From: a virus
Reading direction: 5' to 3' (one strand)
Length of the DNA: 64,000 nt
Virus record (IMG/VR): IMGVR_UViG_3300042446_000849
Coordinates: 1 to 64,000 of that record
Within the stretch, counting starts at the first letter, position 1; every line of letters starts with the position of its first letter. Positions 1-64,000 of this stretch are shown here, piece after piece. The translations under genes were made by a program, and so were the position numbers. The notes below the pieces were generated by a model. The model was not told the DNA's origin. It ran no database searches and saw nothing but the letters and a program-made list of their open reading frames with translations.

Positions 1-694
1 CTGCAATTCTTTCCTCAGCCATCTCTAAAGTAATATACAAAACATTTTTGTTCTGTGCCAAAACAGATGCCGCAACGTGACACATAAACAAAGACTTACC
101 AACGCCTGTACCTGCAAGACAAACATTTAATGTCTTATTCGGCATCCCGCCATTTGTAATCTTGTTAAAATAATCTAAGTCAAAAGGAATTCTCGTTTCT
201 ACTCGGTGATAGTATTCATACCGTTTATCAGCACTATCAATATAATCATGACCAACATTATTGTCGAAGCACACTCCTAAAGCATCCTGCAATAATTGCG
301 GAATACCATCTTCAGACTTTCCCTTGTCTCTACCATCAATGATAGCAATGGATGAGAGGATAGCATTGTAAATTGCTTTGTCTTTGCAGAACTTTTCAGT
401 TTCTTTATATAACCAATCTTTATTATGTTCCGTAGGATCTAAGTTGTGAATTGCTTCTACAACTTCTTTATATTGATCCTCACTCAACGATTTGTCATTT
501 TGTGCCGCAATCGTTAATGCATCTTTACTCGGAATAGAATTGTATTCGTCAATAAAGCTTTTAATTTTATCATACAGAATTTTATCTGTGTTATCTAAAA
601 AATAATCCCGCTTTAGGAACGGGATTACTTTTCTCATGAATTCATCGTCATTCGCTAGATTCTGTAGAATTACGTTTTCGATCTTCGAAGTCAT
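1..694 (-). CDS. 41: Replicative DNA helicase gp41 (DnaB-like), C-terminally truncated by window edge
   Basis: Partial gene that runs off the left edge. The visible 231 residues start MTSKIENVIL, carry an alpha-helical N-terminal domain, and then reach a RecA-type ATPase core with a Walker A motif (GTGVGKS) followed by LYITLEMAEERI, typical of DnaB/gp41 hexameric helicases. In T4, gp41 unwinds the lagging strand and works with primase gp61. The ATG at 694 lies inside the end of the upstream small ORF (47 bp overlap), as expected for coupled phage genes. It follows uvsX and one small gene, an order like T4 uvsX-40-41. The family call is firm; the C-terminal half is not visible. Confidence 0.9.
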   Translation of the reverse strand, partial: MTSKIENVILQNLANDDEFMRKVIPFLKRDYFLDNTDKILYDKIKSFIDEYNSIPSKDALTIAAQNDKSLSEDQYKEVVEAIHNLDPTEHNKDWLYKETEKFCKDKAIYNAILSSIAIIDGRDKGKSEDGIPQLLQDALGVCFDNNVGHDYIDSADKRYEYYHRVETRIPFDLDYFNKITNGGMPNKTLNVCLAGTGVGKSLFMCHVAASVLAQNKNVLYITLEMAEERIA

Positions 695-950
695 TAAGTG
701 CTTTCTCTAAAATATCCATTACAACTAAATTCAATGTCTTATCAAATTCTGGGCCTTCAATATCTTCGGCCTTTTTACCTTCGGGCGCTTGAAACACGGT
801 ATAGTCTAAAACCAATTGTTCCGAAGCATCCTTCATATCAAAATCATTGAAGGCGATTGCTGTTCCTATGAACTCACCTTCAAGAATTTTTACGCCCCAA
901 AGAGCGTTATCTTTATCGTTAATTACCCAAGGCTCATACTTCACTAGCAT
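648..950 (-). CDS. Conserved small protein between uvsX and gp41
   Basis: About 100 residues, acidic, with no signal peptide or membrane segment. I chose the ATG at 950 (MLVKYEPWV) rather than the one at 965, because AGGAG sits 7 bases before 950. The start overlaps the end of uvsX, and the end overlaps the start of gp41, so it is translated within the recombination/replication operon. The position resembles T4 gene 40, but I see no convincing gp40 similarity. Function unknown; a role in helicase loading or recombination is suggested by context only. Confidence 0.7.
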   Translation of the reverse strand: MLVKYEPWVINDKDNALWGVKILEGEFIGTAIAFNDFDMKDASEQLVLDYTVFQAPEGKKAEDIEGPEFDKTLNLVVMDILEKALNDFEDRKRNSTESSE

Positions 951-1995
951 TCTCAAACTCCTCATCTATTGCAACTTGATCCATATCATTTATCATCATA
1001 TCATTGCTTGCCATTTTATAGCGTGCCTCAATAAACTCTCTAAACTCTTTAGAAGTCAAAATAGGCATCCAAAACTCTTTAGTGTATGTGTCTTTCAAAC
1101 GAACTTTTTGTTCTTGTCCCTTTTTAGAGTACCAACCGTTAGATGGCTTAATAACAAATCCACCTTCAAGTGCAACATCTAAAAGACCAGACCAAGTACT
1201 AATACCACCTTCGAATGTTACCTCAACAGGAATCTTAGATTTCTCTCGAACAAATCTAGACTTCTCAACATTAATGATAAAGTTATATCCAATAATATCT
1301 GTACCATCTTTTTCTTGTTGACGACCAATAATAAAGATATTGTCTGCAGAATAATAAATGCCTGTGCCACCAGACACAATCTGTTTAGGGAACAATCCCA
1401 TTTCAGAATATGTATGATTAACAACAATCATCGGAATATCTTTGATCGTTAAGTGAGGTGTTACCATTCTAAACAAAGATTTCATCTGTTTAGCACGAGT
1501 CATATCTGCAACAGACTTACCTTCAAGGGCATCTTCAACTTCTTTCTTAGAAGCCAAATTACCTACAGAGTCAATAATGATAATGACATGATCGCCACGC
1601 TCAATATTATTAATCTGAGACATTGCATCAAATTTTAGTTGCTCTATGTCCGTGATGGGAGTATGGAGTACTCGATTGGTATCGATCCCGAAAGAATCAA
1701 AATAAGACTGAGGGCTACCAAACTCAGAGTCATAGAATAAAACAATAGCATCTTCATATTTGTCCAAATAAGACTTCGCCAATAACAACGAGAACGCTGT
1801 TTTAAAATGTTTAGACGGACCGGCAAAGACAGTAAGTCCAGGTGTTAAACCACCTTCTAAACTACCCGAAAGGGCAACATTAATCATCGGAACGGTTGTC
1901 TGAATCATGTCCTTTTTATTAAAGAACTTTGATTTATTAAGAACTTCCGTTTCTTTGATTGTAGAATTCTTTTTCAATTTGTCAAGTAAAGACAT
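934..1995 (-). CDS. uvsX: UvsX RecA-like recombinase
   Basis: A 353-residue RecA/UvsX recombinase that forms filaments on single-stranded DNA for strand exchange and recombination-dependent replication. Walker A is GPSKHFKT (residues 59-66), nearly the T4 UvsX form, and Walker B is in HVIIIIDSVGNL (about 136-147). The following VNHTYSEMG and VSGGTGIYYSADNIFII stretches match the DNA-binding loop region of UvsX. Length is close to T4 UvsX (about 390). A GGAG ribosome site precedes the ATG, and a near-perfect sigma70 promoter lies just upstream (2019-2047), so it is probably an early gene. UvsY and UvsW, its partners, are also in this window. Confidence 0.95.
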   Translation of the reverse strand: MSLLDKLKKNSTIKETEVLNKSKFFNKKDMIQTTVPMINVALSGSLEGGLTPGLTVFAGPSKHFKTAFSLLLAKSYLDKYEDAIVLFYDSEFGSPQSYFDSFGIDTNRVLHTPITDIEQLKFDAMSQINNIERGDHVIIIIDSVGNLASKKEVEDALEGKSVADMTRAKQMKSLFRMVTPHLTIKDIPMIVVNHTYSEMGLFPKQIVSGGTGIYYSADNIFIIGRQQEKDGTDIIGYNFIINVEKSRFVREKSKIPVEVTFEGGISTWSGLLDVALEGGFVIKPSNGWYSKKGQEQKVRLKDTYTKEFWMPILTSKEFREFIEARYKMASNDMMINDMDQVAIDEEFENASEV

Positions 1996-2018
1996 TGTAT
2001 CTCCTTAAGTAATACATT

Positions 2019-2047
2019 ATTATATAATAAACATAGCAAAAAGTCAA
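2019..2047 (-). promoter_or_regulatory. Sigma70-type early promoter for uvsX
   Basis: On the minus strand, TTGACT (2047-2042) and TATAAT (2024-2019) are separated by exactly 17 bases. This is close to the ideal host sigma70 promoter and lies 24 bases before the uvsX ATG, leaving room for a short leader carrying AAGGAG. T4-like phages read early genes from host-type promoters. Confidence 0.75.
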
Positions 2048-2050
2048 TAG

Positions 2051-2491
2051 TTAGTTGCACCAACTTTGTTTTGCATCTCCATAATATTCTCTAGCAAATC
2101 CGTTTTTAATTAATTCAGACCGCAAACTTGTTCCGTTTAAAATAATATCACCCAAAATTCTACCACCGAACTTGTCCCAGCCGTATAATATAACTTGATG
2201 TTTCTGTGTGCTTGCAATTGCATTTTTTGTAAATGCGCTAGCTGCTTCTCCTCTTTGTTTTTCGGAATCGCATTGTCCTCTGAATCCTTTTTCTGGAGTG
2301 TCGACACCAAAAATACGAACAGCTAATTCAGGCTTTAATGGTGGAGGCAAATATGGTGCAGAAATGACTACAGTGTCACCGTCTGTTGCTCGTATAATTT
2401 TAGCATCATATGTTACTCCTTTGGGAGTCTTTTGTGCATAAGCTAAAGATGCACAACATAAAAATGTGAGTGTTAGTAATAATTTTTTCAT
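2051..2491 (-). CDS. Secreted thermonuclease (SNase family)
   Basis: A 146-residue micrococcal-nuclease-like protein. The start MKKLLLTLTF at 2491 gives a classic signal peptide (hydrophobic core, probable cleavage after SLAYA), so the product should go to the periplasm or outside. The longer reading from 2533 would bury this signal. The SNase core shows DGDTVVI, then VRIFGVDTPE (with the Arg, Asp and Glu of the active site), and later DKFGGRILGDI with the second active-site Arg. The ATG overlaps the gp43 stop as ATGA, so it is translationally coupled to the polymerase. Why a phage should export a nuclease is open: candidates are degrading incoming competitor DNA, scavenging nucleotides, or weakening the host during lysis. 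Confidence 0.85.
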   Translation of the reverse strand: MKKLLLTLTFLCCASLAYAQKTPKGVTYDAKIIRATDGDTVVISAPYLPPPLKPELAVRIFGVDTPEKGFRGQCDSEKQRGEAASAFTKNAIASTQKHQVILYGWDKFGGRILGDIILNGTSLRSELIKNGFAREYYGDAKQSWCN

Positions 2492-4980
2492 CCGAATAAT
2501 CCTTCTAAAGTTGCTTGCGGCTTTGCCGACCAACCAATACCATCTAAAATTGTGTTCATGGGTTCCAAGAATGATTTCTCAAACATTGTCTCATAATCAG
2601 CATATTTTAATAAATCAAATTCGGCAGGAATGACACTAGTAAAAGCTATACAGTTTTCGCCGATGGTATTTGGTTCTTTTAAATAAATGAATTTGATCTT
2701 ATCGCCTTCTTTGATTCTCTCATATTTTTTACTCAAATCATATTTGTCTAAATAAAAATTATAGAGCAGAGCTCCCCTTACGTGCATAGGGGTTGCTTGT
2801 TTATATATATTTGCCCTGTCAGTATATTTATCTAACCCATTAACACCCCTGGGGAAAGATATGTCTTCAGGTTTCATCTTTCTATATTCTGCTTGAAAGT
2901 TTCTAATATATTCTTGTATCTTATCTTCTGTAGATGTCAGAGCAAGTTTAACAGCTTTTCGCAGACCTTCTCTAATAGGTTCGGGAGTAGATGACCTAAC
3001 AATCTCCAATCCCATAACCTTTAATTTTGGTTCTGCGTATTTTACACCTTCATTATTATAAACATTCAGAGCGTATCGTTTCTTGGCAACCCATACCCCG
3101 GTTTCCGCAATCGCTTCTCGCTTGAAGTAAATCTTTTTATCAAATGCATTAGTATATTCTGCCATTTCATTACAGACTTTGTTCAATACTTCTTGAATCT
3201 TTGCTTCACACACTTGATCCAAAATATCTACAATTTTATCTGGCGATTGATTCTTATAGAACTTCTCAACCAAAGGAGCAAATGTAACATAACAAGAGTC
3301 TGTATCTGAATAAAAGGAATAATTGTAATCTGTTGTACCACATACTTTATTCAAATAAGCATTCAAAGCAACACCGACCTTCTGAATAATATATTGTCCT
3401 GTTAGAGTAATACCTTCAGCAATATTGTCATCATAAAATCTAAAGAATTCATTTGCCATTGCTCCGAATAATGAATTCATCTGAATCTTTCGAGCCATCT
3501 GAAAATTATTATACTTCGAAATCTCTTTTTGCCAAATAGGATCTTTTGTTTCCTCATATTTGGATTGCGCTACCAACATCAATTTTTTATATTGTGTTCG
3601 ATCGTTAAACAATTTCTGAACAATCTCAGGAAATACACCTTGCTTTGTTCTGGTAAAACATCTACCATTTGCCGCCATACAATAATCTTTATTTGTTAGA
3701 TCAGATGTATCCTCTTTGCCTGCAAGAAGATCTTTCATTTGCACATCAAAGTATTTAGAATCTTTAACAAGAGTTTCTGGTGACATATTATATTGCATAA
3801 TAATACTAGGATACAAACTTGTCGCATCAAAAGACACTACCCAATTATATTTGCCTGGTCTTGGTTCTTGCACATACGCACCTGCAATATTTCTACCTGC
3901 CTTGTGCTCTCTCTGATGAACAATAATGTTTTTCTTGAGTAGTTGATTATACAAAATACAATCCCAAGTTCTTACTGCAGAAAAAATATCTACATAATTA
4001 CATTTAGCATCATACGCCATTGTCATAATCAATTCAATAAGACGCATCTTATCTTCAAGTCGATCTACAAGTTCGCAGTCAATGACGTTATACTCTACAA
4101 ACTTTTGCCAATTGCCTTTGTAGAATGCGGTAAAAGAATCAAACTCATCATACGATAATTTTTCTCTGCCCAATTCTACTTTGGCAATGTGATCCAATTT
4201 ATATGTTTCTTGCGCAGTATAAGTAAACTTTTTATACAAATCCAAATAGTCAAGAACAGCAATACCTAGAATTTCAAAAGCAACGCTTTCTTTTTTCATT
4301 CTGGTGATTCGTTTTTCGTTAACTACTTTCCAGGGAGAAATTCGTTTTAAATAATCTTCACCCAACATCTTGTAGATTCGATTACACAGATATGGAATAT
4401 CGAAAAATTCCACATTCCAACCTGTAATAATATGAGGGTGATCCTCATTGATATATTCTACAAATTGTTTTAATAGATCAACTTCGTCATCGCAATGAAT
4501 GTATGTGTGTCTGTCGTTTACTTTTTCACAAGCATGCACACCAAAAGTAGTTACTCGCTTTGTTTGATAATCTTGAATAGAGATTAGCAGTATCTGTTCT
4601 TGCGGGTTCGTAACATCAGGGAATCCTAGATCGGCAGTGGTCTCAATGTCAATTGTCCAAATATTAATTTGAGAAATGTCAAATTCTACATCGTCTTTAA
4701 AGGCAGAAGATATATATTGATATGCATAGTTTGTGTTGCCGAAAATAGGAAAGTTCTCAACTTCTTTATATCTAGACACATAATCTTTAGCCTCATTGAT
4801 ACTTTCGAATTTAATTTCGCCTAGTGGCTGACCAAAAAGAGATTTATACTTTGATTCGACTGCAGATTTAACGAACAAAGATGGTTTAAACGGCACTTTA
4901 TCTTGTACTTTATGTCCATTATTTACCCCACGTACAAGGATATTGTTTCCGTATTGGTTGACACTAGTATAAAATTTCAT
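2488..4980 (-). CDS. 43: DNA polymerase gp43 (family B)
   Basis: An 830-residue replicative polymerase with proofreading. Exo I is WTIDIETTADLG (Asp111, Glu113), Exo II is IITGWNVEFFDIPYL, and Exo III is YNVIDCELV. Polymerase motif A is FDATSLYPSI (about 383), motif B is KIQMNSLFGAMANE (about 500), and motif C is YSDTDSCY (about 560); KKRYALNV follows. Slightly shorter than T4 gp43 (898). The C terminus ends in ATLEGLFG, which fits a sliding-clamp binding tail for gp45. An early-type promoter lies upstream (5013-5041), and the secreted nuclease is coupled behind it. Confidence 0.97.
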   Translation of the reverse strand: MKFYTSVNQYGNNILVRGVNNGHKVQDKVPFKPSLFVKSAVESKYKSLFGQPLGEIKFESINEAKDYVSRYKEVENFPIFGNTNYAYQYISSAFKDDVEFDISQINIWTIDIETTADLGFPDVTNPQEQILLISIQDYQTKRVTTFGVHACEKVNDRHTYIHCDDEVDLLKQFVEYINEDHPHIITGWNVEFFDIPYLCNRIYKMLGEDYLKRISPWKVVNEKRITRMKKESVAFEILGIAVLDYLDLYKKFTYTAQETYKLDHIAKVELGREKLSYDEFDSFTAFYKGNWQKFVEYNVIDCELVDRLEDKMRLIELIMTMAYDAKCNYVDIFSAVRTWDCILYNQLLKKNIIVHQREHKAGRNIAGAYVQEPRPGKYNWVVSFDATSLYPSIIMQYNMSPETLVKDSKYFDVQMKDLLAGKEDTSDLTNKDYCMAANGRCFTRTKQGVFPEIVQKLFNDRTQYKKLMLVAQSKYEETKDPIWQKEISKYNNFQMARKIQMNSLFGAMANEFFRFYDDNIAEGITLTGQYIIQKVGVALNAYLNKVCGTTDYNYSFYSDTDSCYVTFAPLVEKFYKNQSPDKIVDILDQVCEAKIQEVLNKVCNEMAEYTNAFDKKIYFKREAIAETGVWVAKKRYALNVYNNEGVKYAEPKLKVMGLEIVRSSTPEPIREGLRKAVKLALTSTEDKIQEYIRNFQAEYRKMKPEDISFPRGVNGLDKYTDRANIYKQATPMHVRGALLYNFYLDKYDLSKKYERIKEGDKIKFIYLKEPNTIGENCIAFTSVIPAEFDLLKYADYETMFEKSFLEPMNTILDGIGWSAKPQATLEGLFG

Positions 4981-4996
4981 GAGACATTCCTAAAGG

Positions 4997-5004
4997 CATA
5001 AATA
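4997..5004 (+). promoter_or_regulatory. Possible late promoter box (CATAAATA) for the plus-strand cassette
   Basis: CATAAATA on the plus strand, one mismatch from the T4 late box TATAAATA, about 65 bases before the first cassette gene. A weak call because the intergenic spacer is AT-rich, but a second, perfect box lies inside the same cassette at 9539. Confidence 0.35.
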
Positions 5005-5012
5005 ATATAGCA

Positions 5013-5041
5013 ATTATAATATGTATCAGGAGATAAATCAA
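5013..5041 (-). promoter_or_regulatory. Sigma70-type early promoter for gp43
   Basis: On the minus strand, TTGATT (5041-5036) and TATAAT (5018-5013) are 17 bases apart, placed 33 bases before the polymerase ATG. It occupies the divergent spacer between gp43 and the plus-strand cassette. Confidence 0.7.
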
Positions 5042-5068
5042 TAGAAAATCAATAAAAAGGATAAAAAA

Positions 5069-6289
5069 ATGTTATACAAAAAGGTTGCTGCAATGGCACT
5101 TTTTGTTATGATGTTTGGAACCGTATCGGCTCAAACGACAAGTGGAACTTCTAGCACAACTGGAGGAACAACGACAGGGACTACAAGTCTCATAAATCAG
5201 GGAACATACGATAGTAAAACGTTGGTAGATACCAACAGCACTTCAAATAGTGTCAGTACAGTTAATAGCAATAGCAATGCTACAAGCAACAGCAATGCTA
5301 CAAGCAATTCAACTGTTAATAGCACTAGCGTTAATACGAACAACAATAACAACGCAAGCACTAGCACATCCACGAACGTCAATACGAACAATAACGTAAA
5401 TAGTGGCACTCAGACGTTAAACAATAACAACGTTAACTCTGGCACTTTGACATACAATAATAACAATGTCAATACCGGAACGATGACGAACAATAACAAT
5501 AACGTCAATACAACGACTAGTAATAACGTCAATAGAAACGAAAATGTTAATAGTGGAACCCAAACGTTCAACAACAATAACAATAGCGTCAGTACATCTA
5601 CCAATATTAATAAAAATGAAAATACTGGCACAATGACGTATAACAACAACAACGTATCAACTAGTGATAATAAAAATATAAACGTCAATACAACGACTAG
5701 CAACAACGTGAATAAGAATGAAAATACTGGCACAATGACGAACAATAACAATAACGTCAATGCGTCAACTAGCACTAGCACAAACGTGAATCAAAATGCT
5801 AATGTGAATCAGAACATCAATTCTGGTGATATGACTAACCGTAACATCAATGAAACCACAATTACTCAGCGTGTGATTCAACCTCCACCCACTGCTGTAG
5901 CACCCGCAATGATGAGTGGTGGTAATAATGATTTGTGTTCAACTGGTTCATCTGGTTCTGTACAGACTCAAATCTTTGGCGTATCTTCCGGTGGCACTAT
6001 CAGAGACTTGAATTGTGAACGATTAAAATTATCTAAGACTCTTTTTGATATGGGTATGAAGGTAGCCGCAGTTGCTACTATGTGTCAAGATAGAAGAGTG
6101 TTTGATGCTATGATGGCGGCTGGCACACCTTGCCCATATGATGGCAAAATAGGTGAACAGGCAAAAACAGCATGGGAAGAAAATAAAGATAAAATACCTC
6201 AATTAGAAAAAGAGAACAAATATGAAACTGCTAAAAACATTGGGCTTGGCTCTTTGCTTGGCGTTCTCGTTCACGCCGCTTTTAAGTAA
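5069..6289 (+). CDS. Secreted Asn/Thr/Ser-rich repeat protein
   Basis: A 406-residue protein with a clear signal peptide (MLYKKVAAMALFVMMFGTVSA, cut before QTTSG). Residues about 55-275 are almost entirely Asn, Thr, Ser and Val, in loose repeats built around NNNNVNTGTMT and NVNTTTSNNVN, with some repeats identical at the DNA level. The C-terminal part (about 290-380) is a normal globular domain with four cysteines, including the stretch CERLKLSKTLFDMG; a hydrophobic end follows (GLGSLLGVLVHAAF). Such N/T repeats suggest a beta-solenoid, fibre or amyloid-like surface protein. I do not recognise a named family. First gene of the plus-strand cassette, overlapping the next gene by 68 bp. Confidence 0.85.
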   Translation: MLYKKVAAMALFVMMFGTVSAQTTSGTSSTTGGTTTGTTSLINQGTYDSKTLVDTNSTSNSVSTVNSNSNATSNSNATSNSTVNSTSVNTNNNNNASTSTSTNVNTNNNVNSGTQTLNNNNVNSGTLTYNNNNVNTGTMTNNNNNVNTTTSNNVNRNENVNSGTQTFNNNNNSVSTSTNINKNENTGTMTYNNNNVSTSDNKNINVNTTTSNNVNKNENTGTMTNNNNNVNASTSTSTNVNQNANVNQNINSGDMTNRNINETTITQRVIQPPPTAVAPAMMSGGNNDLCSTGSSGSVQTQIFGVSSGGTIRDLNCERLKLSKTLFDMGMKVAAVATMCQDRRVFDAMMAAGTPCPYDGKIGEQAKTAWEENKDKIPQLEKENKYETAKNIGLGSLLGVLVHAAFK

Positions 6290-8060
6290 ATCACAAACAC
6301 TAGACCCAACGCAGGTTTACAATACGGGGAATATTGTATTGAATACTCCTCAAGGTGGACCTACGCCTTGGGTTGGTGGTGTTTATCAAGACAATCTAAC
6401 TTGTTGGGGGCAACAGGGTGATACGGGATACTGTGGACCGAATGCTATCGTGCGTCCGGGAGGCAACATCAACTTCTCTTATGGTTCAACATATCTGTAT
6501 CAACAACAGCATATTTCAACATTACTACCTTCTGCTACGGGACTTCAAGTCAATGGATATAATTTTGGATTTACTGCAAAGAATGGTAATGGTTGGGATG
6601 ATGGTCGTGTCGACCAACTGACAGCACTTGTTCGCTTTTGGGATAACACTAATGGTAGAGCCGCAAATAATTTACTGTATGGTAACTCTTGGAATCTATC
6701 TTACAAATACAATTGGACAGATTTTAATTTTGGGGAAACATTCACGAAACCTTTGGCGGTGACTTCTATAGGTCAAGTGCAGTATGGATTTATCGGTAGA
6801 GACAATAACTTTTGGGCAGGACCATATGGACCAGAAGTCTACAATGTTAATTTCAGTTTGAAATATTCTGTAGACCCATGTGCAACTAATCCAATGTATA
6901 GTCCAACTTGTCCTGGATATTTGGATGCATTAAATAAATTACTGCCGAAGACTACAACACCATCCACAATAACAGATACAACACCATCAGGAACTATAAC
7001 AATCATTGATAATGTCGCAATATCGCCAACTGGAACTTATGGCGGTGGGCCTCCTCCGCCACCTGGAAGTCCTCCGCCCCCTGAAGGTTTACCGCCACCA
7101 CCGCCGCCATCAGGTCCTGCACTCATGGGGGCACCAGCACCAGCATCGCAAGTTGCATCTACACAACCTGCACCAAACGGGCAACAAACTAAAGTAGGTG
7201 AAGTGTCCGATTCTTCAGGCGGTTCAAAATCAACAGTATCTCTGTCGTCAGTTCTTAATATGATTGGTTCTAATCAAGAAAAGACTGCGGCACTAGAAAA
7301 ATCTGTAGTGCAAGCGGCTGATGCGCAAGCATTTTCTGCGGGTGAGACTGCTAAACAACAAGCAGAAAAAATTGCAGGTGATGTACAGTCGCAGAGCATT
7401 GCAAATAGTGGCGGTTCATCACAAACAGGAACATCACTATCGGCAGGTACACAATCGGTCACACAATTGCAAGGGGCATCTGTATCAATGCAAGGCAATC
7501 AACAGGGAAACTCCGCATCAAACTCTGCGAGACTTCAACAGTCTATCAATAGTGGTAGCATGGGTATGCAGTCCGATACAATCACTTCTAACGTAACAAC
7601 TCAGCAACAGCAATACAATATTCAAAACACTACAAGACAAGAGTTTAATGTTGCAATGGTAACACCACAAGTGTCGTACAGTTTAGTTGCACCGACAAGA
7701 TATGCACCAGTTCAAATTGAATTGCCAACGACAGAAGGAATAAAATTTGGATATAAAGGTCCAGTTGACAATGCTATGGATTCTAAATCATTCTTAACAC
7801 AAATGGATAATGGCTCGCAGCAGAATGATACAGTTAAAAAGAACGTGCAAAACAATGAAGCCGCAGGAAATGTAACTATCGAATCAATTGCGAAACAACC
7901 CGCAAATTATGCACAATATTTTACTGCGATTCCAGATGTTGCATTCTATACACCAAAAGAAATTTATAAGAATCAAAAGACTGTAGACAATGCAAGAGCA
8001 TTAAGACAATTAAGTTCTGATAAGTTACATCAAGACATGGTCAATCAACAATACAAATAA
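6222..8060 (+). CDS. Large secreted protein with polyproline linker
   Basis: A 612-residue protein. It has a signal peptide (MKLLKTLGLALCLAFSFTPL, cut near SKSQT) and an N-terminal domain (about 30-245) rich in Trp, Tyr, Asn and Gly, with NGNGWDDGRVD and DNNFWAGPYGPE and a few cysteines. A Pro-rich linker (about 275-300) with runs of 4 to 6 prolines follows, then a long Gln/Ser/Ala-rich region that looks coiled or extended. The C-terminal part contains KFGYKGPVDNAMDSKSF. It looks like an exported structural or adhesive protein, not an enzyme. Its signal peptide is encoded in a second frame over the end of the preceding repeat-protein gene, so the two are probably made together. Family not recognised. 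Confidence 0.85.
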   Translation: MKLLKTLGLALCLAFSFTPLLSKSQTLDPTQVYNTGNIVLNTPQGGPTPWVGGVYQDNLTCWGQQGDTGYCGPNAIVRPGGNINFSYGSTYLYQQQHISTLLPSATGLQVNGYNFGFTAKNGNGWDDGRVDQLTALVRFWDNTNGRAANNLLYGNSWNLSYKYNWTDFNFGETFTKPLAVTSIGQVQYGFIGRDNNFWAGPYGPEVYNVNFSLKYSVDPCATNPMYSPTCPGYLDALNKLLPKTTTPSTITDTTPSGTITIIDNVAISPTGTYGGGPPPPPGSPPPPEGLPPPPPPSGPALMGAPAPASQVASTQPAPNGQQTKVGEVSDSSGGSKSTVSLSSVLNMIGSNQEKTAALEKSVVQAADAQAFSAGETAKQQAEKIAGDVQSQSIANSGGSSQTGTSLSAGTQSVTQLQGASVSMQGNQQGNSASNSARLQQSINSGSMGMQSDTITSNVTTQQQQYNIQNTTRQEFNVAMVTPQVSYSLVAPTRYAPVQIELPTTEGIKFGYKGPVDNAMDSKSFLTQMDNGSQQNDTVKKNVQNNEAAGNVTIESIAKQPANYAQYFTAIPDVAFYTPKEIYKNQKTVDNARALRQLSSDKLHQDMVNQQYK

Positions 8061-8061
8061 T

Positions 8062-8154
8062 ATGGACCAAGAAGAATATATCTATCAATTAGTGTGTGGC
8101 ATTTTACTAGTTGTATCTTTAATTGGTATCGCATGTTATCTAATTTTAAAATAA
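8062..8154 (+). CDS. 30-residue single-pass membrane peptide
   Basis: Short ORF starting MDQEEYIYQLV, one base after the stop of the preceding gene. After an acidic head, nearly all of it is one hydrophobic helix (CGILLVVSLIGIACYLI). The next gene starts 13 bases downstream after a good ribosome site. Position, tight spacing and the clean membrane helix support it as real. Function unknown. Confidence 0.5.
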   Translation: MDQEEYIYQLVCGILLVVSLIGIACYLILK

Positions 8155-8167
8155 ACTAGGAGAAAAA

Positions 8168-8755
8168 ATGACAGAAGAAATTAAAAACGTAAACGCTAAG
8201 ATTGACGAAGCAGAAGCGGCAGTTAAGAAGTATGCAAGTAAAGATACTGTTATTAGTGTTGGTGGATATGAATTCACGCCTGCAAAATTAATGGTCGCTG
8301 CTACTATTGTGTCATCTATACTAGGTGGTTTATACGGTACATTTGAAGTATATAAAGATTACGTTGGTATGAAGAAAAAGATTGCATCATACGAAGCACC
8401 GGATTTATCAGGGTTTGATAAACGTCTAGCTGTTATAGAAGAAAACAGTTCTAAAACATCTGACTATACTCGAGACATTAAGACTGATCTAAAGAATGAT
8501 ATACGTCGTAATGAAACAGTCACTGAACAGGTAGAGCGGGGTGTAAAACAAGCTCAAAGAGAGACGGAGCAAGAAATGCGCCAGGCTCGTAAAGATATTC
8601 GTGAAGATTTAGATAAAGCTAGAGGAGAAGTAAATGCTATTCGTAAAGAAATGGCGGATGCTCGTAAAGAAATATCTAGAGAAGTTGAAGTGTTAAAGAA
8701 AGAAGTCGACGCTAAGATTCAAAAAGCTGTTGATAACCCACTGGCAAACAAATAA
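8168..8755 (+). CDS. Membrane-anchored coiled-coil protein
   Basis: 195 residues, preceded by AGGAG 7 bases before the ATG. One probable membrane segment lies at about 37-58 (PAKLMVAATIVSSILGGLYG). Beyond it, residues about 75-190 are a long charged heptad-rich coiled coil (Lys/Arg/Glu/Asp with regular Ala, Val and Ile) resembling apolipoprotein- or laminin-type helices. Probably a cytoplasmic or periplasmic rod fixed in the inner membrane. The stop TAA overlaps the next ATG (TAATG). No family recognised. Confidence 0.8.
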   Translation: MTEEIKNVNAKIDEAEAAVKKYASKDTVISVGGYEFTPAKLMVAATIVSSILGGLYGTFEVYKDYVGMKKKIASYEAPDLSGFDKRLAVIEENSSKTSDYTRDIKTDLKNDIRRNETVTEQVERGVKQAQRETEQEMRQARKDIREDLDKARGEVNAIRKEMADARKEISREVEVLKKEVDAKIQKAVDNPLANK

Positions 8756-8895
8756 TGTTTGCTACTGCTCTAGCCCTTTATATGTACGCTAAACAGCCCG
8801 AGTGTATCAGGTGGACTTGGAGCGGAGATGTATACAGTAGAAAAGTGGTTTGTTTAGAATGGCGTAAAAAAGAAAAAGAGGAGAAGAAAAAATGA
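8755..8895 (+). CDS. 46-residue Trp/Cys protein of the cassette
   Basis: Too short for routine ORF calling but well framed: its ATG overlaps the previous stop (TAATG) and its TGA overlaps the next start (ATGA). The N-terminal part is mildly hydrophobic (FATALALYMYA); then come ECIRWTWSGDVYSRKVV and CLEW with two cysteines, and a very basic/acidic tail of Lys and Glu. The Cys and Trp residues and the perfect coupling support real translation. Function unknown. Confidence 0.6.
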   Translation: MFATALALYMYAKQPECIRWTWSGDVYSRKVVCLEWRKKEKEEKKK

Positions 8896-9389
8896 TAGAT
8901 CCAATGACAGCACTTGCAGGTATACAATCTGCAATAAGCATGGTTAAGAAAGCTAGTAAAGTAGCTAACGATCTGGGATCCCTTGCTCCTATGATTGGGA
9001 AAATGTTTGATGCTAAGAGTACTGCAACTAAAGCATTAATTGAGGCCAAAAAATCTAAGAAAGGTTCCAACATGGGAACCGCACTTCAGATTGAAATGGC
9101 TTTAGAACAGGCTAGGGCTTTTGAAGAAGAACTAAAGATGTTGTTTATGCAGACGGGTAAAATAGATGTCTGGAACAAGATCAAAGCTCGTCAAGCAGAA
9201 ATGGATGCAGACGATGCTAATGATATAAGAATGTTCAACGACCAAGAACGTAAGCGTAAACAAAAAGAAGAAGAGTTAAATGAATGGGCAATGATACTTG
9301 GCGGAGCCGCTTTTGTCTTGTTCATATTGTTTATTGGTGGATATGAACTAATGCAGTTTTGCCAAACAGGTAATAGGTGCGGAAGATGA
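8892..9389 (+). CDS. Helical protein with C-terminal membrane anchor
   Basis: 165 residues. The N-terminal two thirds are helical and charged (for example EMALEQARAFEEEL and DQERKRKQKEEEL). One strong membrane helix at about 135-153 (MILGGAAFVLFILFIGG) is followed by a short tail with two cysteines. Both ends overlap neighbours by 4 bases (ATGA), so it belongs to one translational unit with the small proteins around it. Family not recognised. Confidence 0.8.
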   Translation: MIDPMTALAGIQSAISMVKKASKVANDLGSLAPMIGKMFDAKSTATKALIEAKKSKKGSNMGTALQIEMALEQARAFEEELKMLFMQTGKIDVWNKIKARQAEMDADDANDIRMFNDQERKRKQKEEELNEWAMILGGAAFVLFILFIGGYELMQFCQTGNRCGR

Positions 9390-9538
9390 ACGAATACCAA
9401 AAAACATTTGATATGTGCTTAAAAATATTTGTGTATGGTTGTGTCGCACTATACTTCTTAGGATTTCTTAAATTTCTACCAGACGATTTGTCAGACAAAA
9501 TAGTCAACGGACTAATAGGTAGATTTTTACCAGGATAA
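9386..9538 (+). CDS. 50-residue small membrane protein
   Basis: Starts MNEYQKTFDMC, overlapping the preceding stop as ATGA. One hydrophobic segment (LKIFVYGCVALYFLGFLKF), then a short polar and amphipathic end (SDKIVNGLIGRFLPG). Size and layout would suit a small holin-like or membrane accessory protein, but there is no direct evidence for that. Confidence 0.6.
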   Translation: MNEYQKTFDMCLKIFVYGCVALYFLGFLKFLPDDLSDKIVNGLIGRFLPG

Positions 9539-9546
9539 TATAAATA
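9539..9546 (+). promoter_or_regulatory. Late promoter box TATAAATA before the DUF4337-like gene
   Basis: A perfect T4 late box on the plus strand, 29 bases before the next ATG, in the only real gap inside the cassette. It suggests the last two cassette genes are expressed late by the gp55 sigma factor. Confidence 0.55.
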
Positions 9547-9574
9547 AAAAAGATTAACAAAGGAGACAGTAAAA

Positions 9575-10165
9575 ATGGCATTAATTGATTCAGTATTAAA
9601 TTTAATTAACAAACAACCTAAAGACCCGGACGCACCAAAACCTCCGGTCGGATCTCGTAGCGAACGCGAAGCAAAATTAAAAGATAAAGCCGGTATGGTT
9701 ATTTCTGTATTTGCATTATTGCTTGCTGTCAATGCTTGGTATGGTGGTACATTAAGTAGCTTAACATTAGGTAACACAATTAAAGCAAACAACGTCTGGG
9801 CATTCTATCAAGCTAAGAGCATTAAACAAACTCTAGCAGAGCAATCATTAGACGATGCTACATATCGTAATGACAAAGAAAAGATGGCTAAACTGCAGGC
9901 CAAGATTGATCGTTACGAAAGCGATCCTGCTAGCGGTGAAGGTAAGAAAGAGTTAATGGAAAAAGCTCGTGTTTTAGAAGCCGAGCGAGATGAGGCTAAG
10001 AAACGTAGTCCATGGATTGGATATGCAAGCACTATGTACCAATTAAGCATTGTCGTATTATCCGCAAGTATTTTAGCAGTTAGTATGGGGATGTTCTGGG
10101 GTAGTTTCTTTGTTGCGGGCTTAGGCATATTGCTTTCAGCCCAAGGCTTATTCCTTTGGTTCTAA
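9575..10165 (+). CDS. DUF4337-like membrane protein
   Basis: 196 residues. The stretch NVWAFYQAKSIKQT fits the signature of DUF4337 proteins. There is one membrane helix at about 42-60 (VISVFALLLAVNAWY), a charged coiled region with many Lys/Glu, and two further hydrophobic segments at the C terminus (TMYQLSIVVLSASILAVSMG and SFFVAGLGILLSAQGLFLW). Preceded by GGAG 8 bases before the ATG. The function of the family is unknown. The lipase gene follows 2 bases after its stop. Confidence 0.7.
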   Translation: MALIDSVLNLINKQPKDPDAPKPPVGSRSEREAKLKDKAGMVISVFALLLAVNAWYGGTLSSLTLGNTIKANNVWAFYQAKSIKQTLAEQSLDDATYRNDKEKMAKLQAKIDRYESDPASGEGKKELMEKARVLEAERDEAKKRSPWIGYASTMYQLSIVVLSASILAVSMGMFWGSFFVAGLGILLSAQGLFLWF

Positions 10166-10167
10166 AA

Positions 10168-10884
10168 ATGAAAACAGAACTACTATTAGAATTTGCAAAA
10201 ATATCTGCAACTACCTACGACAATCCCGATGCGTCAACTGCTAAGTTCAAAGCACTGGGATATAAAATTATTAAATTCTTTAACATTGATGGTGCGCAAG
10301 CATACCTGCTAACCAATGGCACAATAACTGTGCTATCATTTAGAGGTACCGAAGTAACCGAAAAGTCAGATGTGCTAGCAGACTTGAAGTCTGGTAAGAA
10401 CATTGAAGCCTGCGGTGGCAAAGTACACGTAGGTTTTAAAGGTGAGATCAACAAGATATGGCCCAGTATCTCTAAAGAGTTAGAAGACAATCCAGGCAAT
10501 ATCTATGTAACTGGGCACAGTCTCGGTGCTGCTATGGCTACTATCGCCGCTAGCCGCATACAAGATCGCGTAACTGCATTAATAACATTTGGAAGTCCTA
10601 GAGTTGGCAATGGCGAGTTTGTCAAGAGCTTAACTGTAGACCACTATAGAGTACAGAACAACTGCGATGATGTAACCAAAGTCCCATTTAGACTTATGGG
10701 ATTTAGACATCATGGAACTCATATGTATATGAATTTTTATGGCAAGTTTAGAGATCTAACCCCGTGGCAGCGAGTAAAAGACATGGCTCGCAGTAGACTT
10801 CGAGCCAGAGCAAAAGGACAAAAGTTTATTGGTGTGTTTGATCACCTGATGGCCAACTACATTAGTAAATTAGAAAAACAGTAA
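10168..10884 (+). CDS. Class 3 (alpha/beta hydrolase) lipase
   Basis: 238 residues from the ATG at 10168 (a TTG at 10156 gives a longer reading, but it would overlap the previous gene). The lipase nucleophile elbow is GHSLGAA with Ser118; FRGTE (58-62) is the usual oxyanion strand; FGSPRVGN follows at about 141-148. Candidate catalytic Asp167/168 are in NNCDDVTKVP, and the His is among GFRHHGTHMY (180-187). This is the arrangement of Lipase_3 enzymes, which hydrolyse acylglycerols or phospholipids. There is no signal peptide, so it would act inside the cell or on the inner membrane, perhaps in lysis or lipid remodelling. Last gene of the plus-strand cassette. Confidence 0.85.
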   Translation: MKTELLLEFAKISATTYDNPDASTAKFKALGYKIIKFFNIDGAQAYLLTNGTITVLSFRGTEVTEKSDVLADLKSGKNIEACGGKVHVGFKGEINKIWPSISKELEDNPGNIYVTGHSLGAAMATIAASRIQDRVTALITFGSPRVGNGEFVKSLTVDHYRVQNNCDDVTKVPFRLMGFRHHGTHMYMNFYGKFRDLTPWQRVKDMARSRLRARAKGQKFIGVFDHLMANYISKLEKQ

Positions 10885-10901
10885 ATTTTAAAAACTATAC
10901 A

Positions 10902-10928
10902 TAAAAAATGGCGGGGTAACCCGCCATT
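10902..10928 (-). terminator. Rho-independent terminator between converging genes
   Basis: Perfect 9-bp stem AATGGCGGG / CCCGCCATT (10907-10915 with 10920-10928) and a 4-base loop. On the minus strand it is followed by a run of T (10908-10903), so it mainly ends the leftward transcript of the Sm-like gene. It sits between the converging lipase and Sm-like genes and may also slow rightward transcription. Confidence 0.8.
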
Positions 10929-10940
10929 CCTACCTTTGCA

Positions 10941-11261
10941 TTAAGGTGCTTTAGGTATAGTCCTTGGTCTAGGAATATCCCCGGACACAATCTGAATACC
11001 TGTACCAAAGATTGCATTGTATTGATTATATACATCATCTTGTAGTTCAGCATTCCACACAATAGATCGTTTATCAATATGAATAATATGATCTTTAGTA
11101 TATCCTGCATAAGGAATCAATGCCATTGAATGTTGGTCGGGTGTCGATTTAGAATTAACCAACATAACAGCACACGGCTTTTTAACAATAACTTTGTTCT
11201 GTTCATATTTTGTGTCGCCGACAATTTCTTCGCCGGTAACTAATTTAATCACTTCAATCAT
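10941..11261 (-). CDS. Sm-like protein of cyanophage type
   Basis: 106 residues. The start MIEVIKLVTGEEIVGD and the following alternating beta strands (VIVKKPCAVMLV) fit the small phage/cyanophage Sm-like (LSm fold) family known from a structural study of a marine sequence. Sm folds form rings and often bind RNA, so a role in RNA handling is possible but unproved. Preceded by GGAG 7 bases before the ATG and by a UUCG hairpin; followed by a strong terminator. Another protein at 43326 opens with the same pattern (LRLTSGDSIICK). Confidence 0.55.
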   Translation of the reverse strand: MIEVIKLVTGEEIVGDTKYEQNKVIVKKPCAVMLVNSKSTPDQHSMALIPYAGYTKDHIIHIDKRSIVWNAELQDDVYNQYNAIFGTGIQIVSGDIPRPRTIPKAP

Positions 11262-11277
11262 TTTTTCTCCAGTTGTT

Positions 11278-11293
11278 GGGGGCCGAAGCCCCC
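11278..11293 (-). terminator. UUCG hairpin before the Sm-like gene
   Basis: On the minus strand, GGGGGC-TTCG-GCCCCC: a 6-bp GC stem with the very stable UUCG loop, directly after the stop of a tiny ORF and 16 bases before the Sm-like ATG. There is no clear T-run, so it may be a weak terminator or an RNA-stabilising or processing element. Confidence 0.5.
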
Positions 11294-11297
11294 GTTA

Positions 11298-11405
11298 TTA
11301 ATACCAAACTCTTATATTTTGCATAATAGATAAATGCCTAACTTCTAGCCATTGATCGCAATACTCTATAAAAGATTTTAGTAATTGCTTAGACAAATTA
11401 GTCAC
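11298..11405 (-). CDS. Possible 35-residue ORF (GTG start)
   Basis: Reading from GTG at 11405, VTNLSKQLLK to RVWY. It overlaps the stop of the preceding 30-residue ORF by 8 bases and ends at a double stop (TAATAA) just before a UUCG hairpin. The framing looks purposeful, but the ribosome site is poor, so this may be a leader or a chance ORF. Confidence 0.3.
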   Translation of the reverse strand: MTNLSKQLLKSFIEYCDQWLEVRHLSIMQNIRVWY

Positions 11406-11490
11406 CTCTGAATTCTAATTTACTTCTTCGTGTGGATAATCTTTGTCGTACTTCTTGAACGATTGCTATAAAAGCTTTAATGAATTTCAT
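11398..11490 (-). CDS. 30-residue basic peptide
   Basis: Starts MKFIKAFIAIVQEVRQ and overlaps the previous gene's stop as ATGA. An amphipathic N-terminal helix is followed by an Arg/Lys-rich tail (RLSTRRSKLEF). The coupling supports translation; the function is unknown. Confidence 0.45.
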   Translation of the reverse strand: MKFIKAFIAIVQEVRQRLSTRRSKLEFRGD

Positions 11491-11672
11491 ATTAAACCTC
11501 TACGCATTAATGTATCTACTCTGTACTGCAAATCTTTATGATCTACCGCATCTTTTAAATACATTTCAACTTCATCTTGATATGAAGGTTTAAACGCCTT
11601 GCTTACCCATGACCAAAAGTCTTTCATCGAAGGAACATGAACTCCTTCAAATTCTTTTAGATCATTGTTCAT
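11487..11672 (-). CDS. DUF3563-like small protein
   Basis: 61 residues. The C-terminal half, EVEMYLKDAVDHKDLQYRVD, matches the short DUF3563 pattern (YL.DA.D..DL..R), best known from Burkholderia-type bacteria. Its start overlaps the end of hsp20 by one base. Function unknown. It is one of the few hints at a proteobacterial host. Confidence 0.6.
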   Translation of the reverse strand: MNNDLKEFEGVHVPSMKDFWSWVSKAFKPSYQDEVEMYLKDAVDHKDLQYRVDTLMRRGLI

Positions 11673-12184
11673 TATAGATTCTCGTCTTCTGTAAGTAACT
11701 GTGGCTTAGATTTTTTTACAGTCTTTGTTTTTACTTCAGAGTCTTTAACTTCAATTTTCTTTGGCTTCTTGTGCTCTGGAATAATTCTTTCCAAAAATAC
11801 TTTAAGCATGCCATTGAACATTTCAGCATCTTTAACTTCAATCTGATCTTCAAGTGTAAATGCACGAGTAAATGCTCTGTTAGCAATACCCTTGAATAAG
11901 AAGGTTTCTTCCTCTTCCGCATTTTGTACATTGCCTTTGATAATCATCTTACCGTTATCAAGTTCAATCTCAATGTCTTGCTTTGCAAAACCTGCAACTG
12001 CTACTTCAATAACATAAGTGTTATCGCCGGTTTTCTTAATATTGTAAGGTGGGTAATTTGGGATGCTCTTTGTTAGATCATCATGGATTTTAGCCATCTT
12101 GTTGAATTGATCGTCAAAGCCAACATATAGTTTGTCAAAGTCTTTGAACATATCACGACCAAAAACGTCTTTAACAAATGTCAT
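11672..12184 (-). CDS. Hsp20 / alpha-crystallin small heat-shock protein
   Basis: 170 residues with a central alpha-crystallin domain (about 47-140). YVIEVAVAGFAKQDIEIEL and NGKMIIKG are the beta strands, and the C-terminal strand with LERIIPEH follows. FLFKGIANRAFTRAFTL carries the conserved Arg-rich edge. Small Hsps hold unfolding proteins in solution; hsp20 is common in aquatic T4-like phages and may support capsid folding. A Lys/Glu-rich tail follows. Made with the 74-residue protein just upstream. Confidence 0.92.
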   Translation of the reverse strand: MTFVKDVFGRDMFKDFDKLYVGFDDQFNKMAKIHDDLTKSIPNYPPYNIKKTGDNTYVIEVAVAGFAKQDIEIELDNGKMIIKGNVQNAEEEETFLFKGIANRAFTRAFTLEDQIEVKDAEMFNGMLKVFLERIIPEHKKPKKIEVKDSEVKTKTVKKSKPQLLTEDENL

Positions 12185-12185
12185 A

Positions 12186-12410
12186 TTACTCTCCCTTTTT
12201 ATTTGTTATACCACTAATTGCGTTAGCAAAAGTTTCTGAAGCAATGTTCATTACATCGTTAGAAGTCTTGGCGACTTGCTTTGTAAAAACACGTTGTGCT
12301 TCAACAAAATCGATTAGAGGTTTTTGAAGAGAATCTTCCTTGACTGTTTGTTTGAGGAAGTTGATTTTGGCGTTTTGAATTGAATCGATAGCCATGTTTG
12401 CGTAAAACAT
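12186..12410 (-). CDS. Small helical protein upstream of hsp20
   Basis: 74 residues, predicted all-helical and somewhat phasin-like in composition (FVEAQRVFTKQVAK, DVMNIASETFANAI). An AGGAG ribosome site lies 8 bases before the ATG, and the stop is 1 base before the hsp20 start, so the two are probably coexpressed. Family not recognised. Confidence 0.65.
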   Translation of the reverse strand: MFYANMAIDSIQNAKINFLKQTVKEDSLQKPLIDFVEAQRVFTKQVAKTSNDVMNIASETFANAISGITNKKGE

Positions 12411-12588
12411 ATAGTTCTCCTATTAAGCGAGTTTTAAAATTTGCTACCCCGAAGGCATAGCGTTGATCCTGCTTACTGACTACAGGGGTACCATACGTTG
12501 TACCAGCTTTAGACGTTCCCAAGGTAGTGGGATTAAAATAGGTCGGCTTCTGGTTTATACAGCCCACACCGATTGCTGCGTTTCCCAT
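12301..12588 (-). CDS. Doubtful ORF after regA
   Basis: An open frame of 95 codons (MGNAAIGVGCINQKP...) that fills the 190-base gap after regA but runs 110 bases into the 74-residue gene in another frame. The first 60 residues look protein-like (TYFNPTTLGTS, TTYGTPVVSKQDQRYAFG). The end looks random, there is no ribosome site, and a UUCG hairpin lies inside it. It could be a decayed gene or structured non-coding RNA. Confidence 0.25.
   Translation of the reverse strand: MGNAAIGVGCINQKPTYFNPTTLGTSKAGTTYGTPVVSKQDQRYAFGVANFKTRLIGELYVLRKHGYRFNSKRQNQLPQTNSQGRFSSKTSNRFC
12443..12461 (-). terminator. UUCG hairpin in the regA-hsp20 gap
   Basis: On the minus strand, GCTATGCC-TTCG-GGGTAGC with one bulge, followed by AAATTTTAAAA. 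It sits about 30 bases before the ribosome site of the next gene, downstream of regA. Third UUCG-loop hairpin in this window; a probable terminator or mRNA-end stabiliser. Confidence 0.45.
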
Positions 12589-12601
12589 CCCGGGGATATT
12601 A

Positions 12602-13036
12602 TTATTTAGTGCTAACAGCTAACTTTTTCTTGCCAATGTTATACTTTGTTTCCATTTTCCATTCATCTTTTTCCTTGTGGGAAATAACCTTGATCTGTGA
12701 AAGTGGAGCATAATCTAAGAAATGCTCTGGATTATTAATTTTAACTAAGCCCCAGTCTACTAGCAACTTAGCAATAGTATTTCTTCTTTGTAAATCGTTG
12801 TCTGATAGGTCAGCCGTTTTTCCATCTAAAGCAAATAGCTCTTTAAAGTGAACAATAAAGTATCTGCCTTGCTTGTGTAGTATGTGACAAGATTGATATA
12901 GTATTTTATCTTTTCTAGAAGCGACACCGATTCTAGTTAGAGTTTCTCGTACTTTTAAAAAATCATCCGGTTCAGCTAATATGACTTCTAAGGGATGATA
13001 CCCAGGGAAGTCAATGTTTATAATGTCAGTAGTCAT
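12602..13036 (-). CDS. regA: RegA translational repressor
   Basis: 144 residues from the ATG at 13036 (the longer reading uses a GTG). In T4, RegA binds the start regions of early mRNAs, including clamp-loader mRNAs, and represses them. The match to T4 RegA is strong along the length: DFLKVRETLTRIGVASRKDK, LYQSCHILHKQGRYFIVHFK, and the end DEWKMETKYNIGKKK. It follows gp62 with an 11-base overlap, exactly the T4 order 45-44-62-regA. Confidence 0.95.
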   Translation of the reverse strand: MTTDIINIDFPGYHPLEVILAEPDDFLKVRETLTRIGVASRKDKILYQSCHILHKQGRYFIVHFKELFALDGKTADLSDNDLQRRNTIAKLLVDWGLVKINNPEHFLDYAPLSQIKVISHKEKDEWKMETKYNIGKKKLAVSTK

Positions 13037-13469
13037 TCTTACCACCTTTTGTTATTCTTTTTCTCAATTCAATAATAATCGAGTCATTGAGCAGTGGTAA
13101 CACTTGTTTGGCTTTTTCTGTGCTGTAGCCATAGTATTCTTTTACAACTTCCAAGTCATCGATTTTCTCAGCCTTGATCCATTTATTGAATCTTTTTTTG
13201 GGCCTAATAATATTTATAAGAAAATCAAATTGTAGGATTTTGTCAAGATGGGGTCTAGAATTCATCTCATTTGCGGGAATTACTGTATCATGCCCGTAAG
13301 ATAAACCCTTATTAATAATATATGAGTTATATTGTTTCTCAGACCAATCATCCACAATCAACTTATCTTTGCTATAATGTATAGCATTGATAAAATCAAA
13401 GGGAGAAATTGCAGGAGCCTTATATGGAACTTCTGCTGGTTTTTCGACAGGGGTTCCAAATAGACTCAT
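13026..13469 (-). CDS. 62: Clamp loader small subunit gp62
   Basis: 147 residues. With gp44 it forms the gp44/62 complex that opens and loads the gp45 clamp. It matches phage gp62 in position and in features such as SPFDFINAIHYSKD and YIINKGLSYG. Shorter than T4 gp62 (187), as in other aquatic relatives. Its start overlaps a small membrane gene by 4 bases, and its end overlaps regA. Confidence 0.85.
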   Translation of the reverse strand: MSLFGTPVEKPAEVPYKAPAISPFDFINAIHYSKDKLIVDDWSEKQYNSYIINKGLSYGHDTVIPANEMNSRPHLDKILQFDFLINIIRPKKRFNKWIKAEKIDDLEVVKEYYGYSTEKAKQVLPLLNDSIIIELRKRITKGGKNDY

Positions 13470-13753
13470 ATTACCATCCTTATGAGCCCAATAGTATCTA
13501 TAGTGGTAAGCAAGAGATAGTTGGCCAACATACCAAAAGATTTACGAGTCCAAGCAGCCCAAGCATAGAGACTGCAGCCGATAATCCATATAGGATAGAG
13601 AGTAAGAAGGGGCGGAGTGGGAACAGTAACAGCCATGGTAATCGAACAACCAATACTAATAGCCCAAGCAACAAGCTCAACGATAAAGCGAAAAGGATGA
13701 GAATTAAAATCATCTTTTATCCAATCAAATGTGGGTTTCAATAAATCGTTCAT
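13466..13753 (-). CDS. Small membrane protein inserted between gp44 and gp62
   Basis: 95 residues with two or three membrane segments (FIVELVAWAISIGCSITMAV, LYPIWIIGCSLYAWAAW, MLANYLLLTTIDTIGLI). It overlaps gp44 upstream and gp62 downstream by 4 bases each (ATGA), so it is translated with the clamp loader. T4 has no such gene here. Function unknown; a role in tying replication to the membrane is only a guess. Confidence 0.75.
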   Translation of the reverse strand: MNDLLKPTFDWIKDDFNSHPFRFIVELVAWAISIGCSITMAVTVPTPPLLTLYPIWIIGCSLYAWAAWTRKSFGMLANYLLLTTIDTIGLIRMVI

Positions 13754-14691
13754 TTAAATTCAACCGCTGCCATAATCTCTGTTAGACAAGCTACAAGATT
13801 GATTTCTTGATCTGCACAAAATGCTGCTTTATACTGATAATCTGCAAGCAATAGAACAAGCTGTGGTACTTGTGTTACATGATCGGTCAATGTATCATAT
13901 AATTTTCTAAAGATTGTTTGTGGATCATTGTCAATATTATTAACAACCCACGTACGCATCTTTTTCCAATCTCCATCTTTTAACGATGAGATTAGTTCTT
14001 GCATATTAGATTCACCGAGACTAACAAAAATACCCTCATCAATTTTACCAGATGCACTATAACGCTGAAGTTCGTTTAGAACTCTTCGATAATCAGGGAA
14101 ATGCTTCTCAATCACTTTTGCTATGACTTTGCCATCCGATTCGATATTCTCAATTGCCATAATTTCCATGACACGCTTAAAGAATGCGGATGCAATCTTT
14201 GGCTTTTCACTTTTAGGCAATTTAAATTCGATGACCGCTGTTCTAGAATGAAGCGGAGGAATGATTCGATTCTTAAAGTTACAAGTAAGAATGAATCTGC
14301 AATTTGACGAGAATTCTTCAATGAATGCTCGCAATGCAGGTTGTGTAGAATTAGGATTTAGATAGTCTGCCTCATCTAAAATAACAACCTTAGGTTTGCC
14401 ACTGAATGATACAGTAGAAGCAAACTGTTTAATCTTTGTACGAAGAACATCAATACCAGATTCTTCTGAACCGTTAATGATGATATAATCTGTTTCTAAT
14501 TCTTCACACAATGCTCGGGCAATAGTGGTCTTACCCATACCGGCACCACCGCACAATAGCATATTTTGAATCTCCCCTTTAGACAACATCTCCTGAAAGA
14601 TGTGTTTTTGGTCTGCAGGTAAAATACAATCTTCTAATGTGAGTGGTCGATACTTCTCAACCCACAAAAACTCATTTTCACGATAATCCAT
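13750..14691 (-). CDS. 44: Clamp loader large subunit gp44 (AAA+ ATPase)
   Basis: 313 residues, close to T4 gp44 (319). It has Walker A GGAGMGKT (48-55), Walker B with DEAD-type VILDEADYLN (about 100-110), a sensor region FILTCNFKNRIIPPLHSR, and the Arg finger in SRT (usual form SRC). It hydrolyses ATP to load gp45 onto primer-template DNA. Starts MDYRENEFLW after a GGAG site; gp45 is directly upstream. Confidence 0.95.
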   Translation of the reverse strand: MDYRENEFLWVEKYRPLTLEDCILPADQKHIFQEMLSKGEIQNMLLCGGAGMGKTTIARALCEELETDYIIINGSEESGIDVLRTKIKQFASTVSFSGKPKVVILDEADYLNPNSTQPALRAFIEEFSSNCRFILTCNFKNRIIPPLHSRTAVIEFKLPKSEKPKIASAFFKRVMEIMAIENIESDGKVIAKVIEKHFPDYRRVLNELQRYSASGKIDEGIFVSLGESNMQELISSLKDGDWKKMRTWVVNNIDNDPQTIFRKLYDTLTDHVTQVPQLVLLLADYQYKAAFCADQEINLVACLTEIMAAVEFK

Positions 14692-14744
14692 AATAACTCC
14701 ATAATATTAAATTTGCGCGATTTTTATAGCGCAGTCAAAATGCA

Positions 14745-15401
14745 TCAAACAATAGAGTCGGGTTCCATTGCAATGAAATACTCAATTGCTTTTGTAGCGT
14801 GTTGGAAGTGAAAAGCTTTCTTCTTTGAAATTGTAACTGTGTATGCGTCAGGGAAAATTTTAAAGTTCTCAACTGCCATATGGCAATCAAAAGAATGCTC
14901 GCTTTTACCAATTACTTTCTTGTAGGTATTTGCTGTGTCGTTTTTCTTATCACCGATAGTTAAAGAAACGTCGTCACCTTTACTGGAGATTGTGATTGTA
15001 GGTGAGCTTGTGATAGCAGCTGCCTTCATAATCATATTAACATCTTCAGATGAGAGTTTAAACTGATAGTGATTATCAATCTCAATGCTCTTGTCAGGTG
15101 CCGCAACAATAACTGTTGGGCTAGAATAGAAGTACTCAAATTTGCCGTTGTCTTTAGAAATGTTTAGGCTCTTATCACCAAACTCAACATTTTGATTTTC
15201 CATTAATGTTAGCAACGCCAACAAAGAGTTCAAATCATATACAGCTACTTCTGTGGGGAAATCTTCTACGACTTCAGCCTTAGCAAAAATGTTTTTTGCT
15301 GTACTAATTGTAGATAAAGTCTTACCTTTGCGAATCATAATATTACTATTAATCGCCGCAAAGTTCTTCAAGATTTGGATTGTTTCATTACTTATTTGCA
15401 T
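14745..15401 (-). CDS. 45: Sliding clamp gp45
   Basis: 218 residues, close to T4 gp45 (228). Matches the phage clamp fold in length, position before gp44/62/regA, and features such as AVYDLNSLLALLTLMEN. A ring of three subunits tethers gp43 to DNA and, in T4, also activates late transcription with gp33/gp55. Several proteins in this window end in a candidate clamp-binding tail. Confidence 0.9.
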   Translation of the reverse strand: MQISNETIQILKNFAAINSNIMIRKGKTLSTISTAKNIFAKAEVVEDFPTEVAVYDLNSLLALLTLMENQNVEFGDKSLNISKDNGKFEYFYSSPTVIVAAPDKSIEIDNHYQFKLSSEDVNMIMKAAAITSSPTITISSKGDDVSLTIGDKKNDTANTYKKVIGKSEHSFDCHMAVENFKIFPDAYTVTISKKKAFHFQHATKAIEYFIAMEPDSIV

Positions 15402-15688
15402 TATTTAGCTCCTTGGGTTTCAATGTCATGTACATATAATAGCATCATTGCGTAGTGTAACACCTTTAGTATGTCTTGTCTATTGCTTCCGGCTTTCTTG
15501 CCGTATCTTTGTGCATACTTCATCACGTTACCGACGGTGAACCCTACACCGTGACCGCTATCAATTATAAATTCTGTTGCTTGGAATTTGTTCAAAGAAT
15601 AATGCTCACCATAAGTAGCATCAATATATTGTTTGAATTCTTTTAACAATTCGCCTTCGTTGTATTTGTAGTTTACTTCTTTCGCCAC
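15401..15688 (-). CDS. DUF3310-like protein
   Basis: 95 residues, GTG start at 15688 with AAGGTGA in front. The C-terminal half, GFTVGNVMKYAQRYGKK and DILKVLHYAMMLL, matches DUF3310 (often annotated as nucleotide-kinase-like in phages). It lies between gp45 and the glycosyltransferase island. The biochemical role is not established. Confidence 0.7.
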   Translation of the reverse strand: MAKEVNYKYNEGELLKEFKQYIDATYGEHYSLNKFQATEFIIDSGHGVGFTVGNVMKYAQRYGKKAGSNRQDILKVLHYAMMLLYVHDIETQGAK

Positions 15689-16404
15689 GGATAATCACCT
15701 TTGTACTTTTGTTCCATAAATTTATTTCCTTGCAAGAAGAAATTTGCTTGCACGGAATCCGCTCTATTACCTACTCTATAATTGAGAGAATACTCACCAT
15801 TCGTATTGTAGGTAAATCCATACTGAAGTAGAACTTGCATAATAACACGATCTATTTCAGGTTGATCGTCAGGATGTCTAGCTCTCCTATACCATAAAGG
15901 AGAGATTTGTATTGCTATAGGCGTTGGTAAAAAATATGCACCAACATCAACAAACAATTCCTGTTCACTTAGACAGGTTGGCCATAAGCCAAGATTTTCG
16001 CAATCATCATTACAAATATAATTACTATCTTTGTCTATAATTTTTCGCAGAGAAAACGCCCAGTCATGTTTCTCCGCAACCTTAACTAATGTCTCAATGT
16101 GTGTGGGATCAATGTAATTATCTTCGTCTAGGAAAATGAGATAATCTGAATTACAAATATAAGACATAGAACCATATATCCTATGTCCGTTGTATTGATT
16201 TGCCCCAGTATTCTCTGGAAGACATAAAACAGTTTTTCCATCATAACCACCTATAACTTGTTGCGCATTCTTAATATAACCAGGGCCATCAATAACTACA
16301 AGATGTTCTACATTATCATAAGTTTGTTCAGAAACAGAACGAAGATTATCTTTTAAATAAATTGATCCTGTTGTGGGTGTAATCACCGTCACCTTTTTAC
16401 TCAT
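15673..16404 (-). CDS. Family 2-type glycosyltransferase
   Basis: 243 residues with a GT-A fold. It starts with KKVTVITPTTGS, then NVEHLVVIDGPG, then the metal/nucleotide-sugar site FLDEDNYI (DxD-like). It would move a sugar from a nucleotide sugar to a glycan, lipid or protein; the acceptor is unknown. First of a run of sugar genes on the same strand with 4-16 base overlaps, so one operon. Confidence 0.8.
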   Translation of the reverse strand: MSKKVTVITPTTGSIYLKDNLRSVSEQTYDNVEHLVVIDGPGYIKNAQQVIGGYDGKTVLCLPENTGANQYNGHRIYGSMSYICNSDYLIFLDEDNYIDPTHIETLVKVAEKHDWAFSLRKIIDKDSNYICNDDCENLGLWPTCLSEQELFVDVGAYFLPTPIAIQISPLWYRRARHPDDQPEIDRVIMQVLLQYGFTYNTNGEYSLNYRVGNRADSVQANFFLQGNKFMEQKYKGDYPWRKK

Positions 16405-17086
16405 ATTCTACAACCTCTATACCATCAGGTACTTTTACTACAATTCCACCCATATTAGGTTTTCTTGCGTTGTGATAAAACACTTTCCCTTTAATTTTAT
16501 CTTTATAAAATAACTGGAATACTAAATTGTTTATACCACTGTTAATCACATGAACTTCTTTTGCATTACAAATTGTATCTACATAATCTAATACATCATC
16601 TGTATCTTCTTTAATGGCAACATGACAAGGATAATTAGAATTAATCTTGAGATCAAAACTACCATAACTACTTGCATTGTGCATAAAAATATAGTCTGTT
16701 CCTAGCTTGCTAGTTATTTTATTATATAACTCTAATGAACCATCTAATCTTGTTGGCAAAACAAATCTATCATATTCATCATTTGGATTAATACCTGATG
16801 TAGTATAAAATGATTCTTCAAAATTATCATAGTCACAATTTTCAAAGCCGACTCTCATTAAAGCATGAGATGTTTGTTGAGCATGCTTTAAACAATCTTC
16901 CATTTCATTTTCAACAGGAATAATTGTTATATTAGGGAAGTCCTCATATAAATGTTCCACTGTCTTAGTATAATGTTTCTTGCATATTAAGTCAATATCG
17001 TAGTGATCCGTTAATGCATGAACCAAGCCATTACATATAAAATGGTCACCTAGACCAGTGTGATGATGTACTATTATTTTTGTCAT
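16397..17086 (-). CDS. Probable GT-B glycosyltransferase (heptosyltransferase-like)
   Basis: 229 residues. The opening KIIVHHHTGLGDHFICNG has the GLGD/N-type loop of GT9-like enzymes, and VHVINSGINNLVFQLFY looks like the donor-binding end. Shorter than typical GT9 proteins (about 320), so it may be a minimal or divergent enzyme. Coupled to its neighbours by overlaps of 8 and 4 bases. Confidence 0.55.
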   Translation of the reverse strand: MTKIIVHHHTGLGDHFICNGLVHALTDHYDIDLICKKHYTKTVEHLYEDFPNITIIPVENEMEDCLKHAQQTSHALMRVGFENCDYDNFEESFYTTSGINPNDEYDRFVLPTRLDGSLELYNKITSKLGTDYIFMHNASSYGSFDLKINSNYPCHVAIKEDTDDVLDYVDTICNAKEVHVINSGINNLVFQLFYKDKIKGKVFYHNARKPNMGGIVVKVPDGIEVVEYE

Positions 17087-17718
17087 ACTAATGCAGGATC
17101 ATATATAGAGTTTTCGTGTTCGTCATATGTTTGTCCTATAAAGTCTCGGCCAACTTCTTTATAACTTTCACGCATCCAGACGCGTTCTTTAATACCATGT
17201 ACCATCGCATCGTCTTTTAAAGCAGGCCAAACCATATCTCGTAAATAGAACTGGTCAACTAGATATTGATGCGTAGACCAATATCGTTTAATGCCTTCTG
17301 CTAGATTGTGTGGCAACCCATCTTTAATTCCCCACATACCTGCAAGTATCGGAAATTCGTAATGGTTAATATGATCTCGTATAACAGATAATTTACTATC
17401 TGTATCTAACCATTCATCTACAATTTGTCTTTCTCTTAAAGACAATCTAGAATCAGTATCTCTCGATAAGACAATAGTATCTTTTTGCATTGAGAAAAAT
17501 CTCCAGAATGCACCAAATGAACCGTTATCAATTTTAATTGTTTCCACATTAGAAAATTCATCTAATGCTGCAATGTAAATTTTAGGTACAGTTTGATCAT
17601 AATAAAAATGACAAGTCCATTCTGGAAAAAACTTTCTTGCCAACTGGGCGTTTCTAATTGCGCCAACACAATACTTAGGGTTGTCTCCCCACAAACTAAA
17701 TGATATAATTTTTTTCAT
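17083..17718 (-). CDS. Putative glycosyltransferase of the sugar island
   Basis: 211 residues from ATG 17718 (MKKIISFSLWGDNPKYC). The longer reading from 17769 would run into the upstream gene. VLSRDTDSRLSLRE has a DxD-like acidic motif, and SFGAFWRFFSM precedes it, a pattern of GT-A enzymes. The acceptor and donor cannot be told. It overlaps the next gene by 4 bases. Confidence 0.6.
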   Translation of the reverse strand: MKKIISFSLWGDNPKYCVGAIRNAQLARKFFPEWTCHFYYDQTVPKIYIAALDEFSNVETIKIDNGSFGAFWRFFSMQKDTIVLSRDTDSRLSLRERQIVDEWLDTDSKLSVIRDHINHYEFPILAGMWGIKDGLPHNLAEGIKRYWSTHQYLVDQFYLRDMVWPALKDDAMVHGIKERVWMRESYKEVGRDFIGQTYDEHENSIYDPALV

Positions 17719-17719
17719 T

Positions 17720-18430
17720 TTAAGTATAATATTTAGATAGACCGTCTTTATTATTTTTAATAAGACCAAATGCTTCTTTTACATCAGGTGTTAAACTATT
17801 ATACAAATGCCACATTTCTTGTTCTGCTTGATCTGTATTATAATTTGTTCCTCTTGGATGTTCTATAGTATGAGCATAGTCTCTCACAACAGGTCTCTTA
17901 TTAATAAAACATAGTGCAGGGAAAATAATATCCCAGCACCATCCCATTTTATATTGGCTAAAATCTAAGTTGCGTTCCTTGTACCAATTGATTACATCTT
18001 TATGAATAAACCAACAAGTACAATCTGTATTAGCAACAATTTTTAATTTATCGATAGGAAAATCTAAAGTGTTGACATCTGTGCGAGTAGAATCATACCA
18101 AGTGTAATCTACATTCGGAGCATAAATGCCCCAATCCGTTACATCATAATATTTTTCAGCATCATCGTATAACTTTTTCCAATCACTATAAGATGCATCT
18201 GCTTGTATATGAAACATGACATCAGCATCAAACAACTCAATTGCTTTTAAAAATTGAGCAGTGAAATAACTTTCCTCGCCAATGTTGTGCCAATTAGGAT
18301 CGTCCTCACGGTGATTGTCGTCACTATTAATAACGACAGGCACGACCCCAATGGCACTCAGTTGCGTTTGCTTTTCTTTGGTCTTTTCATACTGACCTTG
18401 CCAATTAAAGATAAAGGTCTGTATTTTCAT
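17720..18430 (-). CDS. Putative GT-A glycosyltransferase
   Basis: 236 residues. The start IQTFIFNWQGQYEKTKEKQ and VMFHIQADASYSDW (a DxD-like site) fit a GT-A fold, and KMGWCWDIIFPALCFINKRPVVRDY is a typical acceptor-side region. No close family named. The ATG at 18430 shares one base with the stop of the fucosyltransferase gene. Confidence 0.6.
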   Translation of the reverse strand: MKIQTFIFNWQGQYEKTKEKQTQLSAIGVVPVVINSDDNHREDDPNWHNIGEESYFTAQFLKAIELFDADVMFHIQADASYSDWKKLYDDAEKYYDVTDWGIYAPNVDYTWYDSTRTDVNTLDFPIDKLKIVANTDCTCWFIHKDVINWYKERNLDFSQYKMGWCWDIIFPALCFINKRPVVRDYAHTIEHPRGTNYNTDQAEQEMWHLYNSLTPDVKEAFGLIKNNKDGLSKYYT

Positions 18431-19305
18431 TAAGCTCTCATATCAATTTTATTATACACTACAGAATCAAACCAATTTAAGAAATTGTTCAATATCATAT
18501 AATCGCGAGGTACACCTCCAGCAAGCTTAGGTGAATTTAAGAATCTGTTATATAGATCTTCGTCTTCATCTAATTTCTGAATAAAGTACATAACCTCGCT
18601 CATGCTACCAAAGTCGTGTACATTGATAAAGGAGTTAGTATTAAAATCTGATGCAATTGTTGGACTACCCCAGTAAATAGGAATAGTCTGTGCATAGAAT
18701 GCGTGAAGGATTTTCTCTGTAACATAACCAGGATTTGATCCAGACTCAAAACAAATATTAAATTTTCTTGTTGATAAGAAATCGATCTTAGCAACTTCTC
18801 CATCTAATTTTGCCTTGATGTTATTATATAAAGCACCACCGCTGTCTACTGGTTTAACGGCATTAAGTTGTTTAAAGAAGTCATTACGTTCTTCGCAACC
18901 TGGATTTGATACAACAAAAGAACAGAATGAAGTTTTCTCTTTAGGTGTATGCTCGCCTAAAATATGATAATACTTATAATCTGTATTATGAATCATATCC
19001 AATGACCACATATAGATCACAAACAAAGGCAAACGATAATGCCAATTATTGTAGTTGTGGTCAAATGATATTGCATAGTGACAATCATAATTATCGGGTC
19101 TACGATTTTCACCAGTATAGAAAATCTTAACGCAATCCTTTTTAGACCATTTTTTATTTTCTGTACCGAAATTTTCGTCGCCGAAGATCAAATAGTCAGG
19201 ATTTTCATTGTCAATTTCAATGTCATACCGATTAGACAATAAGCTATAAAAGAACTGACTTAGATGGTCGTGGGTGTCAGCAAACCCTAATTTTAATTTT
19301 TTCAT
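18430..19305 (-). CDS. Alpha-1,3-fucosyltransferase-like (GT10)
   Basis: 291 residues. The GT10 signature is clear near the C-terminal part: FNICFESGSNPGYVTEKIL followed by HAFYAQTIPIYWGSP. These residues bind GDP-fucose in bacterial and animal alpha-1,3/4-fucosyltransferases. An N-terminal Rossmann-like part (YLIFGDENFG) precedes it. It fits the GDP-mannose to GDP-fucose or GDP-colitose genes in the same operon, which would supply the donor. The product could go onto host LPS or the virion. Confidence 0.85.
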   Translation of the reverse strand: MKKLKLGFADTHDHLSQFFYSLLSNRYDIEIDNENPDYLIFGDENFGTENKKWSKKDCVKIFYTGENRRPDNYDCHYAISFDHNYNNWHYRLPLFVIYMWSLDMIHNTDYKYYHILGEHTPKEKTSFCSFVVSNPGCEERNDFFKQLNAVKPVDSGGALYNNIKAKLDGEVAKIDFLSTRKFNICFESGSNPGYVTEKILHAFYAQTIPIYWGSPTIASDFNTNSFINVHDFGSMSEVMYFIQKLDEDEDLYNRFLNSPKLAGGVPRDYMILNNFLNWFDSVVYNKIDMRA

Positions 19306-20261
19306 AGGCTATCAGTCAATTCTTTCAAAGAGTTATGAATGTTTGCTATATCGTCTGAAGATAAAGTGCTAATATCACTAATAGGTGTAATAGTATATTT
19401 GCACTTAATATCTAAGCCATTTGACATTGTTTCTGTAGGTGGTTTACCAATACCCCAACTTACATTATATGATAAGAACTTTTTATTTGGATTCATATAA
19501 TTATTATATGTTTCGCAGAAGACAAACGGTCCTGAATTCTTACCTACGATTGCGTCACAATGTTCACTTAGGTATGAAATTTCCTGCAAGTCGCAGTTGT
19601 TAACTTCTCGATCTTCCCATGGAGCACGCTTGTCCTCAACTTCATTATCTACAATAATATCATCAGTAAATAAAACATTGTTTAATGTAGTATCAAATTT
19701 TGTAGTGCAAATAAAATCGATGCTAGGAGATTCTTCTGCAGCAAGATTAATGAAGTCTTGCATATTGTCTGAGAATGATTGACCGGACTTCGGCGGACCA
19801 TTACAAATTAGAATCTTTTTATTAGTATTGGTCTTTAAAAATTCATCGATACTAGACACATCAAATTTTGTAAAATCAATCTTTGGTAGATACGATTCTT
19901 TTTCTGCTCGTAATGCTATTTCTGTATTAAAATGACCATTAATTGTATCTAAGATTTTATCCCATTGATGCCACAGTGAGTTCATATTAATACCACCATG
20001 CTCACAGAAAATATCCCAGAAACAACCGATCCAAGTATTAATATACAACACACCTTCGTCTTGATAGAAAGGAGTCTTTGCATCTAAATTTTCAGGTGCA
20101 CCAATTACAGGAATATTTAAATCTCTGGTTAATTTGGGGTGATTAAAATGCATATACTCAAAAGTAAAATCAGGCAACTCATTTTGTAGTTGACGAATAA
20201 ACTCTTTATGTGTTAGCAAATCACCTCGGTGATAGTGATTAAAGAAAATAATTTTAGACAT
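19302..20261 (-). CDS. Uncharacterised sugar-island protein
   Basis: 319 residues, starting KIIFFNHYHRGDLLTHKEF, which resembles the first strand and loop of GT-B glycosyltransferases. Later KKILICNGPPKSGQ and CDAIVGKNSGPFVFCET look like the start and the donor-binding part of a second Rossmann domain. Overlaps the fucosyltransferase by 4 bases. Probably a glycosyltransferase, but the family is not recognised. Confidence 0.5.
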   Translation of the reverse strand: MSKIIFFNHYHRGDLLTHKEFIRQLQNELPDFTFEYMHFNHPKLTRDLNIPVIGAPENLDAKTPFYQDEGVLYINTWIGCFWDIFCEHGGINMNSLWHQWDKILDTINGHFNTEIALRAEKESYLPKIDFTKFDVSSIDEFLKTNTNKKILICNGPPKSGQSFSDNMQDFINLAAEESPSIDFICTTKFDTTLNNVLFTDDIIVDNEVEDKRAPWEDREVNNCDLQEISYLSEHCDAIVGKNSGPFVFCETYNNYMNPNKKFLSYNVSWGIGKPPTETMSNGLDIKCKYTITPISDISTLSSDDIANIHNSLKELTDSL

Positions 20262-20605
20262 TACTTAACACCTTTATATAATTTTACAGAATCTTCTACT
20301 AATGATCTGTTTGTTCTGATTGCATTATCGACCATTAAATTAACTGCTTGCACATAACGAGGTCTTTTAACTTTAAAGCAAATGTCGCACTTGCGTTTTA
20401 AGTCTGCAATTTCCTCATCTGATTTTGCAGCTTGAATTGCATCTTCCAACATCCACATACGGATATGAATAATTGCGAGTTTTTCAATAACTTCGCCTAG
20501 GTTATCTGTTTCAATATATTCAGAGTCAGGAAGATCTCCCTTTGCTAATACATCATGAACAGTTTGTTTAATAATTTGTTCTATGCTCTCACCTAAATTT
20601 GTCAT
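20261..20605 (-). CDS. DUF4254-like helical protein
   Basis: 114 residues from ATG 20605. EKLAIIHIRMWMLEDAI and ADLKRKCDICFKVKRPR resemble DUF4254 proteins, which are often found beside glycosyltransferases. All-helical. It overlaps the dehydratase gene by 17 bases and the following gene by 1. Role unknown. Confidence 0.5.
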   Translation of the reverse strand: MTNLGESIEQIIKQTVHDVLAKGDLPDSEYIETDNLGEVIEKLAIIHIRMWMLEDAIQAAKSDEEIADLKRKCDICFKVKRPRYVQAVNLMVDNAIRTNRSLVEDSVKLYKGVK

Positions 20606-21758
20606 CAATTTTCTCCACAACTTGTTTTAAGAACGCCATATCTTTTTCAGTTACAAAATGATTGTTACCAATATAAACACCTTGAGTATGAACTAAATCT
20701 GCATTTGTTCTGTCTTTAGATGTTTCAATTTTGTAACCATTTAAAAATGGCTGTGCCAATAAATTACCAGCAACAACCGGTCTATATTCAATACCATTTT
20801 CAGCAAATGTTTCCTTCATTGCCAACATAATCTCTTTAGACTTGCAGATGAAAGGTAAACAAAAACTGCTGTTCGTTGCTGAATTTTTAATATTATAAAA
20901 TAAATGTTCGTGCTTGTCTATAATATCAGTAAATAATTTGTGATTTCTATTCCTAATTTCAATCATTTTAGTCAAACGCTTTAATTGCGATGAACCTAGA
21001 ACAGCACAAATCTCATGATTTCTAAAATTGTAGCCATCCGTAACAAACAAAAATTGTTTATCAATGTCTGGATTAAGTGCAGCATAATCGGCAAATCTTG
21101 TAGACTCTCTTGCCATACCGTGACTACGTTTTAATTTCATTAAATCATATAGGTCAGTATTGTTTGTTGAAACCATACCACCTTCAACTGTAGACATATG
21201 ATGTCCAAAATAGAAACTAAATGTTGCGCCTAAACTATTCGCGCCACGTTTAACACCGCTAGGATCAGTACAACCATGTGATTCGCATACGTCATCTATA
21301 ATAATTGCTTTAGGAAAAATCTTAGATAAAGATTCGTTGTCTGCGGAGAATCCTAATAGATGAGTAACAAAGATCATTTTAATGTCATGATTCTTAGAAA
21401 TCTTTATTGCGTCTACAAGATCAAAACTAAAATTATCAACATTAATATCGCAGAATACAGGTTCAAGGCCTAGTTGCATAATTGGTGCAACATTAGTCAT
21501 CCAAGTACAGGCTGGCAATAATACTTTGTCGCCATTCTTCAAACCATATAATTCTTTAACTGCAGCTACCAATAAGAAGTTTGCTGTGCTTCCAGATGAA
21601 ACATACAATGAATGTTTAGCACCAAGCCACTCACTCCATTCTTGCTCAAACTTTTTAACCTTTTCACCGAAGGTAAATTTCTTAGCTGTTAGCGCAAAAT
21701 GCGCCATTTTTAATCTGTCACCGAGGGTGATTGTTTCACCCATTAAAGGCCATTTCAT
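20589..21758 (-). CDS. colD: ColD-type PLP-dependent sugar 3-dehydratase (DegT/DnrJ fold)
   Basis: 389 residues from ATG 21758, coupled to the upstream gene by ATGA. The fold is DegT/DnrJ/EryC1/StrS: YVSSGSTANF (PLP phosphate), IIIDDVCESHG (Asp for the PLP nitrogen), and the segment FSFYFGHHMSTVEGG. In aminotransferases the residue at this point is Lys (the PLP Schiff base). Here it is His (about 186), as in ColD, GDP-4-keto-6-deoxy-D-mannose 3-dehydratase. Further ColD-like parts are GYNFRNHEI and GIEYRPVVAGNLL. Gmd, made from the same operon, supplies its substrate. The likely end product is GDP-4-keto-3,6-dideoxymannose, precursor of GDP-L-colitose. The substrate is inference; the His is directly visible. 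Confidence 0.8.
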   Translation of the reverse strand: MKWPLMGETITLGDRLKMAHFALTAKKFTFGEKVKKFEQEWSEWLGAKHSLYVSSGSTANFLLVAAVKELYGLKNGDKVLLPACTWMTNVAPIMQLGLEPVFCDINVDNFSFDLVDAIKISKNHDIKMIFVTHLLGFSADNESLSKIFPKAIIIDDVCESHGCTDPSGVKRGANSLGATFSFYFGHHMSTVEGGMVSTNNTDLYDLMKLKRSHGMARESTRFADYAALNPDIDKQFLFVTDGYNFRNHEICAVLGSSQLKRLTKMIEIRNRNHKLFTDIIDKHEHLFYNIKNSATNSSFCLPFICKSKEIMLAMKETFAENGIEYRPVVAGNLLAQPFLNGYKIETSKDRTNADLVHTQGVYIGNNHFVTEKDMAFLKQVVEKIDDKFR

Positions 21759-22690
21759 ACTAACCCCTTTTCTTTTTTGTACCAATCAATAGTTTGTTTT
21801 AAGCCCTTATCAAAAGTAACTTTAGCTTTCCAGCCGAGGTCTTTTAGCTTAGTGTTATCCATTTTGCGTCTTGGTGTGCCGTTTGGTTTATCTTTGTTCC
21901 AAACAATTTTACCTGTGAAACCCATTTCTTTTTTGAGCTTATTAACGAGATCTTTAATTGTAAGTTCTTCGTCACTACCAACATTAACAAATTCTGCTTT
22001 ATCATAATTTTGCATCAACCAAAAACAAGCATCTGCTAGATCATCTACATATAAAAATTCTCTAGTTGGTGTACCATCACCCCAGCACTCTATGCTATTA
22101 TCCCCTGTCTTCATAGCATTATGCATCTTGGTAATAATACCAGGAATTACGTGACCATGTTCTGGAATAAAATTATCATTAGGCCCATATAAATTTGCAG
22201 GCATACAACTAATAGCATTAAAGCCATATTGACGTCTGTAATACTCACACATTCTTAAACCTGTAATCTTAGCTAATGCATAACCTTCATTAGTTGGTTC
22301 AAGCGGTGCTGTTAATAAGTATTCTTCTTTAATTGGTTGAGGTGTTACCTTAGGGTAAATACAGGCTGAGCCCAAGAACAATAGTTTCTGACAACCATTT
22401 CTATATGCAGAATCAATTACATTAGTTTGAATCTGTAAGTTGTCATAGATAAACTCACCGGGATTTGTCCAGTTCCAGTTAATGCCACCAACTTTAGCTG
22501 CTGCTAAGAAAACAAAGTCTGGTCTTTCTGTACTAAAGAAGTTTTTAACTGCTCGTTGGTCTCGTAAATCTAATTCGCCCTTTGATCTAAGAATTAAATT
22601 AGTATAACCTTCTTCTTTTAATTTTCTTACTATTGCTGATCCAACTAATCCTCTGTGACCAGCAACAAATATTTTGCTATTCTTTTCCAT
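21755..22690 (-). CDS. fcl: GDP-L-fucose synthase / ColC-like epimerase-reductase
   Basis: 311 residues, an extended SDR. The cofactor loop is VAGHRGLVGSA (9-19). FLGSACIYPK and NEGYALAKI give the Ser-Tyr-Lys catalytic set, and FIPEHGHVIPGII is typical of GDP-L-fucose synthase. It converts GDP-4-keto-6-deoxymannose to GDP-L-fucose by epimerisation and reduction. Next to ColD it could instead, or also, act as ColC and make GDP-L-colitose; sequence alone does not decide. Gmd and two fucosyltransferase-like genes are in the same operon. Confidence 0.88.
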   Translation of the reverse strand: MEKNSKIFVAGHRGLVGSAIVRKLKEEGYTNLILRSKGELDLRDQRAVKNFFSTERPDFVFLAAAKVGGINWNWTNPGEFIYDNLQIQTNVIDSAYRNGCQKLLFLGSACIYPKVTPQPIKEEYLLTAPLEPTNEGYALAKITGLRMCEYYRRQYGFNAISCMPANLYGPNDNFIPEHGHVIPGIITKMHNAMKTGDNSIECWGDGTPTREFLYVDDLADACFWLMQNYDKAEFVNVGSDEELTIKDLVNKLKKEMGFTGKIVWNKDKPNGTPRRKMDNTKLKDLGWKAKVTFDKGLKQTIDWYKKEKGLV

Positions 22691-22698
22691 TTTTATTC

Positions 22699-23343
22699 CT
22701 ATCTTAAAGTAAACACATAATCGTGAAGGGATAATTTTTCAGTAAATTTATGAGTATTATCTACAACATCAATTATCTTTTGTATATCATCGTGCCATTC
22801 AACTAAAAGAACTTTCGGTAGATATTTTTCTATGGAAAAGCCTTTAAGGACTTCCAATTCATATCCTTCTACGTCTAATGAAAAAAAGTCTACTGTTGCT
22901 ACATTTAATGATTCTAATATTGAATCTAGTGTTCGTGTAGGAACAACAAATTCATATCTAATTTCCTCTTCATTTAAAGCAGAGGCTTTTGCTGTCCAAT
23001 TTTCATTTTTCCATATAGGAGAAGATTTTACAGAAGTCATTAATCCTGGATCGTCAGAATAAACCCGACGATGCGTCATAGTAATTTCCTTTGCGAGATT
23101 TCCGTGAGAAATTAAAGCAGAATTAAATACTTTAGAGTTGGGTCTATTATCGCGACACACCTCAAATGCTTCGGGGTTAGGTTCTACTAAAATACCTGTC
23201 CAACCTAGTTCTTCTTCGAGGTGCCATGTATTGCTTTGAGTAAAACCGTCAGCGCCGCCCACTTCAATAAAGAATCCATTTCTATAATTTAAATATTTTT
23301 CAACAACTTTGCGATTTACATCTTGGTATGAAGGAGGAAACAT
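22699..23343 (-). CDS. FkbM-family SAM methyltransferase
   Basis: 214 residues from ATG 23343 (MFPPSYQDV, after GAGG; the longer reading uses TTG). FFIEVGGADGFTQSNTWHLE is the SAM-binding start, GILVEPNPEAFEVC the second strand, and FFSLDVEGYELEVLKGF the FkbM signature. FkbM enzymes O-methylate sugars or polyketides. In this place it probably methylates a surface-glycan sugar. Lies between gmd and fcl. Confidence 0.85.
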   Translation of the reverse strand: MFPPSYQDVNRKVVEKYLNYRNGFFIEVGGADGFTQSNTWHLEEELGWTGILVEPNPEAFEVCRDNRPNSKVFNSALISHGNLAKEITMTHRRVYSDDPGLMTSVKSSPIWKNENWTAKASALNEEEIRYEFVVPTRTLDSILESLNVATVDFFSLDVEGYELEVLKGFSIEKYLPKVLLVEWHDDIQKIIDVVDNTHKFTEKLSLHDYVFTLR

Positions 23344-23350
23344 ATTATCC

Positions 23351-24364
23351 TCAAGCAAAATTAATGCACATATCTTCTACAAGAGCATCAAAAGAATGCT
23401 TAGGTGTCCAGCCGAGTACACTCTTGGCCTTTGACGAGTCACCCAATAATGTTTCTACTTCTGCAGGGCGGAAATATTTTTCATCTACGCGAACAATAAT
23501 TTTTCCTGTATGCTCATTAATACCTACTTCATTAAGTCCTTCGCCTTCCCAGCGAATTTTTAATGCAAAATAAGGCGCGCATCTTTCAACAAATTCTTTA
23601 ACTGAATATTGTTCACCTGTAGAAATAACAAAATCGTCAGGGGTATCTTGTTGCAACATTAACCACATTGCTTCAACATAGTCTTTAGCGTGACCCCAAT
23701 CTCGTTTAGCATTCAAATTGCCTAGATATAAACACTCTTGGTTACCTGAGCTAATTGACTCTAAACCATTTACAATTTTCTTAGTTACAAAGTTGTGTCC
23801 ACGACGAGGAGACTCGTGATTAAATAGAATGCCAGAGCAAGCAAACATATTATATGATTCACGATAGTTCTTAACTATCCAATATGCGTAGAGCTTAGCT
23901 ACACCATACGGTGATCTAGGATAAAAGGGAGTTGTTTCTTTTTGCGGAATCTCTTGCACTAAACCATATAGTTCAGAAGTAGATGCTTGATAAATTTTAC
24001 AGGTCTTTTCCATGTTAAGCAATCTAACAGCTTCAAGAATACGCAATGTACCTAAGCCATCAACCATAGCAGTATACTCAGGAGTTTCAAAAGAAACCTT
24101 AACGTGACTTTGAGCTGCAAGATTGTAGATTTCACATGGATTGTGTTTCTTCAATACGTTCATAACAGACAAAGAATCTGTTACATCGCCATAATGAAGA
24201 TGCAGATCTGGATTGTTGTAGATATGGTCAATGCGACCTGTATTGATTGACGAGCTGCGACGGATAATACCGTGAACTTCGTAACCTTTAGACAATAAAA
24301 GTTCTGCTAGATAAGAACCGTCTTGTCCAGTAATGCCTGTAATAAGGGCTACTTTTTTACTCAT
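23351..24364 (-). CDS. gmd: GDP-mannose 4,6-dehydratase
   Basis: 337 residues, short for the family (about 350-370) but complete. The NADP loop is [16 protein letters not shown] (8-23), then [30 protein letters not shown] and [11 protein letters not shown] give the Thr, Glu, Tyr and Lys active-site set, and [16 protein letters not shown] is the GDP-mannose region. It makes GDP-4-keto-6-deoxy-D-mannose, the branch point for GDP-fucose, GDP-perosamine and GDP-colitose. Starts the dideoxy/deoxy-sugar part of the operon. Confidence 0.97.
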
Positions 24365-24365
24365 A

Positions 24366-25205
24366 TTATAATCTCCTAAATAATATATCTTCTTTATAAT
24401 TCAATATCTTATCAATATTGTTTACGGCGGAATTCCACTCGCCTACTTTAAAATATTTATCGTCTGCGATATCCGCTATAAAAACATTAAGTTGTTCTTT
24501 TAACATTAAAGGATTCAAACTATGTTCTATGAATAGATTGGTACAATAAAAGTTCTTTAAATTTTTAGAACAAAATGCAGATGAAATAGCAAAACTGCCA
24601 GCTCCAGATGTTGCTAGGTTTTTTGCCTTTAACATAAAGGAATATGCATCTTGAACAGATAAAAATCTAACATCAATACTATCACCTAATGTCTGATACA
24701 AACAAGGCACTATAGGATTTATATTATCTTCAGCTAGAAAAATTACTTTACCATGAAACAAGTTGTATAATTCCAAATAATATAGTAATGGATTTTGAGT
24801 ATGTGAGTTAGGAAAATGGGTATACAAATCCCCGCTTCTTATATGTACGACACATACATCATCTAACGATTCTATTATTTCATCATGATCAATTTTTAAA
24901 TTTGGTAGAATATATTTTTCACATATTTCTTTTCGTTTAAAATTTAAATCGGTTATATCTACATCGAAATCTTTATCAGGTCCCTCAAAAAAATAAAACC
25001 AATTGTGAGATGATTCGTTTATTTTAAATTCATTGTCCCCAAATGTCAATTCAATAGCATTAATAAATGGATGATCTGGTGACGTAAATTTTACTTTATT
25101 CTTTTCACAGAAATATATTCCATTAGAAATTTGCTGAATATTATTACCAAGCCGCCCAAACCACCTTGGGATAAATGTGTCGTGTACTATTTCGTTAGTG
25201 TGCAT
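24366..25205 (-). CDS. Fucosyltransferase-like protein (GT11/GT23 type)
   Basis: 279 residues. [13 protein letters not shown] at about 16-28 resembles the GRLGNQ motif of alpha-1,2-fucosyltransferases. [10 protein letters not shown] is the HxRxGD donor-binding motif shared by GT11 and GT23. [14 protein letters not shown] near residue 200 stands where these enzymes have their third conserved motif. Second fucosyltransferase candidate of the island, so GDP-fucose or GDP-colitose may be used twice. First gene of the island transcript after a UUCG hairpin. Confidence 0.65.
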
Positions 25206-25218
25206 AAAGAAAGGTGCA

Positions 25219-25234
25219 GGACGCCGAAGCGTCC
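25219..25234 (-). terminator. UUCG hairpin between cobS and the sugar island
   Basis: On the minus strand GGACGC-TTCG-GCGTCC, 6 perfect base pairs with a UUCG loop, followed by TGCACCTTTCTTT. It is placed just after the cobS stop and before the sugar-island start, so a terminator for the early cobS transcript is likely. Confidence 0.6.
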
Positions 25235-25255
25235 TTGTGTTAGATTAATTTATTA

Positions 25256-26425
25256 TTAGAATGGAATTTCGTCATCCACTTTGTTTACAGTTGGTTGTTC
25301 TTCAACGACAACTTCTGGTGTACTCATTTTAACATACAAATCCATGAATGCAGTCTTTGTGTCATCGTCAAACCTATTGATACAATAAGTAATTGCGTCT
25401 TCTCTGCTATTAAAGATTGAATATGCTTGAACAATGTTTACCAAACGACGTGTACTGATAATCTCATCCACACCACCTTCTTCAAAGGTTTTACGAATAA
25501 CTTCTGCCCAGCTAATCAATTTGTCCGCAAATTCCGTATCGACTTTGCCAAAGAATTCCATCTTATTAGCAATGATCTTTTTCTCAATCGCCGGTGACGG
25601 AAATTCTTGTTCTACAGTAATTGGGAATCGCTCAAGAAAAGCATCATCCAAAATCTGAGCTGCAATAAAACGACCGTCTTCTGTGCCTCGACCTTTAGTG
25701 TTGGCAGTTGCTACGATAGTGAAACCTTTTTCAGCATAGATCATTTCACCTGTCTTTTTATTGAAATAAGGTTTGCCTTCTAGGATACTCTGCAGGCACA
25801 TTAATTTATTTGAACCACGATCAATTTCGTCAATCAAAAGTACTGCACCTCGACGCATAGCCATTAGAACAGGACCTTCACGATAAATTACATTACCATC
25901 TTGCAATGTATTACCACCAATAAGATCATCCTCATCTGTTTCAATACTGATATTGACCCTGATACATTCACGACCTAATTTAGCCGCAGCTTGTTCTACC
26001 ATTGTGGTCTTACCATTGCCTGATAGACCAGTAACAAAAACAGGATAAAATGTCTTGGATTTTAAGATCATTTCCAATTGTTTGTAAAAACCAAAAGGAA
26101 CATACGTGTTATCTTTTGCGGGAATAGTACTATCAATTTCTACAGCAATTCGTTTCTTCATAGGAATAATTTGTGCTTGTAATGCTGGGAAAACATCTTC
26201 AGATTGCATAGTCTCAACTTTTGTAGTTTCAAACATTTGTGACAAGTCATATTGACTTTTGCCAATTTTAATTTCTCGGCATGCAACAATAAAGTGCGGA
26301 TTAGGCAATTTATTAGTTTCACAATAAGAAAGAATTTGTTCTTTAGTTACAACTTTGCCGAATTCGGCAATCAATTTAGCAACCAATTCTTTGCGCTGTT
26401 CTTCAGAATAATGAGATTTAGACAT
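25256..26425 (-). CDS. cobS: CobS-like AAA+ ATPase (MoxR type)
   Basis: 389 residues from ATG 26425; the longer reading uses TTG. FVTGLSGNGKTTMVEQAA (Walker A), AVLLIDEIDRG (Walker B), and IVATANTKGRGTEDG (sensor 1) show a MoxR-type AAA+ ATPase like the CobS subunit of cobaltochelatase. An N-terminal helical part precedes it. Common in aquatic T4-like phages. Its neighbour is a VWA protein, the usual partner of MoxR ATPases, so the pair probably works as a chaperone or remodelling complex rather than in cobalamin synthesis. A perfect sigma70 promoter lies upstream. Confidence 0.88.
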   Translation of the reverse strand: MSKSHYSEEQRKELVAKLIAEFGKVVTKEQILSYCETNKLPNPHFIVACREIKIGKSQYDLSQMFETTKVETMQSEDVFPALQAQIIPMKKRIAVEIDSTIPAKDNTYVPFGFYKQLEMILKSKTFYPVFVTGLSGNGKTTMVEQAAAKLGRECIRVNISIETDEDDLIGGNTLQDGNVIYREGPVLMAMRRGAVLLIDEIDRGSNKLMCLQSILEGKPYFNKKTGEMIYAEKGFTIVATANTKGRGTEDGRFIAAQILDDAFLERFPITVEQEFPSPAIEKKIIANKMEFFGKVDTEFADKLISWAEVIRKTFEEGGVDEIISTRRLVNIVQAYSIFNSREDAITYCINRFDDDTKTAFMDLYVKMSTPEVVVEEQPTVNKVDDEIPF

Positions 26426-26460
26426 GATATAAAGTTCCAATTAAGTTCAATTCACAATTA

Positions 26461-26489
26461 ATTATAACACCTTTTTAATTGCGTGTCAA
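26461..26489 (-). promoter_or_regulatory. Consensus sigma70 promoter for cobS
   Basis: On the minus strand TTGACA (26489-26484), 17 bases, TATAAT (26466-26461): a perfect consensus. The spacer ends in AGGTGT, as in the promoter at 28777. It overlaps the stop of the VWA gene, so cobS has its own early promoter. Confidence 0.85.
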
Positions 26490-28753
26490 GCAATTTTATC
26501 GATAAATCTGCTCAAAAGCACACGGTTCACACTCTTGCTTTTCTGCATTTTCATGAACGCCGTTTTCAATTCGTTCTTTGAACTATTTGAATTGACATCC
26601 ATTCCGTCTTCTTTAATTTCTAAATCATCACCACCGGGAATAATATAATAATCATCGTAGCCTACATTATTCAACATAAAGAATTTAGTCTTTCTAAATG
26701 ATTTAAATTTCTCATCAAAATCGGTTATGTGTGTACCTGATCTTTCAATTCTACCTAGAATATATCTTTTAGCATGTTTAGCTTGTGGTGTAATAAAAAA
26801 TCCAATTACATTTACTCCAGTAATATTTTTAAGTAAATTTAATAATCCAACTGTAAGATCTGCTCCTGGCGGTTTTTTACCTTCAGACATTGTACTAACG
26901 TCTCGAATAATAACATTTGAACTAAGAACAGAATGAGTAGTTCCAATATGTGTTTGACCAACTGCTCGTTGTTTATCTATAATCGTATTTGTATCATTGG
27001 ATTCGCCATCTGTTAAAAACACGGTATTAACCACATCCAATTTATAACTGGCTTTAAATTGTTTTACAATTGCTACGCTAGAAACAATTGCTTCATTTAA
27101 AGGTGTACCATTTAATACTTCGAATTCACTCAATTTAAATTCGCGAGGAAGACTAACATCACTCTGTTTATAATTCCAGCTACGATTAGAATGTAATTCA
27201 CCAACCAATAACCAATACTTAACTGCTTCTTTAAATTCTGTTCCAGACATTTCGCTAGAAATATATTCTCTCAATCTAAATCCATTAGAATTTAAGCACA
27301 ACTCTTTATCATTTTCAGAAAACTTAGCGTACTTTGAAGCAAGTTTAGGATTGTTTATATACTTTGAAGTTGCCAAATATTCTTTATATTCTTCAGTATT
27401 AGGATAGTTCATTTCTTCTACTAGATTATTTGATACTAAATCTGTAAAAGCATAAACTCGGAATGGAATATTTACTTTGCGACAAAATGTAGCAAGTACC
27501 AATGTTTGCTCAATAGTAGATTTAATATTGTCTGTCATTGAACCAGAGTAATCAATGAACATTACTAAACCATGCGATTTACCTTTTGGCACAACTGTCA
27601 TTCGACGAAACAAATCATCATTAAACTTATAACCAAATACTTTTTTCATATCTAGTTCGCCAGTTTTAGACACACTTGCTCTTGCGAATTGACGTGCGTT
27701 TCTTTTAAGCTCAAATTCTTTAATTAGATAAGACACATACTTTTTGTTTGTGTCATAAAATCGTTTTAGCAATTTTGTTTTAGACGTTTCAATAAGTTCC
27801 AATGCCTGGTCTGCGGTGTATGAGAAATCAGCTACGCCAACAATCTCTGCATTTGGATATTTAAAATCATTATAATATTTTATAATATTTTTATAAGGAA
27901 CAACGATATTTTCTAATTTGGGAGTAGGCATATTAACATAGTAATATGGCTTTGTTTCATCGCTTAAAAAGTCTTTTTCACGCTTGCGAAAATTTTTATC
28001 AGTAATAGACTCTGGATCTAACTCGTCTAAATTATCCGATGATCCTGCTCTCCATCCACTACGTTTACCTTCACCATATTCGGTATCTTCCTCGTCTTCA
28101 TCGGCGTCATCATAATCATAATCATTGCCATCCTCATCTACATCTTCTTCGTCATAGAATTCATCTTCTAATTTATCTCGCAATTCTTGTTTGCCATTTT
28201 CAAATAACTCTTTAGCAATGTTATATACATCTTCCCAAGTGTCAAGTGAATCTAAACGATTTAAATATTCTTGTTCGTCAGAAGAAAATTGTACATTAAG
28301 ATATGCTCCTACTTTATAGTGTAGGTTAATTCTATCAATCAGGGGAAGCGTATCAACATCGAGTTCTCCAGAATTGACACCGAAGAAATCGTTATGCATA
28401 AGTTCAGAATACCCTTTGATAAAGGATGTTTTGAGCCCGGGAAATTTTCTTTGAATTTGCTTTTCGATTCGAACATCTTCAACAACATTCAAATAGGTCT
28501 TGAAACCTTTGCTAACATTTCCAGTAACAGCAGTATGCCAGCCTTCGGCAGGAGTAAAAAGAGCATGGCCTACTTCGTGACCCAATAACAGGTCATTTAG
28601 CCATTCAGACATGTTCTTCCAAATAGGAAGTACCATTACTCTATTCTTAGTATCGAAATATGCGGTAGGGACTTTACGATGCTCAATCGTAATATTTTCA
28701 GAAGCGAGAAGTTTTGCTAGAAGGGATTTTGAAGATTTAGATGTGTTTAACAT
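26486..28753 (-). CDS. VWA-domain protein with HExxH metallopeptidase motif (CobT-like)
   Basis: 755 residues from ATG 28753. The upstream ATG (28771) lies at the expected transcription start, while AAGGAG stands 6 bases before 28753. The N-terminal part has a zinc-peptidase motif HEVGHALF. An acidic stretch with long Asp/Glu runs (about 200-230) is like that of CobT. The C-terminal VWA has the MIDAS motif FIDYSGSMTDN, and FLTDGESN later. With the CobS-like ATPase it resembles a MoxR-VWA module. A possible function is remodelling or proteolysis of host proteins during early infection; this is inference. Confidence 0.82.
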   Translation of the reverse strand: MLNTSKSSKSLLAKLLASENITIEHRKVPTAYFDTKNRVMVLPIWKNMSEWLNDLLLGHEVGHALFTPAEGWHTAVTGNVSKGFKTYLNVVEDVRIEKQIQRKFPGLKTSFIKGYSELMHNDFFGVNSGELDVDTLPLIDRINLHYKVGAYLNVQFSSDEQEYLNRLDSLDTWEDVYNIAKELFENGKQELRDKLEDEFYDEEDVDEDGNDYDYDDADEDEEDTEYGEGKRSGWRAGSSDNLDELDPESITDKNFRKREKDFLSDETKPYYYVNMPTPKLENIVVPYKNIIKYYNDFKYPNAEIVGVADFSYTADQALELIETSKTKLLKRFYDTNKKYVSYLIKEFELKRNARQFARASVSKTGELDMKKVFGYKFNDDLFRRMTVVPKGKSHGLVMFIDYSGSMTDNIKSTIEQTLVLATFCRKVNIPFRVYAFTDLVSNNLVEEMNYPNTEEYKEYLATSKYINNPKLASKYAKFSENDKELCLNSNGFRLREYISSEMSGTEFKEAVKYWLLVGELHSNRSWNYKQSDVSLPREFKLSEFEVLNGTPLNEAIVSSVAIVKQFKASYKLDVVNTVFLTDGESNDTNTIIDKQRAVGQTHIGTTHSVLSSNVIIRDVSTMSEGKKPPGADLTVGLLNLLKNITGVNVIGFFITPQAKHAKRYILGRIERSGTHITDFDEKFKSFRKTKFFMLNNVGYDDYYIIPGGDDLEIKEDGMDVNSNSSKNELKTAFMKMQKSKSVNRVLLSRFIDKIA

Positions 28754-28776
28754 TAGGTACTCCTTGGACATACCTT

Positions 28777-28805
28777 ATTATAACACCTTTAGGGGCAGTT
28801 GTCAA
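28777..28805 (-). promoter_or_regulatory. Consensus sigma70 promoter for the VWA gene
   Basis: On the minus strand TTGACA (28805-28800), 17 bases, TATAAT (28782-28777): a perfect consensus, with AGGTGT directly before the -10 box. The expected start near 28770 decides the downstream ATG for the VWA gene. Confidence 0.85.
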
Positions 28806-28835
28806 GCCCCCAGTTAGCCATATAGTATGTGGGGT

Positions 28836-29111
28836 CTAAGACCTCGTTATAGCCAAAATTCGCTCAATTTGCTTTTCTATTAAAGGAATGCGGTTTGGCC
28901 AATGGATATAATCCTTATCCGAATTCTTCATCAAATTAACCAAAAGAGGTAGAATTAGTTTTTCAACGCTAGCTAGCTTTTCTTTAACTTTCGAATCCGC
29001 AGTTTGATTCGCTTCACTTATGAATGGATCTGCAACATCCGACTCATGTACCGCCGTAAATCCGAAGTCGTTACTTAAATCTAAATATTCTGCAGGGATT
29101 TTACTTGACAT
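28836..29111 (-). CDS. Conserved T4-like small protein
   Basis: 91 residues, helical and acidic at the N terminus. It carries EKLASVEKLILPLLVNLMK and DYIHWPNRIPLIEKQIE; the IHWPNR motif is one I associate with an unnamed protein shared among aquatic T4-like phages. It starts 1 base after the oxygenase gene. Function unknown. Confidence 0.7.
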   Translation of the reverse strand: MSSKIPAEYLDLSNDFGFTAVHESDVADPFISEANQTADSKVKEKLASVEKLILPLLVNLMKNSDKDYIHWPNRIPLIEKQIERILAITRS

Positions 29112-29112
29112 A

Positions 29113-29706
29113 TTATTTCCAGCGTGGGCCGTGTACCCAACCTACGAGTGCTTTACGTTGGCCTTTGGTAATGTGTTTTACATCATGTAATGTGTATGAG
29201 GGAAAGAAAGCAATAGTCCCTTTTGTTTGCGGAATAGCAAACGGAGTCTGCGATGTGTGCAAACGAGTTTCGCCACCTTCGTATTCTGATGGGTCGGTTA
29301 ATTGCAATGAAAAACTTAATTTTCTTGGGTACTGACCTGGACCTTGATAATGATGATCTACGTGTGCGTCATAGAAATCACCTTCATTGTAAACTGAATA
29401 CTGAAGACCTTCGATGTTATGTAATTCAAACCCAAACCATTTTTCATTTGCGGCTAGTACAACGTCTGTCAATTTTCTATATAACCAAGCATTTTCCTCG
29501 TTACCGGGAATCCATGCAATTTTTGTACTGCGAATAGTAGGATCTACTCTACCTTGTTCACCTGGACCTCCGCCGACATATGCCTGATCCAATCCCGCTT
29601 TTTCGCCAGCTGCAATAATGCCATTTATCATATCCTCATCAAATACGCCGTCATAATAACAAAACGCATTTACTGTATGTGTTGTTAGTTGCCATCCTAG
29701 TGTCAT
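29113..29706 (-). CDS. 2OG-Fe(II) oxygenase (prolyl-4-hydroxylase-like)
   Basis: 197 residues. The double-stranded beta-helix core has YNEGDFYDAHVDHH (iron-binding His-x-Asp). Later comes FFPSYTLHDVKHITKGQRKAL, with the distal His and the Arg that binds 2-oxoglutarate. EYEGGETRL is typical of the P4H group. These enzymes hydroxylate protein or nucleic-acid substrates using oxygen, iron and 2-oxoglutarate; the substrate here is unknown. AAAGGAA precedes the ATG. Confidence 0.9.
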   Translation of the reverse strand: MTLGWQLTTHTVNAFCYYDGVFDEDMINGIIAAGEKAGLDQAYVGGGPGEQGRVDPTIRSTKIAWIPGNEENAWLYRKLTDVVLAANEKWFGFELHNIEGLQYSVYNEGDFYDAHVDHHYQGPGQYPRKLSFSLQLTDPSEYEGGETRLHTSQTPFAIPQTKGTIAFFPSYTLHDVKHITKGQRKALVGWVHGPRWK

Positions 29707-29715
29707 AATATTCCT

Positions 29716-31431
29716 TTAAGTAGTAATTCTCGAAAAATTCTGATGCTTTTCAAATTTAATAATACTTCTAAATTTATCAAAAAGCAAATCCCCTTTGTGA
29801 CTAATAACGAATACATTAGTCTCTTCTCCTAATGTATTTATTAAGTTCATCACGTAATCTGTGCCGTTAGCATCAAGAGATGAATCAAAAACCTCATCAA
29901 GTAACAGAAGGTTTGTGCTAGCACAATTCTTCATTTTAGCAATTGTTCTCCAGGTAAACAATAATGCCAAATCAATTCTTTGTTTTTCACCTTCACTAAA
30001 TGAAGCATATGAAAATTCATCTCTGTGTCTAGATTTAATTGTCTCATTAAAGGTTTCATCCAATTCAAAGTGACAAAAGAAATCCATTGCAACAAGATAT
30101 TTATTAACTAATTTATTGATGACAGGAAGATACTGCCTAATAATTTTAGTCTTAATACCTGTGTCTTTTAACAAAATACTCGCTATATCGAAATAGTGTT
30201 TATCCTCCGATAATTTGCTTTTTTCGCTGGCCGAAGCAACAACTTCTTTGGCCAACGCTTTAAGCTTCGTCTTTTCATCGTCAAGGTTTGCCGTATCATT
30301 AGTGTTGCTTGCCAGTTCCGTTTGCAATTTTTGTATATAACTCTGATTTGCAATAATTTTTGTATTGAGTTCGATAATGGTGTCGGTATGTTCAGAGATT
30401 TTCTTTTCGATATCAGCAATCGCATCAAGTCTAGTTTCAATATCTTGCAATTGTGTGGTAATGGTTTGAACTGCTGTCTCAACTTCTTCGAGTTTGTGTG
30501 TATGAAGTGAGATCGCTGAGTGTTTGTGATCTGTGTCAAGACCCTGGCTACACGTCGGACATACGTCATGTTCGTGGTAAAATTGTATGCTACTTTCTTG
30601 AGTCTTAATTCTCTCGGAAAGTTTTCGAAGGAGTTCTCCCATTTCAGTACGCTTGTTACGTTTCTCAGATGCGTCTGATATCGAGGATTTAAGATTACTT
30701 TCTTTTTGTTTTTGGTCAAGCACTCTGTCATTAAACTGTGATATCTCTGTAGACGTTTCAGATATTCGTTTTTGTACATCATCTAATTTCTTTCTCTTGT
30801 CTTGCTCAAGTGTACCAATATACTGTTGTTGTATTTTAACCTTGCTTTTACCTAACTCAATAGCAGAATCAATTTCAGATATTTTAGTTTTAATGTCATT
30901 GACTTTATCTTTTAACACACTGTTCATTACAGTAAAGATTTGAATATCTAAAATGTCTTCAATAATTTCTCTACGATGTCCTAACGGCAATTGCATAAAA
31001 GGAGTAAAAGAAGCACTACCTAAAATTACAATTTGCGTAAACGACTTATAGTTTAATTTTAAAATACTATCTTCAAGATATTTCTGATAGTCTTTAGATG
31101 CCGCATCTTGGTTCAACAAAATACCCTGACAATGAATTTCAAAAATGCCAGGTTTTATTCCCCGGACAATTTTATATTCTTTTTGCCCAATGTCAAATTC
31201 AATTTCAACTTGTAGGTTTTTACCGTTAATGCTATTCATTAACTGGGGTTTATTGATGCTTCTAAATGGTTTGTTAAATAGGCAAAAACAAATAGCATCA
31301 AGTATGGTACTTTTACCAGCACCATTCTCGCCTACAATAAGTGTTGTGGATGTTTTATCTAATTTTACTTCTGTAAATTGACCACCCGTAGATAAAAAAT
31401 TCTTCCACCTTACAGCTTTAAATCTTATCAT
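29716..31431 (-). CDS. 46: Recombination endonuclease subunit gp46 (SbcC/Rad50-like)
   Basis: 571 residues, about T4 length (560). Walker A is GENGAGKST (34-42). Long coiled coils flank a zinc hook CPTC (about residue 291). The C-terminal ATPase half has YASFSEGEKQRIDLALLF (signature) and LLLDEVFDSSLDANG (Walker B, D-loop). With gp47 it resects DNA ends for recombination and helps break down host DNA. Its ATG overlaps the gp47 stop by 4 bases. Confidence 0.95.
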   Translation of the reverse strand: MIRFKAVRWKNFLSTGGQFTEVKLDKTSTTLIVGENGAGKSTILDAICFCLFNKPFRSINKPQLMNSINGKNLQVEIEFDIGQKEYKIVRGIKPGIFEIHCQGILLNQDAASKDYQKYLEDSILKLNYKSFTQIVILGSASFTPFMQLPLGHRREIIEDILDIQIFTVMNSVLKDKVNDIKTKISEIDSAIELGKSKVKIQQQYIGTLEQDKRKKLDDVQKRISETSTEISQFNDRVLDQKQKESNLKSSISDASEKRNKRTEMGELLRKLSERIKTQESSIQFYHEHDVCPTCSQGLDTDHKHSAISLHTHKLEEVETAVQTITTQLQDIETRLDAIADIEKKISEHTDTIIELNTKIIANQSYIQKLQTELASNTNDTANLDDEKTKLKALAKEVVASASEKSKLSEDKHYFDIASILLKDTGIKTKIIRQYLPVINKLVNKYLVAMDFFCHFELDETFNETIKSRHRDEFSYASFSEGEKQRIDLALLFTWRTIAKMKNCASTNLLLLDEVFDSSLDANGTDYVMNLINTLGEETNVFVISHKGDLLFDKFRSIIKFEKHQNFSRITT

Positions 31432-32492
31432 ACTTCCTCATAATGTTGTGCTTCTACATATAGCGTTTTTAAAATACCCTTGAGACGATCTTTATCAGAA
31501 TCAGTATCAACGCTGTCTACATAGTTAGATAATAATGTCATTGTGTCTTCTAAGTCAATAGATTCATCTAGAGCTTCAGATTCAAACTCTGAAAAGTCCT
31601 CAATAATTTTCAATTCTATTGGGTTCTGTTTATATATTGATTCTATGAATCCGTCAAACTTAACAAAATCTTTTTTGTTAACTACAATAATTTTTATTAG
31701 CTTAGATGCAAATCTAGTAATATCAATTTTTGTTATATCTTCTTTTTCATCATCGTAATAATACTTCTCAAATATTGTAAAAGGATTTTTAACAAATTCT
31801 AATTCTTTAGTTTCAGTATCAAAGATATGAAACCCTCGGTCATCGTCAAAATCATTCCAGAATAATTGATATGGATTGCCCAAATATTGAACATTGCCTT
31901 TACCGTGTTTGTGATGGAAATGCCCAGAACAAACTAGATCAAAGTTCTTGAAAATACTAGGATCCATGCCTGAGTGATCTAGATGTGCATCTTGACCTTT
32001 GAACATTACAAATCCGGACAATTCCAAATGACCAAAACATATTTTTGCTTTAGTATTTTTAATCATGTCAGATGCTTCTTGAAAATTATCTGTACATAAC
32101 CAAGGTATCATTAAAATACTAGTACCATCGAAATCTAATTCAGTAGGTTTATCCCAGGCATTGATATTTGTATACTCACCCAATAACAAATCTGGTGAGT
32201 TTACATCATTAGTATTCTTAAAAAATGTATCATGATTGCCCACAATCATATCCATTTTAATATTACGAGTTTTTATTTCCTCAAAGAAATAATTCTTGCA
32301 AGACTTTAACGAATTAAAATTAATATATTTTCTGCGATCAAAACAATCACCTAAGTGTATTACATTAGTAATGCCTCTTTTATCTAGTTCAGGAAAGAAT
32401 ATTTCACTATAGAATTTTTTAAAAAATGCATCAAATGGTTGAGAGTCTGATCTTGCCCCAAAATGCGTATCAGTTACTAGCGCTATCTTCAT
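31428..32492 (-). CDS. 47: Recombination endonuclease subunit gp47 (SbcD/Mre11-like)
   Basis: 354 residues from ATG 32492 (MKIALVTDTHFG). Phosphodiesterase motifs are clear: DTHFGA, HLGDCFDRR, IVGNHDTFF, and SGHFHHKHGKG. This metal-dependent nuclease works with gp46, encoded directly downstream. Near T4 gp47 length (339). It overlaps the DUF2452 gene by 23 bases. Confidence 0.95.
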   Translation of the reverse strand: MKIALVTDTHFGARSDSQPFDAFFKKFYSEIFFPELDKRGITNVIHLGDCFDRRKYINFNSLKSCKNYFFEEIKTRNIKMDMIVGNHDTFFKNTNDVNSPDLLLGEYTNINAWDKPTELDFDGTSILMIPWLCTDNFQEASDMIKNTKAKICFGHLELSGFVMFKGQDAHLDHSGMDPSIFKNFDLVCSGHFHHKHGKGNVQYLGNPYQLFWNDFDDDRGFHIFDTETKELEFVKNPFTIFEKYYYDDEKEDITKIDITRFASKLIKIIVVNKKDFVKFDGFIESIYKQNPIELKIIEDFSEFESEALDESIDLEDTMTLLSNYVDSVDTDSDKDRLKGILKTLYVEAQHYEEV

Positions 32493-32952
32493 CAATATAC
32501 TCCCATGTAGAATCACCCTTCTTTTGAACCGATGCTACAAATTTGTAGTAATACGGAGGCCCTGCACACCAAGTTATAGGACTAATAGAGCTTAATATAT
32601 TTTTATTTTTTATACTATCAAAATATAAAAAATACGGTTTACTATGTGTAACAATCATCCCAAATTCCGCACCGTGTACTAGTTCAGTTGCGTCTAGTCT
32701 ATCAACAAGTTGTTTAGCTTGCTCTTGTAGAATATGTACCATTTCCATGATACGTTCATATTCTTGTTTGGCATGTTCTTTTGCAACATTTAAAGCAATG
32801 TCTTTTTCTTTTTCAATTTGAACAGGTGCAAAAAATCCCGCACCTACTTCTACTGGATACTCACTTGAATTGCGATTAATAAAGGCAACTACTTGTCCAT
32901 CAATAATAACATCTTTACTATTACGACCTTTTAAAACATTACTTTCTTTCAT
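32470..32952 (-). CDS. DUF2452 protein
   Basis: 160 residues. MVHILQEQAKQLVDRL, HGAEFGMIVTHSKPYFLYF, and the end PITWCAGPPYYYKFVAS with STWEYIDE match DUF2452. The family has no known function. It lies between a cupin-like gene and gp47 with short overlaps on both sides. Confidence 0.75.
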   Translation of the reverse strand: MKESNVLKGRNSKDVIIDGQVVAFINRNSSEYPVEVGAGFFAPVQIEKEKDIALNVAKEHAKQEYERIMEMVHILQEQAKQLVDRLDATELVHGAEFGMIVTHSKPYFLYFDSIKNKNILSSISPITWCAGPPYYYKFVASVQKKGDSTWEYIDEDSASN

Positions 32953-33400
32953 ATTTTCCTTCTAAGTATTTTTCATTTTCTACCCATTTGCTGTCAACCA
33001 AGAAACCCCATTCTCTTGTTTGCTTACCAGGCATAAACAATGTCCAACATTCGATATCTGGATCTAATTCTATACGATGATATGAAGTAGCGCTACAAGT
33101 TCTAAAATGACCAGGTTTTCTCCAACGAGCAATTTCACTAATTTTTTTATTATTAGAATCAAAGATAGGTACCCACTCGTAGTATCCACCTTTAAGTATT
33201 ATTGTTGCATATGGCCAGGGATGATCATGAACATCATCAGGATCACCCTTTAAAAATTTATGCAGGAAGATATTAAACGGAAACTTTTTTCTATCTTTGA
33301 GGAAAAGATAATAGCGTTCGAGATATGGTTCGTTATTTACACGATCCATAATAATTCTTTTTCTGTCTAATTTTTCTAAAATATTCAAAAACCACTTCAT
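32939..33400 (-). CDS. Cupin-like protein
   Basis: 153 residues. DDVHDHPWPYATIILKGGYYE has the His-rich first cupin motif, and KPGHFRTCSATSYHRIEL with CWTLFMPGK the second, as in cysteine-dioxygenase-like small cupins found in T4-like phages. It would hold a metal in a beta barrel. The substrate is unknown. Confidence 0.7.
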   Translation of the reverse strand: MKWFLNILEKLDRKRIIMDRVNNEPYLERYYLFLKDRKKFPFNIFLHKFLKGDPDDVHDHPWPYATIILKGGYYEWVPIFDSNNKKISEIARWRKPGHFRTCSATSYHRIELDPDIECWTLFMPGKQTREWGFLVDSKWVENEKYLEGKYERK

Positions 33401-33415
33401 ATTAAATCCTACTAT

Positions 33416-33607
33416 TTACCAATGATGTATTACATTTATAATAATGAATAAGCACGTTACTATATGTATTGCTACCCAGAATGTTTTTAGGAATAATGCA
33501 ATTTTTGCTTCTCGTAATGTAAGGATAGGAACATCTGGTCTATCATCATCGGTATTGCCCATCAGATGACCAGTTGCTCTTGCCCAGATTTTTTCTAAAC
33601 TATTCAT
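33416..33607 (-). CDS. Small single-pass membrane protein
   Basis: 63 residues: a polar head with PDVPILTLREAKIA, then one helix (LKTFWVAIHIVTCLFIIINV) ending in HHW. Its start overlaps the stop of the 58-residue gene upstream. Function unknown. Confidence 0.65.
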   Translation of the reverse strand: MNSLEKIWARATGHLMGNTDDDRPDVPILTLREAKIALFLKTFWVAIHIVTCLFIIINVIHHW

Positions 33608-33776
33608 TAGAATCTTTTTTTATCCACGGGGGTATATGGGCTAATGCCATTACTAGCCACATTAATGGCATCTCTAAGTGTAGTCCGCCGCAATGACTTG
33701 GGTTTGAGTAAGATACTGCGGCTAATATAACGCATAGTGGCGTTATTGACTTGTTCAATATTTGTAACATTAACAT
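33600..33776 (-). CDS. Small hydrophobic protein
   Basis: 58 residues, MLMLQILNKSITPLC to WIKKDSNE. Two hydrophobic parts (ITPLCVILAAVSY and LEMPLMWLVMALAHIP) sit around a polar stretch with CGG. It overlaps the next gene by 8 bases and fills the gap below the Bax-inhibitor-like gene. Coding is likely, but the ribosome site is weak and the function unknown. Confidence 0.5.
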   Translation of the reverse strand: MLMLQILNKSITPLCVILAAVSYSNPSHCGGLHLEMPLMWLVMALAHIPPWIKKDSNE

Positions 33777-33785
33777 TCTTTATTA

Positions 33786-34475
33786 TTATTTCCTGTCACC
33801 AAACAGTTGCAATAGGTTAATAAACAAGTTAATGAAGTCCATGTATAAAGTTAATGCTCCACGCACCTCTGCGCTATCGCTAGTTTCTATACTAAGTTCT
33901 TCACGAATCTTTTGTGTGTCGTATGCTGTTAGTCCCAAAAATATAATAATTGCCAATGCGCTAATAACCATTTGCATTACAGTGCTACCGATAAAAATAT
34001 TGACTATACTAGCAATAATGATAGCAATTAATCCAACAAACATAAATTTGCCAAGACTATCTAGACTTTGTTTAGTAAAGTAACCATAGCCACTCATAAC
34101 ACCGAATAGGATTGCTGCACCCATAAAAGCACTGACAATACTACCCATAGTAAACACAGCAAAGATCATTGCAAAGCTCAATCCCATTAATGCCGCAAAA
34201 CCATGTAGACATAACTGGGCTACACCTTTGCTAGGATTTCTACCTAACACATAGCTAACACCAAAGATCGCTACCAGAGGTGAAAAGATTACAATCCACT
34301 TTAGTATACCCGTAAAAAAGAATTGTAGTAACTCTGGGTTAGTGCCCACAAAATAACTAATAAACATTGATACCATAACAGCAAGACTCATATGTCCGTA
34401 GACACGGCCCATTGCTGAGTTAATTTCACTTGCAGAACGATATGTCATTCCGCCTGTATAGTTTGTTCCAAACAT
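33786..34475 (-). CDS. Bax inhibitor-1 / YccA family membrane protein
   Basis: 229 residues with seven probable membrane helices. The BI-1 family signature is GLTAYDTQKIRE near 180 and ALTLYMDFINLFINLLQLFG at the end; the N-terminal polar head is about 25 residues. Bacterial members include YccA, which binds and restrains the FtsH protease, and YbhL/YetJ-like pH-dependent calcium leak channels. A phage copy could control host FtsH or membrane ion balance during infection. AGGAAC precedes the start. Confidence 0.88.
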   Translation of the reverse strand: MFGTNYTGGMTYRSASEINSAMGRVYGHMSLAVMVSMFISYFVGTNPELLQFFFTGILKWIVIFSPLVAIFGVSYVLGRNPSKGVAQLCLHGFAALMGLSFAMIFAVFTMGSIVSAFMGAAILFGVMSGYGYFTKQSLDSLGKFMFVGLIAIIIASIVNIFIGSTVMQMVISALAIIIFLGLTAYDTQKIREELSIETSDSAEVRGALTLYMDFINLFINLLQLFGDRK

Positions 34476-34488
34476 TTTGTTTGTTCCT

Positions 34489-35073
34489 TTAAATATCTTT
34501 TAATAAAAATCCCAATCTATCTCCTGCAGGGCTAGAGTAAAACTCGTCACGCCAAACAGGTATAATAGTATTGGCATTGTGATTAACAAAATCATCATTG
34601 TATCTAAAATGCACTTCAATAATACGGTCACCTATTACTTCTACATTGAACCAGGGATATCGATCTGCAACAGTTTGCAGTATCTCTGGCAATTTAAAGT
34701 CCATATCAATTTTTGTCCAACGACTAAATCTATCTAGGCGCATTGGATCATTTCTAAATCCCTCAACCGCTAGCGTTTGTTTGCCCCAATGGTAATCAAA
34801 ACTTAAATGACGACCAGTAAACACCTCACACCAGAAATAACCATCTGGAATTGAATCTGAATCTAGGTATTGTATTGTTGCGCCTACTGACATCATTTTT
34901 AGATTTACAATAGGGCGCACCACATACTTACCCGGAACAGTGGGTGCTATACCTGCAGGACCACATTCATATCCTAACTTCTTTGATAGAATTAATTTAT
35001 CTATACACCAAAGATCATCTAAGGATATACTGTCAAATACATCTATATCACCAATCTGAAGTACAGCTGTCAT
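34489..35073 (-). CDS. Unrecognised conserved protein
   Basis: 194 residues, mixed alpha/beta. LSKKLGYECGPAGIAPTVPG and KYVVRPIVNLKMMSVGAT look like a nucleotide- or substrate-binding region, with an ATP-grasp-like flavour that I cannot confirm. It sits between the QueD-like gene (8-base gap) and the Bax-inhibitor-like gene, at the end of the deazaguanine island. Function not assigned. Confidence 0.6.
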   Translation of the reverse strand: MTAVLQIGDIDVFDSISLDDLWCIDKLILSKKLGYECGPAGIAPTVPGKYVVRPIVNLKMMSVGATIQYLDSDSIPDGYFWCEVFTGRHLSFDYHWGKQTLAVEGFRNDPMRLDRFSRWTKIDMDFKLPEILQTVADRYPWFNVEVIGDRIIEVHFRYNDDFVNHNANTIIPVWRDEFYSSPAGDRLGFLLKDI

Positions 35074-35080
35074 TTATAAA

Positions 35081-35557
35081 TTATTCAAATTCGTTATCTT
35101 CTCTGTGACCGACTCTCATTGCCATGTTTGCATCTGTTTCTCGTACTTCAACCTTACTGCACCAGACTCGTTCTGCTTCGGCTTTGCCATACATTGGGAG
35201 AAAGATAGTATTAATATACTCATAAAGAAAATCAGAAATCCCCTCACAACCTGTCTTCTCCACTTCTGTAATTTTTGCTAATTTTAATCTGCCTAATTCA
35301 AGCAAATGTTCTCGCATAGGATCATCCTGTGCGACTAATAGAGTATGGTCAAACCAATCCTCTAATTTTTCTTTTAATGGTTTAAGTCCACCAAAATCCA
35401 TACACCAATTACGAGCATCCAATGTGTCACATTCAAATTCAAAATGAAATGATAGTGCATATCCATGAACTAGATTACAATGACTATCAGCTCTCCATTG
35501 TCTGTATGCTACGGGACCTATTTGTTTATATGTTTTTGTTGAGATATATTTTGCCAT
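35081..35557 (-). CDS. queD: 6-carboxytetrahydropterin synthase-like (QueD/PTPS family)
   Basis: 158 residues with the T-fold pattern of QueD. HCNLVHGYALSFHFEFE holds the catalytic Cys27 and the zinc His31. The usual HGH is HGY here, as I recall for the phage and alphaproteobacterial subfamily. WCMDFGGLKPLKEKL and WFDHTLLVAQDDP are the conserved centre; KVEVRETDANMA at the end binds the pterin with its Glu. It converts 7,8-dihydroneopterin triphosphate to 6-carboxytetrahydropterin, the second step to 7-deazaguanine. FolE and QueE are 5-7 kb upstream in the same direction. Confidence 0.85.
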   Translation of the reverse strand: MAKYISTKTYKQIGPVAYRQWRADSHCNLVHGYALSFHFEFECDTLDARNWCMDFGGLKPLKEKLEDWFDHTLLVAQDDPMREHLLELGRLKLAKITEVEKTGCEGISDFLYEYINTIFLPMYGKAEAERVWCSKVEVRETDANMAMRVGHREDNEFE

Positions 35558-35597
35558 CTCTTGCCTCTCTGAGTAAGTTTGATGGCATGCAGAATAT

Positions 35598-36629
35598 TTA
35601 GAGAGGGGTGAATGCCGGAGACCTCTTTGTCATTTTCTGAAAAGCCCTAGAATCATACCAATCGAATAAATCTTCGATAATTTTATCTAAGTTACATTCC
35701 GGCTTCCAAGAAGTTTCAGATTGTAATTTTTCAGAATTTGCAATTAATATTGCAGGATCACCATTACGGCGAGGTGCAACATTGAAAACAATGCCGTTGT
35801 TAATTCTTTCTTGATCTATTAAAAAGGTTTCTGTTTTAACAAATACTTCAAGATTAGAATATCCTTTGACTGAACCTATATTATATATGCCTTTGATATT
35901 ATTCTCAATAGCTAAGATGTGTGCTTTGGCAATATCCGTGACATGAATATAATCTCTGATACAGGTTTTATCTTTTGTCGGATAATCTATACCATACATT
36001 GTAAATGGTTCATCGTTTAGCGCTGCTTCAAAAATTTTAGCAAAAATATGAGTAGCATTTGGTTCTTGACCGTGTGTGCCACCTTCAACCGCACCGCAAG
36101 CATTGAAATATCTAAATGATACATACTGCAAACCATATGCCTTATTGTGCCAATTAAGCATCATCTCAGTCATTAGTTTGGATTCACCATATGGCGATAT
36201 TGGATTAGTATCTGATTTTTCAAATAGCATATGACTTTTTTCAGGGTCGCCATACACCGAAGCACTGCTACTAAAAATGAATTTTGTACCTGGAGAATAT
36301 TTGGTAATATATTCCAAATACTTTGCAGTTTTAGCAACATTATTTTCATAATATTCTATTGGGTCAGACATGCTTGGGCCAACCAAACTAGTACCAGCAC
36401 AATGAATAATTGCATCAGGTATATTATCAGCTATACAGTTTAATGATTTAGTATCAATAAAATCGCATTGAATGAATTCATCATAGTATGATTCTAAGTG
36501 AGAACTAACCCGCCTGTCGACACCAACTACTCTATAGCCTTGTTTCTTAAGTTCAATACAAATAGCGCCACCGATATAACCGGCGGCACCTGTGACTATA
36601 ACTGTTTTAATATTTTGCTGCTGGGACAT
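35598..36629 (-). CDS. galE: UDP-glucose 4-epimerase-like (GalE)
   Basis: 343 residues from ATG 36629, giving VIVTGAAGYIGGAICIEL near the N terminus. FSSSASVYGD and SPYGESKLMTEMM give the Ser-Tyr-Lys set; NPISPYGESK and RDYIHVTDIAKAH are GalE hallmarks. It interconverts UDP-glucose and UDP-galactose (or the N-acetyl forms). It overlaps the end of the GT-B glycosyltransferase by 23 bases, so the two are probably partners in donor supply and transfer inside the deazaguanine island. Confidence 0.88.
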   Translation of the reverse strand: MSQQQNIKTVIVTGAAGYIGGAICIELKKQGYRVVGVDRRVSSHLESYYDEFIQCDFIDTKSLNCIADNIPDAIIHCAGTSLVGPSMSDPIEYYENNVAKTAKYLEYITKYSPGTKFIFSSSASVYGDPEKSHMLFEKSDTNPISPYGESKLMTEMMLNWHNKAYGLQYVSFRYFNACGAVEGGTHGQEPNATHIFAKIFEAALNDEPFTMYGIDYPTKDKTCIRDYIHVTDIAKAHILAIENNIKGIYNIGSVKGYSNLEVFVKTETFLIDQERINNGIVFNVAPRRNGDPAILIANSEKLQSETSWKPECNLDKIIEDLFDWYDSRAFQKMTKRSPAFTPL

Positions 36630-37779
36630 GATCTCTGTAATCCTTACCACCTCGCCACCAATGTGATCCTTCGGCATTGAACATAATATCTATACAACGA
36701 TCAATAGTATTAGATGTCCAAGTAGCTAATTTGCCTAGATTGGCTCGCTCTTGAAACAATAAACTATTTAGTTTAAACACTGCATCATCTTGTGACCATG
36801 GAATGTAAAGACATTCACGATCATTGGCAAATGTTTCAGGGAATGATCTATACGCAGGGTACAAACAATTTGTACCTAGTGCATCTGCTTCTGATGCCGT
36901 ATTACTTACCCAATCTTGTAATGCACAATTAAATAATACTCGGGAATCACCTAACAACTCATAGTATTCATTCTTTTTAAGATTCTCATAGATTTTAAAA
37001 TTATGAGTCTTTTCCAATGCTCGCGCGCGATCCAAATACTTTTGATTGTTACTACGTAAAGGACCGCCTGATAAAACAGCAAATTCTACAGCAGGATTAA
37101 GTGTATGGTATCTTTCAATTAGATCCATAAAGAAATCAGGTTGTTTTTCTTGATCGAATCTTGCCGCAAACACTACACGAAGTTTGCGCTCATTAAAAGG
37201 AATCTGTTTCACTACACGACTGCGAACTTCATCTTTGTCAAATGCCAAACCAGAGATATTAAAGATTGGTGCTTCCCAACCTGCAATTTTCATATGAGCA
37301 ACCATCTCTTCGTTAGATGCAAGTACACCTGTAACAAATTGGTCTGTCATTTTCTCATATAGACCCATCCACTTCTGCATATCCCATACGTGAACGAAAT
37401 CATCTGGATCAATAGATTGTGCAAGGCAACGAACAAATATTCGAGGCTGATACTCATAACTTACTTGATCCATAATATAAGGCAATGCCTCAATACCAGG
37501 AGTAAACATATCTTCAAAAAAGATTGTATCTTCGTATGTAATTTCACCAGCTTTCATCTTCTTAATAAGATTAGCCATCTGTGTCAGCGAATAATAACTA
37601 CGACCGTGTGCATCAAGCACTTGTCCTGTTACAATTGCTTTAGAGTCATCTAAAATATCACCATGAATTACTTCATAATCAATACCTCGGCGCTTAAATG
37701 CTGCCTCACTCCAATGCTGAAGCTGCAAGGTATAACGACCTTCATACGGCTCCAAACCCATATAATATAATTTTCCCAT
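36607..37779 (-). CDS. GT-B glycosyltransferase of the deazaguanine island
   Basis: 390 residues from ATG 37779 (AGGG 8 bases upstream; the longer reading uses TTG). The N-terminal half has GLEPYEGRYTLQLQHWSE and FVHVWDMQKWMGLYEKM. The C-terminal Rossmann half has LRVVFAARFDQEKQPDFF, NEYYELLGDSRVLFNC, and SNTASEADALGTNCLYP, where a Glu lies in the donor-binding position of GT4-type enzymes. Placed between the T-fold-like gene and GalE. Acceptor unknown; modified DNA is a serious candidate from context. Confidence 0.78.
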   Translation of the reverse strand: MGKLYYMGLEPYEGRYTLQLQHWSEAAFKRRGIDYEVIHGDILDDSKAIVTGQVLDAHGRSYYSLTQMANLIKKMKAGEITYEDTIFFEDMFTPGIEALPYIMDQVSYEYQPRIFVRCLAQSIDPDDFVHVWDMQKWMGLYEKMTDQFVTGVLASNEEMVAHMKIAGWEAPIFNISGLAFDKDEVRSRVVKQIPFNERKLRVVFAARFDQEKQPDFFMDLIERYHTLNPAVEFAVLSGGPLRSNNQKYLDRARALEKTHNFKIYENLKKNEYYELLGDSRVLFNCALQDWVSNTASEADALGTNCLYPAYRSFPETFANDRECLYIPWSQDDAVFKLNSLLFQERANLGKLATWTSNTIDRCIDIMFNAEGSHWWRGGKDYRDHVPAAKY

Positions 37780-37781
37780 TA

Positions 37782-38180
37782 TCAATCCCTAGTAAAATAC
37801 ATTCTGCAACCGTTTTCGCCATCTTCTGAGACTTCGATTACATAATCTCGATCAGGCCACTGAGCAATTAATTTTGCGTGTAAATCTTTAGCAATCATCT
37901 CACAAGATTTGTGATTCAATTGCAATGTGTCTTCATTATACCAGCGTTCAATAGTACGCTTTGCTTGTATAAATTCAACATCCCTATCATCATGAAACAC
38001 TTCCATCTCAACACGGAAATGAAAAATGTGTCTATGCAAGTCTGCAAGGAAAGACACATCTAGCCAATGATCATCTGGTTTACCAAAACGCTTTGTTGCT
38101 AATTTCGGATCCGTTGCCGCTGCTGGGTAACGATGAATACCTTCCTTCTGAAAGGTAACAAAAATAAAACTCTTGTTCAT
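37782..38180 (-). CDS. T-fold-like protein of the deazaguanine island
   Basis: 132 residues. LADLHRHIFHFRVEMEVFHDD with several His, HKSCEMIAKDLHAKLI, and YVIEVSEDGENGCRMYF resemble the T-fold topology of QueD (His strand, helix, final strand with Glu), but the catalytic Cys-x3-His is not kept. This is a conserved unnamed protein in aquatic T4-like phages. It may be a divergent pterin or deazaguanine enzyme, or a binding partner. It overlaps the transglycosylase gene by 4 bases. Confidence 0.6.
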   Translation of the reverse strand: MNKSFIFVTFQKEGIHRYPAAATDPKLATKRFGKPDDHWLDVSFLADLHRHIFHFRVEMEVFHDDRDVEFIQAKRTIERWYNEDTLQLNHKSCEMIAKDLHAKLIAQWPDRDYVIEVSEDGENGCRMYFTRD

Positions 38181-39466
38181 GCAAATAAGTCCTCAAGTGT
38201 TGATGGGGCTACCTCGCTAACAGGTTCTGAATCCATAAACCTGCCAACGTTCTTTTCCCAATAAAGAAAATCATCAGTGTTTTTCACATCGAATAATGTT
38301 GAAAATTCGTTCTCACAATTTTTATCTCTGCAGAATCTTAAAAATTCTTCTTTAGAATTCATAAGTGTACTAACATCTAATGTGAAGTTATGCACATTAG
38401 TTAAGATAAATGCAAGTCTGGCTCTCATAACATCTACAAATTTGCCGCCATTTTCAAGATATTCGCCTACAGAAATATTCATTAATTTATGATAATTTTC
38501 TGCGGTATATTCTGTGCCACACACAGCATTAATTTCTGCAACAACTGTTCTATAGATATTTGAAAATGGTCTTCCCATTTTTACAGATGAGCCACCATAA
38601 TCACCGGGATTCTTTTTCTTGCTATGTGAAAAATAAAACAATCCATTATCTAAAGACATAGAATGTGTTGTCGAATCATATGAAATATCAATGCCATCAT
38701 ATAAGCCAGTTTGACTAAACAACAAATATGGCAAGATACGTTTTAATGCACCTACACCCAATACGTGTAGATGAAATGGTCTTTCAAATGGTACAGCATT
38801 AACAAAGAATGCTCGCTTAACATCTTCAAGTGGTCCCATACCTAGAGCAGCTGATCCCATAGCTACACCACCAATACGATGATGTAATTCTTTTGGAATC
38901 TCATCAAGCATTGCCTCGCCCCATAACTTATAAGTTTCTTGACCTGAACCTTGAATAATAACAAACGGTCTGCAAGAACTTTTCATATCATCAAATCTTT
39001 GAATTTGTTCTAATACATTTTTACCAGTTTGTCTAGCATAACTTTCAAAATTTTCCATGTCAACATATCTACGCTTAGTATCAATTTTAGATGACACACC
39101 AGATGCAGATGTAGACTTAACCGGAATCTCATCAAATGCCATTCCTATGTCTGCGTATGTTGCTTGATTCTCAAACACCTTATTACGAGTCTCAGATGTG
39201 TTTGGTAAACCTCTAGTAATAATCTGCAAACCTCCAGAGTCGGCATGAATGTTTTTAATTACTGGTCTAAATTTTTGTAATTTTGCACCAAAGTTCTTTT
39301 CAGTAAAACCATTATACAATAAAGAAAACTGATGATTGTTTTTATTGTGAACAGTTCTGGAAATCATGTCTTTAATCATTTCCAATGTCTCAGGGTCATT
39401 ACATTGTTCTGCACCCAACCTCAGATAAGCGGGACCTGATATAACATATTCTAATTGTCTGCTCAT
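38177..39466 (-). CDS. dpdA: TGT/DpdA-like 7-deazaguanine transglycosylase
   Basis: 429 residues of the queuine tRNA-ribosyltransferase superfamily. HADSGGLQI (74-82) matches the TGT substrate motif DSGGFQ. RIGGVAMGSAALGMG and FHLHVLGVGALKRILPYL correspond to the following TGT barrel strands, and GLYDGIDISYDSTTHS probably holds the nucleophile Asp. I do not see the CxCxxC zinc site of tRNA TGT, which fits phage DpdA proteins that put 7-deazaguanine into DNA. The last residues, STLEDLFA, look like a sliding-clamp tail (compare gp43 ATLEGLFG). FolE, QueD and QueE in the same cluster would supply the base. DNA as target is inference. Confidence 0.75.
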   Translation of the reverse strand: MSRQLEYVISGPAYLRLGAEQCNDPETLEMIKDMISRTVHNKNNHQFSLLYNGFTEKNFGAKLQKFRPVIKNIHADSGGLQIITRGLPNTSETRNKVFENQATYADIGMAFDEIPVKSTSASGVSSKIDTKRRYVDMENFESYARQTGKNVLEQIQRFDDMKSSCRPFVIIQGSGQETYKLWGEAMLDEIPKELHHRIGGVAMGSAALGMGPLEDVKRAFFVNAVPFERPFHLHVLGVGALKRILPYLLFSQTGLYDGIDISYDSTTHSMSLDNGLFYFSHSKKKNPGDYGGSSVKMGRPFSNIYRTVVAEINAVCGTEYTAENYHKLMNISVGEYLENGGKFVDVMRARLAFILTNVHNFTLDVSTLMNSKEEFLRFCRDKNCENEFSTLFDVKNTDDFLYWEKNVGRFMDSEPVSEVAPSTLEDLFA

Positions 39467-40365
39467 AAAAATAAACTTTCTAATGAAGACTTTTGTGTGT
39501 CTCCAGCTTTTTCTGTTAAATTAACTGTAATCTGTTTTAGCTTAGGATTCTTTTGCTTGAACATTCTCATCCAAGTTCCTTTTGCTACTGTATCTTGTTT
39601 AGGCAAGTTCCATATCTCTGATATAAATTTTAGACCAGATGCTGTTCTTTCCCATCTTTGTTCTGCAGTCATTCCGGTTGACCAAGTAGACTTTTCGGGA
39701 GTTGCTTGTTCTTCTTTAAAAATAATGTTATTACAGATAAAAACACCTAGACCGTTTTGAATAAATTCAATACCAAAATTTTGATCTTCACACGGAATTA
39801 GAGTACCATCCGAATTGACAAACTTCTCATCAAAATATATTTCTTTATTGTGATGTTTCTTAATATTCTTAATAATTAGAATACTTGTTTTTGTCATAAA
39901 TGTTGGCCTGAATCTCCATCTAATTTTATCACCTTCAGCGTTTTCTGTCAAGTCCTTTGTGAAAGGCTGATTAGCAGGATTGACAGGTAAAAACATATCT
40001 ACGTCTGCAAGATTCTCAAATGGAATATTTCTGAATGTTTGAACAAAGGTATCATTCGCCCCATACTTTTGACCAGTATAAAGGTATGTGTCGTTGTCAG
40101 CAAAAATGGCATAATCCTCATCCGAATTGTAAAATTCTTTTAAGAGGACATTTCTTGCATCACCTGGAGTTAATACTTTACCTTGGTGTTTGATATATTG
40201 AACACCATCTTCGTATTGTTCTTCTTTGTAATTTTGAGCAAACACTACAGGCTGAAGATCATTTTTCTTAACCCAATCTAATTGCCGTTTGTGTATTTCT
40301 GCACGTCTAGCATTTGTGCTATCAGGGCCGAACCATGATATAATGTAGCATTTCTCAAACTTCAT
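39463..40365 (-). CDS. GT-A glycosyltransferase with clamp-like C terminus
   Basis: 300 residues. KCYIISWFGPDSTNARR opens the fold, DYAIFADNDTYLYTG gives a DxD metal site, and IPCEDQNFGIEF is the acceptor-side acidic motif of GT-A enzymes. The end, KSSLESLFL, matches the candidate clamp-binding tail of gp43 and the DpdA-like protein, directly downstream with a 4-base overlap. It is therefore a candidate DNA glycosyltransferase, comparable in logic to T4 alpha-glucosyltransferase, which has been reported to contact gp45. Substrate not proved. Confidence 0.7.
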   Translation of the reverse strand: MKFEKCYIISWFGPDSTNARRAEIHKRQLDWVKKNDLQPVVFAQNYKEEQYEDGVQYIKHQGKVLTPGDARNVLLKEFYNSDEDYAIFADNDTYLYTGQKYGANDTFVQTFRNIPFENLADVDMFLPVNPANQPFTKDLTENAEGDKIRWRFRPTFMTKTSILIIKNIKKHHNKEIYFDEKFVNSDGTLIPCEDQNFGIEFIQNGLGVFICNNIIFKEEQATPEKSTWSTGMTAEQRWERTASGLKFISEIWNLPKQDTVAKGTWMRMFKQKNPKLKQITVNLTEKAGDTQKSSLESLFL

Positions 40366-40875
40366 TTACTCACCTAGCATTTTAATCAAGTGTTTTGTCT
40401 GATGCATAGCATCGTCAAGAGCATTATGGTAAACGCCTTCTCGTTCGTCAGCAGGAATCCAATTGAATAATGCCTTTACTGTACGATAACATCTATCATC
40501 CCAGCATTTCCATGGTGGTTCTCTGTCTGTAATAAAGTAGGCATTTGATAAAATTGTATTATCAAAGACAGCACCGTTGCCCCAAACAGGCAAACTCTTA
40601 GGACCAAACCATTCCTCAAAATCATCTAATGCTTGATTCAAAGGAATGTTATTACGAGTAAGTTCTCGCAAAGCTTCTTTATTTTGCTCCGACCACCATT
40701 TGATAGTTTCTTTAGAAACATGCATACCTACATCTTTGCAGGTTTTAAGATCAATGGTGCAATAGAAGGTATCTAAAATTTCTTTACCTTCAAATTTTAC
40801 TGCACCAATTGAACAGATAGCGGCATTTGATCTTGTTGACATTGTCTCCAAGTCAACCATTACATTAACTGTCAT
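40366..40875 (-). CDS. DEDDh 3'-5' exonuclease (Rv2179c-like)
   Basis: 169 residues. MVDLETMSTR holds the first Asp and Glu, VWGNGAVFDNTIL the second Asp, and YHNALDDAMHQ the His and last Asp. This is the DnaQ-type exonuclease set, of the small Rv2179c-like group found in phages. It would trim DNA or RNA 3' ends. Located between folE (4-base overlap) and the glycosyltransferase (no gap), so made with the modification genes. Confidence 0.85.
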   Translation of the reverse strand: MTVNVMVDLETMSTRSNAAICSIGAVKFEGKEILDTFYCTIDLKTCKDVGMHVSKETIKWWSEQNKEALRELTRNNIPLNQALDDFEEWFGPKSLPVWGNGAVFDNTILSNAYFITDREPPWKCWDDRCYRTVKALFNWIPADEREGVYHNALDDAMHQTKHLIKMLGE

Positions 40876-41552
40876 TTACATCCTTGTCTTGCAATCTGAT
40901 AAAATTCATTTCTAACTTCTGGGTGATTTTTAAATCCGCCACCTAAACGAACTGTTACTGTAGAACTACCTGTATCTTCAACGCCTCTAGATTTGACACA
41001 ATAGTGTTGTGCATCAATTAATACAGCAACATCTTCAGTATCAAGAATATATTGTAGTGTGTGGAAAATTTGTTCTGTTAGTCGTTCTTGAATCTGTGGT
41101 CGCTTGCTGAAATATTCTACAATACGATTAATTTTAGATAGACCAAGAACTTTGTTCTTCGGAACATAAGCAACAGTTGCTAAACCATCGATAACAACAA
41201 AGTGATGTTCACAATTAGATTGAACATTAACATTGCGCTCAACAACCATTTCATTATATTTCATTTTGTTGTCAACGGTTGTGCATTTAGGGAATGCATC
41301 ATAATCGAGTCCCCAAAAGATTTCGTTAACATACATTTTAGCAACACGTTTAGGAGTCTCATTTAGACTATCGTCATCTAAGTCGAGACCTAATACCTGC
41401 ATAATATGTGCAAAGCTTTTTTCAATTTCCGCAATTTTATCTTTGCGATCCATTGATATTTTAAATGTTGGTGTTTCCACTCCCATTTTAACCAAATGTT
41501 CGTGAACTTGTTGTCCCAATAATGGGTCTGTTTTTGTCTTGTTATATGACAT
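40872..41552 (-). CDS. folE: GTP cyclohydrolase I
   Basis: 226 residues. The zinc site is in SNCEHHFVVIDG and AQHYCVKSRGVEDTGS, and YVPKNKVLGLSKINRIVEYFS is diagnostic. It opens GTP to dihydroneopterin triphosphate, the first step of both folate and 7-deazaguanine synthesis. Near QueD, QueE and a DpdA-like gene, the deazaguanine role is likely. A TATAAATA box (41613) and a small hairpin lie in the gap upstream, so late expression of this half of the cluster is possible. Confidence 0.95.
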   Translation of the reverse strand: MSYNKTKTDPLLGQQVHEHLVKMGVETPTFKISMDRKDKIAEIEKSFAHIMQVLGLDLDDDSLNETPKRVAKMYVNEIFWGLDYDAFPKCTTVDNKMKYNEMVVERNVNVQSNCEHHFVVIDGLATVAYVPKNKVLGLSKINRIVEYFSKRPQIQERLTEQIFHTLQYILDTEDVAVLIDAQHYCVKSRGVEDTGSSTVTVRLGGGFKNHPEVRNEFYQIARQGCK

Positions 41553-41590
41553 TTTGAATCCTTCCTAACTCGGATATGATGATTGAAATT

Positions 41591-41608
41591 TGTTACCTTT
41601 GTGTAACA
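41591..41608 (-). terminator. Small hairpin after queE
   Basis: TGTTAC / GTAACA, 6 bp with a 6-base loop, between the queE stop and the folE start. It has no clear T-run; weak. Confidence 0.3.
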
Positions 41609-41612
41609 TTAT

Positions 41613-41620
41613 TATTTATA
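41613..41620 (-). promoter_or_regulatory. Late promoter box TATAAATA upstream of folE
   Basis: Perfect TATAAATA on the minus strand, directly after the queE stop and 61 bases before the folE ATG. Same box as before the capsid genes. Confidence 0.5.
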
Positions 41621-42469
41621 TTAAGTGCCCCATGCATTTTTAAATAATGGGATTTGTAATCTGTCGGAATATCTCCAACCTTTTTTCATTGCCAATTCTG
41701 CAACACTACGATTGTTCAACGAATACATTTCTTCTGTACCACCACAAGGCATAATATAAACAGCGCCACCGAAACCAGATTTGCGATATTCATTTACTGC
41801 TTGTTCTGCTTCTTCAGCATCTTCTTTAGTTGCAACTACAAATTTAAGATATGTATTACCTAACAATTGATATTGTTGAACAACTTCTGGTCTGATTGCA
41901 TCTTCCCATTTTTCACCGCTAATTGATAATTTAGGGGATACTGAAAATGTTATATTACCATAGTCTCGACCAAACCTTGTCCACTCCTGAAATAAGTATT
42001 CATCAAACTCATCAGTTATAAGTTGTGTACCATTAGTTTCAAAAGTAAGTTCTTTTAGAGCTTGCATCTTAGGATGTTCTAAAAGATCAGGATAAGCTTT
42101 TTGCCAACCCAATAAAGGCTCACCGCCTGTAATTACAAGATGTTCGTCTCGCCATTCCTTGTACGGTAACGTATCAACAATAGCATCGGCAATCGCATCA
42201 GTAGAAAGAACGGGAGACAAATGCTTAAAACGAGGATCCCAAGAAGCATAACTATCACAACCCGTAGACACCAAAGGTAACGATTTATATTCTGTATACT
42301 TAGAAGGGTCAACATTGTTTGCTTCATTGCTAAGTTCTCCTTTAGGCATACCAAAACCTGCACATTTAAAGTTACAACCAAATGTTCTTAAAAACACTGA
42401 GGGTACGCCCATATAGCGACCTTCACCCTGTATGCTATAAAATAATTCTGCAATCTTAATTTTGCTCAT
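41621..42469 (-). CDS. queE: 7-carboxy-7-deazaguanine synthase (QueE, radical SAM)
   Basis: 282 residues from ATG 42469; the longer reading uses TTG. LFYSIQGEGRYMGVPSVFLR is the QueE start. The cluster Cys residues are TFGCNFKC and then, after about 34 residues, TGCDSYASWD, so the usual Cx3CxxC is split by an insertion. LVITGGEPLLGW is the SAM-binding motif; TFETNGTQLI and NITFSVSPKLS follow. It turns 6-carboxytetrahydropterin into 7-carboxy-7-deazaguanine. It overlaps the MazG-like gene by 14 bases. Confidence 0.9.
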   Translation of the reverse strand: MSKIKIAELFYSIQGEGRYMGVPSVFLRTFGCNFKCAGFGMPKGELSNEANNVDPSKYTEYKSLPLVSTGCDSYASWDPRFKHLSPVLSTDAIADAIVDTLPYKEWRDEHLVITGGEPLLGWQKAYPDLLEHPKMQALKELTFETNGTQLITDEFDEYLFQEWTRFGRDYGNITFSVSPKLSISGEKWEDAIRPEVVQQYQLLGNTYLKFVVATKEDAEEAEQAVNEYRKSGFGGAVYIMPCGGTEEMYSLNNRSVAELAMKKGWRYSDRLQIPLFKNAWGT

Positions 42470-42746
42470 ATTCACTTTCAAAAATAGTAGACCATTTCTT
42501 TAGTTTTTCAATTTTAGCCAATTTAGCAACACGCAAATGTTCTAAGTCAACTACACCCATACCGCATAAAATATCTATCATAGCCAGCATGTCACCGAGC
42601 TCTTCTTCTAGATGTTCTCTATTTGTTTTGGGTTTGTTGGGTTTAAAATTGTCAATACCAAAGCGTTCGCATTTGCTAACTGCTTGTATAACTTCAGCAC
42701 ATTCTTCTTGCAGAATGTTAAAGACTTCTTTGATTTTTGTATTCAT
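42456..42746 (-). CDS. MazG-like nucleotide pyrophosphohydrolase
   Basis: 96 residues. NILQEECAEVIQAVSK and HLEEELGDMLAMIDILC hold the paired EExxE/ExxD metal sites of the MazG/dUTPase-2 group. It may hydrolyse (d)NTPs or alarmones; common in T4-like phages. Coupled to QueE, it could remove an unmodified nucleotide or balance GTP, but this is a guess. Confidence 0.82.
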   Translation of the reverse strand: MNTKIKEVFNILQEECAEVIQAVSKCERFGIDNFKPNKPKTNREHLEEELGDMLAMIDILCGMGVVDLEHLRVAKLAKIEKLKKWSTIFESEYEQN

Positions 42747-42763
42747 AACGAATTATATGACAT

Positions 42764-43399
42764 TTAGTCAGTAATGTCAATTATGGGATTATCCTTTTCA
42801 GACGCTTTCTTTTTACGAGCTTTTGTCTCGGATGCCGTTTCTCGTTTTTCGGGATCGATTGTGTCTAATTGCTTTTTCAAATAATCAATCAAATGGCGGC
42901 CTGCTTCCGAATCTTCTGCATTTTGAATAATAGAATCAATATCCATATTCTCCATGAGTTTATATTTCGTTGCCTGTTGTTTCTTTTCCTTTTGAATTCT
43001 GCGAATAAAGGCAAAGTAAATAATTTGAGTATAATAGGCAAATGGATTAGATGATTTTGTGGGATCAAATTTTGCAACAGCAGTTAGGCAATTTTCAATG
43101 CCATCCGAAACCATATCATCTCTAAATGTGTAATTGATAAAATTAGATTTATATGATAAATGTGTTGCAATTTTAATAAAGCATTCGCCTATATATCGAG
43201 GTACTCGAGTCGGTTCCTCTCCTGCAGCTTTGGCTTTGTCTAATGCCTCTTTATATTCTATAAGAGCAGCAAGAAACTGTTTGTTGTTTACATAATGGGC
43301 AGGGGCCTTGGCGGGGATTTCTTCTTTAATGAAGGATTCTTCTATTTCCTCGATCAATTCTAATATCTCGCTCTCCGGCGTCGTCGTTGTTTTCGTCAT
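42764..43399 (-). CDS. 55: Late sigma factor gp55
   Basis: 211 residues with AGGAG 6 bases before the ATG. The sigma region 2 is visible: YRDDMVSDG-like (FRDDMVSDGIENCL), then FDPTKSSNPFAYYTQIIYFAFIRRIQ, typical of gp55/sigma70 region 2. It directs host RNA polymerase to TATAAATA late promoters, of which several are seen here. The first 74 bases overlap the Sm-like gene. gp33, its partner, was not found in this window. Confidence 0.9.
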   Translation of the reverse strand: MTKTTTTPESEILELIEEIEESFIKEEIPAKAPAHYVNNKQFLAALIEYKEALDKAKAAGEEPTRVPRYIGECFIKIATHLSYKSNFINYTFRDDMVSDGIENCLTAVAKFDPTKSSNPFAYYTQIIYFAFIRRIQKEKKQQATKYKLMENMDIDSIIQNAEDSEAGRHLIDYLKKQLDTIDPEKRETASETKARKKKASEKDNPIIDITD

Positions 43400-43808
43400 T
43401 CACATCTCCTAAAGATTGTTCAAATTTTTCAAATAATTCTTCAATAATTTCTTCATCTGTTTCTTCAGCGTCATCGCTTTCAGTATACAGCTCGTCTTTG
43501 TTGTCTCTATACATTATATACTCTAAGTAGTTATTTTTCAAGCTTTCTTTGATGTTTGTTGCAACTACAATTTGATGTACTGGGATTTCATATACGTTTT
43601 CCTCTGAAAAACTAAATAAAGGAAACAATACGTATGATTCTATTAACACACCATCTCTAGGCAATCGTAACATATTTAAGATTACTGGGTCTGTCACACT
43701 AATGATGCGCTTGCCTGTCAATTGTTTACAATCATCTTTCGTTTTACAGATTATGCTATCGCCAGATGTGAGGCGCAAAAATTTATAATTTACTTTTTCT
43801 TCTTCCAT
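43326..43808 (-). CDS. Sm-like protein (second copy) upstream of gp55
   Basis: 160 residues. The start KFLRLTSGDSIICK resembles IEVIKLVTGEEIVGD of the Sm-like protein at 10941, and LPRDGVLIESYVLFPLF and YEIPVHQIVVA continue the beta pattern. A long acidic C-terminal tail follows (about 105-160), overlapping gp55 by 74 bases. It starts one base into the UvsW stop. Function unknown; RNA binding is possible. Confidence 0.5.
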   Translation of the reverse strand: MEEEKVNYKFLRLTSGDSIICKTKDDCKQLTGKRIISVTDPVILNMLRLPRDGVLIESYVLFPLFSFSEENVYEIPVHQIVVATNIKESLKNNYLEYIMYRDNKDELYTESDDAEETDEEIIEELFEKFEQSLGDVNDENNDDAGERDIRIDRGNRRILH

Positions 43809-45289
43809 TATAATGATACCTTTACTAATTTATAGTTAAAATGCTCATCATTATAAATTTTTATTCGTTCAATCATATGCAATAATGTATAATTCTTTTT
43901 AGATTTCCATGTTAAATCATCTGCAATGTCATATAGTTTACACGATGTCTTACTTTCACTTGTTCTCAAGCCTCGACCAATAGATTGTAAGTTTCTTACT
44001 CTCGATTTTGAGGGTGAAGCAAAAATAATATTATGCAGGTTTTTAATATTTATTCCTGTAGAGAAAGTACCATAGCTAGCAACAATAATTGCATCAGTCT
44101 CTGTTTCGGTAATTCTACGAATATCTTCACGCTGCTCAGTATCAGTTCCACCATAAACAAAAAACACTTTTCGATTCACCGCTTTTTCTTCAATCATATC
44201 TTTTAAAACTTTGCCATGTTTTTCAACATACTGAAATAACACTAACGTATTGCTCGTCTGTGTTATTGCAAGATTTCTAATAAATTTATTTCTAGCTTCA
44301 TGCTGAACTAAAAAATCCATTTCATCTTGATATGATTTACCTTTTTGGGCTTTTTTAATTTCATCAGAATATTCTAAAATGATATTAAAAATTTCTAAGT
44401 CTGCAAGTGTTTTATCGTTAATTAATTTTTTGGTTGTTGTGACTTTATAAACTGGCCCAAACAATCCTTCTAGAACTAATTTATGGGTATGAGTACCATC
44501 CAATGTCCCTGTCGTCCCAACTCTATATGGAGTAGTAGTACATTTATTTAGTATACTTGTTAATGACTTTGCTTTAAATAAATGAGCTTCGTCACCATAA
44601 ATTGCTTTAAAATCTGCAAAGAACTGTTTGGGCAATTTATAAATTGATTGCCAAGTACTAATGACTATATCATATTCATTAGACTTTTCGTGCCCGCCAT
44701 AAATACGATGACAATGTTCTGAGGCTTTCCAGCCATTTAAACAAGAATAATCTTGAAAATCCGAATACATCTGTTCAACTAAAGAAGTCGTTGGAACAAG
44801 TATTAATTGTCTACGACCAACTCGTTCATGCCATCTGATTAAACAGTAAATGATAAGAGATTTACCTGACCCTGTTGGGGACAATAATAATCTCCTGCCA
44901 TCTTTAATTGCTTGAAATACTGCATCAAATTGATAATCCCTAATTTGTATAGGTTTACCCTTTGAGCCAACATTTAGATCTTCGCAAAACTTTCTAACTA
45001 TGTCGTAAGTAACTGCATCGTTTTCTTCTACATAATTAGAATAATCAATAACATAATCTCGTTCTTCGCAGAATCGTTCTAGGTAGCTTTTTAGTCCTAC
45101 ATATAATTCTTGTGTGAACATAGAGTAAAGTCGTACTTTACCATCCCACATACGAGATTTATAAAGAGGATGAAACTTAGCACCAGGAACATCAAAAGAA
45201 AAATGATCGTTTAACTCTTGTCCTATTGAAGGTTCACATCTTACTTTTAAATATGCTTCGTCTTTTTTCGATAATTCGATATCTGCCAT
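43808..45289 (-). CDS. uvsW: UvsW helicase
   Basis: 493 residues, SF2 helicase. LLSPTGSGKSLIIYCLIRW (Walker A), AIYGDEAHLFKAKSL (DEAH-type box II), RVGTTGTLDG (motif III), and SIGRGLRTSES (motif VI) are visible. UvsW unwinds R-loops and branched DNA and ends origin replication in T4. It overlaps uvsY by one base. Confidence 0.93.
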   Translation of the reverse strand: MADIELSKKDEAYLKVRCEPSIGQELNDHFSFDVPGAKFHPLYKSRMWDGKVRLYSMFTQELYVGLKSYLERFCEERDYVIDYSNYVEENDAVTYDIVRKFCEDLNVGSKGKPIQIRDYQFDAVFQAIKDGRRLLLSPTGSGKSLIIYCLIRWHERVGRRQLILVPTTSLVEQMYSDFQDYSCLNGWKASEHCHRIYGGHEKSNEYDIVISTWQSIYKLPKQFFADFKAIYGDEAHLFKAKSLTSILNKCTTTPYRVGTTGTLDGTHTHKLVLEGLFGPVYKVTTTKKLINDKTLADLEIFNIILEYSDEIKKAQKGKSYQDEMDFLVQHEARNKFIRNLAITQTSNTLVLFQYVEKHGKVLKDMIEEKAVNRKVFFVYGGTDTEQREDIRRITETETDAIIVASYGTFSTGINIKNLHNIIFASPSKSRVRNLQSIGRGLRTSESKTSCKLYDIADDLTWKSKKNYTLLHMIERIKIYNDEHFNYKLVKVSL

Positions 45290-45729
45290 TACATCATGCC
45301 GTTGGTAAATTTATTCCATTCAATAGCATTTTTAATATCCCATGTTCTACTGTTCAAAGAGCGAATGATTTGTTCTAACTGATACATTACTGTTTTAAAA
45401 TATTCGACTTTGTCTTGATATAAAACAAGATCATAATCAACAGTTAGAAACTCATCCATTTCATTCTTTAATGGTTTATTGCCTTGCCATTGTTCCCAAC
45501 CCTCGTCTGTCAATTCTGCTTGTGACATCTCGCCGCGATAATAACGATATTTCTTACGACGACAATTCAAATAGTCAGACTCAGCTTTACGAAGGTTGAG
45601 GCGTGTTGAAGATAGGTAGTTCAAATACTTGGCATGAAGGTTTGGAGTCCTCGCAGATTCATGGCCAAGATTCATCTCATTAATCTTACAATCCTCTGCC
45701 CAGGATTCTTGTAGATCTGATAATTTCAT
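45289..45729 (-). CDS. uvsY: UvsY recombination mediator
   Basis: 146 residues (T4 137). KLSDLQESWAEDCKI is the typical UvsY start, and LNLRKAESDYLNCRRKKYRYY and YQLEQIIRSLNSRTWDIKNAI follow. It loads UvsX on gp32-coated single-stranded DNA. Downstream neighbour is uvsW, as in T4. Confidence 0.93.
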   Translation of the reverse strand: MKLSDLQESWAEDCKINEMNLGHESARTPNLHAKYLNYLSSTRLNLRKAESDYLNCRRKKYRYYRGEMSQAELTDEGWEQWQGNKPLKNEMDEFLTVDYDLVLYQDKVEYFKTVMYQLEQIIRSLNSRTWDIKNAIEWNKFTNGMM

Positions 45730-45745
45730 AATATAATTTACCTAT

Positions 45746-46645
45746 TTAACCAACTTGGATAATTTGCGAAGGATTACCTTGGAAGTTGAATGAACCGTAG
45801 TGGTTCAAGGAGATTGAAGGATCAAGCCAGATTTCTCCGCCGATATCTTGCCAGCGTCTGCTGAATGTGTAATCCTCAGACAAATAACGCTTGTCTTTAG
45901 GATCAATCATTGTGTCGAAGAATGCATAGAAGTGAGGATTCAATTCTGGAGGTGTATTCAAGTCGTTGTTATATTTTAACTCTGGATACTTCTCAATCAT
46001 CTGGTCTATAACTTCACGCTTAATCATCATGAAGCCTGTTGCGCCGTCGTGTAGACGAATTAGACCATTTTCAATTGCAATTTGTTTTTGTTCGCGATTA
46101 AGGAACTTAAAGTTAATTGCGTAGTCACTACCAAAAGATGCAATTGCTTTGTCATCAAGTGGTTGGTCTGTTTGTTTAACGCTATCACGAATGCGCTGCC
46201 AATTAACACCCTTCTTAGGATAGGCACCAACTGCAACATCTTTGTTGTGTGCAATTAATTTAATAACGTCTTCAACCTGATATTCGATATCAGCATCAAT
46301 AAACATCAAACGAGTGAAATTACTTTGTAGAAAATATGCCACAAGAACATTACGTGCTCTTGTAACTAAAGATTCATTTGCAATTGTACCAAACGCTACT
46401 GGGATTTGATGTTGATTGCAAAATGTTAATAAACGAATTGTTGATCGAAAATAAGCTTCCGTTAATTGACCGCCGTAGCACGGGGTCGCAATAAAGATTC
46501 TTTCTTTACGAAGAGCATCTAGACTAACTTCTAATTTTTTTTCATTAGGAGCAGCTGCAGCTGCGCTAGATTGTTGTCCCGCTTTAGGCAAGTTAGGAAC
46601 AGGGGGCAAAGCCATAGGCGATACTTTTTTAATTTTTTTATCCAT
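45746..46645 (-). CDS. Glycosyltransferase-like protein between uvsY and gp3
   Basis: 299 residues. It has a Pro/Ala-rich head, then RIFIATPCYGGQLTEAYF, LMFIDADIEYQ (DxD) and the C-terminal SEDYTFSRRWQDIGG, a GT-A arrangement. Similar genes lie beside virion genes in other aquatic T4-like phages. It may decorate virion proteins or DNA; unknown. Confidence 0.65.
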   Translation of the reverse strand: MDKKIKKVSPMALPPVPNLPKAGQQSSAAAAAPNEKKLEVSLDALRKERIFIATPCYGGQLTEAYFRSTIRLLTFCNQHQIPVAFGTIANESLVTRARNVLVAYFLQSNFTRLMFIDADIEYQVEDVIKLIAHNKDVAVGAYPKKGVNWQRIRDSVKQTDQPLDDKAIASFGSDYAINFKFLNREQKQIAIENGLIRLHDGATGFMMIKREVIDQMIEKYPELKYNNDLNTPPELNPHFYAFFDTMIDPKDKRYLSEDYTFSRRWQDIGGEIWLDPSISLNHYGSFNFQGNPSQIIQVG

Positions 46646-46662
46646 AATAACTCCAAGTTATA

Positions 46663-47250
46663 TTATAAAGGTTCTACTTCGAAAATAGTATATTTGAACG
46701 ATGCTATCGCTGTAAAATATTCTACGCTTGCTGACGCAATATCAAAATCTAAGGCTTGTAGGGACACAGGGAATAGATTTTTAAATATTATATTTACTTT
46801 AGGCGTATTTGTCGAGTCGAGAATAGTCAAAGTACCATCCGAGTATGCCAAAACTTCTTCTTTTCCGCTTGTTTTTGTAACAAACGGGAATCTGCTCGGC
46901 CTATTACTTGTAAATGTTTTGAATTGAGAATAATTGTCAGGGAATCCCAGAGCAATTAACCATCTATACATTTCCAAATAATTGGACATATCCTCAGCTA
47001 TAATGAAACGAATTGTAAATTCACCGAAATTAATTTTATCACCTATTGTCGGCACATCGATAAAAGGTGTTGGTTGTGTAGCAAATCCTAATTGCAAGTC
47101 AGGGATGTTTGCTGATTGACAGGTAAAAGATGTCTTAGGCATGTCCTTAATACTAAACTTAAATGCGTTCGGTCTTAAGAAATCATTCGTCGTGGGTGTT
47201 GAATTTGTCCAACTATCTTTTACGACATCAATGTTTGCAGTATAAGCCAT
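46663..47250 (-). CDS. 3: Tail completion protein gp3-like
   Basis: 195 residues, matching the gp3 position after gp23 in aquatic T4-like phages. MPKTSFTCQSANIPDLQLG and IAEDMSNYLEMYRWLIALG fit the tail-tube/terminator fold, so a gp19- or gp54-type tube relative is an alternative. gp3 caps the tail tube in T4. A TATAAATA box is 24 bases upstream. Confidence 0.6.
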   Translation of the reverse strand: MAYTANIDVVKDSWTNSTPTTNDFLRPNAFKFSIKDMPKTSFTCQSANIPDLQLGFATQPTPFIDVPTIGDKINFGEFTIRFIIAEDMSNYLEMYRWLIALGFPDNYSQFKTFTSNRPSRFPFVTKTSGKEEVLAYSDGTLTILDSTNTPKVNIIFKNLFPVSLQALDFDIASASVEYFTAIASFKYTIFEVEPL

Positions 47251-47273
47251 CTGTTTCCTTTATGCTATCTATA

Positions 47274-47281
47274 TATTTATA
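47274..47281 (-). promoter_or_regulatory. Late promoter box before gp3
   Basis: TATAAATA on the minus strand, between the gp23 terminator and the gp3 start. Confidence 0.65.
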
Positions 47282-47302
47282 GCCTGTAGTATGTGCAAAG
47301 AT

Positions 47303-47330
47303 TAAAAAAGGGGGAATTACTTCCCCCTTT
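47303..47330 (-). terminator. Rho-independent terminator after gp23
   Basis: 10-bp stem AAAGGGGGAA / TTCCCCCTTT with a 4-base loop, 24 bases past the gp23 stop, followed on the minus strand by more T. Strong. Confidence 0.85.
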
Positions 47331-47353
47331 AAATCCGATCTTCGCCGGCTTGA

Positions 47354-48640
47354 TTACATTAGGTTGATAACCCGTGTACGACGATAATACTGATTGCGGT
47401 TCGCAGTGAAATTCGATGCGTCAGAATCAGATAAGCTATCGCTAGATGTAACGTATGGGTTAGCAATTAAACCGTAACGTGTCTTGAAGCCAATCTTTGG
47501 CTGGAAGCTGTTAGGATCAATTGCACGAACCATTTGTAAAGGAACATATGGGCAGTAGAACATACCTGCGTCATATGGGCTAGAACCCTTATAACCAACC
47601 ATGTAGAACTGATTTGCAGCGCCTAGGTTTGCAGAATACGGATCAATGTACACACGGTAGCGTCCGTTTAGAACACCTGCGAATGTATTGCCTGTATCGT
47701 CAACATTTAAGTTTGTTGACAAAGCTGGAGTGTAGTCTAGAACACCAGACATAGCTAATGCACTTGCAACGTCTGCAGAGCAAACGATGAAGTTACCTTT
47801 ACCACGACGTGTGTCTTGTGCAATGTGGTTAGCATCACGTTCAATGTTGAACAATAGACCTTTGAAACGCTCTACAGACCAACGACCATTAGAATCAACG
47901 TCTAGGTCAAATGTGCCTGCTGTTGCTGTTCCTGGAGAACCAGGCTTAGCAACTTTGTAAATTGTACGAACAACTTCGCGATTAATTTCAAACATGAACT
48001 CTTGTGACAAGATGTTTGATAATTCTGCTTCTGCGTCAAGACCGTGAATTGCTTTCAAGTCTTGTGCCAATTCAACTGTATATTCAGCTTTCAATGCACG
48101 AGATTTAGCAGTAACAGTTGTCTTGTCAATAGAGAAAGACATTTCGCCGAAAGTATCTTGACCTTCCATTGAACCTGTTGTTGTAGCGTTACCAGTATTA
48201 TATGTTCCAAATACTGGGTTGTTGCCTTCTGCATTTTGCATAGAGCTAGAGAAAGAAGTATTTGCTTCGTTGAACAATGCTTCTTTTCTTGTTGTTGTGT
48301 TGTTACGCTCTGCACCATAGATAGAACGCATTGCAAAGATCAAGCCTGTTGGGCCTGTCATTGGCTGTACACCGCAAATGTCATATGCCATTAGGTTAGG
48401 CATTGCACGACGTACTAAACCGATCATGATCGGGTCATACTTGTCAATACCGCTAGTAGCAGAAATGTTGTTTGTTGGAGCTGTCTCAAACAATGCATTA
48501 CGCTCTTCACGTAATGAACGCTCTTGGTTCTCTAACAATACAGACGTAACTTGACGTTTGTAGTTGTCTTTAATTGGAGGAAGGTCTGGGTGATCCAGAA
48601 TTGCTTCCCATTTCTTTTGGTAGTTTTCGGATAAAAACAT
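47354..48640 (-). CDS. 23: Major capsid protein gp23
   Basis: 428 residues, shorter than T4 (521) but like other aquatic relatives. PIMIGLVRRAMPNLMAYDIC, GVQPMTGPTGLIFAMRS and PSSPYDAGMFYCPYVPLQ-like segments are conserved gp23 landmarks; the head region is cut by gp21 in T4. It forms the hexamers of the head. Own late promoter (48681) and own terminator (47303), which suits the most abundant virion protein. Confidence 0.97.
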   Translation of the reverse strand: MFLSENYQKKWEAILDHPDLPPIKDNYKRQVTSVLLENQERSLREERNALFETAPTNNISATSGIDKYDPIMIGLVRRAMPNLMAYDICGVQPMTGPTGLIFAMRSIYGAERNNTTTRKEALFNEANTSFSSSMQNAEGNNPVFGTYNTGNATTTGSMEGQDTFGEMSFSIDKTTVTAKSRALKAEYTVELAQDLKAIHGLDAEAELSNILSQEFMFEINREVVRTIYKVAKPGSPGTATAGTFDLDVDSNGRWSVERFKGLLFNIERDANHIAQDTRRGKGNFIVCSADVASALAMSGVLDYTPALSTNLNVDDTGNTFAGVLNGRYRVYIDPYSANLGAANQFYMVGYKGSSPYDAGMFYCPYVPLQMVRAIDPNSFQPKIGFKTRYGLIANPYVTSSDSLSDSDASNFTANRNQYYRRTRVINLM

Positions 48641-48680
48641 TTATGTCTCCTTGTTGTGACTGTTTTAAATAACTTTTACT

Positions 48681-48688
48681 TATTTATA
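48681..48688 (-). promoter_or_regulatory. Late promoter box before gp23
   Basis: TATAAATA on the minus strand, 41 bases before the gp23 ATG and next to the gp22 stop. Confidence 0.75.
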
Positions 48689-48690
48689 AG

Positions 48691-49827
48691 TTATTGTCTT
48701 TTGATTGTTCTTGATAAGGCATTTGCATAAGCTGAAACAACATCGTTACTTTGCGTGAAGCTAGCTGGCGTGTCAGTCTCCTCTGTTAGCGCTTGCTTGG
48801 CTGTCTCTTTAATTACAGCGTCGCGTGGAAAATAATTTTCCTTAATAACAGAAACTTTTTCTTTGTAGATTTCTTCATTCTCGAAATCAACACCTTCTAA
48901 AAGTTTTGTCAATTTATTTACTTCAGTATCTGCTAGATCCTTAGCCATTTCCTTAATAATAAGTTTGCGCTTTAGTTCTGTTACTGATGTATTTAAGCCA
49001 ACATTGTTTTCTACTTGGCCATTTAGGCTTTCTTCCAACTCTGTTACCTTAGCTTGCAATTCACCGATTACATCATATTTTTCCTCAGGCACTTCAATAT
49101 AGTGTTCTTTGAAGAGCGCCTTAAGACCTGTCATAAAGTCTTCAGCAATTTCGCCGCGAAGACCATTTTCTACTGCCAATTTATTTTCTTCTATGTAATT
49201 TTCAACTACATAGTTAAGATATGCATCTACTTTTTCAACAATGCTTTCCTTATACTCAAGGAATTCTTCAGCATATTTTTCTTCAAGTGATGCTGCAACT
49301 TTTTCCATTTCATTATTAACGCGAGCAATAACTGCTGCTTCAAAAATGGATGTTGCTTTTTGTCTGAAATCTTCTGAAAGTTCTTCACCGAAGATTGGAG
49401 AAAGATCGATAGGTTCAACTATTGATTCTTGTTCTTCTTCTGTTGTTTCTTCTTCAGATACAACTTCTGCAGATGCATCAGTTTCTTCATCTTCATGAAT
49501 ACCTGTGTTCTGCGGAATAGATGAAAGATCTTTTACTGTTGTGAAGTTTGGTGCTGCACCAACAGGGCCCTTCATTGCAATAGTATTCTTAGAAATACCT
49601 TTTGCAGTAATGGCTCCTTGGTTCACATCCTTCTCATCACGATCTTCGTGACTTGCAGATTCTGAATCACCCTGTTTAGGGTTTCCTGTATCGCCAGCAT
49701 TAGCAGGCTTGATTGTGGAATCTTTTCCGCTAGTTGGAACCATTGGTCCTGCGCCCTCATTAACTTCCTGCGAAGTCTTAACAGAAACGCGTTCTAGCAA
49801 TTCCTTAACTTTACTTTCTACTGACAT
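48691..49827 (-). CDS. 22: Prohead core scaffold gp22
   Basis: 378 residues, very acidic and helical, with a Gln/Glu/Ser-rich first third and long coiled-coil parts (QAKVTELEESLNGQVE). It sits between gp21 and gp23 as in T4, so it is the main internal scaffold of the prohead, cut up by gp21. Longer than T4 gp22 (269), as in cyanophage relatives. Confidence 0.88.
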   Translation of the reverse strand: MSVESKVKELLERVSVKTSQEVNEGAGPMVPTSGKDSTIKPANAGDTGNPKQGDSESASHEDRDEKDVNQGAITAKGISKNTIAMKGPVGAAPNFTTVKDLSSIPQNTGIHEDEETDASAEVVSEEETTEEEQESIVEPIDLSPIFGEELSEDFRQKATSIFEAAVIARVNNEMEKVAASLEEKYAEEFLEYKESIVEKVDAYLNYVVENYIEENKLAVENGLRGEIAEDFMTGLKALFKEHYIEVPEEKYDVIGELQAKVTELEESLNGQVENNVGLNTSVTELKRKLIIKEMAKDLADTEVNKLTKLLEGVDFENEEIYKEKVSVIKENYFPRDAVIKETAKQALTEETDTPASFTQSNDVVSAYANALSRTIKRQ

Positions 49828-49862
49828 TAGAGTCTCCTAAATGTATGAATGTTCTCAATCTA

Positions 49863-49870
49863 TATTTATA
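49863..49870 (-). promoter_or_regulatory. Late promoter box before gp22
   Basis: TATAAATA on the minus strand, 36 bases before the gp22 ATG. Confidence 0.7.
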
Positions 49871-49877
49871 AGTTTTA

Positions 49878-50528
49878 TTACCTAGACAATTGATTGACGA
49901 ATTGTTCAAAAATTTGTAATTTAACTTCGTCTAAATTCTTAGCTGAAGTCTTCCTTATTTGCTTTTGTGCATTTTCAATTTGTATTGCTTTCCACACGCC
50001 ATTTTCAAGAATCCACTCCGCAGATTCCATGATTCCTTGAACAAAGGCGTCTGGGGCAGATGGGTCAGCAACAATGTCAACAGTTGCAAGGTGAAAATCA
50101 CCTTGTACTTCGTTGATTCCTTCGGAGTTCATTTTTAACGATCCTAAACCTCTTGTGGATACGCCTAGTTGAACTTCATTTTCTATTAAATTCTTTGCTA
50201 TAATTCCCATAGGTGTGTCCAATATTTTGGCTCTACCTATAACATCATTACCTTCCATCTTTAGGCTAGTAATTAGATGGGAAACCTGATGTAAGTTAAT
50301 TGAAGGATTCTCAGGATGACCTAGCTCTCCTAAAGAACGCTTTTGTCCAATAAGCTCTTGATACTTTTGGACTTCGCGTTCCATGATACCTCTACCATAA
50401 GAACGATTGTTTCTATTTGGTTTTTCAGCTTGAGCAAAGATACCTTCAATAAAGATATTTTTTCCGCCACCTTGTTTGTCTTCTACAAGGTAGTGTAAAT
50501 CTTGTGCAACTTCTTTAATTAATCTCAT
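49878..50528 (-). CDS. 21: Prohead protease gp21
   Basis: 216 residues (T4 212). SLGELGHPENPSINL carries the catalytic His, and QLGVSTRGLGSLK the Ser. This herpesvirus-like serine protease cleaves the head and core proteins. Directly upstream of gp22. Confidence 0.93.
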   Translation of the reverse strand: MRLIKEVAQDLHYLVEDKQGGGKNIFIEGIFAQAEKPNRNNRSYGRGIMEREVQKYQELIGQKRSLGELGHPENPSINLHQVSHLITSLKMEGNDVIGRAKILDTPMGIIAKNLIENEVQLGVSTRGLGSLKMNSEGINEVQGDFHLATVDIVADPSAPDAFVQGIMESAEWILENGVWKAIQIENAQKQIRKTSAKNLDEVKLQIFEQFVNQLSR

Positions 50529-50540
50529 ATTAGTTCCTAA

Positions 50541-50942
50541 TTATCTCTTAGTCTGTTGGTCTGGCTCAATAAAACCAGCAGGCTTAGATATGTGTAAATA
50601 CATTGTACTATTTGCAGGCATTGTAACTGTAATATTTGCACTATTATTTGAGGTATCAACAAAGCCAAACATCTGCGATGTTGACCAATTGTCATTGCCA
50701 TTTAATATCATTACCGTTGAATTATTACGAGTGATAACAATTGGAAATGCGCCAGGCGTAGTCCACATCATACCAGTAATATTCATTTGTATATTTGGTA
50801 GATCTAAAGTTTCATCTGCTAATTTTAAATCAAACGGCGTAATGTTTGCCGTTCCATCAGATGTACCTGCAGAACGATCGCCTACAATTTTTACAACTGC
50901 TTGTTGTCTTACCTTTTTAAGGACTGTACGAATTACTGGCAT
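50541..50942 (-). CDS. Small beta-rich virion-cluster protein
   Basis: 133 residues, mainly beta, with Asn/Thr-rich strands (NITVTMPANSTMYLHI). In related phages such a gene lies next to gp21. Possibly a head decoration or core protein. Not recognised further. Confidence 0.6.
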   Translation of the reverse strand: MPVIRTVLKKVRQQAVVKIVGDRSAGTSDGTANITPFDLKLADETLDLPNIQMNITGMMWTTPGAFPIVITRNNSTVMILNGNDNWSTSQMFGFVDTSNNSANITVTMPANSTMYLHISKPAGFIEPDQQTKR

Positions 50943-50959
50943 CTTAATATCCTATTATT

Positions 50960-51553
50960 TTATTCTTTACTAACACTTGACGCATGATGTTTAGAAAGCT
51001 GGAATGTAAATTTTCCACCTTGAACTGGCTGACCAGTATGAATAGCCTGGTGCTTAACATCTGTACCGTGAATAGCATTAGCAACAGAAAGATTGGCGTG
51101 TGTGTGAATATTGCCATCTGAGTCTTTTGTAACAACAAGCGGGTCTTCATGTGTTGTTTCAACTTCTTCATTTACATCTTTATTCGATTGCATATAATCT
51201 CTAACTGTTGATATATAATCAGCACTTAAAGTAATTTTACTCTGTACCCATTCTGCAAGGTTAGTATTATCTTCTAACATATCATGCACTGTCTGAGCAT
51301 TGGCAATAATAGATCTCAGTTGAGACTTGGCCATATCGCCTTCATAGTCATACTCACGAGAATCTTTTGCCTCATTGGTTTTCTTTGCACCATAAGATGC
51401 GCCCAACGCCATACGAATACGTTCTTTTTTAGACTTACCGGCAAATTTAGGATTATCCGAATGGACAAAATCGCTAATATATTTGCCCGCAGGATCAGAA
51501 GCCTTTAGTTTTTCTTCTAAAGTTTCTTCTCTGATACTATTAAACGTTTTCAT
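50960..51553 (-). CDS. Prohead-core-region protein
   Basis: 197 residues. DPAGKYISDFVHSDNPKFAG and KKERIRMALGASYGAKK are features of an unnamed protein in the capsid region of aquatic T4-like phages. The second half is beta-rich with GKFTFQLSKHH. It overlaps the gp67-like gene by 14 bases. Confidence 0.6.
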   Translation of the reverse strand: MKTFNSIREETLEEKLKASDPAGKYISDFVHSDNPKFAGKSKKERIRMALGASYGAKKTNEAKDSREYDYEGDMAKSQLRSIIANAQTVHDMLEDNTNLAEWVQSKITLSADYISTVRDYMQSNKDVNEEVETTHEDPLVVTKDSDGNIHTHANLSVANAIHGTDVKHQAIHTGQPVQGGKFTFQLSKHHASSVSKE

Positions 51554-51731
51554 TTTCTTGTTCTTCTACGTCTATTGTAGTTTTACCTATAGCTGATGCA
51601 ATCTCTACTTTTCTAACATCAAGGGCATCAGAAATTTTATTTGCCATTGCTGTATTAAAATCTTGTAAAGCGTCAGCCTGCTTGTTGTTGATAATATTAT
51701 CAATCATATTTTGAATAACTGCGGATTCCAT
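51540..51731 (-). CDS. 67: Prohead core protein, gp67-like
   Basis: 63 residues, helical, with MIDNIINNKQADALQDF and KISDALDVRKVEIASAIG, as in small core proteins between gp20 and gp21. Located where T4 has 67/68. A TATAAATA box lies 21 bases upstream, inside the end of gp20. Confidence 0.65.
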   Translation of the reverse strand: MESAVIQNMIDNIINNKQADALQDFNTAMANKISDALDVRKVEIASAIGKTTIDVEEQENENV

Positions 51732-51740
51732 ACTTTTTCC

Positions 51741-53297
51741 TTACTGTGAATTATTTATAGGTTCTTGTCCCGGAGGTAATTGGCCTGGGGGCATGCCCGG
51801 CATTCCAATTTGCGGCGGAGGACCTTCATCTTCAATTTGTGTCTTCATTTCTTGAATCTCTTTGTCAGACATTCTTAAAATATTTTTCATTACATAATCT
51901 TGACTGTAATATGCGCCTACAAAGGGCTGAACTTGATTCAATAAATCTATACGATTTCTTAAATTCTCAGCATTTTTCATTTCTTCAAAATACTGATCTT
52001 GTGCATATCTATATTGAATGTCATCTTTAATAACATTCCAGTCTTTATCTGTTAGAACACCTTTTAAAATTAATTGTGTTCTTAACAAATCGCCAAATAT
52101 TTCATTAAACTTTTTGCGTAATCTACCAACAAATTTGGCAAATTTTAATTCGTCTCTTGTTATCTCTGTTGCTCTACCAAAAGAAATACCAGTTTGCGGT
52201 TGCATTCTAGAAAGCGGAACATTTAATGCTTGATATAATTTACCTTGGAAGTAATTAATATCTTCAATCTGTCCCAAATTTTCGCCGCCAGGTAATGTAG
52301 TAATCTCAGTACCTCTGCCGCCTTCTCTTCTTGGCAACCAAAAATCTTCTAACATAGACATCATTTTACGATCATCTCGTATCTCGCCAGTATTAGAATC
52401 ATAAACGATCTTATTACGATAACGAGCCATAATATCTTTTAAATATTGTTCAGCTTTCAATTTAGGCAAATTGCCCACATCAATATAAAATATTCTTCTT
52501 TCAGGTGCTCTAGCCAATCTATAGATTACTAAGGCATCTTCCATCATCTTTAACTGATTCACAGGTTTAATGGCTTTATGTAAGTGACTTAACACTACAT
52601 TTTTATCCAAATCCATAATCCCAGAAGGTACAAATGTTATTGCATCTGTTGATATCTTAATACCTTGCGTTGGGTTATTTGCAGTATAACCCGGATTATA
52701 CGTAATACCTTTTTCATTATATAAGAAAAATTCTTCTACTGATTTGATAATATCAACACCAGTCTTTTGATCTTTCTCTTTTTTAACTTCTCTAATCTTT
52801 TTAATTTTTCTAGGATCTATAATTAGTGTTTCCAAAATACCACGTTTTGGATTGCTAGTGTCTATAATCTTCTGAAAATAAATTCTTCCATCGATATACC
52901 ATCTACGAAAATAATCAAATCCTCTAGTATCAAATTCAATCAATTTGTAAATCACTTCAAATTCTTTAATGATACTATCTTTAATATCTTGAGGAATCTT
53001 TGATTGATCCAAATTAATTTGTACTAATGCTTCATCATCAACTGCTGCAATGGCCTCAGTTAAAATTTCATCAATAGCTGCGGATGTATCTGAATACATT
53101 GCCGCTTCACGATATCGTGTAATAAGTTCATACTCAGATTTCGCAGTCGCATCTAGATCAACGTATGTGCCAAAATGCCCACCCGCTTGTACTGTTGATG
53201 CACCGTCGTCAGAAACAGGAGTAGCGAAACCTTGCAGTTTACGATCTATCTCATCTTCCTCACGACTAATATTAAAACCAAATAATTTAATTGCCAT
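51741..53297 (-). CDS. 20: Portal vertex protein gp20
   Basis: 518 residues (T4 524). YREAAMYSDTSAAIDEILTE, YIDVGNLPKLKAEQYLKD, and FWLPRREGGRGTEITTLPGG are portal landmarks. A ring of twelve makes the DNA entry gate and binds the terminase. A Pro/Gly-rich tail ends the protein. Confidence 0.97.
   Translation of the reverse strand: MAIKLFGFNISREEDEIDRKLQGFATPVSDDGASTVQAGGHFGTYVDLDATAKSEYELITRYREAAMYSDTSAAIDEILTEAIAAVDDEALVQINLDQSKIPQDIKDSIIKEFEVIYKLIEFDTRGFDYFRRWYIDGRIYFQKIIDTSNPKRGILETLIIDPRKIKKIREVKKEKDQKTGVDIIKSVEEFFLYNEKGITYNPGYTANNPTQGIKISTDAITFVPSGIMDLDKNVVLSHLHKAIKPVNQLKMMEDALVIYRLARAPERRIFYIDVGNLPKLKAEQYLKDIMARYRNKIVYDSNTGEIRDDRKMMSMLEDFWLPRREGGRGTEITTLPGGENLGQIEDINYFQGKLYQALNVPLSRMQPQTGISFGRATEITRDELKFAKFVGRLRKKFNEIFGDLLRTQLILKGVLTDKDWNVIKDDIQYRYAQDQYFEEMKNAENLRNRIDLLNQVQPFVGAYYSQDYVMKNILRMSDKEIQEMKTQIEDEGPPPQIGMPGMPPGQLPPGQEPINNSQ
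51752..51759 (-). promoter_or_regulatory. Late promoter box before the gp67-like gene
   Basis: TATAAATA on the minus strand within the last codons of gp20. Confidence 0.55.
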
Positions 53298-53318
53298 AAT
53301 TTAATTCACTTTATATGA

Positions 53319-53894
53319 TTAAGCCAAAGTTGTAATAGCGTCTACCAATTGTTGTGCTGGATTATTAGAGAATTCAAAAGTTTGATACTGGAAAGATACC
53401 GAGAATGTCGATAACTGATCGTTGCTACCAAAGTCTAAACCAACTGCTCCCAACTCAACTGGGAAGGCGCCTATTAATTTATATTGTTTCAGAACTGAAC
53501 CATTACGATCCAATTGAGAAATAAACATATCTGTTTGATACTGAGCAGGCTGTAATGCACCTGTTTTATTTCCGAGATTTTCCATTCCGTTCATCCATTG
53601 TTCTATTGCGGATCTAATAGTAAATCCGGAATCATTTAGAACTGTACATTGGAACGGTGCAAATTCTCTGTCGCCAGCCATCTTAATTAGACGTCCTCTG
53701 TAATATACTGGAGCAACACCAATTGTTTGTCCTGGTAATTCAGCCACACTAATTAAAAATGGGGACTTTGTCACAGCCGCCGCTCGACCTGTGACATAGT
53801 TTGGAAATGTCAACTGAACCGCAAACTGATTGGGACGAGCCCCACCGTTTGTTAGTTCGGATTTAAATCTCTCTACATTAAATGGTATTGCCAT
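53319..53894 (-). CDS. 19: Tail tube protein gp19
   Basis: 191 residues. ELTNGGARPNQFAVQLTFP and EQWMNGMENLGNKTGALQP are gp19 landmarks. The protein forms the inner tube. Sits between gp18 and gp20, as in T4. Confidence 0.95.
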   Translation of the reverse strand: MAIPFNVERFKSELTNGGARPNQFAVQLTFPNYVTGRAAAVTKSPFLISVAELPGQTIGVAPVYYRGRLIKMAGDREFAPFQCTVLNDSGFTIRSAIEQWMNGMENLGNKTGALQPAQYQTDMFISQLDRNGSVLKQYKLIGAFPVELGAVGLDFGSNDQLSTFSVSFQYQTFEFSNNPAQQLVDAITTLA

Positions 53895-53909
53895 TTCTTA
53901 TACTCCTAA

Positions 53910-56579
53910 TTAGGCGCCGACTTCTTCAAACGACACGCCACTTCTTGTAGCTACAAAATTCAACTGAATAAAGTTGATTGCTCTTGCAGGCTTGATGAAT
54001 ATGTCTGCAACAAATTCATTACGGTCTACAACCGATCCTGGATTATTTGTGTCATCACATATTACTCTAAAGTCTGTAATACCACGACGACCTTGCACAT
54101 CTCTTAAGAATGGTTCAACAAGATTTCTAAATTGAGCTCTTGTAAACGGATCATTAAATTCAAATAATTGGAATTTAGATGCTGTAGAAATTGCTTTTTC
54201 TAATACGATAAACAATCTACGAACATTGATACGATCAAATGCACTTGGTCTTGCTAATAGAGTTTTATCTCCAAATAACAATGTTCCTTGTCCAGGGAAT
54301 GTTACTACTGGGTTAATACCTTTCTTGTACAGATCATCTCTGTCTGTCTTAGTAGGTGAGAAAGCCAATTTAACAACATTCTTAATAACGCCTCTGTTAT
54401 AGCCTGCAGGAGAGAACCAAGGATCAGCAATGTAATCTGTTCTTGCAGCTAAGCCTGCGACGTCACCATTTAATGGAACATATCGATATTTATCATTGTA
54501 ACGATCGTACTGATATTTCCAACCTGAATCCAATACCGCAAATGAGGAACTTGTTAAGGTATCTCTGTATGCTGCAATTTTGCTTGCTTGGTTCGTAGTA
54601 TTAACTACATCTACATATGGAGGAGATACAAATACTACACAATCTCTTCTTGCTTCAGCAATACCAATAACAGTATTAACTACACCAACATTTGTCGTTG
54701 GTCCCATTGGAATTAAGCTTACATCAAACAATTCGTCATTACTAAACAATTCATATCCGGCTTGGACATTTCCTGCAGAAACAGATGAGCCTGTTACACC
54801 GCCGGTTAATGTAGTTGTAATATTTGCAGTTAATGTTGCAAATGTTTTAGCCGAACCTGTTGTTCCCCAATTTGTTCCTGCTATTGGGTGATCCAACCAA
54901 CTAATATATCTAGATTGATTGTTAATCACATCTTTGTAATAGTTTGTAGAATTGTCAGAATTTTTAGCGTCTGATGCTTTAGAAATATATGAGAATTTTT
55001 CAAGTACTGTACCAGCAGTACCTGTCCAATTTCCAGTTGCATCTAGAACAATTACGTGTAATTCATCTGCAGAACCATTTCTAGCAGAAACCCAAGCCGA
55101 TGTGCCTGGAGCAGAATTGAATTGGTTGGCATATTGCCAGCCTGCGAATGTATTGGAATCAGCAACCGATACTTTTAATGAATTTCCCAATGTTCCTGGA
55201 TATTTAGCAATAAATTCGCCATATCCAAATCCGCCTGTGCTATATTCGCTATCATATACATCAGAGTTTTCAATTAATAATGCGTCAAAAGATACAGTTG
55301 CGTTACCCGTTGCGGTAATATTTTGCGAATCTACAATAGTAACTGTTGGTACCGATGTATATCCGGCGCCTGCATTTGTTATAGTAATACTAGAAAGCGT
55401 ACGTCCGACAGATGCTACAGCTGCCGCATTACTACTAATAAAATTAGAGTCTCCTAATACTGGAGTAATAATTACATTAGGTCTTGTTACGTATCCAGAA
55501 CCACCGTTTGTTACGATAATTGAATCAATTAGTGCTTCTATTCTAGCAGTTGCGTTAGCAGTTGCACCACCTAAAAGATTATTTTTATTAATAACAACAT
55601 TAGGAGTAAACGTATAACCACCAGCACCAGGATTAATGATGTTGATACTGTTAATAATACCGTATCCTAAATTGGCTGTTAAAACAGCACTAGTACCAGT
55701 GTTACCATCTAAACGAGTTAAAACAATATTAGGTGCGGCCAAATAGCCGTTACCATTATTTGTAATTGTATAACCTGTAATAATATTACCTGTAATAATA
55801 GGATATGCTGTTGCTTGTCTACCACCAGGAACTAATACACCACCAGAAATTGAAATATTACATGCTGTGTTTGCAGGTCCAAAGTTTGAACCTGGATTTG
55901 ATATTTGAATATCTTTTAAACTAAAGTGTATTACTAAATTTGCGCTGGCGCTTGTTGAATCTTGATTTTGAATAACTACATTAGATAAACTATTATAGTT
56001 ATTTCCTACGTCTTGAACATTTATAGCTCCAATTCCACCCGATCCCAAAACAGCAGTTGCAGTTGCTCCAGAACCACTACCACCCTCGAAAGTAACTGTT
56101 GGTACGGCAGAATATCCAAAACCAGAAGTCGATAAATTAATTTCACTAATTCTACCAGTTGTTGATAATACTGCATTGCCTAATGCTCTTGTACCATTAG
56201 TAGGTGCTGCAAATGTAACTGTCACGTCTGCAGCTGATATAAATGTATTTGGTGTATTGGTAATTGTTACGCCAGAAACTCTACCAGAAGGTGTAGAAAC
56301 TGCGTTTCTTGCAACAGATTTATCTGCTACTCTGACTAATTTTAAATTATTTCCATATGATAAAAAGTTTGCCGCTGTGAAAAAATAACCTGCAGTATCA
56401 TCATTTGGATTACCAAATTGTTCTACAAGATTTCTTTCCGTGTCTACGGTTGTAACTTTTTCGACCGGTCCCCATTGAAAGGCTCCCGAAAATGCTCCAG
56501 CAGAAGTTGCTACCGCGGGAACAACCGTACTTTTATCTTCCTCGGTAACTAAAACGCCAGGTGAAAGCTGAAATGCCAT
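53910..56579 (-). CDS. 18: Tail sheath protein gp18 with large repeat insertion
   Basis: 889 residues, far longer than T4 gp18 (659). The N terminus FQLSPGVLVTEEDKST and GAFQWGPVE, and the C-terminal FNDPFTRAQFRNLVEPFLRD with RAINFIQLNFVATRSG, are normal sheath. Residues about 94-433 are extra. They hold about seven units built like I..I.I.N.G.GY...P.V.I, separated by Gly/Ala/Thr stretches. These probably form beta domains on the outside of the sheath. A late box lies at 56631. Confidence 0.93.
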   Translation of the reverse strand: MAFQLSPGVLVTEEDKSTVVPAVATSAGAFSGAFQWGPVEKVTTVDTERNLVEQFGNPNDDTAGYFFTAANFLSYGNNLKLVRVADKSVARNAVSTPSGRVSGVTITNTPNTFISAADVTVTFAAPTNGTRALGNAVLSTTGRISEINLSTSGFGYSAVPTVTFEGGSGSGATATAVLGSGGIGAINVQDVGNNYNSLSNVVIQNQDSTSASANLVIHFSLKDIQISNPGSNFGPANTACNISISGGVLVPGGRQATAYPIITGNIITGYTITNNGNGYLAAPNIVLTRLDGNTGTSAVLTANLGYGIINSINIINPGAGGYTFTPNVVINKNNLLGGATANATARIEALIDSIIVTNGGSGYVTRPNVIITPVLGDSNFISSNAAAVASVGRTLSSITITNAGAGYTSVPTVTIVDSQNITATGNATVSFDALLIENSDVYDSEYSTGGFGYGEFIAKYPGTLGNSLKVSVADSNTFAGWQYANQFNSAPGTSAWVSARNGSADELHVIVLDATGNWTGTAGTVLEKFSYISKASDAKNSDNSTNYYKDVINNQSRYISWLDHPIAGTNWGTTGSAKTFATLTANITTTLTGGVTGSSVSAGNVQAGYELFSNDELFDVSLIPMGPTTNVGVVNTVIGIAEARRDCVVFVSPPYVDVVNTTNQASKIAAYRDTLTSSSFAVLDSGWKYQYDRYNDKYRYVPLNGDVAGLAARTDYIADPWFSPAGYNRGVIKNVVKLAFSPTKTDRDDLYKKGINPVVTFPGQGTLLFGDKTLLARPSAFDRINVRRLFIVLEKAISTASKFQLFEFNDPFTRAQFRNLVEPFLRDVQGRRGITDFRVICDDTNNPGSVVDRNEFVADIFIKPARAINFIQLNFVATRSGVSFEEVGA
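55281..56300 (-). repeat. Repeat domain inserted in the tail sheath
   Basis: Protein repeats of about 38-50 residues within gp18. Examples of the central motif are STSGFGYSAVPTVTF, NNGNGYLAAPNIVL, NGGSGYVTRPNVII and NAGAGYTSVPTVTI. The sequence is diverged, so these are old copies. They likely sit on the outer sheath surface. Confidence 0.75.
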
Positions 56580-56630
56580 CTTCTTCTCCTTGATAATTTT
56601 ATAGATAGCTCTATAATATGATTTTCTATT

Positions 56631-56638
56631 TATTTATA
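56631..56638 (-). promoter_or_regulatory. Late promoter box before gp18
   Basis: TATAAATA on the minus strand in the gp17-gp18 gap. Confidence 0.7.
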
Positions 56639-56649
56639 AGTATGTTCAT

Positions 56650-58335
56650 TTAGACATTTTCAAGGAATTTTCTTTGCATTTCGTGAATCTCATCTGGAGA
56701 TTTGGATGATGCTGTAAACCATATTTCGTCAGTTGTTATTACTGGAGCTTCGTGTTCTGGAACTCCCCTATCAACAATACCAAACGGAGTCAGATTTTCT
56801 TCAATCTGTTTAAATTGTTCTTCGTACAGGGCTTTTCTTAAATTGCTATCAGTTAGGTCTTTAAAAAATGATTCGTTAGTTGCCCATGCAAACAGTACCA
56901 GAGTCATAACCAAATCGTCATGATACCCCTCGTCTGCTTTGTGTGTTCCCCGAACTTCAATAAACGTAGAAATTTCGTTTATAATATCTGGATCATGAAT
57001 TAGTAATTTTGTGCCCTCAACTAAACTCTTGAACGATGTACATCCCAATCGTTTAACTTGTTTAGTTGTTCTTACACCAAGGGTTGCCCCATTTGAAAAT
57101 CCGCCAGACAGATACTGTCCCGATTTACTGTTATTTCCGACAAAGAATACATTTTCATATTCTAAGTCCATGTATAATGTATCAGCCACTTGTTGACCGT
57201 TATCATTAATCTCAACTAAGCAATATGCTTTGTTGTAATCTTTTGCTACTTTATATATTATATTTGGAAAAAGCAAAGGACTTATCTTGTTGTTTCTATA
57301 CTTGGCAACTACGGAATACGGGTATGCTGTGATATCCAATACTGTAAATGCTGAGTAATCTCCCCCTACTCCTCTGGATGTATCAGCTACAAGCATATAC
57401 ACCTTGTCCTCTTCTGGTTCCACAAATACATCTAAACCATCTTTACTATAGATATAGGGCTTAACCGACATTCTACCAATTGTGTCTGGATTGACTAGGG
57501 TATTAGAAGATCCAAGGAATCTACATAAAACTTCTTGGTTGAACTTGAGTTCGCCCAGCATAGCTTTTTGTTCTGCGGCCCATTTATCATCTCTACCAGG
57601 TATTTTGCTATATGGAATAAACAATGGAACAAAGCCATTCAATTCTTGTTCAGCCTCATTCCAGAATTTCCAGAAGTGATTGTAACCAAGCGGTGTAGAT
57701 GTTAATAAAATCTTTGTGGTATTACCAGCAGAAATTGTTGGATAAACAGATGTGAAGAAATCTTCTGCAACATTATTAGGAATAATTGCTGCCTCGTCAA
57801 TGTACAACCAGTTTACAGATTTACCTCGAATACCGGATGAGCTTGTTGCTGCTGTGAATACTTTAGAACCATTCTCAAGTTCAATGTCACCTTTGTTAAA
57901 TGTCTTTACACCTTGTTGCATCCATATTGGAAGCATCTCATACATTAGTTCGTATCTAGAAAGTACTTCTCGAGCAGCTGAAGATTTATTTGCTAGGATG
58001 GCGACTGTCTTATTTTCTTGAAATAACGTATACCAAAGAATACAGGCGGCGGCAGTAATTGTCTTGCCTTGTTGTCGACCTTCCATCAGTATAACTTTAC
58101 GATTATTAAGTATAATGTTTACTTTTTCTTTTTGACAATCGTATAATTTAAAAGGGATTAGACCTTTATCCAATGAAACAATTTTACAATAGTTCTCAAT
58201 AAAGTAAATTGGATCTTGACTGCATTTTATAATTTCTTTAACCTGTTCCGAAGAATATGATATGACCGTACCAATCTGTTTTAGATTGGGGTTACCATTG
58301 TAGGATAATTTTTTATTGGTCGATGATGTTGTCAT
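56650..58335 (-). CDS. 17: Terminase large subunit gp17
   Basis: 561 residues (T4 610). The packaging ATPase has MEGRQQGKTITAAACI (Walker A) and WLYIDEAAII (Walker B). The nuclease half has LVADTSRGVGGDYSAF, LVEINDNGQQV and GYHDDLVMTL, with the acidic metal residues. It drives DNA into the prohead and cuts concatemers. It overlaps gp16 by 23 bases. Confidence 0.97.
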   Translation of the reverse strand: MTTSSTNKKLSYNGNPNLKQIGTVISYSSEQVKEIIKCSQDPIYFIENYCKIVSLDKGLIPFKLYDCQKEKVNIILNNRKVILMEGRQQGKTITAAACILWYTLFQENKTVAILANKSSAAREVLSRYELMYEMLPIWMQQGVKTFNKGDIELENGSKVFTAATSSSGIRGKSVNWLYIDEAAIIPNNVAEDFFTSVYPTISAGNTTKILLTSTPLGYNHFWKFWNEAEQELNGFVPLFIPYSKIPGRDDKWAAEQKAMLGELKFNQEVLCRFLGSSNTLVNPDTIGRMSVKPYIYSKDGLDVFVEPEEDKVYMLVADTSRGVGGDYSAFTVLDITAYPYSVVAKYRNNKISPLLFPNIIYKVAKDYNKAYCLVEINDNGQQVADTLYMDLEYENVFFVGNNSKSGQYLSGGFSNGATLGVRTTKQVKRLGCTSFKSLVEGTKLLIHDPDIINEISTFIEVRGTHKADEGYHDDLVMTLVLFAWATNESFFKDLTDSNLRKALYEEQFKQIEENLTPFGIVDRGVPEHEAPVITTDEIWFTASSKSPDEIHEMQRKFLENV

Positions 58336-58738
58336 CTTTTTTACCTAACAATTTCATTAGTTCGCTAGTAGAACCAGCAAATACTACATTATTTTGAGTA
58401 CCAATTTGAACTGGATCGTCAGCTTGCAATTCTTTAACTTGTTTCTGTAATCCTAATAAATCTTTTGAGACATCAGATAAGGTTTTAATAAATTGCCCTG
58501 TTACCTCATAACTTCTAGGATGCTCAGAATTTTTAGATAAACTAATTAATTCTTCCAAAGTATCCTCACCTTTTAGCAACAATTTTCTCATTGTTTGTCT
58601 GGCCAATTGGTAATCATCTTCCTGATCCATTGCTTTTGTTGCATTTAAATTTTCAGGAATTGAGGGTAAATTTGTATTTTCAGTTTCATCCATTGGATTT
58701 ATATTAAAAATATCATTCAAATTTTCTATATTTTTCAT
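58313..58738 (-). CDS. 16: Terminase small subunit gp16
   Basis: 141 residues, acidic N terminus, then a helical oligomer core (RQTMRKLLLKGEDTLEELI, DVSKDLLGLQKQVKEL). Placed between gp15 and gp17, as in T4. Confidence 0.9.
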   Translation of the reverse strand: MKNIENLNDIFNINPMDETENTNLPSIPENLNATKAMDQEDDYQLARQTMRKLLLKGEDTLEELISLSKNSEHPRSYEVTGQFIKTLSDVSKDLLGLQKQVKELQADDPVQIGTQNNVVFAGSTSELMKLLGKKDDNIIDQ

Positions 58739-58740
58739 AT

Positions 58741-59490
58741 TTAAAAGTCTTCAAAGTTTTCAATATATCCAAACGAATCAGTTACATTTGCAGTTACCGG
58801 ATCAGGTTGTACTGTTATTATTTGTTGCTGAGATGTAAGTTCCGCATCATTAAAAATATTAGATGTTGTCTTTTTAATGATACCTTGTTTATTAACAGGA
58901 CCATAAAAATTAAGTTTCATCACAAAACTTAATGTCCATATAATAGATCTTCTTGTAGTTAAGTCGCCCTCATAATCATCTTCGAATCCTATAGAATTCA
59001 AAATTATAGGCAAATCGTTTTTAATGTTAAGTTGCGGTACAGCTTTAATAGTTAAATTATAATCAGGATTAAAATAAGGTAGAATTTGTTCTATTACTTG
59101 TAATGCATCATCTTGATTTTTTGCATATACATATAAAATTACATTTATATTATACGGGGTAGGAGCATATTGTGCGTTTGCTGCAGTTGAACTATTAATT
59201 GTTCTTGATTGTTGTATTGGACTTATTTTTCTGTTAGGATCATAGTCCAACGAAATCATTTCAAATCCCATTCTAGGCAATAGAACTTGTACGTTTTGAA
59301 CGTCTACATTAGGTTGTTGTCTTATCTTAGTTAAGAATTTTTGTTTAGGTGAATATGACAGCGGTACTTTTTGTAGTTGCACTACATTGCCATCAGCATC
59401 TACTCTTTGTATGGTAATATTATTAAACATATTACCAAACGCAACGATTGCTTTACGTATTGTTCCCCAATAAAAACGTTGGTCTAACAT
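58741..59490 (-). CDS. 15: Tail sheath stabiliser gp15
   Basis: 249 residues (T4 272). MLDQRFYWGTIRKAIVAFG is the typical gp15 start; KVPLSYSPKQKFLTKI and LPRMGFEMISLDYDP follow. It closes the tail end that joins the head. Confidence 0.95.
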   Translation of the reverse strand: MLDQRFYWGTIRKAIVAFGNMFNNITIQRVDADGNVVQLQKVPLSYSPKQKFLTKIRQQPNVDVQNVQVLLPRMGFEMISLDYDPNRKISPIQQSRTINSSTAANAQYAPTPYNINVILYVYAKNQDDALQVIEQILPYFNPDYNLTIKAVPQLNIKNDLPIILNSIGFEDDYEGDLTTRRSIIWTLSFVMKLNFYGPVNKQGIIKKTTSNIFNDAELTSQQQIITVQPDPVTANVTDSFGYIENFEDF

Positions 59491-60239
59491 TATTTACTAA
59501 CCTCACCAAAAGGATTTCTTTCAGAAAAATCCAAAACGTTATCTGCTTCTGCAGTAAAATAATCATTGTCTGCAGCACTAGGATCATTATTTGTAGTCTG
59601 TGCTTCATTAATTATTGGAGACAAAGAATTCGATTCTGTAACTAGAGTTTCGCCGTTTTCTTGTAGCATTTCAAAATTATCCAATGGATCAGCAAATTGA
59701 TTAAACAGGTTATCTATTTCTTCGACACCGGTTTCAAACACCTCATTGGAATATTGCATTAATTCACAACTCATTCTAAAAACAAATAATTTACCCACTT
59801 GGAAAAACGGTGTTTGGCTGTCTACTTTTCTAATCTCAAATAAAGATTTTGTTAAAGGCATATAAATTATATCACCCTCAGCTGGTCTAATACTCAATAC
59901 CGAATTGCCAGTTGAACCAATTGTTTCGACCCACCTTTTTCTAGAAACAACAAAATTCGCCTGGTCTCTGATTTCCAAACCGAATTTAGTAATTATTTCA
60001 TCGTCACCATCGTAACCCGAAACATTTTCCATATACATCTCAATCGGATAAGCGTATTCATAACTGTTGTAAGGATCTTCTGTTAATATAGGATCAGGGT
60101 TGAAAGGTTTTCTAGGCAAATAATAGACTTCTACGCCGTAAATCTTCATGGATTCGATAATCAACTCTTCGTATAAATTCTGTTCAGAGCTACGACCTAT
60201 CGTTTTGCCTGACTGAAAATAATGATTAACTGTTGCCAT
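59490..60239 (-). CDS. 14: Neck protein gp14
   Basis: 249 residues (T4 256). IESMKIYGVEVYYLPRKP and RDQANFVVSRKRWVE with AEGDIIYMPLTKSLFEI fit gp14. It overlaps gp15 by one base. Part of the head-neck complex with gp13. Confidence 0.93.
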   Translation of the reverse strand: MATVNHYFQSGKTIGRSSEQNLYEELIIESMKIYGVEVYYLPRKPFNPDPILTEDPYNSYEYAYPIEMYMENVSGYDGDDEIITKFGLEIRDQANFVVSRKRWVETIGSTGNSVLSIRPAEGDIIYMPLTKSLFEIRKVDSQTPFFQVGKLFVFRMSCELMQYSNEVFETGVEEIDNLFNQFADPLDNFEMLQENGETLVTESNSLSPIINEAQTTNNDPSAADNDYFTAEADNVLDFSERNPFGEVSK

Positions 60240-60307
60240 TTTACTATTGACTTCCTATTGACATGATGTTATCATCATCTATGTACCGGTTTAATAAAGC
60301 CTACAAA

Positions 60308-61051
60308 TTATCCAGTAAACATATCCACTGGTAATTCAAATCTAGATTGCATCTCTGCTTCAATCTTGTTAATTTCCTCTAACGCATCTTCATATATTTT
60401 ATCGGCATTAAGTGTAACTCCCCCCGGAAGTTGTACACCTGCAAACTTTTTAAGATTCTCTCCCCATTGTCTTTTAAATAGGGCAGTAGTATATTGCTTT
60501 AGAAATCTATCGTTATATACGTCTCTATATGTGTCTGGATCTAATATTCTGTAACATTCAACAATAATGTAATCACCGACATTAGCATCTGCGCCCCAAT
60601 CCATATCTACGTATAATCGATTCATATGCCTATTAAATCTAATTGGTTTAGTACCAACTAATACTTGATTAATTAATTCTAATTCTTGTTTAACCTGATA
60701 GTAATAAATCAAATTAGTAGACATTAAGCTATAAAGGTCATTAATTAAAATTTGGTATCTAATACTAAACATATTAGTACCATCTGATCTATCAGAAAAT
60801 GGTAAAATTCTGTTGATACCTACAACAGTATCGGGTACCGAAATATATTGATTAGTTAAATCTTGTGCAGTAAATTGATGTTTTAGATAAACCATTTCTA
60901 CAGCATCATAATGATATTCTCTGTAGAATTGAAACGCGTCATCTATACGATCTTCAATTTGATCATCATCTACATTTATCTCAATAACAGGCGCACCTAA
61001 TCTGCGCAGGCAATAATCTTTAAGTTGTTCTCTTGTTGTTACGGTTGCCAT
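60308..61051 (-). CDS. 13: Neck protein gp13
   Basis: 247 residues (T4 309). LKDYCLRRLGAPVIEINVDD, QIEDRIDDAFQFYREYHYD and FKRQWGENLKKFAGVQLPGG are gp13 landmarks. The 68-base gap to gp14 holds nothing evident. Confidence 0.95.
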   Translation of the reverse strand: MATVTTREQLKDYCLRRLGAPVIEINVDDDQIEDRIDDAFQFYREYHYDAVEMVYLKHQFTAQDLTNQYISVPDTVVGINRILPFSDRSDGTNMFSIRYQILINDLYSLMSTNLIYYYQVKQELELINQVLVGTKPIRFNRHMNRLYVDMDWGADANVGDYIIVECYRILDPDTYRDVYNDRFLKQYTTALFKRQWGENLKKFAGVQLPGGVTLNADKIYEDALEEINKIEAEMQSRFELPVDMFTG

Positions 61052-61078
61052 AATAGTCCTTTAAATATATATCTACTT

Positions 61079-64000
61079 TTAAAATGTAGATAACGCGTAT
61101 CTAACCCAATAATCTTGTTCTACGCATAAGTATACATAATTTGCGTCTGCAATTATAGAACCTTGTGCACCTCGACTAGATGATGAAGTTGGTATAGCTG
61201 GTGAATATTTATTTGTAGATGGCGCAAAATTGCAACCATGTGTCAACACGGGCCACAAGTTGCTGCCATTGGATAATGTTTTTCTGGCGGCATCTTCTGA
61301 AAATCCTGCGGCAGGCCACCAGCCACAACCAATAAATGATATTGGAAATACAACAGATGAATCAGATGCTTCCAATGCTACCCAATGTGAAGAAATAGTA
61401 CCAGGTATACCATTAAAGCTACACCCAGTAAGAATTCCTGTTAAGCCTGGTCTGCTTACAGTTTGTTCTACCCAACATTGTGCTTTACCGCCATTGTGTT
61501 CAAAGTAAACTCCGTGTAGCGCAAAACCATTCGATGATTCTTGTCCACCTACACTGTCTCCACCTGAATTAGTTAATCGCAATCCCCATTTAGATGTGGA
61601 TAAATCTGTACCCGTACCATTGCCTTCAAAACTGCCGCCTATATAATTAAATGTACCTGCTCCTACTACCCAACCACCATAAAAATAATTGTTACCTACA
61701 GTACAACCTATCATAGTAATAGCATTTGGGCTAGAATTAGGTGTTGAAGCTGCATTTCTTTCAAATCTAAATCCATTATTATTAAATGACAATGTTGCTC
61801 TTTGTATATGGCTGCTTAAGAAATTAGACGCATATATGCCTGTACCAAACCCTTTAATATTTACATCATCTATTTCAAAATATGCAAGTTGATTCATTGT
61901 CAGCCCTGCGCCAAACCCTGATGCGGTTCCAAGTATACCCATTTTTCTTATAGCGGAATAACCGCCAAAAGAACTAGCACTAGCACCAGTAAAATTAATA
62001 CCATTTTGCCCTGAAGTTTCTTGGTAAATATAACTTGAAGCAGAACCTTCACCTTCGAAATTTACCACTTTAATAGGATCAAGTCTAAATGGCACTGATA
62101 CATTTATTGGAGATGTTATTTTATAAGTGCCTGCGGGGAAAAATATTGTGCCGCCATTTGCTGCTAAAGCTGCCGCTACTGCAGCATTGATTGCAGCAGT
62201 GTCATTAGTTGTACCATTTCCTACAGCGCCATAAGTTTTTACATTATAAGTAAAACCAACTCCGGTTGCACCTACCGCCCCCGACGCGCCGGTTGAACCA
62301 ACTGTACCTATACCCGTCGCACCCGTTGCACCATTTTGTCCACTAGCGCCGGTTGCACCTGTTGCCCCGACTGAGCCTGCACCCGTGGCGCCTGTTGCTC
62401 CGACTGAGCCTGTACCAGTAGCACCAGTTGCACCAGTTGCACCGGGAATAGTACTTGCCGCTCCCGTAAGACCTGTAGAGCCTCGTACACCTGTAGCACC
62501 AGTAGTGCCTAATAGTCCTGTTGCACCGGTCAACCCTGTTGCGCCAATTACACCTGAAGAACCAGTTGCACCTACAACACTAGCTCCTGAGGCTCCTGTT
62601 GCACCAATAACACTTAAACCAGACGCGCCTGTTAGTCCAGTTGCACCTTGGACGCCAGTAGCACCTGTTGTCCCCGCTCCTGTTCCACCGGTCAATCCTG
62701 TTGCACCGGTTAATCCTTGTACACCTGTGGCGCCTCTCAATCCTGTTGCGCCTAATCCAGTAGCACCAGTCGCACCCAAATTTCCTGTGGCTCCCGTAGA
62801 TCCCGTTGGACCTATTAATCCTGTTGCGCCTGTGGCGCCAGTTCCACCTATACTTCCAGGTGTGCCCGTTGCTCCTGTTAAACCAGATGCGCCACTAAAC
62901 CCTGAGGCACCAGTTGCCCCAGGTAAACTTAGTCCAGACGCACCAGTTAGTCCTGTTGCTCCGGTTAATCCTGTAGCACCAGTTGATCCTATTCCTGTTG
63001 CTCCTGTAGATCCCGTTGCGCCTGTCGATCCGGGTATTACAGACGCAGCACCAGTTGAACCGGTCAATCCTGTTGCGCCAGTTGATCCTATTCCTGTGGC
63101 TCCCGTAGATCCAGTTGGACCTGTTAATCCTGTTGCACCTGTTGGGCCACCTGAAGGACCTGTTGCGCCGGTTGCACCATCAACACCAGCACTACCTGTG
63201 GCACCTGTTGGACCACCCGATGGGCCTGTGGCACCTGTTAATCCTGTTGCGCCAGTTGTTCCTTCGCCGGTTGCGCCTGTTAATCCTGTGGCTCCCGTAG
63301 ATCCCGTTAAACCTTGTATACCTGTAGCACCTCTGAAACCTGTTGCACCAGTTGCCCCTGATGACCCATCTATTCCAGACGTTCCCATATTTCCTGTAGC
63401 ACCTGTAGCACCATCTGAACCAGTGGCGCCAACTAAACCTGTGGCTCCTCTTAGCCCAGTTGAACCAGTTAAACCAGTAGATCCCTGTGTGCCTGTAGCA
63501 CCAACTGATCCTATTCCTGTTGCCCCTGATGCTCCTGTTGCACCCGAACCTGTGGCGCCTGTTAATCCTGTTGATCCTCGTAGTCCGGTTGCACCAATTA
63601 ATCCTGATGCACCGGTTGAACCTTGTATACCTGTAGCACCATCAATCCCCGAGACACCTGTTGCACCAGGTATTCCTGTTGAACCTCTGCTACCAGTTAA
63701 ACCAGTTGCTCCAGTTAATCCTGTAGCGCCTGTTAGACCAGTTGAACCATTAATTCCTGATGCACCAGTTAAACCAGTGGCGCCTGTTGAACCAGTTGCA
63801 CCATTTGGTCCTCTTATGCCTGTTGCTCCAGTAATACTTTGTCCTGTGGCACCAACAGATCCTGTAGCACCTTGTAATCCAGTTGCGCCTGAAGCACCAG
63901 ATCCTGTAGCGCCTGTTAGACCAGTTGATCCTGTTGCACCTGTTAGACCAGTTAAACCAGTAGCACCAGATGGGCCTGTTGCACCATCATATAAGAATAT
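61079..64000 (-). CDS. Collagen-like fibre with pectate-lyase-type domain, N terminus outside window
   Basis: An open frame runs from the right edge to the stop at 61079 (973 residues visible). An internal ATG at 63388 is not a real start, because the same repeat frame continues to 64000. About 580 residues are Gly-X-Y triplets, mostly GAT, GLT, GST and GPS, a phage collagen-like rod. Then [20 protein letters not shown], typical of Pectate_lyase_3/tailspike domains, opens a right-handed beta-helix of about 360 residues, with [14 protein letters not shown]. It is probably a tail fibre or receptor-binding depolymerase-like protein. Enzyme activity is not proved. Confidence 0.88.
62260..64000 (-). 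repeat. Collagen-type Gly-X-Y triplet array
   Basis: 9-base-periodic DNA repeat encoding GAT/GLT/GPS-type triplets, continuing past the window edge. Long near-identical stretches invite slippage and recombination, so length may vary between relatives. Confidence 0.9.

Follow-up and report, generated by a model that had tools for sequence, protein, structure and literature searches.

A phage gene cassette that probably produces glycosylated 7-deazaguanine in DNA in association with the sliding clamp

Gene content and organization of the cassette

For this analysis, a 119-kb virus record with 144 ORFs was used (IMG/VR IMGVR_UViG_3300042446_000849); the window is its positions 1 to 64,000, a stretch of 64,000 nucleotides. 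The region 34489-42746 contains a gene cassette encoding FolE, QueD, QueE, a putative DpdA2-type transglycosylase, a QueD-fold paralog (p132), two glycosyltransferases (GT-B and GT-A) and GalE (Table 1). All ORFs named in the first-pass annotation are present in this region and lie on one strand, as it had stated, here the minus strand, and the existence of the island is confirmed. The annotation had also described overlaps of 0-23 bases through most of the run. Tight joins with overlaps of 0-4 bases or direct abutment were indeed found at five junctions (Exo/FolE, GT-A/Exo, DpdA/GT-A, p132/DpdA and GT-B/p132), whereas GT-B and GalE overlap by 71 bases as listed, and gaps of 68 and 40 bases separate QueE from FolE and QueD from GalE, respectively. 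The overlap with GT-B is smaller with an internal start of GalE, which is probably the true one. The genes of the cassette are under purifying selection, with dN/dS values of 0.03-0.24 where dS is unsaturated.

Table 1. Genes of the cassette and the replication genes discussed in the text.
Feature	Position	Strand	Evidence
gp43 DNA polymerase, ends QATLEGLFG	2488..4980	-	phrog_262, E = 0
gp45 sliding clamp, proposed docking platform	14745..15401	-	phrog_223, 3e-64
194-aa protein	34489..35073	-	phrog_3577
QueD, 6-carboxytetrahydropterin synthase	35081..35557	-	PF01242, 3e-15; phrog_2389, 1.5e-41
GalE, UDP-glucose 4-epimerase	35598..36677	-	TIGR01179, 290.6 bits (curated cut-off 262.3)
GT-B, GT4-type glycosyltransferase, conserved N-terminus EPxExRYT (family alignment)	36607..37785	-	PF00534, 6.5e-7, just above cut-off
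p132 (132 aa), QueD-fold (T-fold) paralog	37782..38180	-	AlphaFold pLDDT 93.8
Putative DpdA2-type DNA guanine transglycosylase (429 aa), tail STLEDLFA	38177..39466	-	tblastn to nt-1 DpdA2, 2e-45
GT-A, GT-A-fold glycosyltransferase (300 aa), tail SSLESLFL	39463..40365	-	Foldseek, invariant DND, tail
3'-5' exonuclease (Exo), Rv2179c-like	40366..40875	-	PF16473, 3e-47
FolE, GTP cyclohydrolase I	40872..41552	-	PF01227, 2e-61; NF006824 above cut-off
QueE, 7-carboxy-7-deazaguanine synthase	41621..42481	-	phrog_2076, 2e-55; TIGR03963/03365 below cut-off
Candidate MazG-like pyrophosphohydrolase	42456..42746	-	ORF, identified from sequence

Several accessory genes differ in their conservation. The exonuclease is kept in the cassettes of relatives (81-98%), and a 44% homolog is found in the cassette of the cultured Synechococcus phage BUCT-ZZ01, in which GalE is located outside the cassette. 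The MazG-like gene is optional, and many relatives show no match to it (e.g., L012-L019); phage phiST carries MazG in a comparable cluster. The gene for the 194-aa protein is present in the closest relatives only, and its product is probably not involved in the system. Both genes were considered as parts of the system, and neither is conserved across relatives.

Transglycosylase, precursor genes and p132

The 429-aa protein shows no Pfam match and a weak match to Tgt (8.5e-6). It shares 35% identity with DpdA2 of Vibrio phage nt-1 across 63% of the length, and full-length matches were obtained in BUCT-ZZ01, ACP17, pf16, X1 and Moby. The DSGG motif and D264, the aspartate in ISYDSTTH, are invariant in nine DpdA2 proteins; we take the aspartates of both motifs to correspond to the catalytic aspartates of TGT enzymes. 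Judged by its sequence, the protein is a member of DpdA2, a family of phage DNA-modification clusters. The TGT/DpdA-like identity assigned before is borne out, and a plain tRNA TGT, which the first-pass annotation had listed among the possible refutations, is rejected on the kinship to DpdA2 together with the polymerase-type tail described below.

FolE, QueD and QueE form the route from GTP to 7-carboxy-7-deazaguanine. The start of QueE may be an internal ATG located a few codons downstream. As in preQ0/G+ clusters, FolE, QueD and QueE are clustered with DpdA, but QueC (or Gat-QueC) is missing. The QueC family PF06508 was unmatched in ten relatives and in the 119-kb record, which may be incomplete, so that this absence is no proof. 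In the cassette, p132 takes the place of QueC. Foldseek matched this protein to PTPS/QueD (4ntk; E 6e-5, TM 0.68/0.74), in agreement with the second T-fold-like protein noticed in the first-pass annotation, and its residues H16, H49, H51, C93 and E119 are invariant. Its profile gave only 3.6% probability against the QueD of the window, and the sequence search with this profile retrieved no credible homolog of solved structure. Because sequence profiles find no such kinship, the relationship of p132 to QueD rests on the fold. Cui and colleagues reportedly described in 2023 phages with dDG or dCDG that carry the enzyme DpdL. A QueD-type T-fold and a cluster without QueC, presumably the defining marks of DpdL, are both found here, and the modelled p132 is possibly DpdL-like. 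Phages with QueC (pf16, Moby and nt-1) carry neither p132 nor GT-B.

Glycosyltransferases and the shared polymerase tail

GT-A shows no family match. The best Foldseek matches of its model (pLDDT 75) are UDP-sugar enzymes of the GT-A fold, with LH3 at E 4e-7 and ColGalT1 and GalNAc-T2 similar (TM about 0.4-0.5). It combines this fold with a DxD motif, as D90 and D92 (DND) are invariant in eight sequences. When PDB sequences were searched, a similarity to dianthin-type proteins (E 0.006) appeared that was dismissed as chance, being weak, confined to one short stretch and absent from the 50 listed fold matches. Distant kin of GT-A adjoin DpdA or QueE, and one distant relative (DSL-LC06) lies amid LPS and capsule genes. 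The profile of GT-B retrieves solved GT-B enzymes (E 2e-5).

Exactly three of the 144 ORFs of the record carry the tail [ST]LExLF, namely those of the DNA polymerase, DpdA and GT-A. DpdA and GT-A end like the polymerase encoded by this phage, a feature expected of clamp clients. In GT-A the tail sits in a disordered end (residues 286-300). The gp43 terminus is identical in five relatives. Among 791 ORFs of relatives the tail was matched 73 times, and all matches are DpdA or an adjacent glycosyltransferase. In BUCT-ZZ01 it is found on gp43, DpdA and an unrelated GT-B replacing GT-A, and the second glycosyltransferase is exchangeable between these two types. The GT-B common to the cassettes has no such tail and is conserved more widely than the tailed glycosyltransferase. 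The tail resembles the T4-type clamp-binding peptide, and by this analogy DpdA and GT-A probably ride the replication clamp by docking on gp45. In support of this view, the alpha-glucosyltransferase of T4 binds the clamp gp45; against it, the beta-glucosyltransferase does not, and the share of glucosylation in T4 is not set by clamp binding (PMC13216743).

Distribution in phages and bacterial genomes

The comparison of gene order suggested in the first-pass annotation gave a positive result. GT-B accompanies p132 in all 54 well-covered environmental loci and a DpdA in 53 of them. Furthermore, 14 distant loci in bacterial genomes were collected by similarity to GT-B alone (21-29% identity), and 13 of these GT-B-selected loci contain a DpdA. 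Five of the 14 are without p132, and all five carry a preQ0-type transporter (Vut_1). The linkage of GT-B and DpdA spans two DpdA types as well as bacterial genomes. GT-B needs a supply of deazaguanine, made or imported, in every locus type seen. The cassette is common in large environmental phages, with hundreds of environmental viruses carrying it, and among cultured phages it was found in BUCT-ZZ01, ACP17, X1, PA5oct, Paride and Phosso. Nothing direct was found in the literature on DNA modification in PA5oct-like phages. A review on jumbo phages names MIJ3 in a sentence on hypermodified DNA without stating which phage has it.

Proposed pathway and alternative explanations

We consider it likely that the products of the island introduce a glycosylated 7-deazaguanine into the DNA of the phage in a clamp-coupled manner, with the enzymatic steps, sugar, linkage and exact base predicted from the genes. 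This is supported by the presence of exactly three tailed ORFs, the linkage of GT-B, the folds, the DpdA2 kinship and purifying selection; tails, linkage and folds also favour the earlier suggestion of a further sugar on the deazaguanine, with the product itself still predicted. In the proposed pathway, FolE, QueD and QueE would convert GTP to 7-carboxy-7-deazaguanine, which in the absence of QueC would be processed by p132, most likely by decarboxylation as for DpdL. By analogy with its family, DpdA2 would then replace guanines of the replicated DNA by the deazaguanine. GT-B and GT-A would move a hexose from a UDP-sugar onto the base or a first sugar, and GalE may help to supply UDP-glucose or UDP-galactose. 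Docked on gp45, DpdA and GT-A would act behind the replication fork, and the modified DNA would be shielded from restriction and other nucleases. Against the pathway, the DNA of nt-1, whose DpdA2 is characterised, contains only a trace of deazaguanine (about 0.1% of G), although another phage with a DpdA2 cluster reaches 15%.

A further difficulty is that decarboxylation by p132 would leave position 7 without an evident oxygen or nitrogen to which a sugar could be attached. A far-reaching version of the pathway, which we regard as unlikely, would have p132 strip the carboxyl group of CDG and GT-B bond a sugar to carbon 7. The product would be a C-glycosidic, possibly disaccharide-bearing 7-deazaguanine DNA, made by DpdA and a second glycosyltransferase tethered to the replication clamp; it would occur in some bacterial loci and in environmental jumbo and T4-like phages by the hundreds.

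The sugar could also join the free base or a small precursor before DpdA inserts the glycosylated base, since GT-B, untailed and more widely conserved, could act off the DNA. The tailed GT-A or its GT-B substitute points to action on DNA, however, and the pocket of a TGT-type enzyme may be too small for a bulky base, so that we give this order of events little credence.

Another reading, which we find quite improbable, assigns the glycosyltransferases and GalE to the synthesis of a glycan on the surface or the virion and treats their location next to the deazaguanine cluster as mere proximity. Phages do carry glycan genes, here in a GDP-sugar island at 15673-25205, the GT-A relative of DSL-LC06 has such neighbours, and GalE is a general sugar enzyme that stands apart from the cassette in BUCT-ZZ01. 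The glycosyltransferases of the GDP-sugar island are untailed, whereas GT-A and the substitute GT-B end in the polymerase-type tail, and GT-B keeps company with DpdA and p132 in many phages and bacterial loci, its linkage with DpdA extending over two DpdA types. On account of the common tails and this linkage, we reject the surface-glycan reading, which the first-pass annotation had named as a possible refutation.

There is even less reason to expect that DpdA places a bare or carboxylated deazaguanine and the glycosyltransferases act on another base, e.g., a hydroxymethylated pyrimidine. DNA glucosyltransferases are known to act on 5-hydroxymethyl pyrimidines (PMC13216743), and a protein of the hydroxymethylase family PF00303 was found in four of ten cassette carriers searched. 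It was missing, though, from this record, from the relative of 222 kb, from BUCT-ZZ01 and from three carriers of larger size, and GT-B is tied to deazaguanine supply; this acceptor was rejected. Finally, modification of host tRNA to a glycosylated queuosine-like base by a phage TGT and the glycosyltransferases is the most improbable reading: glycosylated queuosine exists in animal tRNA (PMC12518689) and the 429-aa protein weakly matches Tgt, but phages with DpdA2 clusters carry deazaguanines in their DNA, the polymerase-like tail points to DNA, and a search of the window revealed no tRNA genes.

If the predicted glycosylated deazaguanine is confirmed, deazaguanine exchange and base glycosylation, two strategies of phage DNA camouflage, would be combined in one cassette. 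This would suggest a role for glycosyltransferases beside DpdA in these phages and let such DNA be found from sequence. It would also provide a testable model of a transglycosylase coupled to the replication clamp, and it is relevant to a possible resistance of such phages to restriction and to defences that rely on nucleases.

Comparison with known systems

A sugar-bearing 7-deazaguanine in DNA was not reported in the literature searched. In DpdA2 phages like nt-1 and its relatives, which are of the T4 type, the genes for FolE, QueD, QueE and a DpdA2-type enzyme are likewise clustered (Hutinet et al., 2019, PMC6884629; PMC12028318). In contrast to the cassette described here, the nt-1 cluster lacks p132, GT-B, GT-A and GalE, while the phage possesses QueC and an amidotransferase, and the products of these phages are dPreQ0, dPreQ1, dG+ or dADG, all without sugar. 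Cellulophaga phage phiST, of the dDG/dCDG type, shares FolE-QueD-QueE without QueC and a p132 homolog, but its transglycosylase is short and of a different type, and its cluster contains no glycosyltransferase. The alpha- and beta-glucosyltransferases of T4 are a further case of phage-encoded DNA glycosylation, in which the alpha enzyme docks on gp45 (PMC13216743). Their acceptor is hmC, made at the nucleotide level, whereas here it would be a deazaguanine, and GT-A and GT-B show no match to the AGT and BGT Pfam families (PF11440 and PF09198) of the T4-type enzymes. Mannosyl- and galactosyl-queuosine differ in being located in animal tRNA, with the sugar borne by the cyclopentene ring, and no genes for making queuosine were noticed in this phage; as proposed for this phage, they carry a sugar on a 7-deazaguanine derivative (PMC12518689).

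Gene content and genome setting

The full virus record, of which the window is one part, has 119,376 bases and is that of a T4-type phage, encoding gp43 (DNA polymerase), gp45 (sliding clamp), clamp loaders, UvsX, a UvsW-like helicase and a T4-type major head protein. All genes named in the first-pass annotation of the candidate modification island were found, mostly overlapping or abutting by 0-4 bases, and family searches bore out the identities of FolE, QueD, QueE, GalE, the exonuclease and GT-B. Purifying selection was seen in all island genes tested (dN/dS 0.03 for GT-A, 0.11 for GT-B and 0.10 for DpdA; dS was saturated for p132).

The putative TGT/DpdA-like transglycosylase of 429 aa matches no Pfam model and is matched weakly by the tRNA TGT model. 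Its assignment holds, as it is 35% identical to DpdA2 of Vibrio phage nt-1 over 63% of its length. DpdA2 was first described from this nt-1 protein. The aspartates of DSGG and YDSTTH are invariant in an alignment of nine DpdA2 proteins.

GT-A gave no match in family searches. Its structural model (pLDDT 75) groups with UDP-sugar GT-A enzymes, at TM scores of just 0.4-0.5. Distant GT-A relatives are located beside a DpdA (L238 and L240), beside QueE (L239) and, in DSL-LC06, amid LPS and capsule genes; the GT-A fold family therefore has further uses. GT-B combines a GT4-type domain with an unusual conserved N-terminus, EPxExRYT. GalE produces UDP-galactose or converts it back to UDP-glucose.

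Features of the window and of related loci
Feature	Sequence	Position	Strand	Remarks
Candidate modification island	window	34489-42746	minus	
GT-B	window	36607-37785	minus	
p132	window	37782-38180	minus	QueD-fold paralog, 132 aa
DpdA	window	38177-39466	minus	DpdA2 type, 429 aa
GT-A	window	39463-40365	minus	300 aa
Separate sugar island	window	15673-25205	minus	GDP-mannose dehydratase, GDP-fucose-synthase-like epimerase, DegT aminotransferase, FkbM methyltransferase, GT2, GT10 fucosyltransferase
Low-complexity ORF	window	5069-6289	plus	asparagine-, threonine- and serine-rich repeats; belongs to a plus-strand stretch (~5-11 kb) whose surroundings are minus-strand
G+C-rich segment	window	62001-64000		G+C 0.52 versus ~0.35 elsewhere; inside long minus-strand ORF 61079-64372
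GT-A-like relative	L230 (Sinorhizobium phage Phosso)	2989-3861		C-terminus TQLSDLFDFG
Phosphoribosyltransferase-like genes	L013; L038; L047; L054; L239	6921-7358; 6967-7392; 5748-6209; 8175-8609; 3369-3902		recurrent in cassettes
Amidotransferase-like and 2-oxoglutarate-oxygenase-like genes	L024; L033; L033	7479-8120; 6701-7345; 7856-8446		extra cassette genes, identified by eye
Conserved ~586-aa protein	L258; L261; L266	10567-12324; 9209-10987; 10564-12318		3' of DpdA, alphaproteobacterial loci

A C-terminal tail shared with the DNA polymerase

All non-overlapping ORFs of the record were scanned for [STA]Lxx[LFM]F at most 3 residues from the C-terminus. Exactly three proteins carry this tail: the DNA polymerase (QATLEGLFG), DpdA (STLEDLFA) and GT-A (SSLESLFL). 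The pattern was absent from internal positions treated as ends (0/33,030). Phage BUCT-ZZ01, whose DpdA is 37% identical, likewise limits it to polymerase, DpdA and a glycosyltransferase, here a GT-B protein distinct from GT-A (221 ORFs, ~150 of 156 kb scanned). In the relatives (791 ORFs), the tail was matched 73 times, each time in DpdA or the adjoining glycosyltransferase; four relatives show the near-match NLESLFA/G, and in five the gp43 C-terminus is identical. In phages ACP17, X1 and Moby the tail is common to gp43 and DpdA.

In T4-type phages the gp45 clamp is bound by the gp43 tail, as work on RB69 and T4 has established. In vitro, gp45 is also a binding partner of T4 alpha-GT (PMC13216743). 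Since DpdA and one glycosyltransferase share the gp43 tail, we infer by analogy that both would act on DNA behind the replication fork. Other glycosyltransferases encoded by this genome, where checked, lack the tail, and it is missing from every glycosyltransferase of the separate sugar island, whose GDP-sugar chemistry probably serves a surface or virion glycan.

PA5oct-type DpdA proteins (L092, L113, L115, L120) end in a similar hydrophobic tail or close to one, e.g., NASTQFSNLFEE, which suggests that they may dock on the clamp too. The C-terminus of the GT-A-like Phosso protein, a relative of the window's GT-A, resembles the bacterial beta-clamp motif, QLxLF, and the annotation of Phosso lists a beta-type sliding clamp.

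Conservation of the cassette in viral and bacterial genomes

The order DpdA-p132-GT-B-GalE is found in every far-enough-reaching locus of 42 close relatives (DpdA 80-100%). GT-A is replaced outside the nearest clade by an unrelated 454-aa GT-B protein (GTBp).

Alignment-based scans of IMG/VR revealed at least 586 p132 and at least 329 GT-B relatives. Among the best 80 of the latter loci, which are partly redundant, 54 extend at least 4 kb on each side. These contain p132 in 54/54, GalE in 47/54, FolE in 46/54 and a DpdA in 53/54 (8 DpdA2, 45 PA5oct type, by HMMs that we built from few sequences). Where p132 occurs without GT-B, its partner is mostly a short, DpdA3-like protein. The recurrent phosphoribosyltransferase-like gene, annotated in BUCT-ZZ01 as xanthine-guanine PRTase, could salvage guanine freed by the DpdA exchange. 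The amidotransferase-like and oxygenase-like inserts may serve further tailoring.

Searching with GT-B alone identified 17 loci in bacterial genomes. Three are closely related and may represent phage contigs within metagenome bins; 14 are distant (21-29% identity). DpdA is present in 13 of these 14, once as a weak match (L265); the remaining locus, L254, carries p132 with QueD, QueE and FolE. Seven of the 14 have a second glycosyltransferase of the GT-A or GTBp kind. In all five distant loci without p132, a Vut_1 (YhhQ-type) transporter lies immediately upstream of GT-B (Pfam in three, two slightly under the curated cut-off; tblastn in two), which fits import of the base rather than synthesis. 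The ~586-aa alphaproteobacterial protein has no Pfam match.

Apparent absence of QueC and possible role of p132

QueC was not found in the record (linear, may be incomplete), in ten relatives of up to 222 kb, in BUCT-ZZ01 or in ACP17; Xanthomonas phage X1 gave a sub-threshold match. It was detected in 0/54 well-covered GT-B loci and, by our HMMs, solely in three control phages. Phages pf16, Moby and nt-1 encode QueC, and their clusters lack p132 and GT-B.

The second T-fold-like protein of the first-pass annotation, p132, is indeed confidently modeled as a T-fold (AlphaFold, pLDDT 93.8), with PTPS and E. coli QueD as its closest structural matches. Three histidines (H...HxH) are invariant in alignments, an arrangement that we read as matching the T-fold zinc site. 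DpdL, reportedly described by Cui et al. in 2023, is said to be a decarboxylase of 7-carboxy-7-deazaguanine (CDG) from phages with deazaguanine in their DNA (dDG). Because phage phiST carries a p132 homolog, p132 may be DpdL.

Proposed pathway and comparison with known systems

FolE, QueD and QueE would convert GTP to CDG, on which p132 would act, with decarboxylation as the candidate reaction. A clamp-docked DpdA would then swap the deazaguanine base into DNA. GT-B would add a sugar, before or after insertion, as would a clamp-docked GT-A or GTBp, giving one or two sugars. With regard to other acceptors, the PF00303 family (thymidylate synthase / hydroxymethylase) had no match in the record, in its 222-kb relative, in BUCT-ZZ01 or in three cassette carriers of larger size; four other carriers have a member, possibly an ordinary thymidylate synthase.

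No report of a sugar on DNA deazaguanine was found in the literature searched (deazaguanine, DpdA, glycosylation), a partial coverage in which an earlier mention may be missed. Glycosylated 7-deazaguanine is already known from animal tRNA (PMC12518689). The cassette would join two known kinds of system, deazaguanine DNA modification and DNA glycosylation.

Follow-up and report, generated by a model that had tools for sequence, protein, structure and literature searches.

Clamp-like C-terminal tails on a DpdA2-type enzyme and on glycosyltransferases of a T4-like phage suggest tethering to the gp45 sliding clamp

In a T4-like phage, the DNA polymerase gp43, a DpdA2-type base-exchange enzyme and a putative glycosyltransferase (GT) end in the same short motif, that of the clamp-interacting peptide (CIP) of T4 gp43. 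This tail is specific to these proteins, is conserved, matches the tail of the phage's own polymerase and occurs on two unrelated GT types. From sequence and by analogy with T4, we propose, with a probability of about 0.85, that the DpdA and GT tails bind gp45 and would thereby keep both base exchange and glycosylation at the sliding clamp. The proposal draws on the T4 CIP in its gp45 pocket, on the interchangeability of T4 tails and on a helical turn in the DpdA model.

Results

Three proteins of the window end in a common motif

The window, the whole stretch of DNA analyzed, spans positions 1-64000 of a virus record 119,376 bases long. Its features are collected in Table 1 with those of compared sequences, for which G and L numbers are our handles.

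Table 1. Positions of the features in the window and, where a handle or phage is named, in compared sequences
Feature	Position	Strand	Evidence
gp43 family-B DNA polymerase, 830 aa	2488..4980	-	PHROG 262, E=0
gp43 C-terminal clamp-interacting peptide ATLEGLFG, codons	2491..2514	-	T4 counterpart SLDFLFG (PMC12746103)
gp45 sliding clamp, 218 aa, proposed partner	14745..15401	-	PHROG 223, 3e-64; PF09116; PDB 1b77/1b8h, 1.7e-17
QueD-like 6-pyruvoyl tetrahydropterin synthase	35081..35557	-	PHROG 2389, 1.5e-41
NAD-dependent nucleotide-sugar epimerase	35598..36677	-	PF01370, 1.2e-55
Second island GT, GT-B (Glycos_transf_1), no clamp-like tail	36607..37785	-	PF00534, 6.5e-7; ends DHVPAAKY
DpdA2-type DNA base-exchange (transglycosylase) enzyme, 429 aa	38177..39466	-	PHROG 10773, predicted fold, motifs
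DpdA C-terminal clamp-like tail STLEDLFA, codons	38180..38203	-	Translation, conservation, covariation
Putative GT-A-type glycosyltransferase, 300 aa, DxD-like FADND motif	39463..40365	-	Translation, tblastn, L202 homologue
GT C-terminal clamp-like tail SSLESLFL, codons	39466..39489	-	Translation
FolE GTP cyclohydrolase I (7-deazaguanine precursor pathway)	40872..41552	-	PF01227, 2.1e-61
QueE-like radical SAM enzyme	41621..42481	-	PHROG 2076, 2.4e-55
Phosso GT-A homologue	L446 1189-2061 and L457		
DpdA1 of siphophages	L448 (Enterobacteria phage 9g) 3007-3960; L449-L454		
Baseplate-hub-like look-alike	G000:90375-91067; BUCT-ZZ01 7844-8554; Ps15 95916-96677; X1 84546-85328		

Translation reproduced the three endings as the first-pass annotation had written them, ATLEGLFG for gp43, STLEDLFA for the DpdA-like protein (...APSTLEDLFA in longer form) and SSLESLFL for the GT (...QKSSLESLFL). 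That annotation also set each tail behind a flexible linker. All three are indeed at the extreme C terminus, and model confidence points to a linker in DpdA; for the GT, whose AlphaFold model is poor (mean pLDDT 45, shallow alignment; nothing below 0.01 in Foldseek), flexibility is suggested by the sequence alone.

We defined a strict motif, [ST]L[DE]x[LF]F plus 0-2 trailing residues at the C terminus, and counted it in non-overlapping open reading frames (ORFs) of at least 45 codons, taking its internal frequency in seven genomes (the phage's own, G001, G002, BUCT-ZZ01, ACP17, Ps15 and X1) as the chance expectation. The 119-kb record has the motif in 3 of 156 such ORFs, exactly gp43, DpdA and the GT, compared with 0.0066 expected (P(>=3)=4.7e-8). 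In the seven genomes together (1,735 ORFs), 18 C-terminal matches were found against 0.07 expected, every one of them gp43, DpdA or a tailed GT. These counts reject a chance origin of the common tail. A looser motif also catches a baseplate-hub-like protein (LEGLQNFFV or LETFFA after a cysteine motif), so the motif alone is no proof. In that protein the cysteine motif is followed by LxGLExFF, a clamp-tail look-alike that is probably structural.

The gp55 of the record (42764-43399), considered as a further carrier, lacks the strict motif and ends NPIIDITD, unlike T4 gp55 (SLDFLYEAND), which shares the motif of the window tails with T4 gp43 (SLDFLFG). In relatives, gp55 ends SNNPLDLD, SMDFLDE or TIDLLT. 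The endings of this phage and its relatives are perhaps drifted forms of the T4 gp55 clamp tail.

The base-exchange enzyme keeps its tail behind a variable linker

The 429-aa protein matches PHROG 10773 (8.7e-93), as does the DpdA2 of Vibrio phage nt-1 (1.5e-211), and TIGR00430 Tgt (8.5e-6). The nt-1 enzyme was named DpdA2 by Hutinet et al. (2019), and nt-1 phage DNA contains dPreQ0 (PMC6884629). A sequence search of the PDB returned no matches to the window protein. Its AlphaFold (AF2) model, built on a 51-sequence alignment (pLDDT 92.3, pTM 0.91), has TGT 7ovs (3.4e-8) and 7ovo and the DNA preQ0 insertase DpdA 7ui4 (2e-7) as its first Foldseek matches in the PDB. The motifs DSGGLQ, FDxIP and SxDS are invariant, as are D76, D112 and D264. 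By homology, the TGT-like predicted fold and the conserved aspartates, we assign the protein to DpdA2 within the TGT superfamily.

Model confidence stays at about 95 as far as residue ~410 and then falls to 89 in residues 411-420 and 68 in 421-429, with one low-confidence helical turn at 424-428. Among the 51 DpdA2 sequences, linker columns 417-422 vary freely (entropy 3.1-3.4 bits, except P421 at 1.6), whereas L424 (0.28; 49/51) and F428 (0.00; 49/49) are nearly fixed; orthologues thus retain the tail behind an otherwise variable segment, which the first-pass annotation had named as a check. The strict motif is present in 109 of 138 distinct DpdA ORFs from IMG/VR and named phages, and in 37 of 55 once sequences more than 80% identical are removed. 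Most other endings are relaxed forms such as LEDMF, SLPEDF, TVDSLF or SLELEF.

The DpdA2 proteins of Vibrio phages nt-1, 1.081.O and their relatives, and of pf16, carry no tail, although gp43 of nt-1, 1.081.O and pf16 ends in an FF-type tail. The tail is therefore not essential to the enzyme family. The nt-1 DpdA2 has the same PHROG and TGT fold at 29% identity to the window DpdA; in contrast to this tailless type, the window clade is tailed and lies beside a tailed GT.

A DUF5591 (ArcS-type domain) protein near DpdA2 in nt-1 (L094 4498-5178) ends NSLANFF, with gp43 ending TLESFFG, and an apparently unrelated protein in the same place in 1.081.O (L095 3396-4085) ends GLLAFFG. In these two phages a different enzyme may carry the tail.

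The DpdA tail follows the tail of the phage's own polymerase

Within each contig we paired the ending of gp43 with that of DpdA, and we compared summed BLOSUM62 scores with those of permuted pairs. For 26 tailed pairs, which are not fully independent by descent, the score was 576 against 482±20, and 0 of 5000 permutations scored as high. Individual gp43/DpdA pairs show the match: TVDDLFG/TVDSLFD in G054, the sole V at that alignment position; SLEDFFG/TLENFFE in G014; and TLDDFFS/SLDSFFD in BUCT-ZZ01, where the GT-B also has the FF variant (GSLEDFFND). Other pairs are SLDDLFE/TLDELFE in ACP17, NTLDF/NILDL in G057, and TLDDLF-end/SLPEDF-end in G044. Since gp43 and DpdA are non-homologous, the likeness of their endings points to a common partner.

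That partner could in principle be the host beta clamp or another shared protein. LExLF is akin to the QLxLF-type clamp motifs of bacteria, siphophage DpdA1 ends in [QM]xLF, and phage 9g has an annotated beta-type clamp adjoining dpdA. However, the tails vary with the polymerase tail of the same phage (V, FF and truncated forms), and the gp43 of the T4 family uses gp45, so we regard a host or other partner as highly improbable and gp45 as the probable one. Pocket residues known from RB69 are only partly kept in the gp45 of the window (Y39 is F, W199 is S), which counts against the proposal, although the protein must bind its own gp43 despite these changes; the pocket comparison is only partly informative.

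In siphophages (Queuovirinae and others, to ~49% identity), the C terminus of DpdA1 likewise has a variable segment and then [QM]xLF or a close form, similar to the bacterial beta-clamp motif: RLQDLFDE in 9g, RVQELF in PSTCR7, RIQELF in Pa-V, RVMELF in Greed and EQMELF in VPv64. DpdA1 and DpdA2 may both be clamp-tethered.

The gp43 gene is interrupted in two relatives (G035:37586-40336 and G014:54892-58668), as pieces with an in-frame stop or as two ORFs 1.1 kb apart, which suggests that the polymerase is split or that its gene holds an intron or insertion.

Two unrelated glycosyltransferase types carry the tail

The 300-aa neighbor of dpdA matches annotated phage glycosyltransferases in tblastn (1e-9 and 6e-8) and has a homologue in L202 at 34% identity. 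Pfam gave it no family match, including to the T4 alpha-GT family PF11440, and a PDB sequence search found nothing relevant. A FADND motif and an N-terminal alpha/beta order that fits GT-A make it a putative GT-A enzyme.

Close relatives, with DpdA proteins 72-86% identical, have instead a 447-457-aa GT-B-type gene directly before dpdA, unrelated to the GT-A and with weak Glycos_transf_1 matches. At this position the GT-B ends LESLF[SAVE] or LEDLFA, and 49 of 51 distinct GT-B homologues end in the motif; the exceptions are a variant in L197 (ISFDDIF) and a copy in X1 that lies far from dpdA and lacks it. Tailed GT-B genes also lie downstream of dpdA (L233), ~4.8 kb off (L455) and behind a ~976-bp insertion before dpdA (L162, L185, L186). 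The insertion (L162 3696-4670; L185 4005-4979) resembles a minus-strand homing-endonuclease gene, and both tails are kept on either side of it.

The tail of the window GT-A might be passive: had the GT-A replaced a GT-B by recombination within the GT/dpdA junction, the last codons would have been left behind, and only the gp43, DpdA and GT-B tails would be functional. The junction DNA (TTAGAAAGTTTATT..ATGAGC) is near-identical between the GT-A and GT-B versions, and a GT-A at this position is limited to a group of close copies. But GT-A homologues of another lineage are tailed as well, downstream of dpdA (L202, L468, L469, ending SLEDLFS) or in loci with no dpdA (L466, L467, L470, L471, ending ASLEDLF). 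The GT-A homologue of the 469-kb jumbo Sinorhizobium phage Phosso, moreover, ends TQLSDLFDFG, like the TTFNDLFTF of its own family-B polymerase. We therefore consider a passive GT-A tail unlikely and favor a functional tail on both GT types. The lineage of the window GT-A itself consists of close copies (>=97%) and one 51% relative (L465) ending NHLRSLFEGI.

The tail persists away from overlapping gene starts

The GT and dpdA genes of the window overlap as ATGA, and the common residues could be a by-product of translation signals, with the purine-rich E-x codons (TTAGAAAG, CTTGAGGAC and TTAGAAGGA) serving as Shine-Dalgarno sites for the next gene. All three window tails end in ATGA with GAAAG, GAGGA or GAAGGA ~9 nt before the next ATG, and close relatives show good conservation of the tail at the nucleotide level. 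The remaining ATGA genes of the window nevertheless end differently, and DpdA keeps its tail where the next start is distant (+42 nt in BUCT-ZZ01, +35 in Ps15, +71 in X1 and +69 in L309) or where there is no adjacent gene or the stop precedes the ribosome site (L317, L324, L262, L297, L314, L206, L218). Non-overlapping DpdA tails often have Asp codons and use all six Leu codons. The next gene does not overlap gp43 in ACP17 and Ps15, and tailed GT-B (L233, L162, L185, L186, L455) and GT-A (L202, L466-L471) genes lie away from the junction. Tailed lineages with no overlap refute translation signals as the sole cause, and we regard this explanation as highly improbable; in the close clade, a further constraint on the nucleotides is likely. 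Binding of the tails to gp45 remains our preferred reading.

Discussion

Short peptides that tie a DNA-modifying enzyme to a sliding clamp exist elsewhere, as in DNMT1-PCNA, although enzyme, clamp system and organism are unrelated to those described here. In T4, the alpha-glucosyltransferase was reportedly found bound to gp45 by Sommer et al. in 2004.

The closest counterparts are the CIP/SCBM peptides of T4 and RB69. The first-pass annotation had stated that T4 gp43 holds gp45 by its C-terminal tail, and published work bears this out: the CIP, 892-SLDFLF-897, forms a single helical turn in the gp45 pocket, and gp43 that lacks its final six residues no longer associates with the clamp (PMC12746103). 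The tails of gp43, gp55 and gp33 are interchangeable (PMC2988020). Like these peptides, the tails described here lie at the extreme C terminus, follow a linker (variable in DpdA), read [ST]L[DE]xLF and match the phage's own clamp system; they differ in being carried by DNA-modifying enzymes instead of a polymerase, sigma factor or co-activator. Peptides of this type bind gp45 in T4 and RB69, and we infer the same binding in this phage.

The annotation had also cited a contact between T4 alpha-GT and gp45. The contact stands, since the enzyme co-purifies with gp45 in a pull-down (PMC13216743); the tail does not extend to it, as the protein ends ...CFKEQFDIITK. Both T4 alpha-GT and beta-GT end otherwise, which rejects the idea that the tail is characteristic of the T4 GT families. 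The T4 alpha-GT is thus a clamp-associated DNA glycosyltransferase with no LDxLF tail, and it belongs to another enzyme family (PF11440) and to the hydroxymethylcytosine pathway, compared with 7-deazaguanine here. The alpha share in T4 is set by expression strength and not by clamp binding (PMC13216743).

We propose that the last ~7 residues of DpdA2 and the GT act like the CIP of T4 gp43: each would hang on a flexible linker and dock in the hydrophobic pocket of one gp45 protomer. As gp45 is a trimer, a ring left by gp43 on fresh double-stranded DNA would have free pockets. From one, DpdA2 would exchange guanine for a 7-deazaguanine base; from another, the GT would decorate the new DNA, presumably at the inserted base. 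Such a tether would raise the local enzyme concentration and aim modification at replicating phage DNA, which bears the phage's own clamp. In this scheme we presume when and in what order the two reactions take place and what the GT acts on. The first-pass annotation suggested that the motif would place both reactions at the replication fork, a placement that we would make only provisionally, given that gp45 also has a role in late transcription (PMC2988020, PMC7892883).

A bolder version, which we advance tentatively and lean slightly against, makes gp45 a modification tool-belt. DpdA2 and an exchangeable tailed GT (GT-A or GT-B) would occupy pockets of the same ring, base exchange followed by glycosylation on fresh phage DNA would give an undescribed glycosylated 7-deazaguanine, and a clamp tail would mark phage GTs that act on DNA.

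The single components, namely the clamp peptide, DpdA2 and a phage GT bound to the clamp, are already known. In the literature searched, we found no portable tail that matches the polymerase and is shared by a base-exchange enzyme and two unrelated GT types, and no relevant paper linking DpdA with a sliding clamp. To the largely open question of how phages direct hypermodification to their own new genomes, a portable clamp tail carried by enzymes of base exchange and glycosylation would offer a direct mechanism as an answer. The tail could also serve as a sequence mark for DNA-modifying enzymes among phage 'hypothetical' proteins, and it points to DNA, not surface sugars, as the substrate of the tailed GTs in these islands.

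No QueC was found in the partial record of this phage. The window also encodes a Bax1-I (BI-1 family) membrane protein at 33786-34475 (PF01027, 6.9e-53).
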